From: Paracoccaceae bacterium
GTDB lineage: Bacteria; Pseudomonadota; Alphaproteobacteria; Rhodobacterales; Rhodobacteraceae
Direction of reading: 5' to 3'
DNA: 64,000 nt
Assembly: GCA_027489375.1 (NCBI GenBank)
Contig: JAIXZW010000003.1
Coordinates: 124,001-188,000, forward strand
A program made the translations under genes and the position numbers. Of this stretch, positions 1 through 64,000 are shown piece after piece. The notes under the pieces are model-generated. The model was given only the letters and a program-made list of their open reading frames with translations. It was not told the DNA's origin and made no database searches. Numbering within the stretch: position 1 is the stretch's first letter; each line of letters opens with the position of its first letter.

Positions 1-1
1 C

Positions 2-1849
2 GTGTTTTCCTTTTTCGAGGGCCTCGTCGATCCCTACGAACCCTATGAGCAGAACGACACACCGGCGCGGCAGCTTTGGCCGTTCCTGAAGGAATACATC
101 CGCCCCTTCCGGCGGGTGTTCGCGCTTACGGGGTTGCTGTCGGTCATCACGGCCTTCGGTGACATTGCGCTTTTGTGGTATGTCGGGCGGCTGGTGGATT
201 TCCTGTCGGTGACGGGTCCGGCCGCGTTCTGGGCGGCACACGGGACGGAAGTGATCCTTGTCGCCTTGGCCATGCTGACGGTGCGGCCTGCCTTGCAGAT
301 CACGCATGTGGCGCTGCTGCACAACACGATCATGCCGAATTTTGGCACGATGATGCGCTGGAGGGCGCATGGGCATGTGATCCGGCAGCCCGTGGGCTGG
401 TTCGAAAGCGACTTTGCGGGGCGGATTGCCAACCGGATCATGCAGACGCCGCCTGCGGCGAATGACGCGGTGTTCCAGACCTTTGACGCGGTGAGTTTCG
501 CAAGCGTCACGGTCGTGGGCGCGGGGATCATGCTGGCGGATGCGGATTGGCGTCTGCTGGTGCCGCTGGTCGTGTGGTTCCTGCTTTACGCGGCGCTTGT
601 CCGTTGGACGGTGCGGCGGGCGGGGCCAGCGTCGAAGGCGGCGTCAGATGCGCGGTCGGCGATCACGGGGCGGGTGGTGGATGCCTATACCAACATCCAT
701 TCGGTGAAGCTGTTCGCGCAGAACCACCGCGAGATGGATTACGCCCGCGAGGTGATCGAACAGGCGCGCGAGACGTTCAAGGCCGAGCAGCGGATCACCA
801 CGAAGATGGACATGGCGCTGACCCTGCTCAATTCCGCGCTGATCGTGACGATCACGGGGCTTGCGGTTTACCTGTGGGTGCAGGGGTCGGCCACGGTCGG
901 GACTGTGGCGGCGGCCTCGGCGCTGGTGCTGCGGCTGAACAACATGACCTATTGGATCATGTGGGCGTTCTCGTCGCTCGTGCAGTCTTTGGGCGTGGTG
1001 CAGGAGGGGATGGAGACGATCACCCAGCCGATCACGCTGGTGGACAAGGCGGGGGCGCAACCGTTGCGCTTCGAGCAAGGTCTGATCGAGGTGCAGGGGG
1101 TCAGCCACCATTACGGGCGCGGGTCGGGGGGGTTGGAGAAGCTGTCGCTGACGGTGCGACCGGGCGAGAAGATCGGGCTTGTGGGCCGGTCGGGGGCGGG
1201 GAAATCCACGCTCGTGCGGTTGATGCTGCGGTTTTATGATTGCGAGGGCGGGCGCATCCTGATCGACGGGCAGGATATTTCCACCGTCACGCAGGATTCG
1301 CTGCGCCGCCAGATCGGCATGGTGCAGCAGGACAGCAGCCTGATGCACAGGTCGGTGCGGGACAACATCCTCTATGGCCGCCCCGATGCGGGCGAAGAGG
1401 CGATGATCGCGGCGGCGAAGCAGGCCGAGGCGCATGAGTTCATCCTGACGCTGGAAGACCCGCAGGGGCGGCGCGGCTATGACGCGCATGTCGGCGAGCG
1501 CGGCGTGAAGCTGTCGGGCGGGCAACGGCAGCGGGTGGCGTTGGCGCGGGTGATCCTGAAGAACGCGCCGATCCTCATCCTTGACGAGGCGACGAGTGCG
1601 CTGGATTCGGAAGCGGAGGCCGCGATTCAGGATGCGCTTTACGGGGTGATGCAGGGCAAGACGGTGATCGCCATCGCGCACCGGCTTTCCACCATCGCGG
1701 CGATGGACCGGATTGTCGTTCTGGAAGACGGGCATATCGCCGAGGATGGAAGCCACGCGGAACTTCTGGCGCGGAATGGTCTTTATGCCCGCTTTTGGGC
1801 ACGGCAATCCGGTGGCTTCATCGGTTCGGAAGAGGAGGCCGCCGAATGA
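2..1849 (+). CDS. ABC transporter ATP-binding/permease protein (exporter type)
   Basis: 615-aa ORF with TM domain then Walker A (GRSGAGKST), LSGGQRQR signature and Walker B (ILILDEATSALD). GTG start lies at the window edge, so the true start could be upstream. Confidence 0.93.
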   Translation: MFSFFEGLVDPYEPYEQNDTPARQLWPFLKEYIRPFRRVFALTGLLSVITAFGDIALLWYVGRLVDFLSVTGPAAFWAAHGTEVILVALAMLTVRPALQITHVALLHNTIMPNFGTMMRWRAHGHVIRQPVGWFESDFAGRIANRIMQTPPAANDAVFQTFDAVSFASVTVVGAGIMLADADWRLLVPLVVWFLLYAALVRWTVRRAGPASKAASDARSAITGRVVDAYTNIHSVKLFAQNHREMDYAREVIEQARETFKAEQRITTKMDMALTLLNSALIVTITGLAVYLWVQGSATVGTVAAASALVLRLNNMTYWIMWAFSSLVQSLGVVQEGMETITQPITLVDKAGAQPLRFEQGLIEVQGVSHHYGRGSGGLEKLSLTVRPGEKIGLVGRSGAGKSTLVRLMLRFYDCEGGRILIDGQDISTVTQDSLRRQIGMVQQDSSLMHRSVRDNILYGRPDAGEEAMIAAAKQAEAHEFILTLEDPQGRRGYDAHVGERGVKLSGGQRQRVALARVILKNAPILILDEATSALDSEAEAAIQDALYGVMQGKTVIAIAHRLSTIAAMDRIVVLEDGHIAEDGSHAELLARNGLYARFWARQSGGFIGSEEEAAE

Positions 1850-3696
1850 GCGCCCTGTCACGGCTTGGCGACTGGATCGACGCGTTCCGCCCTGCGGAAG
1901 GCCCGCCGCCGCGCACGCTTGGGGCTTTCATGAACTGGTGCCTGTCGGGGTCGTGGCCGATGCTGGTGCTGGCGGGGATCGTGTCGTCCATCGCGGGCGT
2001 GTCCGAGGTGGTTTCGGCCATGATCATGGGCTGGGTGATCGACGCGGCGATTGCCTCTGGCCCTGCGGGGTTTTTCACCGACCACATGGCGCTGATCGTC
2101 GGGTCGCTGGTGTTTTACATGGTGCTGCGCCCGCTGGCATTCGGGTTTTCGTCGGCGTCGAACTCCATCGTCATCGGCCCGAACGTGATGCCGCTGGTGC
2201 TGAGCCGCCTCCACCGCTGGACGCTGGGGCAGGCGGTGACGTTCTTTGACAACGATTTCGCGGGGCGGATCGCGCAGAAGCAGATGCAGGCGGCGCGGGC
2301 GGTTACGGATGTGGCGACCGAGATCATCAACACGGTCTGCTTCGCGCTCGCCTCGGTCGTGGGGTCGGCCATTCTGCTCTTGGCCATCGACTGGCGGATC
2401 GCGGCGGCGCTGGCGGTGTGGATGGTGGGGTATCTGCTGCTGATCCGCTTCTTCATGCCGCGGGTGCGGGTGAATTCGGCGGCGCGGGCGTCTTCGCGGG
2501 CGATGGTGTCGGGGCAGGTCGTGGATACGATCACCAATATCAAGACGGTGAAGCTGTTCGCCCATGCCGCATTCGAGGACCGCGTGGCGTTGAAGGCGAT
2601 GGAGGTGTTCCGCGAGTCTTCGGTCGAATTCGGCGAGATCAGCACGTGGTTCCGGCTGTCGCTGATGACGATTGCGGGGGTGCTTCCCGTGCTGCTGATC
2701 GGCGGGGCGGTGCTGCTGTGGCAACAGGGGTTGGCGACCGAGGGGGCGATTGCTGCGGCGGGCGCGATTGCGATGCGGATCGCGCAGATGTCGGGCTGGG
2801 TCAGTTTCACGCTGATGTCGATTTATACCAGCGTGGGCGAGGTCGAGGATGCGATGAAGACGCTTTCGGTTCCGCACACGCTGGCCGATGCGCCGGATGC
2901 GCGGGAATTGCCGCGGGTGAAGGGCGAGGTGCGGTTCGATCACGCGTCCTTCGCTTACGGGCGGCGGCGGGGCGGGGTGCGGGATATCGACCTGACCGTG
3001 CGGGCGGGGGAAAAACTGGGGATCGTGGGCGCTTCGGGGGCGGGGAAGTCGAGCCTCGTGTCCCTGCTCTTGCGGCTTTACGATACCGAAGAGGGCGCGA
3101 TCCTGATCGACGGGCATGATGTGCGCCATGTGACGCAGGAAAGCTTGCGGCGGCAGATCGGGATGGTCACGCAGGAAACGGCGATGTTCAACCGCTCGGC
3201 CCGCGACAACATCGCCTACGGGCGGCCGGATGCGACGATGGACGAGATCATCGCGGCGGCGAAGCAGGCGGAAGCGCATGATTTCATCATGCAGATGGTC
3301 GATCACACGGGACGCAAGGGGTATGACGCCTTTCTTGGCGAGCGGGGCGTCAAGCTGTCGGGCGGGCAGCGGCAGCGGATCGCGCTGGCGCGGGCCTTCC
3401 TGAAAGATGCGCCCATTCTGGTGCTGGACGAGGCGACATCGGCGCTGGACAGCGAGGTGGAGGCGAATATCCAGGCGGCGCTGGATCGGGTGATGGTGGG
3501 CAAGACCGTGCTGGCCATCGCACACCGGCTTTCGACCATTTCGGCGATGGACCGGATCGTCGTGCTTGACGATGGGCGCATTGTCGAACAAGGCACGCAT
3601 GACGAATTGCTGGCCCTTGGTGGGCTGTATGCCCGTTACTGGAACCGCCAATCGGGCGGCTTCATCGGGGTGGATGACAAGGAAGCAGCCGAGTGA
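1846..3696 (+). CDS. ABC transporter ATP-binding/permease protein (exporter type), probable heterodimer partner of the preceding gene
   Basis: ATGA overlap with the previous stop; Walker A GASGAGKSS, LSGGQRQR, LVLDEATSALD; similar to the upstream ORF. Confidence 0.93.
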   Translation: MSALSRLGDWIDAFRPAEGPPPRTLGAFMNWCLSGSWPMLVLAGIVSSIAGVSEVVSAMIMGWVIDAAIASGPAGFFTDHMALIVGSLVFYMVLRPLAFGFSSASNSIVIGPNVMPLVLSRLHRWTLGQAVTFFDNDFAGRIAQKQMQAARAVTDVATEIINTVCFALASVVGSAILLLAIDWRIAAALAVWMVGYLLLIRFFMPRVRVNSAARASSRAMVSGQVVDTITNIKTVKLFAHAAFEDRVALKAMEVFRESSVEFGEISTWFRLSLMTIAGVLPVLLIGGAVLLWQQGLATEGAIAAAGAIAMRIAQMSGWVSFTLMSIYTSVGEVEDAMKTLSVPHTLADAPDARELPRVKGEVRFDHASFAYGRRRGGVRDIDLTVRAGEKLGIVGASGAGKSSLVSLLLRLYDTEEGAILIDGHDVRHVTQESLRRQIGMVTQETAMFNRSARDNIAYGRPDATMDEIIAAAKQAEAHDFIMQMVDHTGRKGYDAFLGERGVKLSGGQRQRIALARAFLKDAPILVLDEATSALDSEVEANIQAALDRVMVGKTVLAIAHRLSTISAMDRIVVLDDGRIVEQGTHDELLALGGLYARYWNRQSGGFIGVDDKEAAE

Positions 3697-4901
3697 AACT
3701 GACCATCGAGCGGATCGGGCATCTGGGCGACGGGGTCGCGCAGGGGCCGGATGGGCCTTTGTTCGTGCCGGGGGTGCTGCCGGGGGAAGAGGTCGAGGTG
3801 GACGGGGCGGTCGTGCGGATCGTCACGCCCTCGGTCGAGCGGAAGAAGGCGCCCTGTTCCCATGCGAAAAGCTGCGGCGGGTGCCTGATGCAGCATGCCT
3901 CGGACGGTTTCGTCGAGGGGTGGAAGGAAGGGATCGTGCGCGGCGCGCTTGCGGCGCAGGGGTTGGAGGCGGTGTTCCGGCCTACGGTGACATCGCCCCC
4001 GCGCAGCCGGCGGCGGGCAACGCTGGCGGCGCGCAAGACCAAGGGCGGGGCGCTGATGGGATTTCATGCGCGGGGGTCAGATGTGATCGTTCCCGTGCCG
4101 AATTGCCAGTTGCTCCATCCCGATCTGGTCGCGGGGTTTCCGGTGCTTGAAGCCTTGGTCAAGATCGGCGGGTCGCGGTCGACCGAGGTCGATCTGACCG
4201 TGACGCGCTCTCTGGCGGGGTTGGATGTGGCCGTGGCGGGCGGCAAGGAGCTTGACGCGCAGATGCGGCTTGAGCTGGCGCGGCTGGCGGAATCCCACGG
4301 GATCGCGCGGCTGACGTGGGGGGGCGAGGTGATCGCCCTGCGCACCGCGCCTGTGCAGCGGTTCGGCAAGGCATTGGTCGCCCCGCCGCCGGGGGCGTTC
4401 TTGCAGGCCACGGCCGAGGGCGAGGCGGCGCTGCTGTCGGGCGTGCGCGACGCCGTGGGCGGTGCGAAGCGGATCGTCGATCTGTTTGCCGGATGCGGCA
4501 CCTTTGCGCTGCCATTGGCGGAAAGCGCCGAGGTGTTGGCGGTCGAGGGCGAAGCAGCCATGACGGCGGCGCTGGAAAAGGGCTGGCGCAATGCCGAAGG
4601 GTTGAAGCGGGTGACGGTCGAAACGCGCGACCTGTTCCGCCGCCCGCTGGAGCCGGACGAGTTCAAGGGTGTCGATGCCGTGGTGATCGACCCGCCGCGC
4701 GCGGGGGCCGAGGCGCAGGTGGCCTGTCTGGTCGCGACCAAGGTGCCCGTGATCGCCGCCGTGTCGTGCAACCCCGCGACCTTTGCCCGCGATGCCAAGG
4801 CTCTGGTGGCCGCGGGTTGGCGGATCGACTGGATTCAGGTGGTGGACCAGTTCCGCTGGTCAAGCCATGTGGAGCTTGTCGCCCGTTTTTCGCGCACGTA
4901 A
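3693..4901 (+). CDS. class I SAM-dependent RNA methyltransferase (RlmD/TrmA-like)
   Basis: Fe-S type cysteine motif CSHAKSCGGC; VDLFAGCGTFALPL; IDPPRAGA; catalytic SCNPATFARD. Confidence 0.88.
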   Translation: MKLTIERIGHLGDGVAQGPDGPLFVPGVLPGEEVEVDGAVVRIVTPSVERKKAPCSHAKSCGGCLMQHASDGFVEGWKEGIVRGALAAQGLEAVFRPTVTSPPRSRRRATLAARKTKGGALMGFHARGSDVIVPVPNCQLLHPDLVAGFPVLEALVKIGGSRSTEVDLTVTRSLAGLDVAVAGGKELDAQMRLELARLAESHGIARLTWGGEVIALRTAPVQRFGKALVAPPPGAFLQATAEGEAALLSGVRDAVGGAKRIVDLFAGCGTFALPLAESAEVLAVEGEAAMTAALEKGWRNAEGLKRVTVETRDLFRRPLEPDEFKGVDAVVIDPPRAGAEAQVACLVATKVPVIAAVSCNPATFARDAKALVAAGWRIDWIQVVDQFRWSSHVELVARFSRT

Positions 4902-4984
4902 CGAATCCGTGAGGCGGCAAGCCGAATGGCTGGCTTTGCAGACGACCGATTTTTCGCTATTCGGTTGCAAAAATATAAGCAGGC

Positions 4985-5488
4985 ATGGCGGACAGGCGAA
5001 TGTGGCTGAGAGCGGTTCTGGTGGCGGTAATGGCCTTTGGCCTTGCTGCGTGCGGCGGGAAGTTTCGGACGTATCACGGGCCGGAGGTGACTTCGATCCA
5101 GGTGCACAAGTCAGAGCGGAAGATGTACCTTTTGCACAATGACGAAGTGCTCGAGGAATTCGATGTGTCGCTTGGCAAGAATCCCTTAGGGCCGAAGCAA
5201 TTCGAGGGCGACGGAAAGACGCCCGAGGGGGCATATTACATCAGCCACAAAAATCCGCGTTCGCAATACCATCTGTCCCTTGGCGTCTCATACCCGAATG
5301 TGAGGCAGGTGGAATTCGCACGGTCGCAGGGCAAGGCACCGGGCGGGGATATCTTCATCCACGGCGGGCCGCCGCGTCCGGTCAACAAGCGGGATTGGAC
5401 TGCGGGGTGCATTGCCGTGACCGACAGGGAAATGGAACGCATCTACGCGATGGTGAAGCCGGGCACGGTGATCCACATCCTGCCCTGA
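4985..5488 (+). CDS. L,D-transpeptidase (YkuD) family lipoprotein-like protein
   Basis: Lipobox-like LAACGGK near the N-terminus; HGGP...WTAGCIAVTD YkuD motif. Confidence 0.85.
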   Translation: MADRRMWLRAVLVAVMAFGLAACGGKFRTYHGPEVTSIQVHKSERKMYLLHNDEVLEEFDVSLGKNPLGPKQFEGDGKTPEGAYYISHKNPRSQYHLSLGVSYPNVRQVEFARSQGKAPGGDIFIHGGPPRPVNKRDWTAGCIAVTDREMERIYAMVKPGTVIHILP

Positions 5489-5508
5489 TCCGCAGCGGCA
5501 AAGACGAA

Positions 5509-5534
5509 GGGGGCCGGTTGGCCCCCTTTTTTGT
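5509..5534 (+). terminator. Rho-independent terminator between convergent genes
   Basis: GGGGGCC-GGTT-GGCCCCC followed by TTTTTTGTT. Confidence 0.8.
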
Positions 5535-6071
5535 TCAGAGGCCGCGTTGACCGCCCGTTACCAGCGTCCACCAGATCTTGCCGTTGGGTTCCTGATACCA
5601 TGCAAAGCCGACTTCGGTTGCCTTGGGGTCGAGGATCACGGCGCGCATGTCGGGTGCCCCCATCCAAGTGGCGAGGGTTTCCAGTTCCGTCTCGTAGGTT
5701 TCGGAAATCAGTTCGCCCATCAGCTTGCCGGTGTAGCCAACGCGGTTCACCCGATCGAGCGGCGAGGAGCCGTCGGAGCCAAAGTGCCACGGGCGGTTCT
5801 GCACGGACATATCGCGGGAATGGGTGGCCGCAGCCGCATTGAGCTGGGCGTTGTAGGCAAGTGGCGTCAGGCCGCGTGCGGAGCGCAGGGTGTTGACCGA
5901 ATCCAGCAGGCGGTAGGCAATCGTGCCCTGACCTTGCGCTGCGATGTCGTAAACCTGCGGCAGGGGCTTTCCGTCGGGGCCAAGCTGCGGGCGCGGACCG
6001 ACCGCGCCACAGGCCGACAGGAAGCCGACAAGGCCCGTTACCAAAACTGTGCGTCTGTCCATCATGCCCAT
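5535..6071 (-). CDS. CAP (SCP/PR-1) domain protein
   Basis: N-terminal MDRRTVLVTGLVGFLSACG lipoprotein-like signal; SARGLTPLAYNAQLNAAAATHSRDM...WWTLVTGG. The ORF extends upstream but MM/MGMM is the likely start. Confidence 0.82.
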   Translation of the reverse strand: MGMMDRRTVLVTGLVGFLSACGAVGPRPQLGPDGKPLPQVYDIAAQGQGTIAYRLLDSVNTLRSARGLTPLAYNAQLNAAAATHSRDMSVQNRPWHFGSDGSSPLDRVNRVGYTGKLMGELISETYETELETLATWMGAPDMRAVILDPKATEVGFAWYQEPNGKIWWTLVTGGQRGL

Positions 6072-6241
6072 CCGGCTTTGTTCTGCTCTTGCGGACTGCT
6101 CATACCGAAAGGCAGGAGGCAGTTCAAACCCAACTCTGCGTGACCATCGGCAATGGGCGGCGCAGTGACGGGTGTTTGATTTGCCCAAGGCAGGTGAAAG
6201 CGTTAAGGGAATGGCAAATCAGAAACCAAAGGGGCAAGCAG

Positions 6242-6841
6242 ATGAGTGACGAGAAGAATGCACTGAACCGCCGCCTGTTCGTAAGTGGTGCGGCTGCCGT
6301 ATTGGGCGCTTCGGCGTTGCCGGCGGTGGCTATGGAAAACACGACGGAGATGGAGACAGCGGCTTCATCATCGGTCCGGCACAATGCTTCGAGCTTCCGC
6401 ATGCTGGATTGGCAACCCTATTTCGCCAACACGCGCAACGGGGCCATTCTTGTCGACATCACTTCGCGTGCGCTGCATTTCTGGTCCGAGGACCAGTCGA
6501 TCTACAAGCTTTACCCGACCTCGGTTCCTCTGTCGGACGACCTGACGCGCAAGGGCAAGACCGAAGTGATCCAGAAGGTCGAAAACCCCACGTGGCGACC
6601 GACCCCGTCGATGAAGGAACGTCACCCCGAATGGCCCGATGTGGTCGAAGGCGGGGCGCCGGACAATCCGCTTGGCGTGCGCGCGCTTTATCTGTCGTGG
6701 CCCGCCTATCGCATCCACGGAACGCATGACACGCGCAAGATCGGGCGCAGGTCCAGCAACGGGTGTGTCGGGCTTTACAACGAGCACATTCTTGAATTGT
6801 ACGCACTCGCCCAAGTCGGTACGCAAGTGTTGCTAATTTGA
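6242..6841 (+). CDS. L,D-transpeptidase (YkuD) family protein
   Basis: Twin-arginine-like NRRLFVSGAAAVLG N-terminus; YRIHGTHDTRKIGRRSSNGCVGLYNEHILELY catalytic motif. Confidence 0.9.
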   Translation: MSDEKNALNRRLFVSGAAAVLGASALPAVAMENTTEMETAASSSVRHNASSFRMLDWQPYFANTRNGAILVDITSRALHFWSEDQSIYKLYPTSVPLSDDLTRKGKTEVIQKVENPTWRPTPSMKERHPEWPDVVEGGAPDNPLGVRALYLSWPAYRIHGTHDTRKIGRRSSNGCVGLYNEHILELYALAQVGTQVLLI

Positions 6842-6864
6842 CTACAAGGCTTTGAACAGAAGAT

Positions 6865-6890
6865 GGAATGCTTGCTGCAAGTTGCATTCC
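6865..6890 (+). terminator. Hairpin downstream of the L,D-transpeptidase gene (possible terminator or leader structure)
   Basis: GGAATGC...GCATTCC inverted repeat followed by CCCCCCTTT; no strong T-tract. Confidence 0.45.
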
Positions 6891-6987
6891 CCCCCTTTAG
6901 CTGTTTAAGAGAAATCACGAGGAATAATCTTGGGTGCGTGACGTCGCCTCTGCAACAACGGCGTCATGCGAAATCTGGAGGTCTATT

Positions 6988-7167
6988 ATGAAGAAACTCG
7001 CGCTCGTCGCCGCTCTGTCGCTTGCTGCTACCTCGGCTTTCGCCGGCGGCATGGCTGAACCGGTCACGGAAGAAGCTGTTGTGGCTGCTGACACCTCTTC
7101 GTCGGCTGGCGGCATCGTTGTTCCGCTGCTGCTCCTCCTGGTCGTCGCGGCTGCTGCCTCGAACTGA
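6988..7167 (+). CDS. small (59 aa) secreted/membrane protein of unknown function
   Basis: MKKLALVAALSLAATSAFAGG signal peptide, hydrophobic C-terminus VVPLLLLLVVAAAASN; RBS ggagg upstream; terminator downstream. Confidence 0.75.
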   Translation: MKKLALVAALSLAATSAFAGGMAEPVTEEAVVAADTSSSAGGIVVPLLLLLVVAAAASN

Positions 7168-7186
7168 TCTCGGATCATTCAGGAAA

Positions 7187-7223
7187 GGGTCGGCGGGCGC
7201 TGCTCGCCGGCCCTTTTCTTTTG
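7187..7223 (+). terminator. Rho-independent terminator
   Basis: GGGTCGGCG...CGCCGGCCC stem followed by TTTTCTTTT. Confidence 0.75.
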
Positions 7224-7303
7224 TCTGACGCCATAGGCGAAACAGGCGCCATGCTCCCGCAGGCGGGGGGGCGTTGAAGCGACGAACGGTTATTGGCGGA
7301 GTA

Positions 7304-8398
7304 TTAGCGGAGCCAGCCTGTCAGGTTGTCTTCGATCACGGCCGACAGTGCGGCGATGTGGGCATCGTCGTCGTTCAGGCAGGGTATATAGGTGAACGAT
7401 TCGCCCCCTGCGTGTTCAAACGCTTCGCGAATCTCGCCGTTGATTTCTTCCAGCGTCTCGATGCAGTCGGCCGAAAAGGCGGGGGCGATGACGGCGATGC
7501 GCTTCTTGCCCTGTTTCGCAAGCTCGGCCACGTGTTCCACGGTGTAGGGTTTCAGCCATTCTTCCGGGCCGAAGACGGATTGGAAGGTCGTGTCGATCGC
7601 GCCCTTTTCCCAGCCCAGCCGCTCCCGCAAGAGGCGCGAGGTTTTCTGGCACTGGCAGTGGTAGGGGTCGCCCTCCATCAGATAACGCTGCGGCATGCCG
7701 TGGTATGAGGCGACGAGGACGTCGGGCTTTTCCGCAAGCCCCGCATAGGCGCGTTCGACGGATTGGGCGAGCGCCTCGATATACAGCGGGTGGTCGAAGT
7801 ATTCGGCCACGGTGCGCACGGCGGGTTGGCGCTTTTCCTTCATCAGGGCGCGGAAGAACTGGTCATTCGCGGTGGCCGAGGTGGCACCGGCGTAATGGGG
7901 GTAGAGCGGGAAGAAGAGGATTTTCTCGCAGCCCGCTTCGACCATCGCGCGGACTTTCGAATCCGTCGATGGGTTGCCGTAGCGCATGCAGAAATCGACC
8001 ATCACGCCATCGCCATGCTTGGCTTTCAGCGTCTCTGCGATCTTGCGGGTCTGGTCTTTGGTGATGGTCAGCAGCGGGCTTTCGTTCTTTTCGTGGTTCC
8101 AGATCAGCTTGTAATTCGCACCCGACGAAAAGGGGCGCTTGGACAGGATCACGAGTTGCAGAAGCGGTTGCCAGATCCACGCGGAATAGTCGACGACGCG
8201 CTTGTCGGACAGGAATTCGTTGAGGTAGCGGCGCATCGACCAGTAGTCGTAATTGTCCGGCGTGCCGAGGTTGGCGACAAGGACGCCGATCTTTGCCTGC
8301 CGGACCGGCGGGTGGGAGGCGGGCGCATGGGCAAGGCGGCCGGTGCCGGGGGTAACGACGCCGTCGGTCGTTCCGGTCATGGGCTTGGCGTCGAGCAT
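7304..8398 (-). CDS. hemH: ferrochelatase
   Basis: KIGVLVANLGTPDNYDYWSMRRYLNEFLSDKRVVD; VASYHGMPQRY; QSVFGPEEWLKPYT. Confidence 0.95.
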   Translation of the reverse strand: MLDAKPMTGTTDGVVTPGTGRLAHAPASHPPVRQAKIGVLVANLGTPDNYDYWSMRRYLNEFLSDKRVVDYSAWIWQPLLQLVILSKRPFSSGANYKLIWNHEKNESPLLTITKDQTRKIAETLKAKHGDGVMVDFCMRYGNPSTDSKVRAMVEAGCEKILFFPLYPHYAGATSATANDQFFRALMKEKRQPAVRTVAEYFDHPLYIEALAQSVERAYAGLAEKPDVLVASYHGMPQRYLMEGDPYHCQCQKTSRLLRERLGWEKGAIDTTFQSVFGPEEWLKPYTVEHVAELAKQGKKRIAVIAPAFSADCIETLEEINGEIREAFEHAGGESFTYIPCLNDDDAHIAALSAVIEDNLTGWLR

Positions 8399-8452
8399 GG
8401 TCGCGTCCTTCGATAGGTCAACGTGCGGGACATATAGGCTTATTCGGCGGGG

Positions 8453-9280
8453 TCAACCTTTGGGCGGTTGGTCGCGGAGCGGGAGTTCGGCGGTATTCAG
8501 GGCGTCGGCCAATCTTTGGGCGGCGGAACCGGGGCGGAGCGGCTTTTGCTGGCTTTCGTGGGGTGCCCAGCCGGTGAGGCAGATGATCTCGAACGTTGCC
8601 GGAATGCGGCCATCGGGGCGGGTGTGGTGTTCGGCGTAAAGCGCTGCGGCGCGGGCAAAGACGGCGCGGCGGGTGGGGCGGCGGAGGCGGGCGTGCAGGG
8701 CGTTGCCTTCGCCCATCGCCCGCAGGTCGCGCATCAGCGCCAGTGCATCTGGGTAAGTGACTGTTTTCGTGAAGCTATCCGCCACGGGAAGGTTGAAGCC
8801 CGCCCGTTGCAGAAGGCCGCCAAGATCGCGGATTTCAGCCATCGGCAGGATGCGGGGGGAGAGGCCGCCCGTCACCTCGGCCTCGGCCTGGGCGAGGCAG
8901 GCGCGGAGTTCGTGCAAGGTCTGGCCGCCGAAGAGGAAACCGAGGAACAGGCCGTCGGGCCGCAGGGCGCGGCGGCATTGCACGAGTTGGCCGACCGGAT
9001 CGTTAGACCAGTGCATGCACAGGGCATGCACAACGAGGTCATACGAATCCGGCGAAAGGTGAAGAAAATCTTCATCTTCGACCGTTTGCGCGAAACCCGA
9101 CCAGAGCTGCGGAAAGGGTGTCACCACCACGGGGGCTGTAAAGGTTCTGTTAACCTCGGCCAGACGATCCTGCGTTTCGGCGGCGACCTCGTCTTGCAGG
9201 AACAGCGCGGGCGCACGCAGGGCGCGGGCGCGGTTGCGGGCAAGGGCGGGGCGGTCGGTCAGGATCGGCGGTGTCTGCAT
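8453..9280 (-). CDS. SAM-dependent methyltransferase (BioC-like)
   Basis: YDLVVHALCMHWSNDPVGQLVQCRRALRPDGLFLGFLFGGQTLHELR pattern. Confidence 0.8.
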   Translation of the reverse strand: MQTPPILTDRPALARNRARALRAPALFLQDEVAAETQDRLAEVNRTFTAPVVVTPFPQLWSGFAQTVEDEDFLHLSPDSYDLVVHALCMHWSNDPVGQLVQCRRALRPDGLFLGFLFGGQTLHELRACLAQAEAEVTGGLSPRILPMAEIRDLGGLLQRAGFNLPVADSFTKTVTYPDALALMRDLRAMGEGNALHARLRRPTRRAVFARAAALYAEHHTRPDGRIPATFEIICLTGWAPHESQQKPLRPGSAAQRLADALNTAELPLRDQPPKG

Positions 9281-9303
9281 GGGCGGGACCATAGGAGGCG
9301 GGA

Positions 9304-10020
9304 ATGGGAATGCAAGCCGTGCTGCGACTGGTCTACCCGCCGCAATGCGTGGCCTGTGGCGAGGCGGTGGACAGCGACTTTGGCCTGTGCGGTCCGTGCT
9401 GGCGCGAGACGGGGTTCATCACGGGGCTGGTTTGCGATCTGTGCGGGGTGCCCTTGCCGGGTGAGGGCGAGGGTGCGGAGTGTGACGACTGCATCGCGCT
9501 GGGCCGTCCTTGGGCGCAGGGGCGGGCGGCGTTTCTGTATCGGGATGTCGGGCGCAAGCTGGTGCTGGGGTTGAAACATGCCGACCGGATCGAGCTTGCG
9601 CGGCCTGCGGGGGAATGGCTGCTGCGGGCGGCGCGGCCGATCCTGCGCGAGGGGATGGTGGTTGCCCCCGTTCCGCTGCATTGGCGGCGGCTGTTCCGGC
9701 GGCGGTATAACCAGTCTGCGCTTCTGTCGGCGCGGCTGGCGGCTTTGGCGGGGTTGGCGCATTGCCCCGATCTTTTGCAGCGGGTGCGGGCGACCGGAAC
9801 GCAGGACGGGCGCGACAGGGCGGGACGGTTCGGCAACCTGACGGGGGCGATGCGGGTTCATCCCAGACGGGCGCAGGTGCTGAAGGGGGCGCATGTGCTG
9901 CTGGTGGATGATGTGATGACGAGCGGGGCCACCCTGACCGCCTGTGCCGAGGCCTGTCTTGCAACAGGCGCAAGGCGGGTATCGGTTGCGGTGTTGGCCC
10001 GCGTTGCGAAGGATGCCTAA
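9304..10020 (+). CDS. ComF family phosphoribosyltransferase-like protein
   Basis: N-terminal CxxC clusters (CVACGE, CGPCW, CDLCG, CDDC) and PRPP motif VLLVDDVMTSGATL. Confidence 0.9.
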   Translation: MGMQAVLRLVYPPQCVACGEAVDSDFGLCGPCWRETGFITGLVCDLCGVPLPGEGEGAECDDCIALGRPWAQGRAAFLYRDVGRKLVLGLKHADRIELARPAGEWLLRAARPILREGMVVAPVPLHWRRLFRRRYNQSALLSARLAALAGLAHCPDLLQRVRATGTQDGRDRAGRFGNLTGAMRVHPRRAQVLKGAHVLLVDDVMTSGATLTACAEACLATGARRVSVAVLARVAKDA

Positions 10021-10049
10021 ATCCTTATAGTTCGCTGCAACTGCAAAGG

Positions 10050-10316
10050 ATGCCGACCATGACAGCCGTGGAAATCTATACGACGCCGCTCTGCGGCTAT
10101 TGCCACGCCGCCAAGCGCCTGCTTGGGAAAAAGGGCGTGGAGTTCACCGAGATCGACGTGAGCACCGACAATGCCCTGCGCGCCAAGATGATGGAGCGGG
10201 CAGGCGGGCGGCGGACCGTGCCGCAAATCTTTATCGGCGGTAAGCACGTTGGCGGCTGTGACGACCTGCACGCGCTTGAGGCGGACGGGAAGCTTGATCC
10301 GATGTTGGCGGGCTGA
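10050..10316 (+). CDS. grxC: glutaredoxin 3
   Basis: VEIYTTPLCGYCHAAKRLL...GGRRTVPQIFIGGKHVGGCDDL. Confidence 0.95.
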   Translation: MPTMTAVEIYTTPLCGYCHAAKRLLGKKGVEFTEIDVSTDNALRAKMMERAGGRRTVPQIFIGGKHVGGCDDLHALEADGKLDPMLAG

Positions 10317-11146
10317 TGCGGGCGGGTCTGGTCCAGCTTACCGTGACGGATGATCCGGCGGCGAACCTGCCGGAGACGGTGGCGCTTGTGCGGGCTGCCG
10401 TGGCGGGGGGTGCGGGTTTCGTGCTGACGCCGGAATGCACCAACGCCCTGTCGTCGAACCGCGCCAAGCAGCGCGAGGTTTTGCGGTTCGAGGGCGATGA
10501 TCCCACGCTTGCCGCCCTGCGGGACGAGGCGGCGCGGGCGGGCGTCTGGATGCTGATCGGATCGCTGGGTGTGCTGACCGATGACGCGGACGGGCGCTTT
10601 GCGAACCGCTCGTTCCTGATCGGGCCGGACGGGGGGATCGTGGCGCGCTATGACAAGATCCACATGTTCGACGTGAACGTGTCGGAGACCGAGGTTTACC
10701 GCGAGTCGTCGGGTTACAGGCCGGGGGCGCGGGCGGTGATGGCGGATACCCCGTTCGGGCGGGTGGGAATGACGGTCTGTTATGACGTGCGCTTCCCGCA
10801 TCTTTACCGCCGTCTGGCGCAGGCGGGGGCCGAGATCATCACGGTTCCGGCGGCGTTCAACCACATCACGGGTGCTGCGCATTGGGAAGTGCTGCTGCGG
10901 GCGCGGGCGATCGAGACGGGGTGCTACGTGTTGGCCCCCGCGCAGACGGGCTTTCACCCCGAAGCGGGTGGCAAGGGGCGGCGGACGCATGGGCATAGCC
11001 TTGTGATCGCGCCCTGGGGCGAGGTTTTGTCGGATGCGGGCGTGGAGCCGGGCGTGACATTCGCCGACCTCGATCTGGCCGAGGTGGCCAAGGCGCGGGA
11101 CCGCGTGCCATCGCTTTCGCATGACAGGGCGTTTGAGGGACCATGA
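10316..11146 (+). CDS. carbon-nitrogen hydrolase (nitrilase family)
   Basis: TPECTNAL, ARYDKIHMFDV, MTVCYDVRFP catalytic-triad motifs. Confidence 0.92.
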   Translation: MRAGLVQLTVTDDPAANLPETVALVRAAVAGGAGFVLTPECTNALSSNRAKQREVLRFEGDDPTLAALRDEAARAGVWMLIGSLGVLTDDADGRFANRSFLIGPDGGIVARYDKIHMFDVNVSETEVYRESSGYRPGARAVMADTPFGRVGMTVCYDVRFPHLYRRLAQAGAEIITVPAAFNHITGAAHWEVLLRARAIETGCYVLAPAQTGFHPEAGGKGRRTHGHSLVIAPWGEVLSDAGVEPGVTFADLDLAEVAKARDRVPSLSHDRAFEGP

Positions 11147-11583
11147 GCGAGCGGAACGAGGATATCGCGGTTGCGTTGTTCGGTGAGCTGTTCATGGCGG
11201 ACCAGCTTGCCCGCAACCGCATATCCAAGGTGCTGCCCAAGGGGATGGAATTGTCGCATTTCGGCGTGCTGAACCATCTGGCGCGGGTCGGGGACGAACG
11301 GACTCCGGCGCAATTGGCGCGGGCCTTCCATGTGACGCGGGGGGCGATGACGAACACCCTGTCGCGGCTGGAATGGGCAGGGCATGTGCATATCCGCCCC
11401 GATTGGGACGATGCGCGGCGGAAGTTCGTGGCGATTTCCCCCGCAGGCCGTGCCGCGCGGGATGCGGCGGTGCAGGCGGTGGCGCCGTTGATCGCCGAGG
11501 TGGTCGCGGCCTTGGGTGCGGACCGCGTGCGGGCGCTGATCCCCGTGCTGCGCGAGATGCGCACGCGGCTGGAAGACGAATGA
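11143..11583 (+). CDS. MarR family transcriptional regulator
   Basis: LSHFGVLNHLARVGDERTPAQLARAFHVTRGAMTNTLSRLEWAGHVHIRPDWDDARRKFVAIS. Confidence 0.88.
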   Translation: MSERNEDIAVALFGELFMADQLARNRISKVLPKGMELSHFGVLNHLARVGDERTPAQLARAFHVTRGAMTNTLSRLEWAGHVHIRPDWDDARRKFVAISPAGRAARDAAVQAVAPLIAEVVAALGADRVRALIPVLREMRTRLEDE

Positions 11584-12410
11584 AGATCCGCTGGGGAATC
11601 CTTGGCGAGTTGTGGACGCTGAGCGACGAGCGCGAGCTTGACTTGATTGCTGCGGGGATTGCCTTTTACGGCTTCGTGGCGCTGTTCCCTTCGGTCGCCG
11701 CCGTCATTGCGATCTGGAGCTTCTTTGCCGATGCCGGTGTGATCCGCGAGGAGCTGGAGCTGGCGCGGGCCTATCTGCCGCAGGATGCGTGGTCGTTGAT
11801 TGCCGAGCAGATTGAATCGCTGCTGTCGTTGCGGACGGACAATCTGACCATCGCGACGATCCTGTCGCTTTTGTTGGCGCTGTGGACGACGCGGGCGGCG
11901 GTGGCGGCGTTGATGCGGGGGCTGAACGCGATTTACGGTTTGCCGAACCGGGCGGGGCATTGGCACCAGTTGCGGGCGATGGTGTTGACATTCGTGATGA
12001 TCGGTCTGGTCATCTGCGGGATGCTGGCGGCGGTGGTGGGGCCGCTGCTGTTGTCCTTTGTGCCCTTGGGGCGGTTTGCGTCACTGGGGTTGGAGGTGGT
12101 GAACCTTGGCCTGAGCCTGCTGCTGGTCGTGGTGGGTGTGGCGCTGATGTATCGGCTGGGGCTGAACCGGAACATCCACCATCGGCTGTTCACGCGGGGG
12201 ATTTTCGTGGCCGTGGTGATCTGGGTCGCGGCGTCGCGGGGGTTCGTGCTCTATCTGGCGAATTTCGACACGTATAACCGGATTTACGGGTCGATCGGGG
12301 CGGTGGTGGCGTTGCTGATGTGGCTCTATTTCAGCGGATACGCCATTTTGCTGGGCGCTGCGGTCGATGCGGCGCGGGCGGAGCGCAAGCGGTTGAAGGG
12401 CGCTCAGTAA
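11580..12410 (+). CDS. YihY/BrkB family inner membrane protein
   Basis: LIAAGIAFYGFVALFPSVAAVIAIW; multiple TM segments; ATGA overlap with the MarR gene. Confidence 0.88.
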   Translation: MKIRWGILGELWTLSDERELDLIAAGIAFYGFVALFPSVAAVIAIWSFFADAGVIREELELARAYLPQDAWSLIAEQIESLLSLRTDNLTIATILSLLLALWTTRAAVAALMRGLNAIYGLPNRAGHWHQLRAMVLTFVMIGLVICGMLAAVVGPLLLSFVPLGRFASLGLEVVNLGLSLLLVVVGVALMYRLGLNRNIHHRLFTRGIFVAVVIWVAASRGFVLYLANFDTYNRIYGSIGAVVALLMWLYFSGYAILLGAAVDAARAERKRLKGAQ

Positions 12411-15400
12411 TCCTTTTCCCAGAAGAGGCCGATGCCGGTGTTGCCGGTGCTGCCCGCCGAGCCGCGGAGCGTCAGGCTTTTGGTCACGTCGAGGTTCAGG
12501 TTGATCTGGCTTTGGCCGTCCTGTCCCACTTCCACCTCGGTATAGAGGTTCTTGGCGATGTATTTGCCCAAGGTGAGGCTGGCCGCGCCGGAAGCGTCGG
12601 TCTGCACGTCGAGGTCGTCGAGGCCGAAGCCCTGCCGCAGCCGGTCGATCACGCCTGCGCCGCCGCGTCCGGCAAGGGTGGCAACCGCGTTGGCAAGCTG
12701 GGCGGCCTGAAGCGGGGAGAGGTTTTCGAGGCCGCGTCCGAAGAGGAGGCGGGAGAGGACTTCCTCTTGCGGGAGTTCGGGGGTGGAGGTGAAGGTGACG
12801 TCGGGCGCGGTGGCGGGGCCGTCGATGCGGACGAAGCTGGTGATGCCTTCGCTTTCGGTGGAGGCGGCGATGGCGACGGTGGGGATGAAATCGCCTTCGA
12901 GCAGGAGTGTCGCTTCGGACAGGATCAGGCGGCGGCCGAGGATGTCGAGGCGGCCGCGGATGAGCTGGAACGATCCGGCGGGTTGCACGGCAGCGGTCGT
13001 GCCGCGGAGGGTGAGGCTGCCGCCCAGTTCGGCGTCGAGGCCACGGCCGCGGAGGAAGACCTGCGACGGGGCGCTGATGGTGAGGTTCAGGTTGAGCGGG
13101 CGGGTCTGCGGGCCGGAGCCGCCGGATGCGGAGCCGAGGAAACCGGCGCGGTCGCGGGTGGCGCGGACGGCGGCGGGTTCGAAGCGGTGGGCAAGGTCGG
13201 GCAGGCCTGCGGCATTGCCGAGGCCGGTAGAGGGGATTTGCAGCTCGGTCTGGCCAAGGTCGATGCGTCCGGCGACGAGGCCGCCTGCGATGAGCGGTCC
13301 GGTGAGGGTGAGCGTGCCGTTGGCGGTGGTCTGGAACAGGCGCGGGTCGCGGAGGATGGCGTTTTGCAATGCGATGCGCAGGTCTGCGGTATAGGGCGCG
13401 GCGAGGGAGATTGAGCCGCTGGCCTGCACCTGCCCGCCGCTGGAGAGGCGGGTGGAGGCGGTGAGGTTGGCGCGGCTGCCGGACATGTCGGCGTTCAGCG
13501 TGACCCCTTCGAACCCGAAGGCGAGGCGCGGGTCGGCGATGCGGCCACCCGACAGCGAGACGCGGCCTGTCAGCGAGGGCAGGGCGAGCGGGCCGTTCAG
13601 GTCGAGGTCGAAGCGGACGGGGCCGGAAAGGACCCGGCCCGACAGGAAGGGCGAGAGGAGGCCCGCTTGCAGGCTGCCCGCGATGTCGAGGTTGGCGGAG
13701 GCGAAATCCCGCGTCAAGCGGCCCGCGACGGTGGCGTCGATCTGGCCGGGGCCACGGGTGCGCAGGTTCAGGTCATAGCCCGTGCCATCGTCGGTGGCGG
13801 TGCCTTCGACGCTGACGGGGCCGGGGAATTCGGGAAGGAAGAGGCCGAGGTTGGCAAGGCGGGCGGTAAGGTCGATGTCGCGCCGCGAGTCCGTTGCCGT
13901 GCCCGTGGCGCTGGCGGTGAGTTGCGGGTTGGTCAGGCGGGCAGCGTTTAGGGTGACGCGGCCCTTGGTCAGGCCGAGGTCGAGGGCAAGCGCGGTCGTA
14001 CCTGAAAGCAGGCGGTCGGCCTGCGCCTGGCCGATGCCAAGGTTTTGGCCTGTGGCGTCGAGCGTGATGCGGCCCGCTTCGGTCATGCCGCTGAAGCCGA
14101 GGTCGCCCGAAAGGCTGCCCTGCCATGCAGGGTCGAGTGCGGCGAGGTCGGAGAGGGTGACACGCGCCTTCAGGTCCGCGCCGTCGTTGCTGGCGGTTCC
14201 GGTGGCATCCGCCGTGAGTGCGCCCGTGCGGATTTGCAGGGAGCGGAGTTCGGTCTTGGCCGTGTCGCGCTTGGCGCTGGCGCTTATGGTGGAGGCGCCG
14301 CGCAGCAGGCGGTCGAGGTGCGGTTGCGACAGGGTGATATCGCGCCCGCCAAGGCTGGCGGTCAGGTCGAAGTCGCCCGCAAGCGGGCTGCCCATCCCCT
14401 CGACATGGAGGAGTGCCGCGCCGGAGAAGGGGCGGCCTGCGAGGGCGGTGAGGCGCGAGAGGTCTTGCAGGGTTGCGTCGGCTTGGCCGGAGATGCGGAA
14501 GGCATCGTCCAACCCTTCGATCTGGCCGGAGGCGGTGAGGGTGTAGTCCTTTCCCCTGATGGTCAGGCGGCGGAGGTCGAGGCCATTGGCCGCTTGGGTC
14601 GCGTGAAGGTCGGCGGTGCCGGATATTGCGGGGCCGAGTGCCGTGGCCAAGGCGGGGTTGGCGGGGGCCAGCCCTTCGGTTGCGAAGCGGAAGGCGGCGT
14701 CGAAGCTGTCGGCGGTGTCGCCGTGGGTGATCGTGCCGGAGCCGTTCAGGATCAGGCGGTCGGCGGAGAGGCCTGCGCGCTCCAGCCCCTGCACATCGAC
14801 CAGCGCGCGCCAGCCCGTGCCGAGGGCGGCGTTGTAGCCGAGCGAAAGGTTGGCGGCGGTGATGCGCGTGTCGGTCGCGCCGAGGGGGAGGAGGACGGGG
14901 GAGCCGTCGGGAAGCCCGATCTCGCCCTGCACATTCAGGCGGAGGGGGACATAATCGGGGGCGAGTTCGACCGCGCCCGCAAGGTGGATGGCCTGTGACG
15001 TGAGGTCGAAGGCTTGCAGGTCGAGCGTGCCGTCGGCGCGGGATTCGCCGCGTGCCGTCAGCGCGATCCGGTTGCCGAAGAAGGCGGCGTATTGCGGAAG
15101 GAACAGGGGGGCGAGGTCGCCGCGCAGGTCGGCATCGAAGCCGCGCCCGCCGTTTTCCGTTCCGTTCAGGGTGACGCGGCCTGCCAGACGGTCCTGCCCG
15201 TCGGAGCGCAGGGCGATGTCGGCGGCGAAGGCGTCGAGCGGGCCTGTGCCGTTGATGCTGAGTTCGGTCGCGGGGGAACCGGGGAGGCCGAGTTTGCGCA
15301 CGGCGATGCCGCCTGCATCCTCGGCTGCGGTGAGGTTCAGGGTGAGGGTCCGGGTTTCGTTGGAGAAGGCGGCGTCGAGCGAGAGTTTGCCCGCAGGGCC

Positions 15401-15931
15401 GCTGTCGGTGCGTTCAAGGAGGATCGTCGCCTTGCCATCGCCCCCGTCGAGCGAGAGGGAGGAGTCGAGCCGAGCTTCCACCGCCTCGCCCAGAACGGCG
15501 GGGCCGAGGGCAATGCGGTTGGCGGCGATGCGGCCGATGTTCACGGAGACGGGCAGGTCGGGGAGGGAGAAGCCTTTCGCCTCGGCCTCGGGGGTGGCGG
15601 GGTCGGTGACGGGGGGGCGGTCGAGGAGGATTTCGTTCGCGGAGAGTTCGGTCACGTCGACCACGCCGCGCAGGAGGGCCGAACGGCTCCAGTCCAGTGT
15701 CACGCCGTTGAGGGTGAGCCAGACGCCCTTGGCATCGGCGATGGAGAGGGATTGGATCGTGGCGCGCGAGGACAGCGCGCCCGCGAAGCCGGTGATCGTG
15801 ACCTGACGCCCCGCGCCGGAGAGGTTTTCTTCGAGCAGGGCGGCGAGGTAGCTTTTGTCCGCCTCGGCGTCCTGTGCGGGGGCGGCGAGGGGAAGCAGGG
15901 CCATAAGGGCGGCGAGGAGGAAGCGTTTCAT
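12404..15931 (-). CDS. tamB: translocation/assembly module protein TamB
   Basis: Long repetitive beta-rich protein with signal peptide MKRFLLAALMALLPLAAPA; C-terminal DUF490 pattern (IRGRLDILGRRLILSEATLLLEGDFIPTV...EVLSRLLFGRGLENLSPLQAAQLA). The extension to 16504 runs over tamA in another frame and is not the real start. Confidence 0.9.
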   Translation of the reverse strand: MKRFLLAALMALLPLAAPAQDAEADKSYLAALLEENLSGAGRQVTITGFAGALSSRATIQSLSIADAKGVWLTLNGVTLDWSRSALLRGVVDVTELSANEILLDRPPVTDPATPEAEAKGFSLPDLPVSVNIGRIAANRIALGPAVLGEAVEARLDSSLSLDGGDGKATILLERTDSGPAGKLSLDAAFSNETRTLTLNLTAAEDAGGIAVRKLGLPGSPATELSINGTGPLDAFAADIALRSDGQDRLAGRVTLNGTENGGRGFDADLRGDLAPLFLPQYAAFFGNRIALTARGESRADGTLDLQAFDLTSQAIHLAGAVELAPDYVPLRLNVQGEIGLPDGSPVLLPLGATDTRITAANLSLGYNAALGTGWRALVDVQGLERAGLSADRLILNGSGTITHGDTADSFDAAFRFATEGLAPANPALATALGPAISGTADLHATQAANGLDLRRLTIRGKDYTLTASGQIEGLDDAFRISGQADATLQDLSRLTALAGRPFSGAALLHVEGMGSPLAGDFDLTASLGGRDITLSQPHLDRLLRGASTISASAKRDTAKTELRSLQIRTGALTADATGTASNDGADLKARVTLSDLAALDPAWQGSLSGDLGFSGMTEAGRITLDATGQNLGIGQAQADRLLSGTTALALDLGLTKGRVTLNAARLTNPQLTASATGTATDSRRDIDLTARLANLGLFLPEFPGPVSVEGTATDDGTGYDLNLRTRGPGQIDATVAGRLTRDFASANLDIAGSLQAGLLSPFLSGRVLSGPVRFDLDLNGPLALPSLTGRVSLSGGRIADPRLAFGFEGVTLNADMSGSRANLTASTRLSSGGQVQASGSISLAAPYTADLRIALQNAILRDPRLFQTTANGTLTLTGPLIAGGLVAGRIDLGQTELQIPSTGLGNAAGLPDLAHRFEPAAVRATRDRAGFLGSASGGSGPQTRPLNLNLTISAPSQVFLRGRGLDAELGGSLTLRGTTAAVQPAGSFQLIRGRLDILGRRLILSEATLLLEGDFIPTVAIAASTESEGITSFVRIDGPATAPDVTFTSTPELPQEEVLSRLLFGRGLENLSPLQAAQLANAVATLAGRGGAGVIDRLRQGFGLDDLDVQTDASGAASLTLGKYIAKNLYTEVEVGQDGQSQINLNLDVTKSLTLRGSAGSTGNTGIGLFWEKDY

Positions 15932-17763
15932 CAGAAGGCCTGCCCGATGCCGACGTAGATTTGCACGCCTTCGCCTGTGTCGCCGCCCACGGGTTTGGCG
16001 ATGTCGAGCCGGATCGGGCCGAAGCCCGTGTCGTAGCGCAGGCCAAGCCCCGCGCCGGAATGGTTGCGCGACTGGTCGGAGAAGAAGCCGTCGATGCCGA
16101 TCTGACCGAAATCGTAAAAGCCGACGAGGCCGATTTTGCCGGTGACGCCGACGCGGGCTTCGATCTGGCTGCCGAGGTAGTAGCTGCCGCCGATGCGCGA
16201 GGTCTGGTTGTTGATGCGCAGCACGTTGACGCCGAGCGACTGGTAGGGCTGGCCGCGCACGGTGCCGCCGCCGCCGGAGTAGAAGAGTTCGTCGCGTGGC
16301 GTGGCAAGCAGACTTGCGCCGTAGACCACGCCGCCCTGAAGGCGGGCGGCAAAGGTCAGGCGGCTGCCGAAGCTGTGGTAGGTGCGGGCGTCCCATGTGA
16401 AGCGGATGCCGCTGTCGGTGGTGCCGAAGCCGAGGAAGGGTTTCGCCTCGGCGTCGATGTAGAAGCCGCGGGTGGCATCGGTCGGGTCGTCGCGGCGGTC
16501 CCATGTGACGCCGAGGGGGAGGGAGAGGTTGCGGAAGTTGAAGTCGGAGACTTTGTCGCGCCCTTTGGAGAAATCGTAGGTGAGGCCCGTGCGTGCGGTG
16601 AGTTCGGTCGAGAAGATCTGCGTGGCGGTCAGGCCGAATGTTGCGGTGTCGGCGGTGTAGTCGATGTCGTCGATATGGGAGAGTTCGGCGATGATCCCAA
16701 CGGTCGTGTCGGGAGTAAAGGTGGCGGGGCGGTCGAGCGTGACGCCGAGCGTGTAGTCGGTGCCGCTGGATTGCGCGCCGAGGTTGGCGATTTCGCCGTA
16801 AAGCTTCAGCCTCTCGGCCCCGCCAAGCAGGTTGCGGTGCATCCAGCTGCCGGAGAGCGTGACGCCATCAAGGCTCGCGATTTCGGCGCCGAAGCTGTAG
16901 CGGCGGGGTTTTTCTTCAACGACCGTGGCGGTGATGGGCAAGAGGTCGGGGGCGGTGATCGTGTCGGCTTCGGCCAGTGTGGCGGATTTGAACACGCCCG
17001 TGCGGCGGAGGCGGGTGGCGGCGAGGTCGAGGGCTTCGGGGTTGAAGGTTTCGCCCGTGGGCAGGCCTGCGATGGCACGGATGCGGGCTTCGCGCATGCG
17101 GTCGTTGCCCTTGACGATGAGCGGGCCGAAGCGGAGGCGGGGTCCGGCGTCGAGGGCGATGGCGGCGGAAAGCAGGGCATTCAGGTGGTTGGCGGTGATG
17201 TCCTGCCCTGCGACACGGGCCTTGGCATGGCCACGGTCGCGCCAGCCTTCGACGCCTGCGGTCGCGGCGGCGCGGATCGTGCCGGAGCGGGCGATTTCGC
17301 CCGTGCGGAAGCCGTCGGGCAGGGTGGTGCCACCGGCGAGGGGGGCGATGGCGGCGCGCGAGAAGCGGAAGGCGGGGCCGGGTTCGACGGTGACGGAGAT
17401 CACGTCGATGCGGGGGGGCGCGTCGAGCGGGGCGATGCTGGCGGCCTCGCGCCCGTCGAGGCGGATGTGGATGACGCCGGAATAGTAGCCTTCGGCGTAG
17501 AGGGTGTTGAGGAGTTGCGCGTAATCGGCCTGTGCGGCGGCGAAGAGGTCTTGCGGGTTGGTCTGCTTGTCGCGTTCCGAGGTGAGGAGGAGCGAGGCAT
17601 TGCGCAACGCCTCGGCCACCTCTTTGGGTGCGTTCGGGGTGGCGAAGTCGATGCGTTCCAGCGCGGCGGCGGGATGGGCGCAGAGGGCCGCCAAGGCGGC
17701 GGTTCGGGCAAGGCGGCGCAGCGTCTGGAGCGGGTTGGGGGGCAAGGCTTCCTCGGGGCGCAA
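15931..17763 (-). CDS. tamA: autotransporter assembly protein TamA (BamA/Omp85 family)
   Basis: POTRA-like N-terminus, C-terminal barrel with PIRLDIAKPVGG...QIYVGIGQAF; overlaps tamB start. Confidence 0.9.
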   Translation of the reverse strand: MRPEEALPPNPLQTLRRLARTAALAALCAHPAAALERIDFATPNAPKEVAEALRNASLLLTSERDKQTNPQDLFAAAQADYAQLLNTLYAEGYYSGVIHIRLDGREAASIAPLDAPPRIDVISVTVEPGPAFRFSRAAIAPLAGGTTLPDGFRTGEIARSGTIRAAATAGVEGWRDRGHAKARVAGQDITANHLNALLSAAIALDAGPRLRFGPLIVKGNDRMREARIRAIAGLPTGETFNPEALDLAATRLRRTGVFKSATLAEADTITAPDLLPITATVVEEKPRRYSFGAEIASLDGVTLSGSWMHRNLLGGAERLKLYGEIANLGAQSSGTDYTLGVTLDRPATFTPDTTVGIIAELSHIDDIDYTADTATFGLTATQIFSTELTARTGLTYDFSKGRDKVSDFNFRNLSLPLGVTWDRRDDPTDATRGFYIDAEAKPFLGFGTTDSGIRFTWDARTYHSFGSRLTFAARLQGGVVYGASLLATPRDELFYSGGGGTVRGQPYQSLGVNVLRINNQTSRIGGSYYLGSQIEARVGVTGKIGLVGFYDFGQIGIDGFFSDQSRNHSGAGLGLRYDTGFGPIRLDIAKPVGGDTGEGVQIYVGIGQAF

Positions 17764-17834
17764 TGGATTAACTATTGCAACTCACCCAAGGCCGCACAAT
17801 GGCAAGCGGTTCCGTTGTGGCGTTTTCCGCCGGT

Positions 17835-19109
17835 CTATTGGGCGGCGATGTCGCGGGTGGGGGCAAGCAGCCCTTCGCTGACGAAGGAGAGGGCGAGGGC
17901 GGCTGCGCCATGCGCCCAAAGGAGATCGCCCCATGCGTGGATTTCGATGGGGGGGCGGGGGCGGCCCGACTGGATGGCGAGGTTGTCCATCTCGGCCAGC
18001 GTTTCCTGCGCGTAGAGGTAGTCGTAGCGCATCCGTTCGCCCGACAGGATGATGAGCGCGGGGTCGAAGAGGTTGATGACGTTCGAGAGGCCCACGGCAA
18101 GGTAGCGGCCCGCGCGGCGGAAGATGGAGCGGGCGGCGGTGTTGCCCGCCTTGGCGTGGTCGTAAAGGCTTTCGAGGAGGACGGCGATGGACTGCCCCTC
18201 GCGGTGGGTCCAGTTGAGGGCGGTGGTCGCTTCGCGGGCCAGGGCGTAGTCGGCGATATAGGCCTCGAGACAGCCGCGCTGGCCGCAGCGGCAGAGCGCG
18301 CCGTCGAGCTGCACCTTGGTGTGGCCAAGCTCCATGCCGAGGCCGTGGGCGCCGCGATAGATGCGATGGTTGATGACGTAGCCCATGCCGACGCCGTGTT
18401 CGATGGTGACGACGGCAAAGTCGGCCAGACCGCGCCCCGCGCCGAACCAAAGCTCGGCAAGGGTGACGAGGTTGGCGTCGTTGTCGATGGTGACGGGCAG
18501 GCCGACACGGGCCGAGGCGGCGGCGGCGAGGGGGACGGTGCGGTCGGACAGGACCGAGGACCACATGACGGTGCCGGTGCCGGTATCGACGAAGCCCGGC
18601 ACGCCGACGCCAAGGGCGGAAAGTTCGGACCGCGCGATGCCCGCCTTGGCGCAGACGCGGTTGAGCAGGGTTTCGATGGCGTCGAGGATTTCGGGCGTGG
18701 TCATCGGGCCGGGGCGGCGGGGGATGACATCGTCGGCGATGAGGTTGCCCGCGAAGTCGATGACAACGGCGGTGTGTTCGCGGTCGGACAGCTTCATCCC
18801 TGCTACCCGATGGGCCTGCGCCCGCACGCCGAGCGCCACGGCGGGGCGGCCGCGCCCCTGATCGCTGTCGCGCGGGGCGGCGGTTTCTTCGATCAGGCCC
18901 GCTTCGATGAGTTCCTGCGTGATGGTGGTGACGGAGGCGGGGCTGACGCCAAGGTCCTTGGCAACCTGCACGCGCGGTATAAGTCCTGCGGCGCGGACCC
19001 GTTCGAAGACCTGTTGGCGGAGCGGGCGCAGGGTGTCGGTCAGGGGGGGAATCAGCGGGCCACAGCCACGCCGCGATTCTGCGCCCTCACCATGACCTGC
19101 GCTGAGCAT
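17835..19109 (-). CDS. ROK family transcriptional regulator (XylR-like)
   Basis: N-terminal HTH (QVAKDLGVSPASVTTITQELIEAGLIEE) and ROK domain with zinc motif CRCGQRGCLEAY; divergent from the xylose operon. Confidence 0.9.
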   Translation of the reverse strand: MLSAGHGEGAESRRGCGPLIPPLTDTLRPLRQQVFERVRAAGLIPRVQVAKDLGVSPASVTTITQELIEAGLIEETAAPRDSDQGRGRPAVALGVRAQAHRVAGMKLSDREHTAVVIDFAGNLIADDVIPRRPGPMTTPEILDAIETLLNRVCAKAGIARSELSALGVGVPGFVDTGTGTVMWSSVLSDRTVPLAAAASARVGLPVTIDNDANLVTLAELWFGAGRGLADFAVVTIEHGVGMGYVINHRIYRGAHGLGMELGHTKVQLDGALCRCGQRGCLEAYIADYALAREATTALNWTHREGQSIAVLLESLYDHAKAGNTAARSIFRRAGRYLAVGLSNVINLFDPALIILSGERMRYDYLYAQETLAEMDNLAIQSGRPRPPIEIHAWGDLLWAHGAAALALSFVSEGLLAPTRDIAAQ

Positions 19110-19199
19110 TTTTTCGGCCCCCGAACTAAAAATGCACGAATATCAGCGTGCCCTCTTTCCCAAACGCCCCGTTATTGCTGCGGAGCAGCGAAAAACTGA

Positions 19200-19332
19200 C
19201 CGTTTCGGATGCACGCCTAGCTTCGCGCATCATTTTTATTTTGACAACTGAAATTATTCGCGCCACTTTCCCCGCGTGCCGACGAATCTGTCGGACCGGC
19301 CATGTGCTGGCCGCATCCATGGGAGGATAACA
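19200..19332 (+). promoter_or_regulatory. putative xyl promoter/operator region
   Basis: Intergenic AT-rich segment between ROK regulator and xylF containing TTGACA at about 19240 and an imperfect GCGCATCATTTTTA...AAATTATTCGCGC inverted repeat. Confidence 0.4.
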
Positions 19333-20358
19333 ATGCATAAGGTATTTCTCGCCGCCGTCGTCGCGGTGGCCGGTTTCTCGTCGGCTGCTCTGGCCGAAGG
19401 CAAGAAGATCGGCGTGAGCTGGGCGCAGTTCCAGGAAGAGCGCTGGAAGATCGACGAAGCGGCCATGAAGGCTGCAATCGAAGCGGCTGGCAACGAATAC
19501 GTCTCGGCGGACGCGCAGTCGTCGGCTGAAAAGCAGCTTTCGGACATCGACGCGCTGATCAGCCAAGGCGTTGACGCCCTGATCATCAACGCCTGGGACA
19601 AGGACGCCATCGGGCCGGCCATCGAAAAGGCCGCTGCCGAAGGGATTCCGGTCGTCGGCTATGACCGTCTGATCGAAGACAACCGCACCTTCTATCTGAC
19701 CTTCGACAACGTGGGCGTCGGCCGCATCATTGCGGAATCGGTGTTCGCTGTCGCGCCGAAGGGCAACTACGCGATCATCAAGGGCGACCCGGGCGACCCG
19801 AACGTCGGCTTCCTGCGTCAGGGCATGGAAGAAGTGATCGGCGCTGCCGTGGCTTCGGGCGACATCAAGATCGTCGGCGAAGCGAACTCGGACGGCTGGA
19901 AGCCCGAGAACGCCCAGAAGAACATGGAACAGATCCTGACCGCCAACAACAACGCGGTCGATGCGGTTCTGGCCCAGAACGACGGTATGGCCGGTGGCGC
20001 TGCCGCCGCGCTGGCCGCGCAAGGCCTGAACGTTCCGCTGGGTGGTCAGGACGGCGACCTTGCCGCGATCAACCGTGTGGCCCGCGGCACCCAGACCGTT
20101 TCGGTGTGGAAGGATGCGCGTCAACTCGGCAAGGCTGCGGGCGAGATCGCCTCGGCTCTGGCTGACGGCACGGCTCTGGACGCCATCGAAGGCGCGACCA
20201 AGTTCTCGGGCGGCGAGAAGGGCGTTGAAATGAACGCGATCCTTCTGACGCCGACCGCGATCACCAAGGACACCGTGAACCTTGCGATCGACGCTGGCCA
20301 CATCACCAAGGAAGCCGCTTGCGAAGGCGCGGTTGCCGGCGTGAAGGGCTGCGAATAA
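19333..20358 (+). CDS. xylF: D-xylose ABC transporter substrate-binding protein
   Basis: Signal peptide; IGVSWAQFQEERWKIDEAAMKAAIEAAGNEYVSADAQSSAEKQLSDIDALISQGVDALIINAWD. Confidence 0.93.
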   Translation: MHKVFLAAVVAVAGFSSAALAEGKKIGVSWAQFQEERWKIDEAAMKAAIEAAGNEYVSADAQSSAEKQLSDIDALISQGVDALIINAWDKDAIGPAIEKAAAEGIPVVGYDRLIEDNRTFYLTFDNVGVGRIIAESVFAVAPKGNYAIIKGDPGDPNVGFLRQGMEEVIGAAVASGDIKIVGEANSDGWKPENAQKNMEQILTANNNAVDAVLAQNDGMAGGAAAALAAQGLNVPLGGQDGDLAAINRVARGTQTVSVWKDARQLGKAAGEIASALADGTALDAIEGATKFSGGEKGVEMNAILLTPTAITKDTVNLAIDAGHITKEAACEGAVAGVKGCE

Positions 20359-20372
20359 TCGCGTGACGACGG

Positions 20373-20407
20373 GGCGCCGGTTCGAAGGGACCGGCGCCTT
20401 CTTTTTC
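20373..20407 (+). terminator. Intercistronic terminator/attenuator between xylF and xylH
   Basis: GGCGCCGGT-TCGAAGGG-ACCGGCGCC followed by TTCTTTTTCC. Confidence 0.7.
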
Positions 20408-20508
20408 CTGACGGGCCAGTGCGCTGGCCGATGCGTCCTTTACGGTTCTGCCTGCCGCTCCGCCTTGACGGACCCGCGGGAGCCGCCCCTTAGCATCATG
20501 GACGAGAC

Positions 20509-21828
20509 ATGACCGAGACAACCCATCAACCCCAAGTCCAAGAAAAGGCCGAGGGTCCGATTGCCCGCTTCCTGCGTGCGACAGAGCTTGACCCGCGATT
20601 GATCGGCATGGTCGGCGCGCTTCTGCTGATCTGGGTGGGTTTCCACCTTTATGGCGCGCTGTTCCTTGGTGACGGATCGTTCCTGACGCCGCGGAACCTG
20701 TGGAACCTGTCGGTCCAGACGGCGAGCATCGGGATCATGGCGACGGGCATGGTGCTGGTGATCATCACCCGCAACATCGACCTGTCGGTGGGTTCCATCG
20801 TCGGCGTGACCGGCATGTATATGGGCCTGTTGCAGGTCGAATGGCTGCCGCAATTCCTTGGGCTGGGCCATCCGATGATCTGGGTGGTCACGGTGATCTT
20901 CGGTCTGGCGCTGGGCGCGCTGATCGGGGCGTTGCAGGGCGGCATGATCGCCTATCTGAGCATTCCTTCGTTCATCGTCACGCTGGGCGGGTTGCTGGTG
21001 TGGCGCGGGGTGGCGTTCCTTGCGGCGGACGGGCGGACGATTTCGCCGGTCGATACGACATTCGCGCTGCTCGGCGGCGGACCGTATGGGTCGATCGGGG
21101 CGACGGGGAGCTGGATCATCGGGGCCATCGCCTGCGCGGGCGTGATCTGGCTGGTGATGAACGGCCGCAAGAACCGCCGTCTGCATGGTTTCCCGCTGCG
21201 TCCGATGTGGGCCGAGGTGTTCATGGGCGTGCTGGGCTGCGGCATCATCGTGATCGCCACGCTGATCGTGAATTCCTATCCGTGGCCGAAGGGCATCCTG
21301 AAGGATTACTACGCCGCGCAGGGCATGGAGGTGCCGGAGGGCGTGTTCATCGCGCATGGCTATGCCTATCCGGTGCTGATCCTTGCCGTGGTTGCCATCC
21401 TGATGACGGTGCTGATGACGCGGACGCGGTTCGGGCGCTATGTCTTTGCCATCGGGGGCAATCCTGAAGCCGCCGCGCTGTCGGGGATCAACACCCGCGC
21501 CATGACGGTGAAGATCTTCACGCTGATGGGCGCGCTGGCGGGGCTGGCGGGGGTCATCGCCTCGGCCCGTCTGAACAGTGCCACGAACGCGCTGGGGGAT
21601 CTGGACGAACTTTACGTGATCGCCTCGGCGGTCGTGGGGGGCACATCGCTGGCTGGGGGCGTCGGCACGATCTATGGCGCGATCATCGGGGCGCTGGTGC
21701 TGGTGTCGTTGCAGACCGGCATGGTCCTGATCGGCTTCGGCGACGGGTCCTACCGCAAGATCGTGATCGGCGCGGCGCTCGTGCTCGCCGTCTACCTCGA
21801 CATCGTTTACCGCAAGCGCATCAAATAA
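20509..21828 (+). CDS. xylH: sugar (xylose) ABC transporter permease
   Basis: GMVLVIITRNIDLSVGSIVGVTGMYMG; IGGNPEAAALSGINT; position between xylF and xylG. Confidence 0.93.
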   Translation: MTETTHQPQVQEKAEGPIARFLRATELDPRLIGMVGALLLIWVGFHLYGALFLGDGSFLTPRNLWNLSVQTASIGIMATGMVLVIITRNIDLSVGSIVGVTGMYMGLLQVEWLPQFLGLGHPMIWVVTVIFGLALGALIGALQGGMIAYLSIPSFIVTLGGLLVWRGVAFLAADGRTISPVDTTFALLGGGPYGSIGATGSWIIGAIACAGVIWLVMNGRKNRRLHGFPLRPMWAEVFMGVLGCGIIVIATLIVNSYPWPKGILKDYYAAQGMEVPEGVFIAHGYAYPVLILAVVAILMTVLMTRTRFGRYVFAIGGNPEAAALSGINTRAMTVKIFTLMGALAGLAGVIASARLNSATNALGDLDELYVIASAVVGGTSLAGGVGTIYGAIIGALVLVSLQTGMVLIGFGDGSYRKIVIGAALVLAVYLDIVYRKRIK

Positions 21829-21840
21829 GGGGGACTGAAC

Positions 21841-22602
21841 ATGAGCACCAATCGCGGAACACCCCTTGTCGAAATGCGCGACATCTCGATTTCCTTCGGG
21901 GGGATCAAGGCGGTCGACCATGTGACGGTCGATCTGTATCCCGGCGAGGTCGTGGGGTTGCTGGGCCATAACGGCGCGGGCAAGTCGACGCTGATCAAAT
22001 GCCTTTCGGGCGCCTATCAGGCGGATGCGGGCGAAATCCGCATCAACGGGGAGAAGGTCGAGATCGCCAGCCCCCGCGATGCGCGGGCGCTGAACATCGA
22101 GACGATCTACCAGACGCTGGCGCTGGCCGATAACCTCGATGCCGCGTCGAACCTGTTTCTGGGGCGCGAGATCGTGAACAGCTTCGGTTTCGTGGACGAG
22201 ACGAAGATGGAGGCCGAGACGCGCAAGATCATGGCGCGCCTGAACCCCAACTTCCGCAAGTTCAACGTGCCGGTATCGGCGCTTTCGGGCGGTCAGCGGC
22301 AGTCGGTCGCGATTGCGCGGGCGGTCTATTTCAACGCCAAGATCCTGATCATGGACGAACCGACCGCCGCACTTGGCCCGCACGAGACGCAGATGGTGGC
22401 CGAGCTGATCGAAGAATTGAAAAAGCAGGGACTTGGCATTTTTCTTATCGAACACGACATTCACAACGTGATGAAGTTGTGCGATAGGGCAAGTGTGATG
22501 AAGAACGGCCAGCTTGTCGGCACGGTCAATGTGAACGAAGTGACCGATGACGACATTCTGGGCATGATCATCATGGGCAAGAAACCTGCAAAGGCTGCAT
22601 GA
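21841..22602 (+). CDS. xylG: sugar (xylose) ABC transporter ATP-binding protein, single-cassette type
   Basis: Walker [42 protein letters not shown]; 253 aa. Confidence 0.9.
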
Positions 22603-24038
22603 TGTATATCGGTCTTGATCTTGGCACCTCCGGCTTGAAGGGGGTGCTGATCGACGATGCGCAGACCGTTCTTGCCGAAGCTTCCGCACCCCTGACGGTG
22701 CAGCGCCCTGCCGAGGGGCATAGCGAGCAACTCCCCGCCGACTGGATCGCCGCCGCCGAGGTGGTGATGGAGGCTTTGGCCGCGCATGGGCTTGGGTCCG
22801 TGCGCGGGATCGGGCTGTCGGGGCATATGCACGGGGCGACGCTGCTGGATGCGGCGGACGAGGTGTTGCGGCCCTGCATCCTGTGGAACGACACGCGCAG
22901 CCATGAAGAGGCGGCGGAGCTGGATGGCGATCCGCAATTCCGGCGGATCACCGGCAACATCGTCTTTCCGGGGTTCACCGCGCCGAAGCTGGTCTGGGTG
23001 CGGCGGCACGAGCCGCGCATCTGGGAGCGTGTGGCCAAGGTGCTGCTGCCCAAGGATTATCTGCGGCTCTGGCTGACGGGCGAGCATGTGGCCGAGATGT
23101 CGGATGCGGCGGGGACGAGCTGGCTTGATACCGGAAAGCGCGACTGGTCGGATGACTGTCTGGCGGCGACGGGACTGAGCCGCGCGCAGATGCCGCGTCT
23201 GGTCGAGGGGTCGCAGGTTTCGGGATCGTTGCGCGATGCGCTGGCGAGCCGCTGGGGTTTGCCCAAGGGTGTGGTCGTGGCCGGTGGCGGCGGCGACAAT
23301 GCCGCGTCGGGCGTGGGGGTCGGCGTGGTGCGGGCGGGGGATGCGTTCGTGTCGCTTGGCACCAGCGGCGTGCTGTTTGCGGCGAATGACGGCTATCAGC
23401 CCGCGCCGGAGACGGCGGTTCATACCTTCTGCCATGCGCTGCCCGACACGTGGCACCAGATGGGTGTGATCTTGGCCGCGACCGATGCGCTGAACTGGTA
23501 TGCCGGTCTGGTGGGCGAGACGGCGGCAAAGCTGACGGGCGGTCTGGGTGCGTTGCAGGCACCGGGGAAGGCGGCGTTCCTGCCCTATCTGGGGGGAGAG
23601 CGGACACCGTTGAACGATGCGGCGATCCGTGGCGCGTTCCTTGGGCTGGAGCATGCGACGGACCGCGCTGCCGGAACGCGGGCGGTGCTGGAGGGCGTGA
23701 CCTTTGCCATCCGCGACAGCCGCGATGCGCTGGCCGCGACGGGGACCAAGCTCGAGCGGCTTCTTGCCGTGGGTGGCGGGTCGCGGTCGGAGTATTGGCT
23801 GGCCGCGATTGCGACCGCGCTGGATATTCCCGTGCATCTGCCCGTGGCGGGCGATTTCGGCGGGGCTTTCGGTGCCGCGAGGCTTGGCCTTATGGCGGCG
23901 ACGGGGGCGGGGGCCGAGATTGCCTCGCTGCCGCCGATTGCGCGGACGATCGAGCCTGTGCGTTCCCTGACTGCGGCCTTTGACGCGGGCCATGCCCGTT
24001 ACCGTGCCGCGCAAACAGCTATCCGAGGGTGGAAATGA
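22599..24038 (+). CDS. xylB: xylulokinase
   Basis: [54 protein letters not shown]. Confidence 0.95.
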
Positions 24039-25336
24039 CCGACTTTTTCAAAGGTATCCCGCAGATCAAATACGAGGGGCCGTCCTCGACCAACGAATTC
24101 GCCTTCCGGCATTACAATCCGGACGAGGTGATCATGGGCAAGCGGATGGAGGACCATCTGCGCTTTGCCGTGGCCTATTGGCACAGCTTTGCGTGGCCGG
24201 GGGGCGACCCGTTCGGCGGGCAGACATTCGAGCGTCCGTGGTTCGGCGAGACGATGGCGCTTGCGAAGATGAAGGCCGATGTGGCGTTCGAGATGTTCGA
24301 TATCCTGAACGCGCCCTTCTACTGCTTCCACGATGCGGATGCGCGGCCCGAGGGCAAGACCTTTGCCGAGAGCAAGCGCAACCTTGAGGAAATCGTCGAT
24401 TACCTTGGCGAAAAGCAGGCGAGCCACAAGACGCAGCTTCTGTGGGGCACGGCCAACATGTTCAGCCACCGGCGCTGGATGTCGGGGGCTGCCACGAACC
24501 CCGATCCGGATGTTTACGCCTATGCCGCGGCGACGGTGAAGGCGAACATGGATGCCACGCACAAGCTGAACGGGGCGAACTATGTCCTGTGGGGCGGGCG
24601 CGAGGGGTATGAAACGCTGCTCAACACCGACCTGAAGGCCGAGCGCGAACATGCGGGGCGGTTCCTGCAACAGGTGGTCGAGTACAAGCACAAGATCGGG
24701 TTCAAGGGGACGATCCTGATCGAGCCGAAGCCGCAAGAACCGAGCAAGCACCAGTATGATTACGACGTGGCGACGGTTTACGGCTTCCTTGTGCAGTTCG
24801 GGCTTGAGAAAGAGGTCAAGCTGAACATCGAACAGGGCCATGCCATTCTGGCGGGGCATAGCTTCGAGCATGAAATCGCGCTGGCCAATGCGCTGGGCAT
24901 CTTTGGTTCGATCGACATGAACCGCAACGATTACCAGACGGGCTGGGATACCGACCAATTCCCGAACAACCACGCCGAGAAGGCGGTGGCTTTCTACGAA
25001 ATCCTGCGGGCCGGCGGGTATACGACGGGCGGCACGAACTTTGACTCAAAGGTGCGGCGTCAGTCGCTTGACCCCGAAGACCTGATCCTTGCCCATGTCG
25101 GCGGGATGGACGTTTGCGCGCGGGCGCTGAAATCGGCGGCGGCGCTGATGGAGGATGGCGCGATGGAGCGGGCGCGGGCCGAGCGTTACGCCGGTTGGGA
25201 GAAGGCGGATGCCAAGGCGCTTCTGGCTGGCAGCCTTGAAGATGCGGCGGCGGTGGTGACGGCCAAGGGGCTGAACCCCGAGCCGCGTTCGGGCCGTCAG
25301 GAGCGGCTGGAAAACCTGTGGAACCGCTTCGTCTGA
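24035..25336 (+). CDS. xylA: xylose isomerase
   Basis: [27 protein letters not shown]-type [36 protein letters not shown]. Confidence 0.97.
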
Positions 25337-25408
25337 TCTGATGAAGTGCTACGGCAAAGGGGCGGCGGCGCATCGGCTTCGCCGCCTCCTGTCATGAAGG
25401 AGGATGCG

Positions 25409-26437
25409 ATGACCTATACTCCCGCCGCCGACCGTTATTCGAAGATGGTCTACCGCCGTTGCGGCAAGACGGGGCTGCAACTGCCCGCCATCAGCCTTGG
25501 GCTGTGGCACAACTTTGGCCACGACACGCCGCATCAGGTGAAGCGCGACATTTGCCGGACGGCGTTCGACCTTGGCATTACGCATTTCGACCTTGCCAAC
25601 AACTACGGACCGCCGCCCGGAAGTGCCGAGGAGGCGTTCGGGGATATCCTGAAAACCGATTTCGCGGGGTATCGGGACGAGCTGATCATTTCGTCCAAGG
25701 CCGGATACAACATGTGGGACGGCCCTTATGGCGAATGGGGAAGCCGGAAGTATCTGATCGCGTCCTGCGACCAGAGCCTGAAGCGGATGGGGCTGGAGTA
25801 TGTGGATATCTTCTATTCCCACCGTTTCGACCCCGATACGCCGCTGGAAGAGACGATGATGGCGCTGGACCATATCGTGCGGTCGGGACGGGCGCTGTAT
25901 GTGGGGATTTCAAGCTACAACAGCCAGCGCACGCGCGAGGCCCATGCGATCCTGAAAGAGCTTGGCACGCCGCTGGTCATTCACCAGCCGAGCTACAACA
26001 TCCTGAACCGCTGGGTGGAGCATGACGGGCTGAAGGACACGCTGGCCGAGCTTGGCGTGGGGTCCATCGCCTTTACGCCGCTGGCGCAGGGGATTTTGAC
26101 GAAGAAATACCTGAACGGCATTCCGCAAGGCAGCCGTGCGGCGCAGGGCAAGAGCCTTGACCCCGCGACGATCACGGACAGCGCGATTGCTTCGGTCAAG
26201 GCGCTGGACGCGCTTGCTTCCAGCCGCGGGCAGACATTGGCGCAGATGGCGCTTGCCTGGGTGTTGCGCAATGGCGGGATCACGACGGCGCTGATCGGGG
26301 CGTCGAAACCCGAACAGGTGGTGGATTGCGCAGGGGCGATCGGCAACCTCGACTTCACGGCGGCGGAACTGGCCGAGATCGACAGGATCTCTGGTGAAGA
26401 GGACATCAACCTATGGGCGAAATCGTCCGCCGAGTGA
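25409..26437 (+). CDS. aldo/keto reductase (YghZ/L-glyceraldehyde 3-phosphate reductase-like)
   Basis: MVYRRCGKTGLQLPAISLGLWHNFG; FDLANNYGPPPGSAEEAFG; YVDIFYSHRFDPDTPLEETM. Confidence 0.9.
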   Translation: MTYTPAADRYSKMVYRRCGKTGLQLPAISLGLWHNFGHDTPHQVKRDICRTAFDLGITHFDLANNYGPPPGSAEEAFGDILKTDFAGYRDELIISSKAGYNMWDGPYGEWGSRKYLIASCDQSLKRMGLEYVDIFYSHRFDPDTPLEETMMALDHIVRSGRALYVGISSYNSQRTREAHAILKELGTPLVIHQPSYNILNRWVEHDGLKDTLAELGVGSIAFTPLAQGILTKKYLNGIPQGSRAAQGKSLDPATITDSAIASVKALDALASSRGQTLAQMALAWVLRNGGITTALIGASKPEQVVDCAGAIGNLDFTAAELAEIDRISGEEDINLWAKSSAE

Positions 26438-26454
26438 GTGGCACAAAGTTGGAA

Positions 26455-26490
26455 GGGTGGCCGCCCAAGGGATCGGCCACCCGCCTTTCG
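26455..26490 (+). terminator. Putative terminator at the end of the xyl operon
   Basis: GGGTGGCCG...CGGCCACCC inverted repeat; weak T-run. Confidence 0.5.
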
Positions 26491-26629
26491 ATGCAACGGA
26501 CACGCCAAATTTGTATCCGGCCGCATGTTTTTTGCTGTTGGCATCCCGTGCGTTTCGTATTTCTTTTTACCGTAGGGTCAGAATTGTGTGATCGTCGGGC
26601 AAAGAGCCTTTGACTGAAGCGGTGCCGGG

Positions 26630-27541
26630 ATGACGACGGGTATTTCCTCATCTTCTATGGTTCGTCTGGTCCTTGTTTCCACCGGACCGGCGGCACCTCT
26701 TGCGGCGGAAACGCTGTGCCAGCACCTGAGCATCACGAAAGAAACCGCGCTGGAACGGCTGGGGGCCGCGCCTTCGGTTCTGGTCGAGGGGATCGACGAC
26801 GAAACGGCGCGCAAGATCGCTACGCTGCTCCGGTCCTTTGGATTGCGGGTCCGGATCGACGGCCCTTCGGAAGGGGCCAATCCTTGCGACCTGTCGATCC
26901 AGATCGCGGTGCCGGTGCGGGTCCAGCGGACGATCCGCCAGATTGCCGCTGAAACGGGGCTGGACGTGGGCCATGTTGCGGAAAGCGTGCAGCGACCGGG
27001 GGGTCTTGTGTTGCCAGCGCTGCCGCCGGACGAGGTGCTGCGTTTGCAGCAGGTGCTTGGGCGCAACAGCAGCCTTGTCCTGTCCGCTTCGGACCCTGCG
27101 AGCGCGGTCTATGACATCTTTCTTCCCGACGGGATGACCGACCCCGCGCTGGCAGAGCGGTTTCGCTTGCTTGGTGCCGAGGCCGACCCGATCACCGGCG
27201 CGGTGGCCGCCGGACTTGACCGTGCGATCTGTGCGCATCTGGTCGCACGTTTCCCCGATGCGGGGATGACCGTGATCGACCGTGCCTTCCAGCGTTACGA
27301 TCTTTATCTGACGCGCGTGACGGGATGGGTGACGCGCGATCTGGCCGATTTCCTTGCGGCGCGGACGGGTCTTCCCCGCAGCCGGTTCGAGGTGGTTGCA
27401 GAGAACATGCCGCTGCGGATCGAGCTTGGCCTGACCCATGCGGCGGCACGGCAGTTCCGTGCCGATTACGCGAGCATCGGCATGCATACGCTTATGCTGC
27501 TGAGCGGCCTTTCGCGGAATTCCGACAATCCGAACCTTTAA
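26630..27541 (+). CDS. hypothetical protein with internal ~60-70 aa repeats, next to motB
   Basis: 303-aa ORF upstream of and co-directional with motB; repeat structure seen by eye (see findings). Confidence 0.75.
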   Translation: MTTGISSSSMVRLVLVSTGPAAPLAAETLCQHLSITKETALERLGAAPSVLVEGIDDETARKIATLLRSFGLRVRIDGPSEGANPCDLSIQIAVPVRVQRTIRQIAAETGLDVGHVAESVQRPGGLVLPALPPDEVLRLQQVLGRNSSLVLSASDPASAVYDIFLPDGMTDPALAERFRLLGAEADPITGAVAAGLDRAICAHLVARFPDAGMTVIDRAFQRYDLYLTRVTGWVTRDLADFLAARTGLPRSRFEVVAENMPLRIELGLTHAAARQFRADYASIGMHTLMLLSGLSRNSDNPNL

Positions 27542-27552
27542 CCGGCGCTTCA
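27538..27552. promoter_or_regulatory. CtrA-like motif upstream of motB
   Basis: TTAA-CCGGCGC-TTCA (one mismatch to TTAA-N7-TTAA). Confidence 0.35.
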
Positions 27553-27601
27553 CGCATTTGCCGCAAACTGGCTGCGGGTGTGTGAATTTTCGGGGTGAAC
27601 G

Positions 27602-28432
27602 ATGGCCGCGCAGGGCAATGCCGCGCCGGTTATCATCAAGCGTAAGAAAGTCATTGCCGGTGGCGGTCATCATGGCGGGGCCTGGAAGGTCGCCTATGCT
27701 GACTTCGTCACGGCGATGATGGCCTTTTTCATGCTGATGTGGCTGTTGAACGCGACGACGGAAAAGCAAAGGAAGGGGATCGCGGATTACTTCAATCCGA
27801 CGATCCCGGTAAACCGCATCTCGGGCGGCGGGGATGGCAGTTTCGGTGGGGATTCCGTCCTGTCGGAGCAGACCTTGGCGCAGAACGGGACGGGGGCTTC
27901 GGCCACGGCCCCTGCCGAGGAAATGAAGGCGAGGGGAGAGAACGGCCCGCAGGAATCGGCGGAGGCCCAAGCCTTGGCGGAGGTTGAGAAAGCCCTTACG
28001 GCGCGCACGGGCGAAAGCATGACGATGGAGCGCCTGATGCGACATGTCGTGACGCGGGTGACGGACGAAGGGCTGGTGATCGAGCTTTTCGATGTCGAGG
28101 ATCAGGCGCTGTTCCTGCCCGACTCGGCCATGCCGGACCATATCCTGAACGAGATCGCGACCGTTCTGGTCGAGGTGATGACCCTTGCCACCAACGAGGT
28201 TGCGGTGAACGGCTACGTGCGCAGCTATCCTTTGCCGATGATCGAAAACCCGTCGTGGAAGCTGTCGGCAGAGCGGGCCCAGACGATGCGGGGGTTGCTG
28301 GAAAAGGCGGGGCTGGATGCAGCAAGGCTTCAGCGCGTCACCGGATTTGCCGACCGAAAGCCGGTGGCGGCGAACCCGCAGGCGATCCGTAACAACCGGC
28401 TGGAGGTGATCCTGCTGCGCCGTAACCGGTGA
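27602..28432 (+). CDS. motB: flagellar motor protein MotB
   Basis: GGAWKVAYADFVTAMMAFFMLMWLLNAT N-terminus; C-terminal OmpA-like NPQAIRNNRLEVILLR. Confidence 0.95.
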   Translation: MAAQGNAAPVIIKRKKVIAGGGHHGGAWKVAYADFVTAMMAFFMLMWLLNATTEKQRKGIADYFNPTIPVNRISGGGDGSFGGDSVLSEQTLAQNGTGASATAPAEEMKARGENGPQESAEAQALAEVEKALTARTGESMTMERLMRHVVTRVTDEGLVIELFDVEDQALFLPDSAMPDHILNEIATVLVEVMTLATNEVAVNGYVRSYPLPMIENPSWKLSAERAQTMRGLLEKAGLDAARLQRVTGFADRKPVAANPQAIRNNRLEVILLRRNR

Positions 28433-28452
28433 AATAGAGCGAATTGTCGATA

Positions 28453-28467
28453 TTAGGCGGCTGTTAA
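28453..28467. promoter_or_regulatory. CtrA-like motif upstream of flgE
   Basis: TTAG-GCGGCTG-TTAA. Confidence 0.45.
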
Positions 28468-28527
28468 CGTGAAAGGGGCAAGGATCGGCCAGACCCAGAA
28501 GGGCAGGGCTACAGAAGGGCGCCTTAC

Positions 28528-29835
28528 ATGTCGATTTCATCCTCGCTCAATGCCGGTGTTGCCGGACTCAATGCCAATGCGACGCGGCTTGCAGCCATTT
28601 CCGACAACATCGCAAACTCGGGTACCTACGGGTACAAACGGGCCTCGGCGGATTTCGAGAGCATGGTCATCACCTCGGCCCGCGGGTCGGGGACCTATTC
28701 GGCGGGCGGGGTGCGGGCGTCCACAACGAGGCTGATCGAAGAGCGGGGGGCGCTGGTCGGCACGGCCAATTCGCTGGACATCGCCGTGTCGGGGCGGGGG
28801 ATGCTGCCGGTGATTCCGGCGGTGTCGATGGGGTCGGATTTTTCGGACCAACCCTTGGTGATGACGACGACAGGGGCGTTCCGCACCGATGCGAACGGGG
28901 TGTTGAAAACCGAATCCGGGCTGGTGCTGCTGGGTTGGCCCGCCAATGCCGACGGGTCGATCCCCGTCAATGCGCGCGATACGATCCAGGGGCTGGAGCC
29001 TGTGGTGATCAACGCCAACCAGACGGCCGGCGACCCGACGACGGTGATGGGCCTGGGCGTGAACCTGCCCGCCGTGCAGACCGAAGCGGGGGCGAGCGGT
29101 GGTGCGCTGCCGCTGTCGGTCGAATACTTCGGCAACCTCGGCACGTCCGAGACGCTGGATATCACCTTTACCCCGCAGGTTCCGGCAACGGGCGCTTCGA
29201 ACACGTGGAACATGGTGATCCGCGATTCCGCGCAAGGCGGGGCGAAGATCGGGGAGTATACGCTGGTCTTCGACGACAGCCGCGGCAATGGCGGGACGCT
29301 TGCCTCGGTCACGACCGTGGCGGGGGGAAGCTATGACGCGGCGGCGGGGACCCTGGCGCTGACGGTTCAGGGCGGGCCGATGACGGTAACGATCGGGCGT
29401 CTGGGCGATCCGAACGGGCTGACGCAGCTTTCGGACAGTTTCGCGCCCGTGGCGATCACCAAGGACGGCTCTCCGGTCGGCAACCTGACAGCGGTGGAGG
29501 TGGACGAGAACGGGTTCGTCACCGCCAGCTATGACACGGGTTTCATCCGGCGGATCTATCAGATCCCCTTGGTCGATGTGCCGAACCAGAACGGGCTGCG
29601 GACCATGTCGAACCAGACCTATCAGGTGTCGCCGCAATCGGGGAATTTCTTCCTGTGGGATGCCGGCACGGGGCCGACGGGCAAGGTGGTCGGCTATGCG
29701 CGCGAGGGGTCGACGACCGATGTGGCGGCGGAACTGACCGCGCTGATCCAGACGCAGCGGGCCTATTCCTCGAACGCCAAGGTGATCCAGACGGTGGACG
29801 AGATGTTGCAGGAAACCACGAACATCAAGCGGTGA
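28528..29835 (+). CDS. flgE: flagellar hook protein FlgE
   Basis: MSISSSLNAGVAGLNANATRLAAISDNIANSGTYGYKRASADF; C-terminal SSNAKVIQTVDEMLQETTNIKR. Confidence 0.94.
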   Translation: MSISSSLNAGVAGLNANATRLAAISDNIANSGTYGYKRASADFESMVITSARGSGTYSAGGVRASTTRLIEERGALVGTANSLDIAVSGRGMLPVIPAVSMGSDFSDQPLVMTTTGAFRTDANGVLKTESGLVLLGWPANADGSIPVNARDTIQGLEPVVINANQTAGDPTTVMGLGVNLPAVQTEAGASGGALPLSVEYFGNLGTSETLDITFTPQVPATGASNTWNMVIRDSAQGGAKIGEYTLVFDDSRGNGGTLASVTTVAGGSYDAAAGTLALTVQGGPMTVTIGRLGDPNGLTQLSDSFAPVAITKDGSPVGNLTAVEVDENGFVTASYDTGFIRRIYQIPLVDVPNQNGLRTMSNQTYQVSPQSGNFFLWDAGTGPTGKVVGYAREGSTTDVAAELTALIQTQRAYSSNAKVIQTVDEMLQETTNIKR

Positions 29836-29839
29836 TGCG

Positions 29840-31288
29840 ATGAGCATTTCGACCGCGCTTTCCGCCGCCCTGTCCGGCCTGACCGTCACCTCGCGGCGGG
29901 CCGAGGTCGTGTCGTCCAACGTCGCCAATGCCGCGACCCCCGGTTATGTGCGGCGCGAGCTGGTGCTGGCGGCGCGCATGGTGGGGGACAGCGGGCAGGG
30001 CGTGGCGAGCGTGGGCCTGCGGCGCGATCAGGACAGGTTCCTGTTGGACGACCGCAGGGGTGCCGGGGCCGAGGCGGGCGGGCGCGGGCTGATCGCCGAT
30101 GCGCTGCGCAGGATCGAGGCGGCCTTGGGCACGCCCGAGGACGAAGCCTCGGTCACGGGGCGGATTGCTGCGGTGGAGCGGGCCTTGATCGCGGCTGCGG
30201 GGGACCCGTCCTCGGAGAGCCGTCTGGCGGCGGTGGCGGATTCCCTCGGAGGGCTGACGCGGCACATGGCGCGGGCCTCGGCCACGATCCAGACGCAGCG
30301 GAGTGATGCGGATGCAAGGATCGCGGCGCAGGTGGTGGAGTTGAATGGAAACCTTGCCAAGGTGCAGGAACTGAATTCCCAAATCCTCGCCTATGCCAAT
30401 TCGGGGCGCGAGGTGGCGGCGCTGATGGACCAGCGGCAGGTGGTGGTGGATGCTATCGCCGCCGTGGTGCCGGTGCGCGAGCAGCCGCGCAAGGACGGGA
30501 TGATCGCGCTTTATACGCCGAACGGGGCGGCGCTGGTCGAGGGGACGGCCTCGGCGATCGGGTTCGAGGCGCGGGGGGTTGTTACGGCGGATATGACGCT
30601 GGCCTCGGGCGCGCTGTTCGGGCTGACGGTGAACGGGCGGGCGGTCGATACGGGGCCGCGCGGGCCGCTTGCGGGCGGAACGCTGGGGGCGCTGTTTCGC
30701 CTGCGCGACGAGACGGCGCCGTCTGCCCAAGCTGCGCTGGATGCCCTCGCGCGGGATCTGGTGGAGCGGTTGGCGGGGGTGGACGCCACGCAATCCGCCG
30801 GAGCTGCGGGATTGCTGACCGATGCCGGCGCGGCCTTCGATCCGGCGGATGAGGTGGGGCTTGCCGGTCGCCTGCGGATGAACGCTGCGGCAGACCCTGC
30901 GGCGGGCGGTGCGCTATGGCGTCTGCGCGACGGGTTGGGTGCTGCCGGACCCGGGCCGAGGGGGAATGCGGCGGTGCTGAACGGCTGGCGGATTGCGCTG
31001 GAAGGCGCGCGGCAGCCCGTATCGGGCGGGTTCATGGCGGGGGAGCGGAGCGCATCGGCGCTTGCGGGTGACGTGCTGTCCCGCATCGCCACCGAGCGCG
31101 TTTCCGCAGATGGCGAGGCGGCCTTTGCCAGCGCCAGGTCGGCGGCGCTTGTGAAGCTCGAGGCGGATGGCGGCGTGGATACCGACCATGAATTGCAGGA
31201 CCTGATGCAGATCGAACAGGCCTATGCCGCCAATGCCCGAGTGGTGAAGGTGGTGGACGAGATGTTGCAACAATTGCTGAGGCTGTGA
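29840..31288 (+). CDS. flgK: flagellar hook-associated protein FlgK
   Basis: N-terminal SALSGLTVTSRRAEVVSSNVANAATPGYVRR and C-terminal LMQIEQAYAANARVVKVVDEMLQQLLRL. Confidence 0.92.
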   Translation: MSISTALSAALSGLTVTSRRAEVVSSNVANAATPGYVRRELVLAARMVGDSGQGVASVGLRRDQDRFLLDDRRGAGAEAGGRGLIADALRRIEAALGTPEDEASVTGRIAAVERALIAAAGDPSSESRLAAVADSLGGLTRHMARASATIQTQRSDADARIAAQVVELNGNLAKVQELNSQILAYANSGREVAALMDQRQVVVDAIAAVVPVREQPRKDGMIALYTPNGAALVEGTASAIGFEARGVVTADMTLASGALFGLTVNGRAVDTGPRGPLAGGTLGALFRLRDETAPSAQAALDALARDLVERLAGVDATQSAGAAGLLTDAGAAFDPADEVGLAGRLRMNAAADPAAGGALWRLRDGLGAAGPGPRGNAAVLNGWRIALEGARQPVSGGFMAGERSASALAGDVLSRIATERVSADGEAAFASARSAALVKLEADGGVDTDHELQDLMQIEQAYAANARVVKVVDEMLQQLLRL

Positions 31289-31290
31289 CG

Positions 31291-32289
31291 ATGCTGGTGT
31301 CGATCGGTGATCTTGCCCAGACGCTGGTGCTGAAGCGCCAGAACACGGCGGCCAAGGCAGGAATGGAGGCGCTGACCACCGCGCTGACGACGGGACGCGT
31401 GGCCGATGCCGGGGGGCATCTGGGCGGAAATTTCGGGCCGCTTGCGGGGCTGGATACGTCTCTGACACGGCTGAAAGCCTTTGCCGGGGTGACGGCCGAG
31501 GCGGCGCGCATCGGTGACGGAATACAAGGGGTTCTCCAACTGGTCGACGATGTCGCAAGGGCGTTGTCGCCCGCGCTTCTGACGGCAGGCGATGGCGGCG
31601 CGGGGTCGATCCTGAACGGGGCGGCGTTGCAGGCGGAACAAGCGTTGGGGCAGGTTGTCGGTGCGCTGAACACGCGGGTCGCCGACCGCTCGCTGATGGC
31701 GGGGGTGGCGACGGACCGGCCCGCGCTGGTGGATGGGGGAAACCTGCTTGCCCAGGCGGAGGCGGTCGTTGCCGGAAGCACGAGCGCAGGCGCGGTCGAA
31801 GCGGCACTGGAGGCATGGCTTGCCGATCCCGCGGGCTTTCAGGCCGATGCCTATCGTGGCGGCGATCCGCCTTCGGCGCTGCCCGTGGCCGAGGGGGAGG
31901 AGGTGCAATTCGACGTGACCGCCGCCGATCCCGCGCTGCGGGCCACGTTGAAGGGCGTGCTGATGGGGGCTTTGCTGGCGCGTGGCGTGCTGGCGGGCCA
32001 GCCCGCGGCGCAGGCGGCGCTTGCACGGCGGGCAGGAGAGAGCCTTGCCGAAACCGCGCCGGACCGCGCCCATCTTTCGGCGCGGATCGGGATCACCGAA
32101 CAGCGCATAGCCGCCGCCGAGGCGCGCAATTCGGCCGAGGAAACCGCGCTCTCACTTGCGCGGAACGGGTTGGTCGGCGTCGACGGTTACGACACGGCGA
32201 CCGCGTTGCAGGAAGCGCAAGCGCGGCTCGAGATGCTTTACACCCTGACCGCGCGGCTGTCGCGGCTTAGCCTGTCGGATTACATGTGA
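31291..32289 (+). CDS. flgL: flagellin-like hook-associated protein FlgL
   Basis: Follows flgK; C-terminal flagellin-like helix ATALQEAQARLEMLYTLTARLSRLSLSDYM. Confidence 0.88.
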   Translation: MLVSIGDLAQTLVLKRQNTAAKAGMEALTTALTTGRVADAGGHLGGNFGPLAGLDTSLTRLKAFAGVTAEAARIGDGIQGVLQLVDDVARALSPALLTAGDGGAGSILNGAALQAEQALGQVVGALNTRVADRSLMAGVATDRPALVDGGNLLAQAEAVVAGSTSAGAVEAALEAWLADPAGFQADAYRGGDPPSALPVAEGEEVQFDVTAADPALRATLKGVLMGALLARGVLAGQPAAQAALARRAGESLAETAPDRAHLSARIGITEQRIAAAEARNSAEETALSLARNGLVGVDGYDTATALQEAQARLEMLYTLTARLSRLSLSDYM

Positions 32290-33371
32290 TGCGGTTCGCG
32301 TTATTGCTTTTGCTGCTGGCCCAGCCTGTCATGGCGGAACCCGTGCGGATCAAGGATCTGGTGGAGTTCGGCGGGGTGAGGGGGAACGATCTGGTCGGTT
32401 ACGGTCTTGTCGTCGGGCTGAACGGCACGGGGGACGGGTTGCGCAACAGCCCCTTTACCGAAGAGATCATGGCCAATCTGCTGGAGCGGCTTGGCGCCAA
32501 CGTCACGGGCGAGGAGTTCCGGCCCAAGAACGTGGCGGCGGTCTTCGTGACCGCGACCCTGCCGCCCTTTGCGCGGGCGGGGTCGAAGCTCGACGTCACC
32601 GTTTCTGCGATTGGCGATGCGAAAAGCCTTCAGGGCGGGACGCTGGTGATGACGCCGCTGAACGGGGCGGACGGGCAGATCTATGCCGTGGCGCAGGGTG
32701 GGCTGATCGCGGGCGGAATCGCCGCCGAGGGGCAGGCTGCGCGCGTGGTGCAGGGGGTGCCGACCTCGGGCAACATTCCATCCGGTGCGCGGGTGGAGCG
32801 GGAGGTCGCCTTTGACTTCGGCGGGATGGAGGATGTGCGGCTTGCGCTGCGTGAGCCGGATTTCACCACCGCCGAGCGGATCGAGACGGTGATCAACGCC
32901 GCCTTCGGGCGCGATGTGGCCGAGATGCTGGATGCCGGCACGGTTTCGGTGCGGGTGCAGGGAAACTCTCCGGCCCGCATGATGGCGAAGCTTGAAGGGT
33001 TGCGCGTCGATCCCGAAACGCGGGCGCGGGTGGTGGTGGACCAACGGTCGGGCACCATCGTCATGGGCGCGGATGTGCGGATCAGCCCCGTGGCCGTGGC
33101 GCAGGGCGGCTTGACCTTGCGGGTTTCGGAAGCGCCTGTCGTGTCACAGCCCAACCCGTTCGCCCAAGGAGAGACGATCCTTGTGCCGCGTACCGATGCG
33201 AGCATCGAGCAGGAACCGGGAACGGGGCTGGCGCAGATCGACGGCGGCACCAGCCTGAGCGAGGTGGTGGCAGGGCTGAACGCGCTGGGCGTGGCGCCGA
33301 ACGACATGATCGACATCCTGAAAAGCATCAGCGCGGCGGGCGCGCTGCATGCCGAATTCGTGGTGAACTAG
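32289..33371 (+). CDS. flgI: flagellar P-ring protein FlgI
   Basis: RIKDLVEFGGVRGNDLVGYGLVVGLNGTGDGLRNSPFTEEIMANLLERLGAN. Confidence 0.97.
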   Translation: MRFALLLLLLAQPVMAEPVRIKDLVEFGGVRGNDLVGYGLVVGLNGTGDGLRNSPFTEEIMANLLERLGANVTGEEFRPKNVAAVFVTATLPPFARAGSKLDVTVSAIGDAKSLQGGTLVMTPLNGADGQIYAVAQGGLIAGGIAAEGQAARVVQGVPTSGNIPSGARVEREVAFDFGGMEDVRLALREPDFTTAERIETVINAAFGRDVAEMLDAGTVSVRVQGNSPARMMAKLEGLRVDPETRARVVVDQRSGTIVMGADVRISPVAVAQGGLTLRVSEAPVVSQPNPFAQGETILVPRTDASIEQEPGTGLAQIDGGTSLSEVVAGLNALGVAPNDMIDILKSISAAGALHAEFVVN

Positions 33372-34081
33372 CCGTAGCTGCGGACGAGGGCCGAGGCGAC
33401 GAGGGTCCAGCCATTCGCCACGACGAAGAAGGCCAGCTTGAAGGGCAGCGACACCACTGCGGGCGGCACCATCATCATCCCCATCGACATGAGCACCGCA
33501 GAAACGACGAGGTCGATGATGAGGAAAGGCAGAAAGATCATGAAGCCGATCTGGAAGGCGCGGGTGATTTCCGACAGCATGAAGGACGGGATCAGCAGCG
33601 AGAGCGGCGCGTCGACGGCGGGACCGGATTCGCCGGGGCGGAGGGTCTGGAGCGCGGTGAAGGTTTCGGTATCCATACGCGCGGCCATGAAGGCGCGGAA
33701 AGGTTTCTGGATTTCGTCAAAGGCCTGAACGGCGGTGATTTGCCCTGCGTTCAGGGGTTCGACGCCCTTGGTCCAGGCCTCGGTGAAGACGGGGTCCATG
33801 ATGAACCATGTCAGGAAGATCGCGAGGCTGACCATCAGCATGTTGGGCGGCGCCTGTTGCAGACCTATGGCCTGACGCAGGATCGACAGGACCGTGACGA
33901 TGAAGGGAAAGCAGGTCACGGTGACGGCCAGACCGGGGGCAAGGCCGAGGACGGTGACGAGCAGAAGCAGTTGCACGGTGCGGGTGGACAGGAGCGGGCC
34001 CTGGCCAAGGTCGAGCGACAGGTCCTGCGCTGCCGCCGGACCTGCAAGCAGGATCAGTGCGAGGGGGAGCCAGCGGATCAC
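33368..34081 (-). CDS. fliP: flagellar type III export protein FliP
   Basis: PFIVTVLSILRQAIGLQQAPPNMLMVSLAIFLTWFIMDP; PSFMLSEITRAFQIGFMIFLPFLIIDLVVSAVLMSMGMMMVPP. Confidence 0.97.
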   Translation of the reverse strand: MIRWLPLALILLAGPAAAQDLSLDLGQGPLLSTRTVQLLLLVTVLGLAPGLAVTVTCFPFIVTVLSILRQAIGLQQAPPNMLMVSLAIFLTWFIMDPVFTEAWTKGVEPLNAGQITAVQAFDEIQKPFRAFMAARMDTETFTALQTLRPGESGPAVDAPLSLLIPSFMLSEITRAFQIGFMIFLPFLIIDLVVSAVLMSMGMMMVPPAVVSLPFKLAFFVVANGWTLVASALVRSYG

Positions 34082-34341
34082 AGCCCTTCCCCCGGTGCGG
34101 CGACTTCGGTCAGGCGCACGGCGAGTTGGCCGGAGGTGTCGCCCTCGGCCTCGTGCAATTCGCCGCGGGCGATGAGGCGGTCGCCCACGTAAAGCTCTAC
34201 CGGGTCTTCGACGCGGCGGTCGAGGACGAGCACGGCATCGCGGCCAAGGCGGAGGAGGTCGCGCACAAGCGGGCGGGCGCGGCCGACCGAGACGGTGATT
34301 TCGATGGGAACCTGCGAGAAGGGGGTGGTGTCATCCGACAT
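34078..34341 (-). CDS. fliN: flagellar motor switch protein FliN
   Basis: VPIEITVSVGRARPLVRDLLRLGRDAVLVLDRRVEDPVELYVGDRLIARGEL. Confidence 0.92.
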   Translation of the reverse strand: MSDDTTPFSQVPIEITVSVGRARPLVRDLLRLGRDAVLVLDRRVEDPVELYVGDRLIARGELHEAEGDTSGQLAVRLTEVAAPGEGL

Positions 34342-34921
34342 TCGCTTTTCCTTGGGATTCGAGGGTGAAGAAATCGCTGATGGCCGCAGTCAGGGCGGCG
34401 ACGGTTTCGTCGAGGTTTACCCGTGCCTCGGACCGATCAAGGGTCAGCCGGATATCGCCCGGTGTCAGGGCGGGGTCTTCGACGATGTTGACGGGCAGGC
34501 CCAGAGCCGGAACGCAAAGCCGTTCAATCGCGGCGCGGGAATCGGGGTGCAGGCGCAGGGTGACGGGGGGTTCGGCCAGACCTTCGGCCAGGGGCATGAC
34601 CGTTTCAACCACAAGCGCGGGAAGGGCGGCACGGGCGATTGCCGGGAGGAGCTTGGCTGTCATTTCGGCCAAGAGGGGTTCCAGCGCGGCGAGAACATGG
34701 GTGCGCGCCTCTTGAAAGGTGAAGCCGAGGGTTTGCAACCCCTCCATCGTTGCGGCTTCGGCGCGGGCCTTTTCTTCTGCATGGGCGCTGGCGGCATCCT
34801 CCCATCCGGCGGCGTAGCCGGCGTCGAATCCTGCCAGGCGCGCCTCCTCGGCGGCAGTGGAGGTGGCTTCGGCCAGCGCTTCGGGCGGGTCGTCGGTAAA
34901 GGTTTCGAGGGTCAGGGGCAT
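34331..34921 (-). CDS. fliH: FliH-like flagellar assembly protein
   Basis: FDAGYAAGWEDA N-terminal motif, coiled-coil/E-stator-like C-terminus; between fliF and fliN. Confidence 0.75.
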   Translation of the reverse strand: MPLTLETFTDDPPEALAEATSTAAEEARLAGFDAGYAAGWEDAASAHAEEKARAEAATMEGLQTLGFTFQEARTHVLAALEPLLAEMTAKLLPAIARAALPALVVETVMPLAEGLAEPPVTLRLHPDSRAAIERLCVPALGLPVNIVEDPALTPGDIRLTLDRSEARVNLDETVAALTAAISDFFTLESQGKANVG

Positions 34922-36504
34922 CAGGTCTTCTCCGTTTCGGCTTCCATCCAGCCGCGAAGGATTTCGACCGATTCGGCCTGCCGTTCGTCGATGAGACGAC
35001 GCAAGCGGGCGACGGGGTCGGGATCGGTGTCGAGCGAGATGTCGATGATCGGCAGTTCCGGCATGTCGAAGCTGCCGGACACCTCGCCCTCGAGCGCGGG
35101 TGGGGTGGTGTCGGGCAGGGCCAGCGGCGGCGCAGCGGCGCGGTTGGCCAGGGCGGGCCGCAGGACGAACAGCCCGAGCAGGGTGGCGACAATTGAAAGC
35201 AGGCCGAGTTCGATGAGCGTCATGAGGTCGATCGTGCCGGAAAGAAGGCCCGGGTCCGCCTCGACCAAGGTGCCCGATGCATCGACGGGGCTGAACTCGA
35301 GTTGCTTCAGCGTCAGCACGTCGCCGCGATCCTCCTTGAGGCCGACGGCGGCGGCGACAAGGTCGCGCAGGGCGGCCATTTCCTCATCCGCGCGGGGGGT
35401 CCAAGTTTCGCTTCCGTCTTCACCTTTGGTCTTTGCGCCGTTGACCAGCACGGCCACCGTAAGGCGGCGGATATCGCCCGGAACGCGTGTCAGTGCGCGC
35501 TGGGTTTCGGACACCTCGTAATTCACCCTTTCGTTGTTTTCCGAGCTTTCGCTTTTGCTGCCATCCTCTGCCCCGCCCTGTGGCAGGTTCGAGGCGACCG
35601 TGACCTGACCGCCAGCTTCGGAATTCGAACCGGATTTCGAGGTGGTCTCGGTCGAAATCGCCACGCGCCCCTGCGGGTCGATCACACGTTCGGTCACTTG
35701 CTCCGATTGGCTTTCCAGCTCGAGCGCGACCTGCACGACCGCATTCCCCGCGCCGACCCGCGCGGCGAGCAGACGTTCGACATTGGCGCGGATCGCTTCG
35801 GCCCGCGCATCCGCGGCGGCGGCCGAGGGAGAGGCGTCTTCCAGCGGGACAAGGCCGCCGACGCTGTCGATCACCTCGACCCCGTCCGAGCGCAGTCCGG
35901 GGACAGCGGCGGCGACGAGGTGGCGCAACGCCTTGGCTTCGGTCTGGGATACGCGACCGGCAAGGCTGGTGACGACGACCGAAGCGGTGGGCACGGGTTT
36001 CGCGCCGAAGGGTTGGGCTTCGGGGCGGGCGATGTGGACGCGGGCGGCACGGAAGGCGGGGTTGGCGAGGATGGTGCGGGCAAGTTCGCCTTCGACCGCG
36101 CGGCCCCATGCGGCATCGAACATCTGCGCGGTGGTGCCGAAGCCCGAAAGCGAATCGAGCAGTTCGTATCCCGCGCCCCCCTGTGCAGGCAGCCCTTCGG
36201 CGGCAAGTTCCATGCGCAGCGAGTCGCGTCGTGTGGCATCGACCATGATCGACTGACCGTCGATGCGGTAGTTCACCTTGCGCTGTTCCAGTGCTGCGAC
36301 GACCTCGCCCGAGCGTGCCGGATCGAGGCCTGCGTATAGCAGGGCCATGTCGGGGGTGGCCGCCATGCGGGCCAGTGCGAGAATCGTTACGAACATGGCC
36401 AAAGTCGCGCCGATCACCACCGCACGGCGGCGGGGTTCGAGCGTGGACCACAGCGACAGGATCGGGTTCAAGGCAACCTCCGCCCGGCGTTCTGCCGGTT
36501 TCAC
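34921..36504 (-). CDS. fliF: flagellar M-ring protein FliF
   Basis: LLYAGLDPARSGEVVAALEQRKVNYRID; RVHIARPEAQPFG; SVVVTSLAGRVSQTEAKALRHLVAAAVPGL. Confidence 0.96.
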   Translation of the reverse strand: MKPAERRAEVALNPILSLWSTLEPRRRAVVIGATLAMFVTILALARMAATPDMALLYAGLDPARSGEVVAALEQRKVNYRIDGQSIMVDATRRDSLRMELAAEGLPAQGGAGYELLDSLSGFGTTAQMFDAAWGRAVEGELARTILANPAFRAARVHIARPEAQPFGAKPVPTASVVVTSLAGRVSQTEAKALRHLVAAAVPGLRSDGVEVIDSVGGLVPLEDASPSAAAADARAEAIRANVERLLAARVGAGNAVVQVALELESQSEQVTERVIDPQGRVAISTETTSKSGSNSEAGGQVTVASNLPQGGAEDGSKSESSENNERVNYEVSETQRALTRVPGDIRRLTVAVLVNGAKTKGEDGSETWTPRADEEMAALRDLVAAAVGLKEDRGDVLTLKQLEFSPVDASGTLVEADPGLLSGTIDLMTLIELGLLSIVATLLGLFVLRPALANRAAAPPLALPDTTPPALEGEVSGSFDMPELPIIDISLDTDPDPVARLRRLIDERQAESVEILRGWMEAETEKT

Positions 36505-36528
36505 TGCGGCCAGAATGGCGGCTTCGTC

Positions 36529-36543
36529 TTAACAATCGGTTAG
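36529..36543. promoter_or_regulatory. CtrA-like motif in the fliF/fliL divergent intergenic region
   Basis: TTAA-CAATCGG-TTAG. Confidence 0.5.
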
Positions 36544-36586
36544 GCGCGAAGCGGTAACTTCGCCCCGTGACGGAAGGAGATCGCGC

Positions 36587-37060
36587 ATGGCCGAGGCCGC
36601 AACCGAAGGCACGGATTCGCCCAAGAAGCGGGGCAAGTTGCCACTGATTCTGGCTGCGGCTCTGGCATTGGTGCTGGGCGGCGCGGGGTTCTATGCGACA
36701 TGGTCCGGGCTATTGCTCGGCGGGCATGAGCCTGCGGAGGAAGCGGCGGCACCCTTGCCCGACATCGCCTTTGTGCCGATCGAGCCGGTGGTGATCTCGC
36801 TACCCGAAACGGCCCGAAATGCGCATCTGCGCTTTACCGCGCAGCTGGAGGTGGCGGGAAAACATACGGCGGATGTGACGCTGCTCTTGCCGCGCATCGT
36901 CGATATCCTGAACGGCTATCTTCGTGCCATCGACGTTGCAGAGATCGAGGATCCGACAGCGCTGGTGCGGATCAGGGCGCAGCTTTTGCGGCGCATCCAG
37001 CTTGTCAGCGGCGAAGGGCGGGTCCGTGACCTGCTGATTACGGAATTCGTTTTGAACTGA
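36587..37060 (+). CDS. fliL: flagellar basal body-associated protein FliL
   Basis: N-terminal TM, FVPIEPVVISLPETARNAHLRFTAQLEV...LPRIVDILNGYLRAI...RDLLITEFVLN. Confidence 0.92.
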   Translation: MAEAATEGTDSPKKRGKLPLILAAALALVLGGAGFYATWSGLLLGGHEPAEEAAAPLPDIAFVPIEPVVISLPETARNAHLRFTAQLEVAGKHTADVTLLLPRIVDILNGYLRAIDVAEIEDPTALVRIRAQLLRRIQLVSGEGRVRDLLITEFVLN

Positions 37061-37071
37061 GGAGGCAGGAT

Positions 37072-37434
37072 ATGGAACTTCCGCCGGTTGAGATGATCTC
37101 GAACGGGTTGCTGGCCGCGGGTGCCTTTGGTGCCGCGATTTACTGCCAGATTCTGTCAGCACGATTGAAGCGGTTCAATGCGCTGGAAAGCGGGATGGGC
37201 GGGGCCATCGCCGTATTGTCCGCGCAGGTGGACGACATGACGCGGGCGTTGCACGCCGCGCAGCGGCAGGCGCAGCGGTCGTCCGAGGGTTTGGAGGCGC
37301 TGGTCGCGCGTGGCGATGCGGCGGCGGCGAAGCTGGAACTGATGCTTGCGTCGCTGCATGATCTTCCCGAGGGAGAGGGTGCGCGCAAACCGCGTTTCGT
37401 GCGCCGTCGCGTTGTGCCGGAGGCCGCGGAATGA
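37072..37434 (+). CDS. small TM/coiled-coil protein of unknown function (DUF6468-like)
   Basis: Single TM GLLAAGAFGAAIYCQILSARLKRF followed by helical segment; located between fliL and motE-like gene. Confidence 0.65.
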   Translation: MELPPVEMISNGLLAAGAFGAAIYCQILSARLKRFNALESGMGGAIAVLSAQVDDMTRALHAAQRQAQRSSEGLEALVARGDAAAAKLELMLASLHDLPEGEGARKPRFVRRRVVPEAAE

Positions 37435-38027
37435 GCCGCAGGTTCGGGCGGGGGGTGCTTGCAATCATCGCCTTGACCTGTGCGGCATCGGGCGCGCTCA
37501 GGCTGGGTTTCGGAGCCGGCGAAGCCCTGGCCCTCGTCCCGGAAGGTGCCGAAGAAAAGGCACCGCAGACGGGCGCGCAGACGGGCGCGCAGACGGGGGC
37601 GCAGACGGGGGCGCAGTGCGAACCCCCGCTTGCGGTTGCAGAAGCGCTGACGAAGCGGGAGGCGCGGGTGGCCGAGCGGGAAGCGGTCTTGCAGGACCGG
37701 ATGGCGGCGCTGGCCCTTGCGGAGAAGGCGGTGCAGACCCGCCTTTCGGAGATGGCGCAGGCCGAGGAGAATTTGAAAAAGGTTGTCGCCGTCGCCGATG
37801 GAGCGGCCGAGAAGGACCTTTCGCGGCTGACGGCGGTTTACGAGGCAATGAAACCGGCGGATGCGGCGCGGCTGTTCGGGGCCATGTCGCCGGAATTTGC
37901 GGCGGGATTCCTTGGCCGGATGCAGCCGCAATCGGCGGCGGCCGTGCTTGCCGCCCTCGACCCCAAGGCGGCTTTCGGCATTTCGGCCCTGATCGCCGGG
38001 CGGAACGCCAACGCGCCGAAGGAATAG
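37431..38027 (+). CDS. MotE-like protein (MgtE N-terminal domain-like)
   Basis: TM segment, coiled coil, then LTAVYEAMKPADAARLFGAMSPEFAAGFLGRMQPQSAAAVLAALDPKAAFGISALIAG. Confidence 0.85.
   Translation: MSRRFGRGVLAIIALTCAASGALRLGFGAGEALALVPEGAEEKAPQTGAQTGAQTGAQTGAQCEPPLAVAEALTKREARVAEREAVLQDRMAALALAEKAVQTRLSEMAQAEENLKKVVAVADGAAEKDLSRLTAVYEAMKPADAARLFGAMSPEFAAGFLGRMQPQSAAAVLAALDPKAAFGISALIAGRNANAPKE
37566..37613 (+). repeat. Four tandem 12-bp units encoding (QTGA)4
   Basis: cagacgggcgcg x2 then cagacgggggcg x2 in motE-like gene. Confidence 0.95.
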
Positions 38028-38077
38028 GGGTTTCTTAATCCGATTCGGTCAGGCTTGGCGCAAGCTTGGGGGTATGC

Positions 38078-38947
38078 ATGTTCGGCATCATCGGCATCGT
38101 GGTGATCTTTGTCATGGTCTTTGGCGGCTATGTGGCCGCGGGCGGCAAGATGGCGATCATCCTGCATTCGCTGCCTTTCGAAATGGTCATGATCGGCGGT
38201 GCCGCGGTGGGTGCCTTCATCATCTCGAACGATGCGGCAACTGTGAAGCACACGCTCAAGGACGTGCCCCGCGTGTTCAAGGGCACGAAGTGGAAGACGG
38301 ATGATTACCGCGATCTGCTTTGTCTCTTGTTCGAGCTGATCCGTCTGGCGCGGAACAATCCGGTCGGACTCGAAGAACATGTGGAAGCGCCGCAGACTTC
38401 GGCAATTTTCGGGCGCTATCCGAAGATTCTGGCCGACCATGACGCCACTGACCTCATCTGCGACACGTTCCGTGCAGCGTCGATGAATTACGACGATCCG
38501 CATCAGGTGGAAGAGGTGCTCGACAAGCGGACAGAGGCGGCGGCCCATCATGCGCTGCACACAAGCCATGCCCTGCAAAGCATGGCGGATGCCCTGCCCG
38601 CGCTTGGCATCGTCGCGGCCGTGCTCGGTGTGATCAAGACGATGGGGTCCATCGACCAACCGCCCGAAATTCTGGGCAAGATGATCGGCGGCGCACTGGT
38701 CGGGACTTTTCTGGGTGTTTTTATCGCCTACGGTCTGGTTGGCCCCTTTGCCAGCCGGTTGAAAGCGGTGGTCGAGGAGGATGCGCAGTTCTACAGGCTG
38801 ATCCGCGAGGTGCTGGTGGCGAACCTGCACAGCCACCCCGCCAACATCTGCATCGAGGTCGGGCGGCAAAACACGCCGCATGGCGCGCGGCCGAGCTTTT
38901 CGGAACTCGAGCAGGCCTTGCGGGCGATCAAGACGGAAGCGGCATGA
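38078..38947 (+). CDS. motA: flagellar motor protein MotA
   Basis: MFGIIGIVVIFVMVFGGYVAAGGKMAIILHSLPFEMVMIGGAAVGAFI; ALGIVAAVLGVIKTMGSIDQPPEILGKMIGGALVGTFLGVFIAYGLVGP. Confidence 0.96.
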   Translation: MFGIIGIVVIFVMVFGGYVAAGGKMAIILHSLPFEMVMIGGAAVGAFIISNDAATVKHTLKDVPRVFKGTKWKTDDYRDLLCLLFELIRLARNNPVGLEEHVEAPQTSAIFGRYPKILADHDATDLICDTFRAASMNYDDPHQVEEVLDKRTEAAAHHALHTSHALQSMADALPALGIVAAVLGVIKTMGSIDQPPEILGKMIGGALVGTFLGVFIAYGLVGPFASRLKAVVEEDAQFYRLIREVLVANLHSHPANICIEVGRQNTPHGARPSFSELEQALRAIKTEAA

Positions 38948-41121
38948 TCCGGCTTGCTTTCCTGATGGTCTGGTTCGTGTCGGCCGCCGAGGCGCAGGCG
39001 GTGCGGGTAACGGCGGGCGAGCACGACGATTTCACGCGCGTTGTGCTGCAGTTTCCCGCCGCCGTTGAGTGGCAAGTCGGGCGCAGCGACGAAGGTTACG
39101 AGCTTCGGGTCGAGGGAATGACCCCTCGCTATGATCTGTCGCGTGCATTTGACCTGATCCCGCGGGACAGGCTGGCCTCGCTTTGGGCTGATCCGGAAAG
39201 CGGAGCGTTGCGGGTCGGGGTGGCCTGCGCTTGCCATGCGCTGCCTTTCGCTCTGCGCCCCGATACGGTGGTGATCGACCTGCGCGACGGTGCTCCGCCG
39301 CCGGAATGGGGGTTCGAGGTCGGGTTCGACGGTCGGCGTAGACCGCCCCTGTCGGAAAATCCCGCCGTCGTAGCGACGCGAAACCACCCCGAGGAACGGG
39401 CACCCGTTGTCTTGGGCGACAGCGTCAGACCGGCTTTGGATTGGTTCGATACGGTTTCGGGAGCGCCCGCCGCGCCCGCCGCCCTACCCATGCCTGACCC
39501 GCAGGTCGACGGCGGGCAGCTTCGCGCCTTGCGCGAGACCCTGACCGAGAATTTCGCGCGGGCCGCAACGCAGGATCTTGTCGATCCCGTCGGGAAGATA
39601 GCGCCGTCGGGCGAGGGCGAGGGCGAGGGCGGGGGCGAGGGCGGGGCACCTGCGATGGCCAATGTCCGGCTTGGTGCCGGGCTTGACGTGCGGCCAGCAT
39701 TGGAAGACGCGCCCGATCTTGCCTCCGACGGGCAGATTTGTCCCGAAGATGAGACACTTGCGGTACAGGATTGGGGCGATGCACGTCCGATCCACGAACA
39801 GATGGCAGACGGGACGGCAAGCCTTGCGGGTGAGTTCGACCGCACCCAGCCCGATGCGCTGTATCGGGCGGTCCGGTTCCAGTTGTTCCTTGGTTTCGGG
39901 GCAGAGGCGCGGGGGTTGATGCGCGCATTCGACGGGCCGTTGCCCGATGCGCCGTTGTGGGAGGCCCTGTCGCGGTTGGTCGATGGCGAGCCGGACGCGG
40001 ACGGTGCCTTCAAGGGGCTTGCGGGCTGCGACGGTCCGGCTGCGCTTTGGGCGACCGTGGCGGACCCGTCGCTTTCCTTGGCCGGGGTGAACACCCAGGC
40101 CCTGTTGCGGGCCTTTTCGGCATTGCCGCCGCATCTGCGCACCGGGATCGGCCCGCCCTTGGCCGAAAGGTTCATCGCGGCCGGTGATCGTGTGACCGCG
40201 CAAGCGCTTTCCGATGCGCTGTTGCGCCCGAGCGGGACGGATGATGCGCGCAGGACGGCGCTGATGGAGGTTCGTTTCCGCATGGACGCGGGCGACCTTG
40301 GCGGAGCGGATGCCGCGCTTGCGCCGCTGGTGGCCGATCCCGGTCCGCTGGCGGCGGACATTCTGGCGACGCGGATCGACCTTGCCGCACTGACCGGAGC
40401 GCCGGTTGACGGGGCCACGGTCACGGCGCTGGAGGCCATGCTGAGCGAGGCGGGTGGAGAGGATGCCATCGTCCTGCGGCGGGCTTTGGTGCTTGGGCAC
40501 GCGATGTCCGGTGCTTTTGACGAGGCGTTTCGCCTGCTGCCCGAAAGCCCCGCGACGCGGGCCGATCTGTGGCGCGTGCTGGCCGAAAAGGGCCCTGACG
40601 AGGCGCTGTTGCATCACGCCCTGACTGCCGATGCCGCCGAGCGGGCCGAGATTGCCGTCGATACCCGCCGCAGGGTGGCCGAGCGGCTTCTTACGCTTGG
40701 TTTCCCCGAGGCGACGCAAGCTTGGGCCGGAGCGGACGACCCGCTGCTGTCCGCCCGCGCCGCGCTGCTTTTGGGCCAGCCTGCACAGGTCTTGCAGATC
40801 CTTGGTCCGGCGGATGGTGACGAGGCGCGCAAGCTCAAGGCTGAAGCGCTGTTGCAGGTGGATTCGGAAGCGGCGGTTCCCGAATTCGGAGCGCTCGGCG
40901 ATACCGAGGCGGAACAAAGGGCGGCCCGCCTTGCCAATGCGTGGCCTGAACTTGCGGCAAAGGGTGCCGGGCCGTGGCGCAAGGTTGCCGAAGCCTTGGC
41001 GACGCCCGACGCGCCTGACCAGACACTGGCCCGAAGCCGTGCGCTTGCCGACAGTGCCGCGGAAACCCGTGCGGCTATCGAAAACCTGCTGGAATCGGTG
41101 CCATCGCCCGAGGCGCAATAA
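38944..41121 (+). CDS. large periplasmic protein of unknown function, AMIN-like N-terminus and helical (TPR-like) C-terminal half
   Basis: 725-aa ORF overlapping motA stop; signal peptide MIRLAFLMVWFVSAAEAQA; VRVTAGEHDDFTRVVLQFPAAVEWQVGRSDEGYELRVEG resembles AMIN domains. Confidence 0.7.
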   Translation: MIRLAFLMVWFVSAAEAQAVRVTAGEHDDFTRVVLQFPAAVEWQVGRSDEGYELRVEGMTPRYDLSRAFDLIPRDRLASLWADPESGALRVGVACACHALPFALRPDTVVIDLRDGAPPPEWGFEVGFDGRRRPPLSENPAVVATRNHPEERAPVVLGDSVRPALDWFDTVSGAPAAPAALPMPDPQVDGGQLRALRETLTENFARAATQDLVDPVGKIAPSGEGEGEGGGEGGAPAMANVRLGAGLDVRPALEDAPDLASDGQICPEDETLAVQDWGDARPIHEQMADGTASLAGEFDRTQPDALYRAVRFQLFLGFGAEARGLMRAFDGPLPDAPLWEALSRLVDGEPDADGAFKGLAGCDGPAALWATVADPSLSLAGVNTQALLRAFSALPPHLRTGIGPPLAERFIAAGDRVTAQALSDALLRPSGTDDARRTALMEVRFRMDAGDLGGADAALAPLVADPGPLAADILATRIDLAALTGAPVDGATVTALEAMLSEAGGEDAIVLRRALVLGHAMSGAFDEAFRLLPESPATRADLWRVLAEKGPDEALLHHALTADAAERAEIAVDTRRRVAERLLTLGFPEATQAWAGADDPLLSARAALLLGQPAQVLQILGPADGDEARKLKAEALLQVDSEAAVPEFGALGDTEAEQRAARLANAWPELAAKGAGPWRKVAEALATPDAPDQTLARSRALADSAAETRAAIENLLESVPSPEAQ
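39609..39647 (+). repeat. Imperfect tandem gggcga hexamers encoding GEGEGEGGGEGG
   Basis: gggcgagggcgagggcgagggcgggggcgagggcgg. Confidence 0.9.
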
Positions 41122-41177
41122 CGGTTGCGAAAGATTCGGCGGGTAGTCTGCACCTGCGCAACCCAGAAGGGGCAGGG

Positions 41178-41828
41178 ATGAAACTCGTCTTCGCTTTTGG
41201 ACTTATCGGCAGTGCGGCACAGGCCGCCACGGTCTGTGATGATGCGGCCCGACACGCGGCAGAGCTGAGCGGCGTGCCGCTGCCGATCCTGACGGCGATC
41301 ACACGGGTGGAGACGAATACAAGGCGGAACGGGACGCCCGGACCCTGGCCCTGGACGCTGAACCACGCCGGCAAGGGTGAGTGGTTCGATTCGCCCGAAG
41401 ACGCCTTGGACCGGATGGCGGTGTTGGCCGGGACGGGCGCGAGTTTCGATGTCGGGTGCTTCCAGATCAACACGCGTTGGCACGGCGCGGCTTTCGGATC
41501 GGCGGAAGAAATGATCGAGCCGGAAACCAATGCGCGGTACGCCGCGACCTATCTGCTGGAGCTGTTTGCCGAAACGGGCGACTGGAAGGCCGCCGTGGCG
41601 GCGTATCATTCCCGCGATCCGGATCGCGGGGCGGGGTATGCCGAAAAGGTCGCTGCGGTGATGCGCCGTTCCGATACGCCCGTAGCGCCTGCCGATGCCG
41701 CCGCAGGGACGGCAGCCGCCGTCCAGCCGCGGGCGAACCATTTCCCGCTTCTGCTGGCGGGCGACCCGATCAGCGAGGGTTCGCTTTTCGGCGTGTCAGG
41801 GCAACGCGCGCCATTGGTCGGACCGTAG
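41178..41828 (+). CDS. lytic transglycosylase (SLT domain) protein
   Basis: Signal peptide; LPILTAITRVETN...DVGCFQINTRWHG...NARYAATYLLELFAETGDWKAAVAAYHSRDP. Confidence 0.88.
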   Translation: MKLVFAFGLIGSAAQAATVCDDAARHAAELSGVPLPILTAITRVETNTRRNGTPGPWPWTLNHAGKGEWFDSPEDALDRMAVLAGTGASFDVGCFQINTRWHGAAFGSAEEMIEPETNARYAATYLLELFAETGDWKAAVAAYHSRDPDRGAGYAEKVAAVMRRSDTPVAPADAAAGTAAAVQPRANHFPLLLAGDPISEGSLFGVSGQRAPLVGP

Positions 41829-41829
41829 C

Positions 41830-43881
41830 ATGACATTGCCCGCCCTTGCCCTGCTGTTCCGGCCGACCGTGCTTTTGGCGCTGGCCTTGATGGCAGTCAT
41901 TGCCATGATGGTTCTGCCCGTTCCGGCGTGGCTGCTCGACCTTGGTCTGGCGCTGTCTTTCGCGCTGGCGATCCTGATGTTGACGGTGACGCTGTTCATC
42001 GAACGGCCGCTGGATTTTTCGGCCTTTCCCACCATCCTTCTCGCCTCGCTTCTGCTGCGTCTGGCGCTGAACGTCTCGTCCACCAAGCTGATCATCGCCG
42101 AGGGGCATCGCGGCACCGATGCGGCCGGGCATGTGATCGAGGGGTTTGCCAATTTCGTGATGGGCGGCGACGTGCTGCTTGGGCTGGTGATCTTTGTCGT
42201 CATCCTGATCGTCAACTTCATCGTCATCACCAAGGGTGCGGGCCGCATGGCCGAGGTGGGCGCACGCTTCGCGCTTGACGGTATGCCCGGTCGGCAACTG
42301 GCGATCGACGCGGATGTCGCCGCCGGTGCCATCGACCATGCCGAGGCGAAATTGCGGCGCGAGAGGGAGCTGGCAGAGACCACGTTCTTCGGTTCGCTGG
42401 ACGGGGCGTCCAAGTTCGTGAAGGGCGACGCGGTTGCAGGTCTTCTCATCACCGTTCTCAACCTTGTCGTGGGGCTGTTCGTCGGGACGATGTTCCACGG
42501 GTTGCCGGTTGGCGCGGCTTTCGAAACCTATGCGATCCTGACCGTCGGCGACGGACTGGTCACGCAAATTCCTGCGGTGGTGATATCGGTTGCGACTGCC
42601 CTGCTGCTGGCGCGGGGCGGCGGTTCGGGGGCGGCGGATGTGTCGTTCTTTGCGCAACTTGGCCGATATCCCTCGGCGCTCGGCACGGTGGCGGGGTTGC
42701 TGGGTCTGTTCGCGCTTGTGCCGGGCTTGCCAGCCTTGCCCTTTCTGGCGGGCGCGTGCGGTTTGGGGTTCATGGCTTGGCGTGGCAGCCGGCCGAAAGC
42801 GGCGGAGCCTGCGAAGGCGGTCGAACCCGCACGTCCCCGACCCTTGGGCGACATGCTGGATTTCGACGAATTGCATATCGAGTTCGCCCCCGATCTTGTG
42901 GCGATGGCGCTGGACCCTGCCACGGGACTGGAGGCGCGGGTCGGCAACATGCGCGGGCACATTGCGGCCGGTTATGGCTTCATCCTGCCGGAAATCCGGC
43001 TGACCGACGAGGCGGCACTTCCCTCCGGCTCCTATCGCATCAGGATACAGGGGGTGGAGCGGGTGCGCGACCGGCTTTATCCCGATCTGGTGCTTGTGCT
43101 GCTGGCGGAGGGTGCGCCGGCACCGCCCGGCACCGATGTGCGCGAGCCGGTCTTCGGCGCACCGGCTCGCTGGATCAACCCGGACCGGCAAGAGGATGCG
43201 GCACTTGCCGGTCTGACGGTCGTTTCCCCGCCCGAGGTGTTGGCGACGCATCTCCTCGAAACGATCCGCGCCAACTTGCCGCGGCTGCTTTCCCTGCGCG
43301 GGCTACGCCGTTTGCTTGATGAATTCGCCAACGTCTCCGACCCCGACCGCGCGCAGGCGAACCGCCGGTTGCTTGACGAAATGATCCCCGACAAGGTGCC
43401 GCAAGACCTGTTGCTGACGGTCCTGCGGCTGTTGCTGGACGAGCGCGTGTCGGTCCGCAACCTGCCGCTCATCCTCGAGGCGATTGCCGAGTCCCGTGGG
43501 CTTGGCCAGGCCGAGGCGGTGGCCGACCATGTGCGCCAGAGGCTTGGCTTCCAGATCACGGCGGAGTTGCGTCGCGAGGACGGGACGGTCCCGCTTTTGC
43601 AGCTTGCCCCCGAATGGGAGAAGACCTTCGGCCAGTATCAGACCGAAGGGAAAGAGGTGGGGTTGCCGCCCGAGCTATTCGCCCGCCTTGCGAATGCCGT
43701 GGCCGAGCGATTGGCAAAGCTGGCCGAGGGCGGCACGCAGGCCGCTTTGGTCACGTCGGCGCACAGACGGAGGTTCCTGCGGACGGTGACGGCGGCGAAG
43801 GGGCTGGCTGTGCCGGTCCTTGCCTATGAAGAGATCGGACCGGATGTGCGCCCTGCGCTGATGGGGCAGGTGGCGGCGTGA
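41830..43881 (+). CDS. flhA: flagellar export apparatus protein FlhA
   Basis: DFSAFPTILLASLLLRLALNVSSTKLII; GAGRMAEVGARFALDGMPGRQLAIDADVAAGAI. Confidence 0.97.
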   Translation: MTLPALALLFRPTVLLALALMAVIAMMVLPVPAWLLDLGLALSFALAILMLTVTLFIERPLDFSAFPTILLASLLLRLALNVSSTKLIIAEGHRGTDAAGHVIEGFANFVMGGDVLLGLVIFVVILIVNFIVITKGAGRMAEVGARFALDGMPGRQLAIDADVAAGAIDHAEAKLRRERELAETTFFGSLDGASKFVKGDAVAGLLITVLNLVVGLFVGTMFHGLPVGAAFETYAILTVGDGLVTQIPAVVISVATALLLARGGGSGAADVSFFAQLGRYPSALGTVAGLLGLFALVPGLPALPFLAGACGLGFMAWRGSRPKAAEPAKAVEPARPRPLGDMLDFDELHIEFAPDLVAMALDPATGLEARVGNMRGHIAAGYGFILPEIRLTDEAALPSGSYRIRIQGVERVRDRLYPDLVLVLLAEGAPAPPGTDVREPVFGAPARWINPDRQEDAALAGLTVVSPPEVLATHLLETIRANLPRLLSLRGLRRLLDEFANVSDPDRAQANRRLLDEMIPDKVPQDLLLTVLRLLLDERVSVRNLPLILEAIAESRGLGQAEAVADHVRQRLGFQITAELRREDGTVPLLQLAPEWEKTFGQYQTEGKEVGLPPELFARLANAVAERLAKLAEGGTQAALVTSAHRRRFLRTVTAAKGLAVPVLAYEEIGPDVRPALMGQVAA

Positions 43882-44636
43882 TCGAGGAATTGGCAGATCC
43901 GGCAGGGATCATGAACGGCCTTCTGCCCGCGGCTGTCCTGACGTTTCTGCGCGTCGGGGCCGTGATGGCCTTGCTGCCCGCCTTTGGCGAACAATCGGTT
44001 CCGGCGCGGCTGCGGCTGGTTCTTGCGCTGGCCTTCACGGCGGTCATCTTTCCCGCTGTCGTCGGGCGGTATCCGAGCGGTGTGATGCTTTTGCCCGCCT
44101 TGGGCGAGGTGCTGTCCGGCCTGCTGATCGGCATGACGTTGCGGTGTCTTGTGCTTGCGCTGCAGACCGCGGGCGCGGTGGCAGGACAGTCAGCCTCGTT
44201 GTCGCAACTGTTTTCGACGGCAGGCGCGGAGCCGCAACCTGCGATGGCGACACTGTTGACCCTGGGCGGTCTGGCACTTGCAGCCCAGGCGGGGTTGCAT
44301 GTGCGGGCGGCCGAATTGCTGATCCTGTCTTACGACCTGTTGCCTGCGGGCGGGATTCCGCAGGCGGCGGATGTCGCAAGGTTCGGAACGGCGCAGGGCG
44401 CACGCGCCTTGGCGCTTGCGTTCTCACTTGCCGCGCCCTTCGTCATTGCTTCGGTGCTCTGGAATGTGGCGCTTGGGGTCCTTAACCGTGCGATGCCGCA
44501 GTTGATGGTCTCGTTCATCGGCGCGCCGGCGCTGTCGCTGGGTGCATTGGCGATGTTTGCGATTGCCGCACCCCTGATGCTTGGCGCGTGGCTCGACGCA
44601 TTCGATGCGACCTTGCGGAACCCCTTTGCACCATGA
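43878..44636 (+). CDS. fliR: flagellar export protein FliR
   Basis: FLRVGAVMALLPAFGEQSVPARLRLVLALAFTAVIFP; LGEVLSGLLIGMTLRCL. Confidence 0.92.
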   Translation: MIEELADPAGIMNGLLPAAVLTFLRVGAVMALLPAFGEQSVPARLRLVLALAFTAVIFPAVVGRYPSGVMLLPALGEVLSGLLIGMTLRCLVLALQTAGAVAGQSASLSQLFSTAGAEPQPAMATLLTLGGLALAAQAGLHVRAAELLILSYDLLPAGGIPQAADVARFGTAQGARALALAFSLAAPFVIASVLWNVALGVLNRAMPQLMVSFIGAPALSLGALAMFAIAAPLMLGAWLDAFDATLRNPFAP

Positions 44637-45706
44637 GCGAGTCCGAGGACAAACCGCACGATCCATCGCAGAAGCGGCTCGACGATGCGCGCAAGCGGGG
44701 CGAGATTGCGCGGTCGGTCGATCTGTTGACGGCTTCGGCCTATGCGGGGCTTCTGGCGGCGGGTCTTGCGTTCGGTCCGGCCGTCGCGCTTCAGGCGGCA
44801 GGGGCGGCCACCGCACTTCTTGCGCAGGCGGAGAGCTTGGCTCCGCAGGTCATGGCAAGCGGTGCCCATGCGATGCACCCGTTGGCGAGTTCGGTTGCGT
44901 TGCCGCTTCTGCCCTTTTTTCTTTTGCCTGCGGTGGGGGTGGTGCTGGCATTGGTGGTGCAACGGTCGGTTCTTTTCACGCCGGAGAAGCTTTCCCCCAA
45001 GTTGTCCCGCATCAATCCGGTCGCCGCCTTCGGCCAGAAGTTCGGTGTCGACGGATTGGTGGATTTTGCGAAGAGCACGGCCAAGCTATGTGCGACCGGA
45101 GCGGCGCTTTGGTGGTATCTGGCGCGGCACGCGGAGGATCTTTTCGCAACGATCTCTCTCGACCCTGCGCAGGGGGTCGGGATTATGTTGCGACTGACAC
45201 TCGGATTTCTGGTGGTGGTGCTGGCGATCTCGGTCGTTTTCGGGGCGGCGGATTATCTGTGGCAGGTGCTGCGCCATCGGGCACGCAACCGGATGTCGCG
45301 GCAGGAGCTGGTCGAGGAACAGAAGGACGCCGAGGGCGATCCGCACTTCAAACAGCATCGTCGACAGAGGGGTCAGGACATCGCGCTGAACCGCATGCTG
45401 CGCGATGTCGAAACGGCCGATGTGGTAGTGGTCAACCCGACGCATTACGCCGTTGCCCTGAAATGGAACCGTGCCAAGCGGCAAGCGCCCGTCTGCGTTG
45501 CGAAAGGGGTCGATGAGATTGCCGCCGCGATCCGTGCGCGGGCGGCCGAACATGGGGTGCCGATCCACCGCGATCCTCCGACGGCGCGGGCGATCCATGC
45601 CAGCGTCAGGTTGGGCGAACCGATCCGGCCGGATCACTATCGCGCGGTCGCCGCGGCGATCCGGTTTGCCGAAGCCATGCGCAAACGGGCAGGGAGAACG
45701 CGATGA
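44633..45706 (+). CDS. flhB: flagellar export protein FlhB
   Basis: DPSQKRLDDARKRGEIARSVDL; autocleavage motif VVVNPTHYAVALKWNR. Confidence 0.95.
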   Translation: MSESEDKPHDPSQKRLDDARKRGEIARSVDLLTASAYAGLLAAGLAFGPAVALQAAGAATALLAQAESLAPQVMASGAHAMHPLASSVALPLLPFFLLPAVGVVLALVVQRSVLFTPEKLSPKLSRINPVAAFGQKFGVDGLVDFAKSTAKLCATGAALWWYLARHAEDLFATISLDPAQGVGIMLRLTLGFLVVVLAISVVFGAADYLWQVLRHRARNRMSRQELVEEQKDAEGDPHFKQHRRQRGQDIALNRMLRDVETADVVVVNPTHYAVALKWNRAKRQAPVCVAKGVDEIAAAIRARAAEHGVPIHRDPPTARAIHASVRLGEPIRPDHYRAVAAAIRFAEAMRKRAGRTR

Positions 45707-46023
45707 CCGCCGACCCGAGACTGCCACGCCTTGCCACCCTTGCCGCCTTGCTGCGCGACCATCACCTGATGCGGTTGCAACAGGCTGTGGCCCGAAAGGA
45801 GCGGGCTGTTTTGCTGCGCGAGGGGTTGGTGGCGAAGGGCAGCGATGACGCGGCGGCCTTTCAGGCACAGGCGACCTATGGGCGCTGGGCCGAAGCCAGT
45901 TACCGCAGCCTGAGCGCCGAGATCGAGCGCCACGATGCCGAGGTGGCGGACCGCTTGGCGACGGCGCGTCTCGCCTTTGCCCGTGCACGGGTTCTTGAGC
46001 GGTTGAAGGATCAGCTATCCTGA
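45703..46023 (+). CDS. small helical flagellar-cluster protein, possibly FliJ-like
   Basis: 106-aa predicted coiled coil, ATGA coupling with flhB; position and helical content only. Confidence 0.55.
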   Translation: MTADPRLPRLATLAALLRDHHLMRLQQAVARKERAVLLREGLVAKGSDDAAAFQAQATYGRWAEASYRSLSAEIERHDAEVADRLATARLAFARARVLERLKDQLS

Positions 46024-46460
46024 CGCACGATCTCGACGATCAGAACATCGCTCACCCCTTCGGGAAGGATGCCTTGTGCGACTTCGAGAAGGGCGCGGCG
46101 CAGAAGGACGAGGTTCGCCCCGTCGGTGAAGGAACCGCGGAAGCCGCCTGCGTTGGAATGGTCGAAGAGGACCTGAAGGAAGGCGTCGCGCAGCTTCGGC
46201 TCGACATCGTAGACCTTTTCCGACGTGCCGGTTGGCACTTCGAGGCTGAGTGAAAGGATCACCATCGACACCACGCGCCCCTGCTCAAGAACGGGCACGA
46301 CGAACTGGTTGTTCAGTTTCGCGTAATCGGGCGGGGCGACCGGCTCTTCCGGTGTTTCTTCGGCTGCGGGTTCCTCGTGAGGGCGAAGGACATAGCCCGC
46401 CGCCCCGCCGCCAAGCAAGGCGATGAGACCCACGATCAGGGGGAGCAGCTTTCCGAGCAT
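46011..46460 (-). CDS. second FliL-like protein
   Basis: MLGKLLPLIVGLIALLGGGAAGYVLRP TM; VSMVILSLSLEVP...VEPKLRDAFLQVLFDHSNAGGF...VSDVLIVEIVRQDS. Confidence 0.8.
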   Translation of the reverse strand: MLGKLLPLIVGLIALLGGGAAGYVLRPHEEPAAEETPEEPVAPPDYAKLNNQFVVPVLEQGRVVSMVILSLSLEVPTGTSEKVYDVEPKLRDAFLQVLFDHSNAGGFRGSFTDGANLVLLRRALLEVAQGILPEGVSDVLIVEIVRQDS

Positions 46461-47179
46461 CAGAAGGGCAACACGATATCGGCCACCTGCTGGCCGTAGC
46501 GGGGTTGCTGGACATCGGTGATCTGCCCGCGTCCGCCGTATGAAATCTGCGCCCCCGCGATCTTGTCATAGGTGACTTCGTTATGACGCGAGACGTCGAT
46601 GGGGCGGACATAGCCCGAGACCAGAAGTTCGCGCAGTTCGAAGTTCACGCGCACCTCTTGCCGCCCCTCGATCCGCAGGACGCCGTTGGGCAGTTGCTCG
46701 ACGACCGTTGCCGCGACGCGGAGGGTAAGCTTTTCGGCGCGGCTGACCGATCCGTCGCCCTGATAGCTCGAGGAGGACGTGGTTTCCGCGGCATCGGCAA
46801 GGGTCGCACCGTCGGGCAGCAACTGGTCCACCCGCTGGGGGATACCGAAAAGCGAAGGGATGCCCATGCTTTCCGCGCCCTGGCGGCTGCGGCCCGTGCT
46901 GTTGGAGATTTTCGCGGAATCGTCGATTTCGATCACCACGGTCAGGATGTCGCCGCGCTGGGCGGCGCGGCTGTCGCCGAAAAGCGCCCCGCGTTCGGCC
47001 GACCAGAGTGACGAGCCCTTGCTCGGCCCGCCTTGGCCCGATGCGGCGGGGAGGGGTGCGGAATACATCGCATGGTGCTGGTTCGACCCTTCGAGAGGTT
47101 CGAAGCCGGGGGCGCGGCCCACCTGTTCCATCCGTGCACATCCCGCACAGGCGAGTGTCAACATCAGCATCCAGCGCAT
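46460..47179 (-). CDS. flgH: flagellar L-ring protein FlgH
   Basis: Lipoprotein signal LACAGC; SLWSAERGALFGDSRAAQRGDILTVVIEIDDSAKISNST; VNFELRELLVSGYVRPIDVSRHNEVTYDKIAGAQISYGGRG. Confidence 0.95.
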   Translation of the reverse strand: MRWMLMLTLACAGCARMEQVGRAPGFEPLEGSNQHHAMYSAPLPAASGQGGPSKGSSLWSAERGALFGDSRAAQRGDILTVVIEIDDSAKISNSTGRSRQGAESMGIPSLFGIPQRVDQLLPDGATLADAAETTSSSSYQGDGSVSRAEKLTLRVAATVVEQLPNGVLRIEGRQEVRVNFELRELLVSGYVRPIDVSRHNEVTYDKIAGAQISYGGRGQITDVQQPRYGQQVADIVLPF

Positions 47180-47595
47180 GGGGCACCCCTGACTTCGATG
47201 GTTCCATCGGCCATGATCCGGCCGGTGATCGTGGTTTTCGATCCGGTGTTGAGGACGCGGATCTCGTCGCCCTCGGTCCCGGTGCCGAGGGCGCGGCCTT
47301 CGGCGTGGATGGCAAGTGTGCCCGTGGTGTAAAGCAGTGCGACGTTCTGGTTGCGCTTCACGATCATGGCGGGGCCAAGGTCGGACGGTCGCAGGGCGCG
47401 GCCGGCATAGACGGTGACGCGGGCGGTTTGTCCGATCGCATCGGCAAGGGCGCCCAGCGCATCGGGGATGGGCATGTCGACCAGCGCCACATCCCGCGCC
47501 GTGACGAGGGCACCTGCGGTGATCTGGCGCGTGGCAACGACGCTATCGGCCTGTGCGGCAGTGGGCAGGAGCAGAAGGATCAGCCAGCGCATCAT
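47164..47595 (-). CDS. flgA: flagellar P-ring assembly chaperone FlgA
   Basis: Signal peptide, SAF-like ARDVALVDMP...TVYAGRALRPSDLGPAMIVKRNQNVALLYTTGTLAIHAEGRAL. Confidence 0.9.
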   Translation of the reverse strand: MMRWLILLLLPTAAQADSVVATRQITAGALVTARDVALVDMPIPDALGALADAIGQTARVTVYAGRALRPSDLGPAMIVKRNQNVALLYTTGTLAIHAEGRALGTGTEGDEIRVLNTGSKTTITGRIMADGTIEVRGAPCAGC

Positions 47596-48377
47596 CGCAC
47601 CTGCGTGGTGGCGGACAGCATCTGGTCGGCGGCGGTCAGCACCTTGGCGTTCAGTTCGTATCCGCGCTGCGCCTTGATGAGTTCGGTCACTTCGCGCACG
47701 GCATCGACGGAACTTTCCTCGAGATAGCCCTGGCGGAGTGTGCCGAAACCCTCGGCCCCCGGTGTGCCGATCTGCACGGGGCCGGAGGCGGCGCTTTCGA
47801 GGAAGAGGTTGGAGCCGATCGCCTCGAGTCCCTTTTCGTTGGAGAAGGCGGCGAGGGTGAGTTGGCCGAGGAGTTGTGGCTGCGTCTGGTTCAGGAAATA
47901 GGCGTATACCTCGCCATTCGCGTTGATCGAGATGCTGCGCGCATCGTCGGGGATGGTCATGCCGGGGGCGACGGGGTGGCCGTCAGAGGTGACGATCTGC
48001 CCGTCGGCGCTGCGGCGGAGCGAACCGTCGCGGGTATAGGCTGCGGCACCCGAGGGAAGGGTGACTTCGATATAGCCGCGCCCTTCGATTGCAAGATCGA
48101 GGTCGCCGCCGGTCTGGGTGAGCGATCCCTGGGAGAGCACGACCGAAACGGCGGCAGGGCGCACGCCGAGGCCAAGCTGGATGCCCGTCGGCAGCATGGT
48201 GCCGTCTTCGGCCGTGACCGTGCCGGGGCGGGCCATCTGCTGATACATCAGGTCGGCGAAATCGGCGCGGCGGGCGTTGTAGCCCGTGGTCGACATGTTG
48301 GCGAGGTTGTTGGACACGACATCGACGCGCATCTGCTGCGCCGACATGCCGGTAGCCGCGATTTGCAGGGCTTTCAT
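47592..48377 (-). CDS. flgG: flagellar distal rod protein FlgG
   Basis: MKALQIAATGMSAQQMRVDVVSNNLANMSTTGYNARRADF; LEESSVDAVREVTELIKAQRGYELNAKVLTAADQMLSATTQVR. Confidence 0.95.
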   Translation of the reverse strand: MKALQIAATGMSAQQMRVDVVSNNLANMSTTGYNARRADFADLMYQQMARPGTVTAEDGTMLPTGIQLGLGVRPAAVSVVLSQGSLTQTGGDLDLAIEGRGYIEVTLPSGAAAYTRDGSLRRSADGQIVTSDGHPVAPGMTIPDDARSISINANGEVYAYFLNQTQPQLLGQLTLAAFSNEKGLEAIGSNLFLESAASGPVQIGTPGAEGFGTLRQGYLEESSVDAVREVTELIKAQRGYELNAKVLTAADQMLSATTQVR

Positions 48378-48380
48378 GGA

Positions 48381-49085
48381 TTACCTTCCGATCGTCTGGA
48401 TGACGCCGCGCATCCGTTCATCTTCGCGGTCGAGGAAGCCTTGGCCGAGTTCATAGGCGCGCTGCACCTCGATCATCCGTGCGACTTCGGTGACGGGATC
48501 GACGTTGCTTTCTTCCAGCATCCCCTGTTGCAGGCTTGAGCTTGCGGCGGGTTCGAGTGGACCCGCGTCAAAGAGCGTCCCGCCTTCGTGCCGCAGGGTC
48601 AGCGGGTCGGAGGGTTGCCAGAGGCCGATCCTCGCAAAGGGCTGGCCGTTGGCAGACAGCGTGCCATCGGCGGCAAGGGCGATCTGGCCCGCAGGCACGG
48701 TGAGGGGCGTTCCGCCTGCGTCGAGCAGGGCATGGCCGTCAGGGTTGACGAGGATGCCTTCGGCCGAGGGGGTGAAGGCGCCCGCGCGGGTCAGGCGTTG
48801 GCCTTGCGGCGTGGCGACGGCGAAGAAACCGTCGCCCTGGATGGCGAAATCGAAGGTGCCGCCCGTTCGGGTAAAGCCCGCTTGCGACAGGTCCACCACG
48901 CGGGCGTTTCCGTTGGCCATCGAGATCGACCCGGCATCGCCGCCCTGCTGCAGATATTCCTCGAACAGCACGCCTTCGCGGCGGAAGCCGGTTGTGGACA
49001 GGTTGGCGATATTGTTTGCCACCACCTGCATCTGCCGCATCAGGCCGGACTGGCGGGTCAGGGTGACGTAGCCGCCGGTTTCCAT
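48381..49085 (-). CDS. flgF: flagellar proximal rod protein FlgF
   Basis: VTLTRQSGLMRQMQVVANNIANLSTTGFRREGVLFEEYL; upstream of flgG. Confidence 0.9.
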   Translation of the reverse strand: METGGYVTLTRQSGLMRQMQVVANNIANLSTTGFRREGVLFEEYLQQGGDAGSISMANGNARVVDLSQAGFTRTGGTFDFAIQGDGFFAVATPQGQRLTRAGAFTPSAEGILVNPDGHALLDAGGTPLTVPAGQIALAADGTLSANGQPFARIGLWQPSDPLTLRHEGGTLFDAGPLEPAASSSLQQGMLEESNVDPVTEVARMIEVQRAYELGQGFLDREDERMRGVIQTIGR

Positions 49086-49354
49086 CAGTTGCCCCCTGCG
49101 ACGATCGGGATGATTCCGGTGGTGAAGAAATCGACCAGCCGCGCGGTCATGAACCCCATCGCCACCCAGAACACCGCCAGCATCAGCGCGACCTTGGGTA
49201 CGAAGGTCAGCGTGGCCTCTTGCACCGAGGTCAGCGCCTGCAGCAGGCCGATCACCACGCCCGCAACAAGTGCCACGGTCAGAAGCGGCGCCGAGATTTG
49301 CACCGCGATCCAGAGGGCGGCGCGCATCTGGTCGTAGATCAGCGTGTCGGTCAT
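49085..49354 (-). CDS. fliQ: flagellar export protein FliQ
   Basis: APLLTVALVAGVVIGLLQALTSVQEATLTFVPKVALML; 89 aa. Confidence 0.94.
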   Translation of the reverse strand: MTDTLIYDQMRAALWIAVQISAPLLTVALVAGVVIGLLQALTSVQEATLTFVPKVALMLAVFWVAMGFMTARLVDFFTTGIIPIVAGGN

Positions 49355-49611
49355 ATCGGCATCCTCAGGATTTCCTGATACGCCTCGACCACGCGGTCGC
49401 GGACGGTGGCGACGGTTTCGACGGCGAGTTGCGAGGAGGCCAGCGCCTCGACCAATGCGTGGGGGTCGGCGCCGCCGGTGATGGCGGAGCGGGCGGTGGT
49501 CTCGCCCCTGTTTATGGTGGCGGTGAAGTCCTGCACCATCTGCGCGGCAGGGGCGGTGGCTGGTTTCGCCTTGGAATAGAGGCTGGCGGCGAAAGAAGAG
49601 CGGATATCCAT
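49351..49611 (-). CDS. fliE: flagellar hook-basal body protein FliE
   Basis: DPHALVEALASSQLAVETVATVRDRVVEAYQEILRMPI. Confidence 0.93.
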   Translation of the reverse strand: MDIRSSFAASLYSKAKPATAPAAQMVQDFTATINRGETTARSAITGGADPHALVEALASSQLAVETVATVRDRVVEAYQEILRMPI

Positions 49612-49625
49612 TCTGGACCCCCCTT

Positions 49626-50003
49626 CTAGCGGCGGATCAGATCGAACAGGCTTTGCGTCATCTGCCGCGCCTGATCGAAGAGTTTCAGATTCGCCTCGTA
49701 GCTGCGCTGCGCTTCGCGCGCGTCCGCCAGTTCGACCACCAGATCGACATTCGAGCCGTCGTAATGGCCGGTATCATCCGACAGGGGATTGCCGGGATCG
49801 TAGATGCGTTCAAAGGGCGCACGGTCCAGCCGGACCGGGCCGGTTTCGACCTGCCCCGCCAATTCGGCAAAGCTGACCGTCTTGCGCCGGTAGCCGGGGG
49901 TGTCGGCGTTGGCGATGTTTTCGGAGACGTGGCGGAGACGGGTCGACTGCGCCTCCATCCCCGAGGCGGCGGATTTGAGGGCGGTGACGAGGTTGACCAT
50001 CAT
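49626..50003 (-). CDS. flgC: flagellar rod protein FlgC
   Basis: ALKSAASGMEAQSTRLRHVSENIANADTPGYRRKTVSF; between flgB and fliE. Confidence 0.93.
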   Translation of the reverse strand: MMVNLVTALKSAASGMEAQSTRLRHVSENIANADTPGYRRKTVSFAELAGQVETGPVRLDRAPFERIYDPGNPLSDDTGHYDGSNVDLVVELADAREAQRSYEANLKLFDQARQMTQSLFDLIRR

Positions 50004-50374
50004 TGCCCCCCACGGCCCAGTGCGGCGCGGACGATGCCCGAGGTGGAGCGATAGACCGCCAGCGCCATTTCATGGCTTTGGCGCACATCGGCCATGCGGA
50101 GCATCTGATCCTCGAGACTGACGGTATTGCCGTTCGGATCGGCGGCCCCCGCGATGCGTTCGGCCGTCGCCGAGGTGGCGCGGGCGGTCAGGTGCGTGGG
50201 CCGCGTCGTTGTGAGCGGGCTGTCGCCATAGGTCTGCGCGAAATCGGGCAGATCCCGCGCCTTGAATCCCGGCGTGTCGGCATTGGCGACGTTCTGCGCC
50301 AAAAGGCCAAGCCTTGCGCCGGAATGGGCGGCCAGCGCCTGCGCCATACGGGTGAGTTCCAGTTTTTCGAACAT
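50000..50374 (-). CDS. flgB: flagellar rod protein FlgB
   Basis: AHSGARLGLLAQNVANADTPGFKARDLPDF; ATG overlap with flgC. Confidence 0.92.
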   Translation of the reverse strand: MFEKLELTRMAQALAAHSGARLGLLAQNVANADTPGFKARDLPDFAQTYGDSPLTTTRPTHLTARATSATAERIAGAADPNGNTVSLEDQMLRMADVRQSHEMALAVYRSTSGIVRAALGRGGQ

Positions 50375-50397
50375 CTCGGGCTTCTCCCTCGACCAAC

Positions 50398-50412
50398 TTC
50401 ACCAAGGGTTAA
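50398..50412. promoter_or_regulatory. CtrA-like motif in the flgB/fliI divergent intergenic region
   Basis: TTCA-CCAAGGG-TTAA, with a further TTAA at about 50424. Confidence 0.4.
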
Positions 50413-50456
50413 GGGCGATTCGCTTAAGGAAGGGTTGAGGCTGGAAGGATTTCGCC

Positions 50457-51752
50457 ATGAACCAGATGTTCGATGCGCTGCGGGCGCGGGTTGCGGGGAT
50501 CAGTGCGGTGGCGCGGATCGGTCGCGTGTCAGCCCTTGGCGCGGGGACCGTGCAGGTGACTGGACTGTCACGCGTGGCGGCGCTGGGCGACCGCGTGGCG
50601 ATCGGCGGGCTGGGGGCCGAGGTGATCGGCTTGCAGCCGGAGCGGCTGGTGGTGCTGCCCGATGCGCCGGCCGAGGGGGTGCAGATCGGGGCGGCGGTGG
50701 AGCATCGCGGGCCTGCCACCATCGCGCCGCATGACGGGTGGATCGGGCGGGTGATCGACCCCGATGGCAGGCCGCTCGACGGGCGGCCACTGTTTCCGGG
50801 GCCGGTGCCGCGCCTGTTGCGGGCGGACCCGCCCCCTGCGGCGCAGCGGCGGCGGTTGGGGCCGCGCCTTCCCACGGGTCTGGCCGTGTTCGACACGCTT
50901 TTGCCGCTGGTCCAGGGGCAGAGGATCGGGCTTTTCGCGGGGTCTGGCGTGGGTAAATCCTCGCTCCTTGGCGCGCTGGCGCGGGGGGTGGCGGCGGATG
51001 TGGTGGTGCTGGCGCTGGTGGGCGAGCGGGGGCGCGAGCTGCGGGCCTTTACCGAAGATGTGCTGGGGGCCGGGGGGATGGCGCGGAGTGTGGTGGTGGC
51101 TGCGACCTCGGACCAGTCGCCGCTGGTGCGGCGGCGGTGTCTGCTGGCGGCGATGGCGGTGGCCGAACACTTCCGCGACCGTGGCGCGCATGTGCTGTTT
51201 CTGGCCGACAGCATCACCCGCTTTGCCGAAGCGCATCGCGAGGTGGCGCTTGCGGCGGGCGAGGTGGCGGCGCTGCGGGGGTGGCCGCCCTCGCTTTCGC
51301 ACGCGATCATGGGGTTGGCCGAGCGGGCGGGTCCGGGGCTGGAGGGGGCCGGGGATATCACGGCTGTGCTGTCGGTGCTGGTCGCGGGGTCGGATATGGA
51401 GGAACCCGTGGCCGATATCCTGCGCGGGACCATCGACGGGCATGTGGTGCTGGACCGCAAGATTGCGGAGCGGGGGCGGTTTCCGGCGGTTGATTTGCTG
51501 CGGTCGGTGTCGCGCAGCCTGCCCGATTGCGCCTCGGTCGAGGAGAACGCGGTGATCACCGAGGCACGGCGGCTGCTTGGCGCGTGGGATCGGGCGGAGC
51601 TTATGGTGCAGTCGGGGCTTTATGCGGCGGGGTCGGACCCGCTGACCGACAGGGCGATCCGGCTGTTTCCGGCGCTGGACGGGTTTCTAGCCGAGGGGTC
51701 GGCAGGGATTGCCGATGGGTTCGCGCGGTTGGAGGAGATTTTGAAAAAATAG
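50457..51752 (+). CDS. fliI: flagellar export ATPase FliI
   Basis: GLFAGSGVGKSSLLGALARG; VVVLALVGERGRELRAF; ADSITRFAEAHREVALAAGE. Confidence 0.96.
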   Translation: MNQMFDALRARVAGISAVARIGRVSALGAGTVQVTGLSRVAALGDRVAIGGLGAEVIGLQPERLVVLPDAPAEGVQIGAAVEHRGPATIAPHDGWIGRVIDPDGRPLDGRPLFPGPVPRLLRADPPPAAQRRRLGPRLPTGLAVFDTLLPLVQGQRIGLFAGSGVGKSSLLGALARGVAADVVVLALVGERGRELRAFTEDVLGAGGMARSVVVAATSDQSPLVRRRCLLAAMAVAEHFRDRGAHVLFLADSITRFAEAHREVALAAGEVAALRGWPPSLSHAIMGLAERAGPGLEGAGDITAVLSVLVAGSDMEEPVADILRGTIDGHVVLDRKIAERGRFPAVDLLRSVSRSLPDCASVEENAVITEARRLLGAWDRAELMVQSGLYAAGSDPLTDRAIRLFPALDGFLAEGSAGIADGFARLEEILKK

Positions 51753-51765
51753 TCTCTGACATTGC

Positions 51766-52566
51766 CTAAATGCGGCGAAGCAGGCTGCGGGTTTGGGTCA
51801 GGATGGTCAATGCACCAGATTGCGGCGTGCTGGTCGTATCGGCGCGGATCAGGAAGCGGCGGATCAGGTCTTCGACCTTGTCGGGGTTGGTGAACTGGCT
51901 GATCGTTCCGTCATCGAAGGTTCGGGCAGCCCTGTCGCGCAGCATCGTGACCTGTTTGTCGAGATCGAGCGCGGCGAAGCTGTCGGGCAGGCCGAGCGCC
52001 TTTTGCATGACGGTGCGGAGCGGCGGGTTGCCGATGACCTTGAGCCATTTCGTCGTCTCGCTGGATGTCGTCGCGGCCAGCGCCGCCATCTCGCGCCGTG
52101 CGTTGAGGGCGAGCCGAAGGTCGCCGTTCTGATTGCCCACCGCGGTTTCGAACCGGCGTTCCTGCCAGCGCGACAGGAGTTTGTCGGCGAAGTCGGAAAG
52201 CTTGGTGTTCGGCACGGGGAAATCGCCGAAACCGAAGGCTTCGGTCAGCGCCTTGTAGCGCGGGTCGGCGAGTTTCATCGCCAGCGCGCCGGTTTTCAGC
52301 GTGCCATCGGCAAGCACCTTGCGGATGAAGGCGCGGGAGTCGAGGTCGGCCTCCAACCCGTAGGCTTCGAGAGTGATTCTAAGCAGGCGGCGGTCTGCTA
52401 CGAGCTGGTCGGCGGTGTCGACTTTGCCGATCCGGGCGCGGAAATAATCGGCATCACGCTGCACCTCGGGCGATTTGGCCAAAGTTGCCTGCTGTGCGGT
52501 GGCCGTGCGTTTCAGGAATGCCCAGCCCAAGGCGCCCGTCGCCGGAATGACGGGCGCATAGGTCAT
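51766..52566 (-). CDS. DUF1217 family flagellar-cluster protein
   Basis: ATAQQATLAKSPEVQRDADYFRARIGKVDTADQLVADRRLLRITLEAYGLEADLDSRAFIRKVL pattern; next to flbT/flaF. Confidence 0.85.
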   Translation of the reverse strand: MTYAPVIPATGALGWAFLKRTATAQQATLAKSPEVQRDADYFRARIGKVDTADQLVADRRLLRITLEAYGLEADLDSRAFIRKVLADGTLKTGALAMKLADPRYKALTEAFGFGDFPVPNTKLSDFADKLLSRWQERRFETAVGNQNGDLRLALNARREMAALAATTSSETTKWLKVIGNPPLRTVMQKALGLPDSFAALDLDKQVTMLRDRAARTFDDGTISQFTNPDKVEDLIRRFLIRADTTSTPQSGALTILTQTRSLLRRI

Positions 52567-52967
52567 GACGGGCGGGCGGCCAGAAGCCGTTCCTCGCGCG
52601 GGAGTAGGGTGCGAAGAGCCTTGAGCGCGGGGTAGTATTCACCGCCGAGCACCGATTGCGAAGCGAGGGTCAGTTGTGCCCTGCTGTCAGAATCTGTCAG
52701 GACTTGGCTGAGCTGTTCGATTCCGCGAAGCACCTGAAACCGGATATCACCCGCTTCGGCATCGCCTGTCAGCACCAGTTGTGCGAGATAGCAGACGCGG
52801 CGGACGGGGGTGTTGGCCGTTTCGGGGTGGATCGCATCACGCAGGCGCAGGATGTTTGCGTTCGGCGTCATCACGGCAATGCGCGAGCGTTTGTCGCCGT
52901 TTTCGATCACTGCACCGTTGATCAGCACCCTTTCGCCGGGACCGAGTTTGAGGACGAGACCGCTCAT
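52563..52967 (-). CDS. flbT: flagellar biosynthesis repressor FlbT
   Basis: LVLKLGPGERVLINGAVIENGDKRSRIAVMTPNANILRLRDAI. Confidence 0.94.
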   Translation of the reverse strand: MSGLVLKLGPGERVLINGAVIENGDKRSRIAVMTPNANILRLRDAIHPETANTPVRRVCYLAQLVLTGDAEAGDIRFQVLRGIEQLSQVLTDSDSRAQLTLASQSVLGGEYYPALKALRTLLPREERLLAARPS

Positions 52968-53341
52968 TCCCCGCCCCCTTCGCCGCGCAGGCCGCGCATG
53001 ACAGCGGTGTTGATGTCCACCAGAACCTCGACCGAGGCGCGGCCTTCGAGGACGGCGCGGCTGTGTTCGGCGGTGAATTCGTAAAGGTAGAAAAGCTGTG
53101 CCCGCAAGGCTTGGGGCAGGGCATTTCCAGGGTCGGCCACATCAGCGCCAAGCGTTGTCCAGAGCCGGAGGTTGGCATCCAGCGCGGTGGCGAGGGCGGA
53201 GAAATTGCTCATGCGCTGCGCCCATCCCGCCGTGAGGTCGGCGGTGGCGCGGGCGAGAAGATCGTATTCCACGCTGCGCGGATTGCGCGCCGTGACATCG
53301 GGACGGGCATAGGCCCGTTGTGCCATAAGATGAACGGTCAT
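52964..53341 (-). CDS. flaF: flagellar biosynthesis regulator FlaF
   Basis: RNPRSVEYDLLARATADLTAG...LRLWTTLGADVADPGNALPQALRAQLFYLYEFTAEHSRAVL. Confidence 0.94.
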   Translation of the reverse strand: MTVHLMAQRAYARPDVTARNPRSVEYDLLARATADLTAGWAQRMSNFSALATALDANLRLWTTLGADVADPGNALPQALRAQLFYLYEFTAEHSRAVLEGRASVEVLVDINTAVMRGLRGEGGGE

Positions 53342-53378
53342 TGGGGGTTCCACCGTGTGTCAGGGTTATGGGGAAGGT

Positions 53379-53400
53379 GGGGCCGGATCGCTCCGGCCCC
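53379..53400 (-). terminator. Hairpin downstream of flagellin
   Basis: GGGGCCGGA-TCGC-TCCGGCCCC; lies between flagellin stop and flaF start. Confidence 0.6.
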
Positions 53401-53408
53401 TGCCCTGA

Positions 53409-54629
53409 TCAACCGCGGAACAGCGACAGAAGGTTCTGCGGCTGCTGGTTCGCGATGGAAAGCGCTTGCGTCGAAAGCTGCTGCTGGACCTGAAGCGCCT
53501 GAAGGCGGGCAGACGCCTCTTCCATATTCGTGTCGACCAGCGTGCCGATGCCCGCTTTCAGGGAATCGGTGAGGGAGGTCACGAAATCCGCCTGAATCCC
53601 GATGCGCTTTTCGACCGAACCGAATGAGGCCGCCGCCGAGATCGAGGTTTGCAGCATCGTCTCGATACTGCCAAGCGCGGCCTTGGCCCCGTTGGCGGTG
53701 GAGACATCGACCGACGACAGCGCGCCAAGCCCGCCGGAGCCTGCGTTCTTGTATTGGCCCGAGACGGACAGGTCCTTGGTGCCGTCATTGGTGAACGTAA
53801 GCTGTCCGGGGGTGGCGCTGTCGAAATCCACGGTCAGCCCGTCGACCTTGAGCGCGTCGATGGCATTCTTCATGCCGACGGCGATCATGTCGGGGACAGT
53901 GTTGCCGGTGCTGTCGACGTCCGAGGCCGAGACGGTGTAGCTGGCCGATTTGTCGCCGATCCGCATGGTGATGGAATCGCCCGCCTTCCACGCGTTCGTG
54001 CCGTCGGCGATGGTGATGTCATCGGACCCGCCCGCACCGTCGAGCGACAGCACGAAGGTATCCGCCGCGGTCGAGATGGTCCCGCCGGTGCTGGCGCTGA
54101 ACACATTGTTCGCGACATAGCCGCCGGTCGCGAGGTTCTGCGCCGTGACCGTGATGGACGAGGCGGCGACACCCGAACCGGACCGGTCGAGCGAGGACAG
54201 AACATCGACGCTGGTGTTCGAGCCGTTCACAAGGTTCAGCCCGTTGAACTGCGCCGCGCCCACGACCGATTCGATCTGTTTTTTGAGGGCGGTGACATCG
54301 GTCTGGATCTTGCTGCGGTCGACGTTGGATTCCTGCGCCGCGACGATCTTGCCCTTCATGTCGGTGAGCAGTTTGGTCACGGTTTCCGATGCCTGCCGCG
54401 CCACGGCCACGGTGGACGAGCCGAGCGACAGGCTGGACGAGATGCCCTTGAACCCTTCGACATCGGATTCCATGACCTTGGACACCGCCCAGACGGCGGC
54501 ATTGTCCTTGGCGCTGGCGACCGTCTTGCCGGTCGAGATTTCGGACTGCGTCTTGCTCAGTCCCGCGTTGATGGATTTCATGGTCTGAAGCGCGACCATC
54601 GCGCTGGTGTTGGTCAGGATCGACGACAT
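53409..54629 (-). CDS. fliC: flagellin
   Basis: MSSILTNTSAMVALQTMKSINAGLSKTQSEISTGKTVASAKDNAAVWAVSKVMESD; C-terminal LQALQVQQQLSTQALSIANQQPQNLLSLFRG. Confidence 0.96.
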   Translation of the reverse strand: MSSILTNTSAMVALQTMKSINAGLSKTQSEISTGKTVASAKDNAAVWAVSKVMESDVEGFKGISSSLSLGSSTVAVARQASETVTKLLTDMKGKIVAAQESNVDRSKIQTDVTALKKQIESVVGAAQFNGLNLVNGSNTSVDVLSSLDRSGSGVAASSITVTAQNLATGGYVANNVFSASTGGTISTAADTFVLSLDGAGGSDDITIADGTNAWKAGDSITMRIGDKSASYTVSASDVDSTGNTVPDMIAVGMKNAIDALKVDGLTVDFDSATPGQLTFTNDGTKDLSVSGQYKNAGSGGLGALSSVDVSTANGAKAALGSIETMLQTSISAAASFGSVEKRIGIQADFVTSLTDSLKAGIGTLVDTNMEEASARLQALQVQQQLSTQALSIANQQPQNLLSLFRG

Positions 54630-54750
54630 GATCTGTCTCCTTCTCTCGGGCGCGTTTTGCGCCCTTCGGATGGGATTGTGGCTTCTGGCCGATACGGATT
54701 TCGCCGCGCCACCCCGTCTGGGGTGCAAGGACCAGTGAAGCCGATGCGTC

Positions 54751-54765
54751 CTAAGCCTTTGCTAA
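54751..54765 (-). promoter_or_regulatory. CtrA-like motif upstream of flagellin
   Basis: On minus strand TTAG-CAAAGGC-TTAG. Confidence 0.4.
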
Positions 54766-54794
54766 CGCGGTCCACCCGATGCGGAAAATCCGAT

Positions 54795-55100
54795 TCAAAT
54801 GCGGGTCGTTTCCGGCGGGGTCGACCCGCGCAGAACGCGGCGACCCGAATTGTCATAGGTCGTCAGGGTCGTTCCGGCGCGCAGGGCGTCGACCCGGCGC
54901 AGGCCTGCCCGCACCCCGCGAAGCGAGGCGGCGATCAGTTCGCCCGTTTCGCGCGACAGATGGGCGGCACGCCGGAGGGCGGCGGCTTCCTTCGGGATCA
55001 AAACAGTCTCTAACTCTGCCGAAAGGGCGGGTAACGAGGAAAAGTCGCCTTTGCGCAGGGCGGTCTGGAGTTCGGTCAGGAGGGCTTCAATCCGCTGCAT
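54795..55100 (-). CDS. FlgN-like flagellar chaperone candidate
   Basis: 101-aa helical protein, C-terminal TTYDNSGRRV; overlaps flgJ-like gene. Confidence 0.6.
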   Translation of the reverse strand: MQRIEALLTELQTALRKGDFSSLPALSAELETVLIPKEAAALRRAAHLSRETGELIAASLRGVRAGLRRVDALRAGTTLTTYDNSGRRVLRGSTPPETTRI

Positions 55101-55344
55101 CGGTCCCCCCCATAGCGCGGAAGAGCGCTTCGGTCAGGCCGATCCCGCCGGCGCGGACCATCGCCTTCGCCTCGGCCTCGCGCAGGAAGGAGGCGAATTG
55201 CTCTTCGCCGATGCCGCCGCCGAATGCGCCCGATTGCGGGCCGAGCCCCGCCTGACCGAGCATTTCGGAGAGGAACGCGGTTTCGAGTTCTGCCGCCTTG
55301 GCGCGGAGCGGGGACATCGGTCGGGTATCGACGGGCGTGATCAT
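55087..55344 (-). CDS. rod-binding protein (FlgJ N-terminal domain-like)
   Basis: RAKAAELETAFLSEMLGQAGL...GEEQFASFLREAEAKAMVRAGGIGLTEALFRAM. The listed longer ORF to 56358 is antisense to fliK. Confidence 0.85.
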   Translation of the reverse strand: MITPVDTRPMSPLRAKAAELETAFLSEMLGQAGLGPQSGAFGGGIGEEQFASFLREAEAKAMVRAGGIGLTEALFRAMGGTDAAD

Positions 55345-55452
55345 CGCATTCTCCATTCTGGAAAGGTCGGATGAGTTTCCGTCGGGCCGGTAAAGATTTC
55401 CGTAACGCCTTTGCGGGACGATGCGGGGCGAAGCGGCAGAAGGTCGGTCGGG

Positions 55453-57207
55453 ATGATTCCTTTGGTCAGGGCAACGATTGTGGCCGGTGGCGAGCCTGTG
55501 GCGGGCAGCGCGGAGGTCTTGGTCGAAGGGGCCTTCGCATGCGCTTTTGCAGGAGCGGTCCAGTCGCAGGCCGTGACTGATTGGCAGCCCGCCGTGGCAA
55601 AAGCCGCGGGGTTGCCGATGCCACCCTTTGTATTGGACGGACCGCAGGGGCCGATGCCGGAGGTGGCCGCGGGGACACCGGTTCCTGTCGTGCCGGTCGA
55701 CTGCGCCGAAGCCGCGATGGTGGCAGAGAACGGGTCGGCGACAACCTGTTCCGCGCCACGGGAAGGGGCGGATCCGGCATGGCGCGATCCGAGCGGCGAG
55801 GAGCGTGGCGCTGAGGGTGCTTTGCCGGGTTGGGTCGCTGATGCCTTCCCGGTTCGCATAGCGGCTGGCTTGCGGCAGGAGACGGGGTTTCGGGTCGCGG
55901 AAGCGGAGGCGGTTCAGGTCGACGGGATCGGTCGGGAGGGCGCGGCCGATGGGCCTGTGCCGGTCGCGGGATCTGGTTCCCGTGATGGACGCTTCGAGGC
56001 CAGGGCGGGCGCAGTATTTGCGCAACCGGACGCAAAGGCCGGGCAATTTGCAGCTTTGGACCGTCCAGGCCAGCGGGATGCGGATGACCGCATGGGCTTG
56101 CCCGTTTCCGCGCCCTCGGACGCGGAAGGGGAGCGTGACGGGCCTGTGGCGTCGGCAGCGGCCGAGGTGGGAGAGGGGGATCACCCTGATCCGATCGGGG
56201 TCGGGCGAGGAGCCATATGGTCGGGCGATATTGGCATATCCAAGCGGCCGGTGGCCGAGGTCGGGCCGGAGCGTGTCGCGCGGTTGGGGGGGCGTTCGCC
56301 GGTGGCCAGTTCGTTCGCGGAGGTACTGCCCGATGCCGTGCCGGAGGTGCCGCTGCATCCCGAGGGTGAAGCGTCGAGCACGAACGGAACGCAGGGCAAG
56401 TTGCCAAGGGCGGTTTGGCCCGAGGGTGAAGCGTCGAGCGCGAACGGAACGCAGGGCAAGTTGCCAAGGGCGGTTTGGCCCGAACCCCAGGTTGCGGGTG
56501 AAGGGCGGAGTTCGGTCGCAATCGGACCAGAGGCTGGGGAGGCTTCGGTTCCGCGCTTCTCGGAGGCTTTCCAGACCATCCAGCCGGTCGGGCGCGAGGC
56601 AGCGGAGCCGTATTCGCAGCCGTCAGCCGCCCCGGGTCGCGGCGCGGCCGTGTCGCCGGAAAGTGGACCGCCCCCGATCCCGCCGCAGGACGAGAGTTCG
56701 GGCGCGGTCGAAAGGGTCTTGTTCGGTGCCGCAGAGGACCGTGTGCAGGTGCAACCGATGCAGCACCATGCCTCCGCACCAAGGATTGTCCATCCGCTGC
56801 CCGACCTTCCGCCGGGCGTTTCCGCCGTCTTGGTCGCACAGGCGCATATCCGATCCGAGGGGCCGGTTCTCGTGACCCTGAACCCCGAGGAGCTTGGCAC
56901 CCTCCGGTTCGAAATGCGGGCCAACGGAGAGGCGCTCCACATCACGCTTGTGGTCGAACGGCCCGAAACGCTCGACCTGTTGCGCAGGCATTCGGAACAG
57001 TTGGCCAGCGAATTCCGGCAGGCGGGCTTTGCGGGAGCGTCATTTTCCTTTTCCGGCTTCGGTGCCGGTTCGGGGGCATCGGCAGGGGGGCAAGACAGGG
57101 CCGCACCCGCACCCTATGCGCCCCCTGATGCGCGAGGAGCGGCAGACGAAACCGTGGCCCCCCGTAAGCAGCGCGGTGCCGGTGCGGGATTGGACCTCAG
57201 GCTTTGA
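55453..57207 (+). CDS. fliK: flagellar hook-length control protein FliK
   Basis: Low-complexity N-terminus and C-terminal LNPEELGTLRFEMRANGEALHITLVVERPETLDLLRRHSEQLASEFRQAGF; immediately upstream of flgD. Confidence 0.88.
   Translation: MIPLVRATIVAGGEPVAGSAEVLVEGAFACAFAGAVQSQAVTDWQPAVAKAAGLPMPPFVLDGPQGPMPEVAAGTPVPVVPVDCAEAAMVAENGSATTCSAPREGADPAWRDPSGEERGAEGALPGWVADAFPVRIAAGLRQETGFRVAEAEAVQVDGIGREGAADGPVPVAGSGSRDGRFEARAGAVFAQPDAKAGQFAALDRPGQRDADDRMGLPVSAPSDAEGERDGPVASAAAEVGEGDHPDPIGVGRGAIWSGDIGISKRPVAEVGPERVARLGGRSPVASSFAEVLPDAVPEVPLHPEGEASSTNGTQGKLPRAVWPEGEASSANGTQGKLPRAVWPEPQVAGEGRSSVAIGPEAGEASVPRFSEAFQTIQPVGREAAEPYSQPSAAPGRGAAVSPESGPPPIPPQDESSGAVERVLFGAAEDRVQVQPMQHHASAPRIVHPLPDLPPGVSAVLVAQAHIRSEGPVLVTLNPEELGTLRFEMRANGEALHITLVVERPETLDLLRRHSEQLASEFRQAGFAGASFSFSGFGAGSGASAGGQDRAAPAPYAPPDARGAADETVAPRKQRGAGAGLDLRL
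56359..56478 (+). repeat. Two tandem 60-bp units within fliK
   Basis: cccgagggtgaagcgtcgagc[a/g]cgaacggaacgcagggcaagttgccaagggcggtttgg repeated with one substitution. Confidence 0.95.
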
Positions 57208-57220
57208 AGGGAGCGAGACG

Positions 57221-57859
57221 ATGGAAATAACGGAGATTCAAGCGCGACAGGCTGCACCGCCGAAACCCGCGATCAGTGCGGATTTCGATACGTTCCTGAA
57301 GATGCTGACGGTCCAGATGACGAATCAGGACCCGATGAACCCCATCGAAAGCGCGGATTATGCGGTGCAACTGGCGACCTTTTCGGGTGTCGAGCAGCAG
57401 GTGAAGACGAACCAGTTGCTGGCCGATCTGGCGGCGCAGTCGAGCCTTGCGAATATGGCGCAGCTTGCCGGATGGGTGGGGCAAGAGGCGCGGTCGGCGG
57501 CCCCTGTCTGGTTCGACGGTGCGCCGGTGACGCTGTCGCCCAATCCGGCGGTTACGGCGGATGGCGCGACGCTGGTGGTGAAGGATGCGGCGGGCAAGGT
57601 GGTCGCGCGCGAGGATGTGCCGCTGGGAACGGCACCCTATACGTGGTTCGGGGCGGATGCGGCGGGCGATCCGCTGCCGCAGGGGCAGTATAGCCTGAGC
57701 CTTGAAAGCCGTGCGGAGGAACAGGTGTTGCGGACCGATCCGGTGGAAAGCTACGCGCCGATCATCGAAGCGCGGCGCGGGGCCGAGGGGGTGCAATTGA
57801 TCCTGCGCGGGGGAGTCGCGGTGAATGCGACCGATGTGACGGCGCTGCGCGCGCCCTGA
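57221..57859 (+). CDS. flgD: flagellar hook capping protein FlgD
   Basis: DFDTFLKMLTVQMTNQDPMNPIESADYAVQLATFSGVEQQVKTN. Confidence 0.96.
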   Translation: MEITEIQARQAAPPKPAISADFDTFLKMLTVQMTNQDPMNPIESADYAVQLATFSGVEQQVKTNQLLADLAAQSSLANMAQLAGWVGQEARSAAPVWFDGAPVTLSPNPAVTADGATLVVKDAAGKVVAREDVPLGTAPYTWFGADAAGDPLPQGQYSLSLESRAEEQVLRTDPVESYAPIIEARRGAEGVQLILRGGVAVNATDVTALRAP

Positions 57860-57899
57860 CCCTTTGCGGCGGGCGGGAAAGCGGGTAAGTCGCTGGCCG

Positions 57900-58697
57900 A
57901 TGGAAGATGCACCCGAAACGGTCAAGGCCGCGGTCTGGCGGCTGGACCCTGCCTTGCGCGGGGTTTGCTGGCAGCCCCTTGCGGGTGGGCGGACGAACCG
58001 GCTTTGGCGGGCGGGTGATCTGACGATCAAGAAGTTCACGGCGGATGCGGCCTCGCCCCTGTTTCCGAACGATGCGGCGGCCGAGGCGCGGGCGCTGGAA
58101 TTGTTCGCGCCCTTGGGCATTGCGCCGCGGTTGCGGGCGGCGGGTGCGGATTGGCTGGTCTATGACCATGCGGACGGGGCGGTCTGGTCGGGTGATCCGG
58201 TCCCCGTGGCGCGGGCGCTGCACCGGCTGCATGGCGCGAAGGTGCCTGACGGAACCTTCCGTCCGGCGCCCAATGGCAGCGGGGCGGTGCTGGCCCATGC
58301 GGCGGCGATCCACCCCCTTGGCGATGCGCCTGCGGACCCCGCATTGCCGCCTGCTCCAGTGGTTCCGATCCATGCGGATGCGGTGGTGGGCAATGTGCTG
58401 GCGACGGCGGGGGGACCCGTGCTGATCGACTGGCAATGCCCCGCGATGGGGGACGCGGCCGAGGACCTTTGCACCTTTCTGTCGCCTGCGATGACATGGC
58501 TTTATGGCGGCAAGGTCTGGTCAGCGGCCGAGGCGGAGCGCTTCCTTGCCGCCTATCCCGATGCGGCGGTCGTCGAGCGGGCGCGACTTATGCAGCCCGT
58601 CTACAGCCACCGCATCGCCGCGCATTGCGCGTGGAAGGCGGCGCGGGGCGATGCGGATTACGCGGCGGCGCTGAAGCTGGAGCTTCAGAGGAACTGA
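57900..58697 (+). CDS. phosphotransferase family protein (choline/thiamine kinase-like)
   Basis: PLAGGRTNRLWRAGDLTIKKF; VVPIHADAVVGNVLATAGGPVLIDWQCPAMGDAAEDL. Confidence 0.82.
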   Translation: MEDAPETVKAAVWRLDPALRGVCWQPLAGGRTNRLWRAGDLTIKKFTADAASPLFPNDAAAEARALELFAPLGIAPRLRAAGADWLVYDHADGAVWSGDPVPVARALHRLHGAKVPDGTFRPAPNGSGAVLAHAAAIHPLGDAPADPALPPAPVVPIHADAVVGNVLATAGGPVLIDWQCPAMGDAAEDLCTFLSPAMTWLYGGKVWSAAEAERFLAAYPDAAVVERARLMQPVYSHRIAAHCAWKAARGDADYAAALKLELQRN

Positions 58698-60214
58698 CCG
58701 AGGCCCACGCCTGCTGCAAAGATCACCACGGCAAGCGGGATCAGATACCAGCGCGAGCGGCGGCGCGGCGGGGCAAGCGGGCGCGGCGGTTCGGCCTGTG
58801 CGATGAGGGCGGCTTCGACCAGACGCGGCAGCTTGGGGCCGAAGCGCGACAGCACGCGGGCGGTCTGGGCAAGATCGCGCAGCAGGGCGGCGGGGCCGAC
58901 GTTCTTTGCCACATAGGCTTCGACCACGGGGCGGGCGACCTGCCAGATGTTGATATGCGGATCGAGCGAGCGGGCCACGCCTTCGACCACCACCATCGTG
59001 CGTTGCAGCAGGATAAGCTCGGTGCGGGTTTGCATGCCGAAGCGTTCCGTCACCTCGAATAGATAGGCCAGAAGGCGGGCCATCGAGATGCGGCTGGCGT
59101 CCATGCCGAAGATCGGCTCGCCCACGGCACGCAGGGCGCGGGCGAATTCGTCGATGTCGCGGTCGGCGGGGACGTAGCCCGCTTCGAAATGCACCTCGGC
59201 CACGCGGCGGTAATCCTTGCGGATGAAACCCATGAGGATTTCGGCATAGACGCGGCGGGTGTATTCGTCGATCCGGCCCATGATGCCGAAATCGTAGATG
59301 ATGATCGCGCCGTCCGCCGCCACCTTGAGGTTGCCCTGATGCATGTCGGCGTGGAAATAGCCGTCACGCAAGGCGTGGTTGAGGAAGAGTTGCAGCACGC
59401 GCGCGCCAAGGACGCGGCGGTCGATCCCTGCCGCGTCGATGGCGGCGTTTTCGTTCATGCCGATGCCTTCGGCCCAGCCCAGCGTCATCACCGTCTTGCC
59501 AGACAGGAACCAGATGGGCGCGGGCACGCGGATGCCTTCGTCCTTATCCGTGTTCGCGGCGAATTCGGCGGCGGCCGAGGATTCGAGCCGCAGGTCAAGC
59601 TCGCCCATCACCACGCCTTCGAAATGGGCGATCACGTCCATCGGGCGCAGGCGGCGGGTTTGCGGGGCGACGATCTCGATCGTGCGGGCGATGAGGTAGA
59701 AGGCGTCGATATCGGTGCGGAAGGCGCGTTCGATGTTGGGGCGCAGCACCTTGACCGCGACCTCTTCGCCGGTGTCGGCCAGCCTTGCGCGGTGGACCTG
59801 CGCGATGGAGGCGGCGGCGACGGGTTCGGAGAATTCGGAAAAGACCTGATCGACGGGGACTTCGAGTTCCGCCTCGATCATCTTCTTGGCGATGTCGGTG
59901 GGGAAGGGGGGAAGCTTGTCTTGCAGGTATTTGAGCTGCACGGCCAGTTCGTCGCCCACGATGTCGGGGCGGGTCGAAAGGATCTGGCCGAATTTGATAT
60001 AGGCGGGGCCGAGGGCCGTGAGCGCACGGGTGGCGGGCGGCAGGGCGGGGTCGCCCTTCAGCCCCAGCCATTTGAACGGCCAGCCGAGCATATGGGCAAG
60101 GATGCGCAGGCGCGGCGGGGCGCGGAAGGCTTCGAGCACCACGTCCATCGCGCCGGTGCGTTCAAGCGTGGCACCGGTGCGGATGAGCCGCCAGATGTTG
60201 TGCGGACCGCGCAT
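58685..60214 (-). CDS. ubiB: ubiquinone biosynthesis protein UbiB (ABC1/ADCK family)
   Basis: LGPAYIKFGQILSTRPDIVGDELAVQLKYLQDKLPPFP; FHADMHQGNLKVAADGAIIIYDFGIMGRID. Confidence 0.96.
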   Translation of the reverse strand: MRGPHNIWRLIRTGATLERTGAMDVVLEAFRAPPRLRILAHMLGWPFKWLGLKGDPALPPATRALTALGPAYIKFGQILSTRPDIVGDELAVQLKYLQDKLPPFPTDIAKKMIEAELEVPVDQVFSEFSEPVAAASIAQVHRARLADTGEEVAVKVLRPNIERAFRTDIDAFYLIARTIEIVAPQTRRLRPMDVIAHFEGVVMGELDLRLESSAAAEFAANTDKDEGIRVPAPIWFLSGKTVMTLGWAEGIGMNENAAIDAAGIDRRVLGARVLQLFLNHALRDGYFHADMHQGNLKVAADGAIIIYDFGIMGRIDEYTRRVYAEILMGFIRKDYRRVAEVHFEAGYVPADRDIDEFARALRAVGEPIFGMDASRISMARLLAYLFEVTERFGMQTRTELILLQRTMVVVEGVARSLDPHINIWQVARPVVEAYVAKNVGPAALLRDLAQTARVLSRFGPKLPRLVEAALIAQAEPPRPLAPPRRRSRWYLIPLAVVIFAAGVGLGQFL

Positions 60215-60969
60215 CAGATTTTCCAGCCGGAATGGAGGGCGGCGACACCCATCGTCAGGTTGCGGTATTTGACGTTGCCGAAGCCCGCCGTGCGGATCAT
60301 CTGGGCAAAGGTGTCCTGATCGGGGAATTTGCGGATGGATTCGACGAGGTATTGGTAGCTGTCGCGGTCATTGGCGACGATCTGGCCCATGACGGGGATC
60401 ACGTTGAAGGAATAAAGGTCATAGGCCTTTTGCATCATCGCGTTGGGGATGTGGCTGAATTCCAGCACCATCAGGCGGCCACCCGGTTTCAGCACGCGGT
60501 AAGCTTCCTTCAGCGCATCGGGGATGCGGGTGACGTTCCGGATGCCGAAGCTGATCGTGTAAACGTCGAAGGAGTTGGAGGGCAGCGGCAGGGCCATCGC
60601 GTCGCCCACCACCCAGTCGAGGCGATCTGCCTGCCGTTCCGCCTCGGCCCGTTTGCGGCCTTCGACCAGCATGGATTCGGTCATGTCGAGGACGACCGCC
60701 GATGATCCGGGCGCGCGTTTGAGGAAGCGGAAGGCCACGTCACCCGTGCCGCCCGCCACGTCGAGCAGGCGTTGACCGGGGCGCGGAGCGAGCCAGTCCA
60801 TCATCGCATCTTTCCACAGGCGGTGGACGCCGCCCGACATCAGGTCGTTCATGATGTCGTAGCGGCTGGCGACGCGGGTGAAGACGCCATGCACCATGCC
60901 GGCCTTTTCGCCCTCGGCCACGGTCTGGAAGCCGAAGTGGGTGGTGCCTTGGGTGCTATCGTCGCTCAT
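60214..60969 (-). CDS. ubiE: ubiquinone/menaquinone methyltransferase UbiE
   Basis: [76 protein letters not shown]. Confidence 0.96.
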
Positions 60970-61054
60970 CGTGACTTGCCGTTCCTTGCGTTGCACACTC
61001 CTTATAGGGCCGTAACACGGCGCTGCAATGCGCCCCTATGTCCCGAAGGATGCC

Positions 61055-62026
61055 ATGCCCGAACTGCCCGAGGTTGAAACCGTCCGCCGTGGCCTTGTTC
61101 CCGTGATGGAGGGGCGCGTGATCGCGCGGGCCTTGGTGAACAGGCCGGACCTGCGCTGGCCATTCCCCGAACGGATGGCCGAGCGGTTGACGGGGGCGCG
61201 GGTGTTGGGGCTGCGGCGGCGGTCGAAGTATATCCTTGCGGACCTGTCGACGGGCGAGACGCTGCTGATCCATCTGGGCATGTCGGGGCGGATGCTGATT
61301 TCCGCGCCCTTTGCCCCCCACCCCATCCCTCCCCACGAGGGGGAGGGGGCCGGCAGTCCCGACAGCGCGGAGAATGGGGCTTCCCTCCCCCTTGCGGAGA
61401 GGGAGAGGGTGGGGGACGGGACGCGTGAAACCGTTGGCGAATGGCACCAGCATCATCCCGCGCCGGAAAAGCATGACCATGTGGTCTTCGACATGGAGGG
61501 CGGGGCGCGGGTGACGTTCAACGATGCGCGGCGCTTCGGGGCGATGGACCTGATGCCCACCGAAGGGGCCGAGCGGCACGCGCTGCTGGCGGGGCTGGGG
61601 CCGGAGCCTTTGGGCAACGGCTTTGACGAGGCCTATCTGGCCGAACGGCTGGCGGGGAAGAACACGCCGATCAAGGCCGCGCTGCTGGACCAGCGCCTGA
61701 TCGCGGGGTTGGGCAACATTTATGTGTGCGAGACGCTGTATCGCGGGCGTATCCATCCGGCGACCAAGGCGGGGGCGTTGAAGAAGAAGCAGGCCGCCGC
61801 CCTCGTGCCGATCATCCGCGAGGTTCTGGCCGAGGCGATTGCGGCGGGCGGGTCGTCCTTGCGCGACTATCGGCAGGCGGACGGGGAACTCGGCTATTTC
61901 CAGCACAGTTTTCAGGTCTACGGGCGTGAGGGCGAACCCTGTGTGACCGAAGGCTGCAAGGGCATGATCGCGCGGATCGTGCAATCGGGGCGGTCGTCCT
62001 TCTACTGTCCGCAATGCCAGAGGTGA
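61055..62026 (+). CDS. mutM: bifunctional DNA-formamidopyrimidine glycosylase/AP lyase (MutM/Fpg)
   Basis: [14 protein letters not shown] start, [10 protein letters not shown]-terminal zinc finger CVTEGCKG...[10 protein letters not shown]; interrupted by an in-frame palindromic repeat. Confidence 0.96.
61314..61421. repeat. Palindromic repeat element inserted in-frame in mutM
   Basis: Left arm cccccaccccatccctcccc...gggggagggg and right arm ccctcccccttgcggagagggagagggtgggggacggg form inverted repeats, locally and across the element. Confidence 0.8.
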
Positions 62027-62086
62027 CTTGCCAAAGGGCGGCTGGCTGCTAGGACAGTGCGAAGGGTTTTCGGGGGGAGAAAGCGC

Positions 62087-62863
62087 ATGGCCTATGAGAC
62101 CGTGATCGTCGAGGTGGAGGACTACATCGCCACGATCCGCCTGAACCGTCCCGATGCGCTGAACGCGCTGAACACCAAGCTGATGCAGGAGCTGGCGGCG
62201 GCACTGACGGCGGCGGATGCCAATGACCGCGTGCGCTGCATCGTGGTGACGGGGTCGGAAAAGGCCTTTGCCGCCGGAGCGGATGTGCGCGAGATGGCGG
62301 AAAAGGGCTTTGCCGATGTGTTCTTCGACGACCTTTTCGGTCCCGAAGCCGAAGCCATCGCGCGGGTGCGCAAGCCGGTGATCGCCGCCGTGTCGGGCTA
62401 TTGTCTGGGCGGCGGGTGCGAGCTTGCGATGATGTGCGATTTCATCATCGCGGCGGATACGGCGAAGTTCGGCCAGCCGGAAGTGAACCTAGGCATCTGT
62501 GCGGGCATGGGCGGCACGCAGCGGCTGACCCGTGCGGTGGGCAAGGCCAAGGCGATGGACATGAACCTGACCGGCCGCTTCATGGACGCCGCCGAGGCCG
62601 AGCGGGCGGGGCTTGTAAGCCGCGTGGTTCCGGCCAAGGACCTGATGGCGGAAACGCTGAAGGCGGCGGGCAAGATCGCGCAGAAATCCATGCTTGCCGT
62701 GATGGCGGTGAAGGAAGCGGTGAACCGCGCGCAGGAAACCACCCTGCGCGAAGGGCTGCTGTTCGAGCGGCGCATGTTCCACGCCACTTTCGCCACCGAG
62801 GACCAGAAAGAGGGCATGGCCGCTTTCCTTGAAAAGCGCGAGCCGCAGTTCCGTGACCGCTAG
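62087..62863 (+). CDS. enoyl-CoA hydratase/isomerase
   Basis: [70 protein letters not shown]. Confidence 0.95.
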
Positions 62864-62956
62864 GCGGGTTTGGCCCTTATTTTCCTGTTTCCTTTTTCTG
62901 CCGTTTGCCCTAAAGGCCACGGCACATGCGCGTGGGCCCGCTTAGGCAAGATGATT

Positions 62957-62974
62957 CCCGTCTTTTCAGACGGG
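62957..62974 (+). promoter_or_regulatory. Hairpin in the rpsT leader or downstream of enoyl-CoA hydratase
   Basis: CCCGTC-TTTTCA-GACGGG about 55 nt upstream of rpsT ATG. Confidence 0.45.
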
Positions 62975-63030
62975 GCCTTTGGGTTTTCGTGCGACCAGAT
63001 TGTAACGACGAACCCTAGGAACCAAGCCAG

Positions 63031-63309
63031 ATGGCAAATACCGCCCAGTCCAAGAAGCGCGCCCGTCAGTCCGAAACGCGCTATGCGATCAACAAAGCCC
63101 GCCGTTCGCGCATCCGCACCTTCCTGCGCAAGGTCGAAGAAGCGCTTGCTTCGGGCGATGCCTCCGTTGCCGCCGAAGCCCTGAAGAACGCCCAGCCCGA
63201 ACTTCAGCGCGGCGTGTCGAAAGGCGTTCTCCATGCCAACACCGTGTCGCGCAAGATCTCGCGCCTTGCACACCGCGTGAAGACGCTGGCGACCGGCGCC
63301 AAGGCCTGA
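63031..63309 (+). CDS. rpsT: 30S ribosomal protein S20
   Basis: [38 protein letters not shown]...[17 protein letters not shown]. Confidence 0.97.
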
Positions 63310-63335
63310 TCTCCAAAGGTTTAACGATAGAATCG

Positions 63336-63372
63336 GGGCGCGTTCCGGCAGGAGCGCGCCCTTTTTCTTTTT
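63336..63372 (+). terminator. Rho-independent terminator of rpsT
   Basis: GGGCGCG-TTCCGGCAGGAG-CGCGCCC followed by TTTTTCTTTTT. Confidence 0.88.
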
Positions 63373-63943
63373 GCGACCGCTGTCCGTTTCGTGCCGGTGT
63401 GGCGCATTTTTGCATCGCTCTGCCGTGCATCTTCCAACGAGTCCGTGGCGGTTTTGCACAGCGGTTTGGATTCGGTTGCGGCAAGTTTCTGTCAAGCGCG
63501 AAGTTCGGTTGCGAACGCGTTCACGGGCTTGCTACCGTGACCCTGCGATTCACTTCGACTTGGGGGACATAACGGAATCGCAGACTGGAATAGACGGGTC
63601 GGCTGTGCTGCCAAGCTTTGACGTGCCCTGAAAATTACGGTTTGCGGTCAATGCGTTATGGTGTCTGCACCGGTCTGTGCGACACTTTGCTTGATCTGGC
63701 GGAACGGCTTGGGGCCGATTCCGCCGGGGTCTGGAATGTCCGGCGTCCGTGCCGGATGGCGGTGCGTCTTGCTTGCCTTGGGGGAGGGCAAAGCGGGCGC
63801 TCGTTGTCCGGTGTGTTGCGTGTTGCGGGGAGTTTCCCGCTGCCTGATCCGAAGGGTTCTGGGGTGCGTGAGCGGTGCGAACAACAATAGGGGCGCAGGG
63901 GAAAACCCGCTTTCAAAGCGCCTTATCGGACGGGTCAGAAACG

Positions 63944-64000
63944 ATGACAAACGAGACTTGGGGATTGGTTCGTGAAGAACTGATCAAAAGGGTTGGACGG
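63944..64000 (+). CDS. dnaA: chromosomal replication initiator DnaA, N-terminal fragment cut by window end
   Basis: ATG opening MTNETWGLVREELIKRVGR..., typical alphaproteobacterial DnaA N-terminus, downstream of rpsT as expected. Not in the supplied ORF track because it runs off the edge. Confidence 0.85.
   Translation, partial: MTNETWGLVREELIKRVGR

Follow-up and report, generated by a model that had tools for sequence, protein, structure and literature searches.

Tandem modules resembling the ribosomal L7/L12 C-terminal domain in a predicted protein encoded beside motB in some Rhodobacteraceae

Results

The window analyzed here is a 64,000-nucleotide stretch of a contig (JAIXZW010000003.1) from a Paracoccaceae bacterium. 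On its forward strand, an open reading frame at positions 26630 to 27541 encodes a protein of 303 amino acids (32.4 kDa, pI 5.8) which consists of four consecutive modules; the coordinates and translation were as given in a preliminary description of this DNA. The gene, the predicted fold, the repeats, the synteny, and the accessory status reported below were all computed. No signal peptide or transmembrane segment was apparent in the 303-amino-acid protein (the highest 19-residue Kyte-Doolittle mean was 1.35), and the same 19-residue scan revealed no strongly hydrophobic stretch along the chain. From its sequence, we infer that the protein is soluble and cytoplasmic.

Homologues were found in 16 of the 18 other genomes of the same genus, with 37 to 71% identity, and named records carrying a homologue include Gemmobacter straminiformis, Rhodobacter ruber, Rhodobacter amnigenus, and Tabrizicola sp. 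TH137. Compared with the Gemmobacter straminiformis copy, the window gene showed a dN of 0.24 and a dS of 1.01, thereby indicating that it is under purifying selection. In the same comparison, motB showed a dN of 0.07 and a dS of 0.57, so that the dN/dS ratio was approximately 0.24 for the four-repeat gene versus approximately 0.12 for motB. The four-repeat gene is a real, conserved gene and evolves faster than motB. A 630-amino-acid antisense reading frame (26648 to 28540) was dismissed as a mechanical open reading frame in high-GC DNA.

The start of motB (27602 to 28432, forward strand), a linked neighbor outside the protein itself, is located 60 bases downstream of the four-repeat reading frame on the same strand. 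Beyond motB are the hook protein gene flgE (28528 to 29835, forward strand), flgK, flgL, and flgI. On the upstream side is an aldo/keto-reductase gene, the last gene of a xylose uptake and catabolism cluster (window positions 19276 to 26437). The genes of this cluster presumably encode a sugar ABC transporter, a xylulokinase, and a xylose isomerase, as judged from their sequences. The xylose and flagellar clusters are contiguous throughout the genus of the window but not in the other genera examined.

In the window's genus, motB and then flgE directly followed the four-repeat gene in every homologue. The motB-flgE pair was also directly downstream in seven other genera (L033 to L037, L111, and L112), in which the upstream xylose genes were absent and the protein was only about 30 to 40% identical. 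Thus, the adjacency to motB outlasts the sequence. In an eighth genus (G068), a CHAT-domain gene and a TPR gene are located between the four-repeat gene and motB (L074 positions 8504 to 11724), and the CHAT-domain protein was recognized with an E value of 3.6e-56. The linkage of the four-repeat gene to flagellar genes is conserved within the lineages that carry the gene.

A CtrA-box-like promoter element, TTAA-N7-TTCAC, precedes motB at positions 27538 to 27553 (forward strand), and the TAA stop codon of the four-repeat gene is inside its first half-site. Comparable sequences are found before motB elsewhere, with TTAA-N7-TTCA(C) or TTAA-N7-TTAA in most of the family genomes examined. The motB element agrees with the full CtrA site of Caulobacter, as given in a paper that also lists motB2 of Rhodobacter sphaeroides among the predicted CtrA targets (PMC6180460). 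Because motB has its own promoter-like element, its cotranscription with the four-repeat gene is not implied. In six other genera, a tandem pair of TTGAC/TTCAC/TTAAC-type sequences with CtrA-box spacing was observed approximately 80 bases before the start codon of the four-repeat gene, and the pair was perfect in L037. However, a scan with a motB-promoter matrix detected no CtrA-like site above chance upstream of the window's own gene. The upstream sequences therefore suggest CtrA control of the four-repeat gene in some genera, and such control is unsupported in the window.

Next, we examined the distribution of the gene. A limited number of candidates was scored per genome and the genus counts are thus lower bounds: the four-repeat gene was present in at least 7 of the 248 sampled Rhodobacteraceae genera, and the tally of genera with any match was at least 10 of 248, including two with only the five-repeat protein described below and one spurious case (G101). 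The spurious match (L041, E value of 5e-4), which was discarded, is inside a 1,043-amino-acid frame belonging to an efflux-pump-like gene. Outside the family, there was no four-repeat gene among the matches scored, and only the window's own genome matched among 289 genomes of the class. The motB gene itself was present in 52 of 61 family genomes. Within the genus, 17 members had both genes, one had motB only, and one had neither; the four-repeat gene was found in no genome that lacked motB. In the member with motB only (G014, same genus; L117 positions 1378 to 1501), the reductase gene and motB are separated by an empty interval of about 120 bases, and both motB and flgE are kept. A family-profile scan detected no hidden homologue upstream of motB in the genomes without the gene. 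Most genera with motB do not have the four-repeat gene, which is thus not universal in fla1-type clusters. The absence in G014 and the patchy distribution among genera indicate that the gene is accessory and is not required for the motor. These results show that the four-repeat gene is accessory and does not encode a core component. Linkage to motB across Rhodobacterales, which had been raised beforehand, is real yet lineage-restricted: the adjacency holds where the gene is present, but the gene itself is patchy.

The protein had been proposed to belong to no named family, and Pfam, NCBIfam, and PHROGs indeed gave no assignment. The window protein gave no match to Pfam Ribosomal_L12 (PF00542), whose gathering cutoff was not reached, and the best family member showed an E value of 0.0018 (one member). 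An assignment to PreAtp-grasp (E value of 0.023, below its cutoff, in one member only) was rejected. A plain sequence search against solved structures gave only chance matches, so a profile search was needed to see the likeness to L7/L12. When a profile of 16 homologues was compared with the Protein Data Bank, all of the best matches were L7/L12 chains, although weak; 1ctf was matched at an E value of 0.36 over positions 8 to 76.

An AlphaFold2 model of the four-repeat protein, built with 14 sequences, had a pLDDT of 83 and a pTM of 0.66. Four similar segments had been delimited by eye at residues 11 to 77, 87 to 155, 161 to 218, and 223 to 291, and the boundaries in the model agreed: repeat 1 covers residues ~10 to 79 (26657 to 26866), repeat 2 residues ~84 to 155 (26879 to 27094), repeat 3 residues ~158 to 218 (27101 to 27283), and repeat 4 residues ~219 to 292 (27284 to 27505), all on the forward strand. 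In the model, repeats 1, 2, and 4 showed the element order strand-helix-helix-strand-helix-strand, which is that of the L7/L12 C-terminal domain (CTD). In a Foldseek search, which reports the best local match only and does not state the repeat used, the top match to the whole model was the L7/L12 CTD structure 1ctf (E value of 1.2e-3, probability of 1.00), with a TM score of 0.85 by target length and 1.5 Å over 67 columns. Further L7/L12 entries and then ClpS ranked under 1ctf, and a few low-probability spliceosome matches were interleaved in the ranking. The ClpS matches had probabilities of about 1.00 and TM scores of 0.54 to 0.73 by target length. Both folds had been named for comparison in the preliminary description. 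In addition, phage L7/L12-like proteins were matched in a viral structure library.

Repeat 3 differed from the other modules. It is degenerate, with a short strand in place of the second helix, and when modeled alone (pLDDT of 88) it had the order beta-alpha-beta-beta-alpha-beta, which is ferredoxin-like. The isolated repeat gave no significant structural match, and several L7/L12 chains were among the weak ones; its candidate identity as a fourth L7/L12 module was not borne out. The expected L7/L12-CTD layout in every segment thus held for repeats 1, 2, and 4 but not for repeat 3. According to the models, it would be more exact to describe the protein as "three plus one," with repeats 1, 2, and 4 as L7/L12-CTD-like modules and repeat 3 as a derived module.

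The relatedness of the segments was investigated by profile-profile comparison with hhalign against 60 column-shuffled controls. The scores were 36.6 for repeats 1 and 2 (control maximum, 15.8; z of 12.9), 26.9 for repeats 1 and 4 (control maximum, 14.0; z of 9.5), and 20.8 for repeat 1 and L7/L12 (control maximum, 11.5; z of 8.6). The last alignment was ungapped over 67 columns, and repeat 1 was the segment closest to L7/L12, as had been judged by eye; repeat 4 aligned to the L7/L12 profile with one gap. Repeats 1 and 3 scored 14.5 (control maximum, 13.5; z of 3.1), and repeats 2 and 4 were barely above the controls (15.6 versus a maximum of 15.5; z of 2.9). The pairs repeat 3-repeat 4, repeat 3-L12, and repeat 4-L12 were marginal (z of ~3). 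Against the same controls, there was no sequence signal between repeats 2 and 3 (z of 0.3), and the z was 1.0 for repeat 2 and L12. The self-alignment that had been expected was therefore far over the shuffled controls for repeat 1 with repeats 2 and 4, but was lacking between repeats 2 and 3. Repeat 4 was the most conserved module, with a mean of 2.64 bits versus 1.76 to 2.05 in the other repeats, and its positions invariant across 16 homologues are Q221, R222, D240, F241, L242, R245, F253, F276, D279, Y280, and G284.

The family search also found proteins of 373 to 377 amino acids with a fifth module. Modules 1 to 4 of this paralogue corresponded to repeats 1 to 4 with z values of 35.7, 23.9, 23.6, and 11.5, respectively, and its modules 1 and 4 matched L7/L12 with z values of 10.4 and 6.1. 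The five-repeat gene heads a conserved nonflagellar operon in three Rhodobacteraceae genera (L072 646 to 7691, reverse strand; L073 6925 to 14192, forward strand; L123 ~6044 to 13269, forward strand). The other products of the operon are a TPR protein, one protein bearing an OmpA-type domain, three mutual paralogues, and two uncharacterized proteins; Pfam and NCBIfam gave no family among the operon's products except OmpA and TPR. The three paralogous proteins have an AIAxAQxxLDxNS-like stretch near the N terminus and a YSAEGxS...PxPxxLExRI-like C terminus. The presence of the paralogue in a nonflagellar operon indicates that the repeat architecture need not go together with flagella.

It could be argued that the likeness reflects general alpha/beta topology only and that the four segments are unrelated by duplication. 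The ferredoxin-like fold of repeat 3 alone, without a significant match, and the missing signal between repeats 2 and 3 are consistent with this explanation. However, the three strongest comparisons of repeat 1 are 8 to 13 standard deviations over shuffled columns, and the five-repeat paralogue matches L7/L12 independently. We consider this explanation very improbable, and for repeats 1, 2, and 4 it is largely refuted.

Discussion

The fold of the L7/L12 CTD and ClpS serves as a small protein-docking module. A probably cytoplasmic chain of docking modules, the adjacency to motB, and the conservation of repeat 4 are together best interpreted as features of an adaptor or scaffold. We give nearly even chances to the proposal that the four-repeat protein, whose gene accompanies the flagellar motor genes, is an accessory component specific to its lineage, with its four tandem modules acting as an adaptor or scaffold in the cytoplasm. 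Here the docking fold would be repeated within one chain, and the adaptor or scaffold would tune the flagellar motor. Repeat 4 would probably be the main contact and would dock a conserved cytoplasmic motor partner, which may be the cytoplasmic part of the stator, the switch complex, or an export component. Repeats 1 to 3 may contribute reach, dimerization, or a second contact. The cytoplasmic location, the binding of a partner, and an effect on motility are what we infer for the protein, as is the role of a binding module in flagellar or motor assembly that had been suggested beforehand.

The main rival to the adaptor proposal is that the gene is a passenger, which was kept beside motB by an inherited synteny block and has a role unrelated to motility. 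Its patchy distribution, its clean loss in one genus member that kept motB, the separate promoter element of motB, the paralogue in a nonflagellar operon, and its faster evolution than motB would all be consistent with such a passenger. However, the upstream neighbors vary by genus and motB stays adjacent, and the gene was not found without motB, as the cooccurrence counts within the genus illustrate. We regard this explanation as rather unlikely. It is less probable still that the protein is a ClpS-style regulator or proteolysis adaptor, which would control the stability or activity of a bound flagellar regulator or export substrate. ClpS was the second structural match, and the gene is at the head of the motB-flgE cluster. 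The N-degron pocket of ClpS is marked by Asn-Asp-Asp and a later His, but this motif was seen by eye in no repeat, and no Clp gene was seen nearby.

A translation-linked role, in which the protein would recruit elongation factors like the ribosomal stalk, agrees with the L7/L12-like fold but is hardly probable at all. The L7/L12 residues contacting elongation factors, namely K65, V66, I69, K70, R73, and K84, correspond to A, P, A, E, C, and L in the ungapped alignment of repeat 1, and this lack of conservation argues against a role in translation. In addition, the chain begins with repeat 1 and has no L7/L12 N-terminal dimerization and L10-binding domain or hinge, and conservation is highest in repeat 4 rather than in repeat 1, which is nearest to L7/L12.

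Together with the paralogue, the adaptor proposal can be extended, more tentatively, to an undescribed family in which four or five tandem L7/L12-CTD-like modules would form a multivalent docking scaffold. One branch of the family may have been recruited as a motor accessory in Rhodobacteraceae flagella, and the other may serve the operon of TPR and OmpA-domain proteins. In the ribosomal stalk, the L7/L12 CTD is known to occur singly. If the proposal is true, the fold has a further use, as a repeat scaffold in a setting other than translation. The four-repeat protein would then join the increasing number of accessory motor proteins as a lineage-specific candidate, and genera that carry it are culturable. 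The genome of G014, which lost the gene, is a natural built-in comparison.

The fold is known, and the repeat architecture and flagellar setting appear to be undescribed in the searchable literature. Among open-licence papers, whose silence is not proof of absence, no account of a flagellar protein with L12-like repeats was found, in line with the earlier view that no flagellar component of such architecture had been described. The protein resembles the CTD of bL12 in element order, in its superposition on 1ctf, and in the ungapped alignment of repeat 1. In contrast to bL12, it has four modules per chain without the N-terminal domain and hinge, is below the Pfam cutoff, does not keep the elongation factor contact residues in repeat 1, and is encoded with flagellar genes. 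ClpS, which ranked below L7/L12, is probably similar in fold, whereas the modules here are repeated and lack, by eye, the degron-pocket motif and a visible Clp neighbor. In a 2025 study of Rhodobacterales flagellar clusters, four uncharacterized proteins, CP1 to CP4, are universal in clusters of the fla1 type, and Phaeobacter inhibens requires them for motility; motB is listed there as cluster gene 01, and we saw no account of a gene preceding it (PMC12363192). CP1 to CP4 share with the four-repeat protein the status of uncharacterized products of this kind of flagellar cluster, but they are universal and essential, whereas the four-repeat gene is patchy and is absent in a genus member that has both motB and flgE. 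Fla2 rotation in Cereibacter sphaeroides depends on MotK and MotE, which are periplasmic, unlike the four-repeat protein, which has no apparent export signal; the likeness is that MotK and MotE are accessory to the stator and associated with its protein MotB (PMC10954123).
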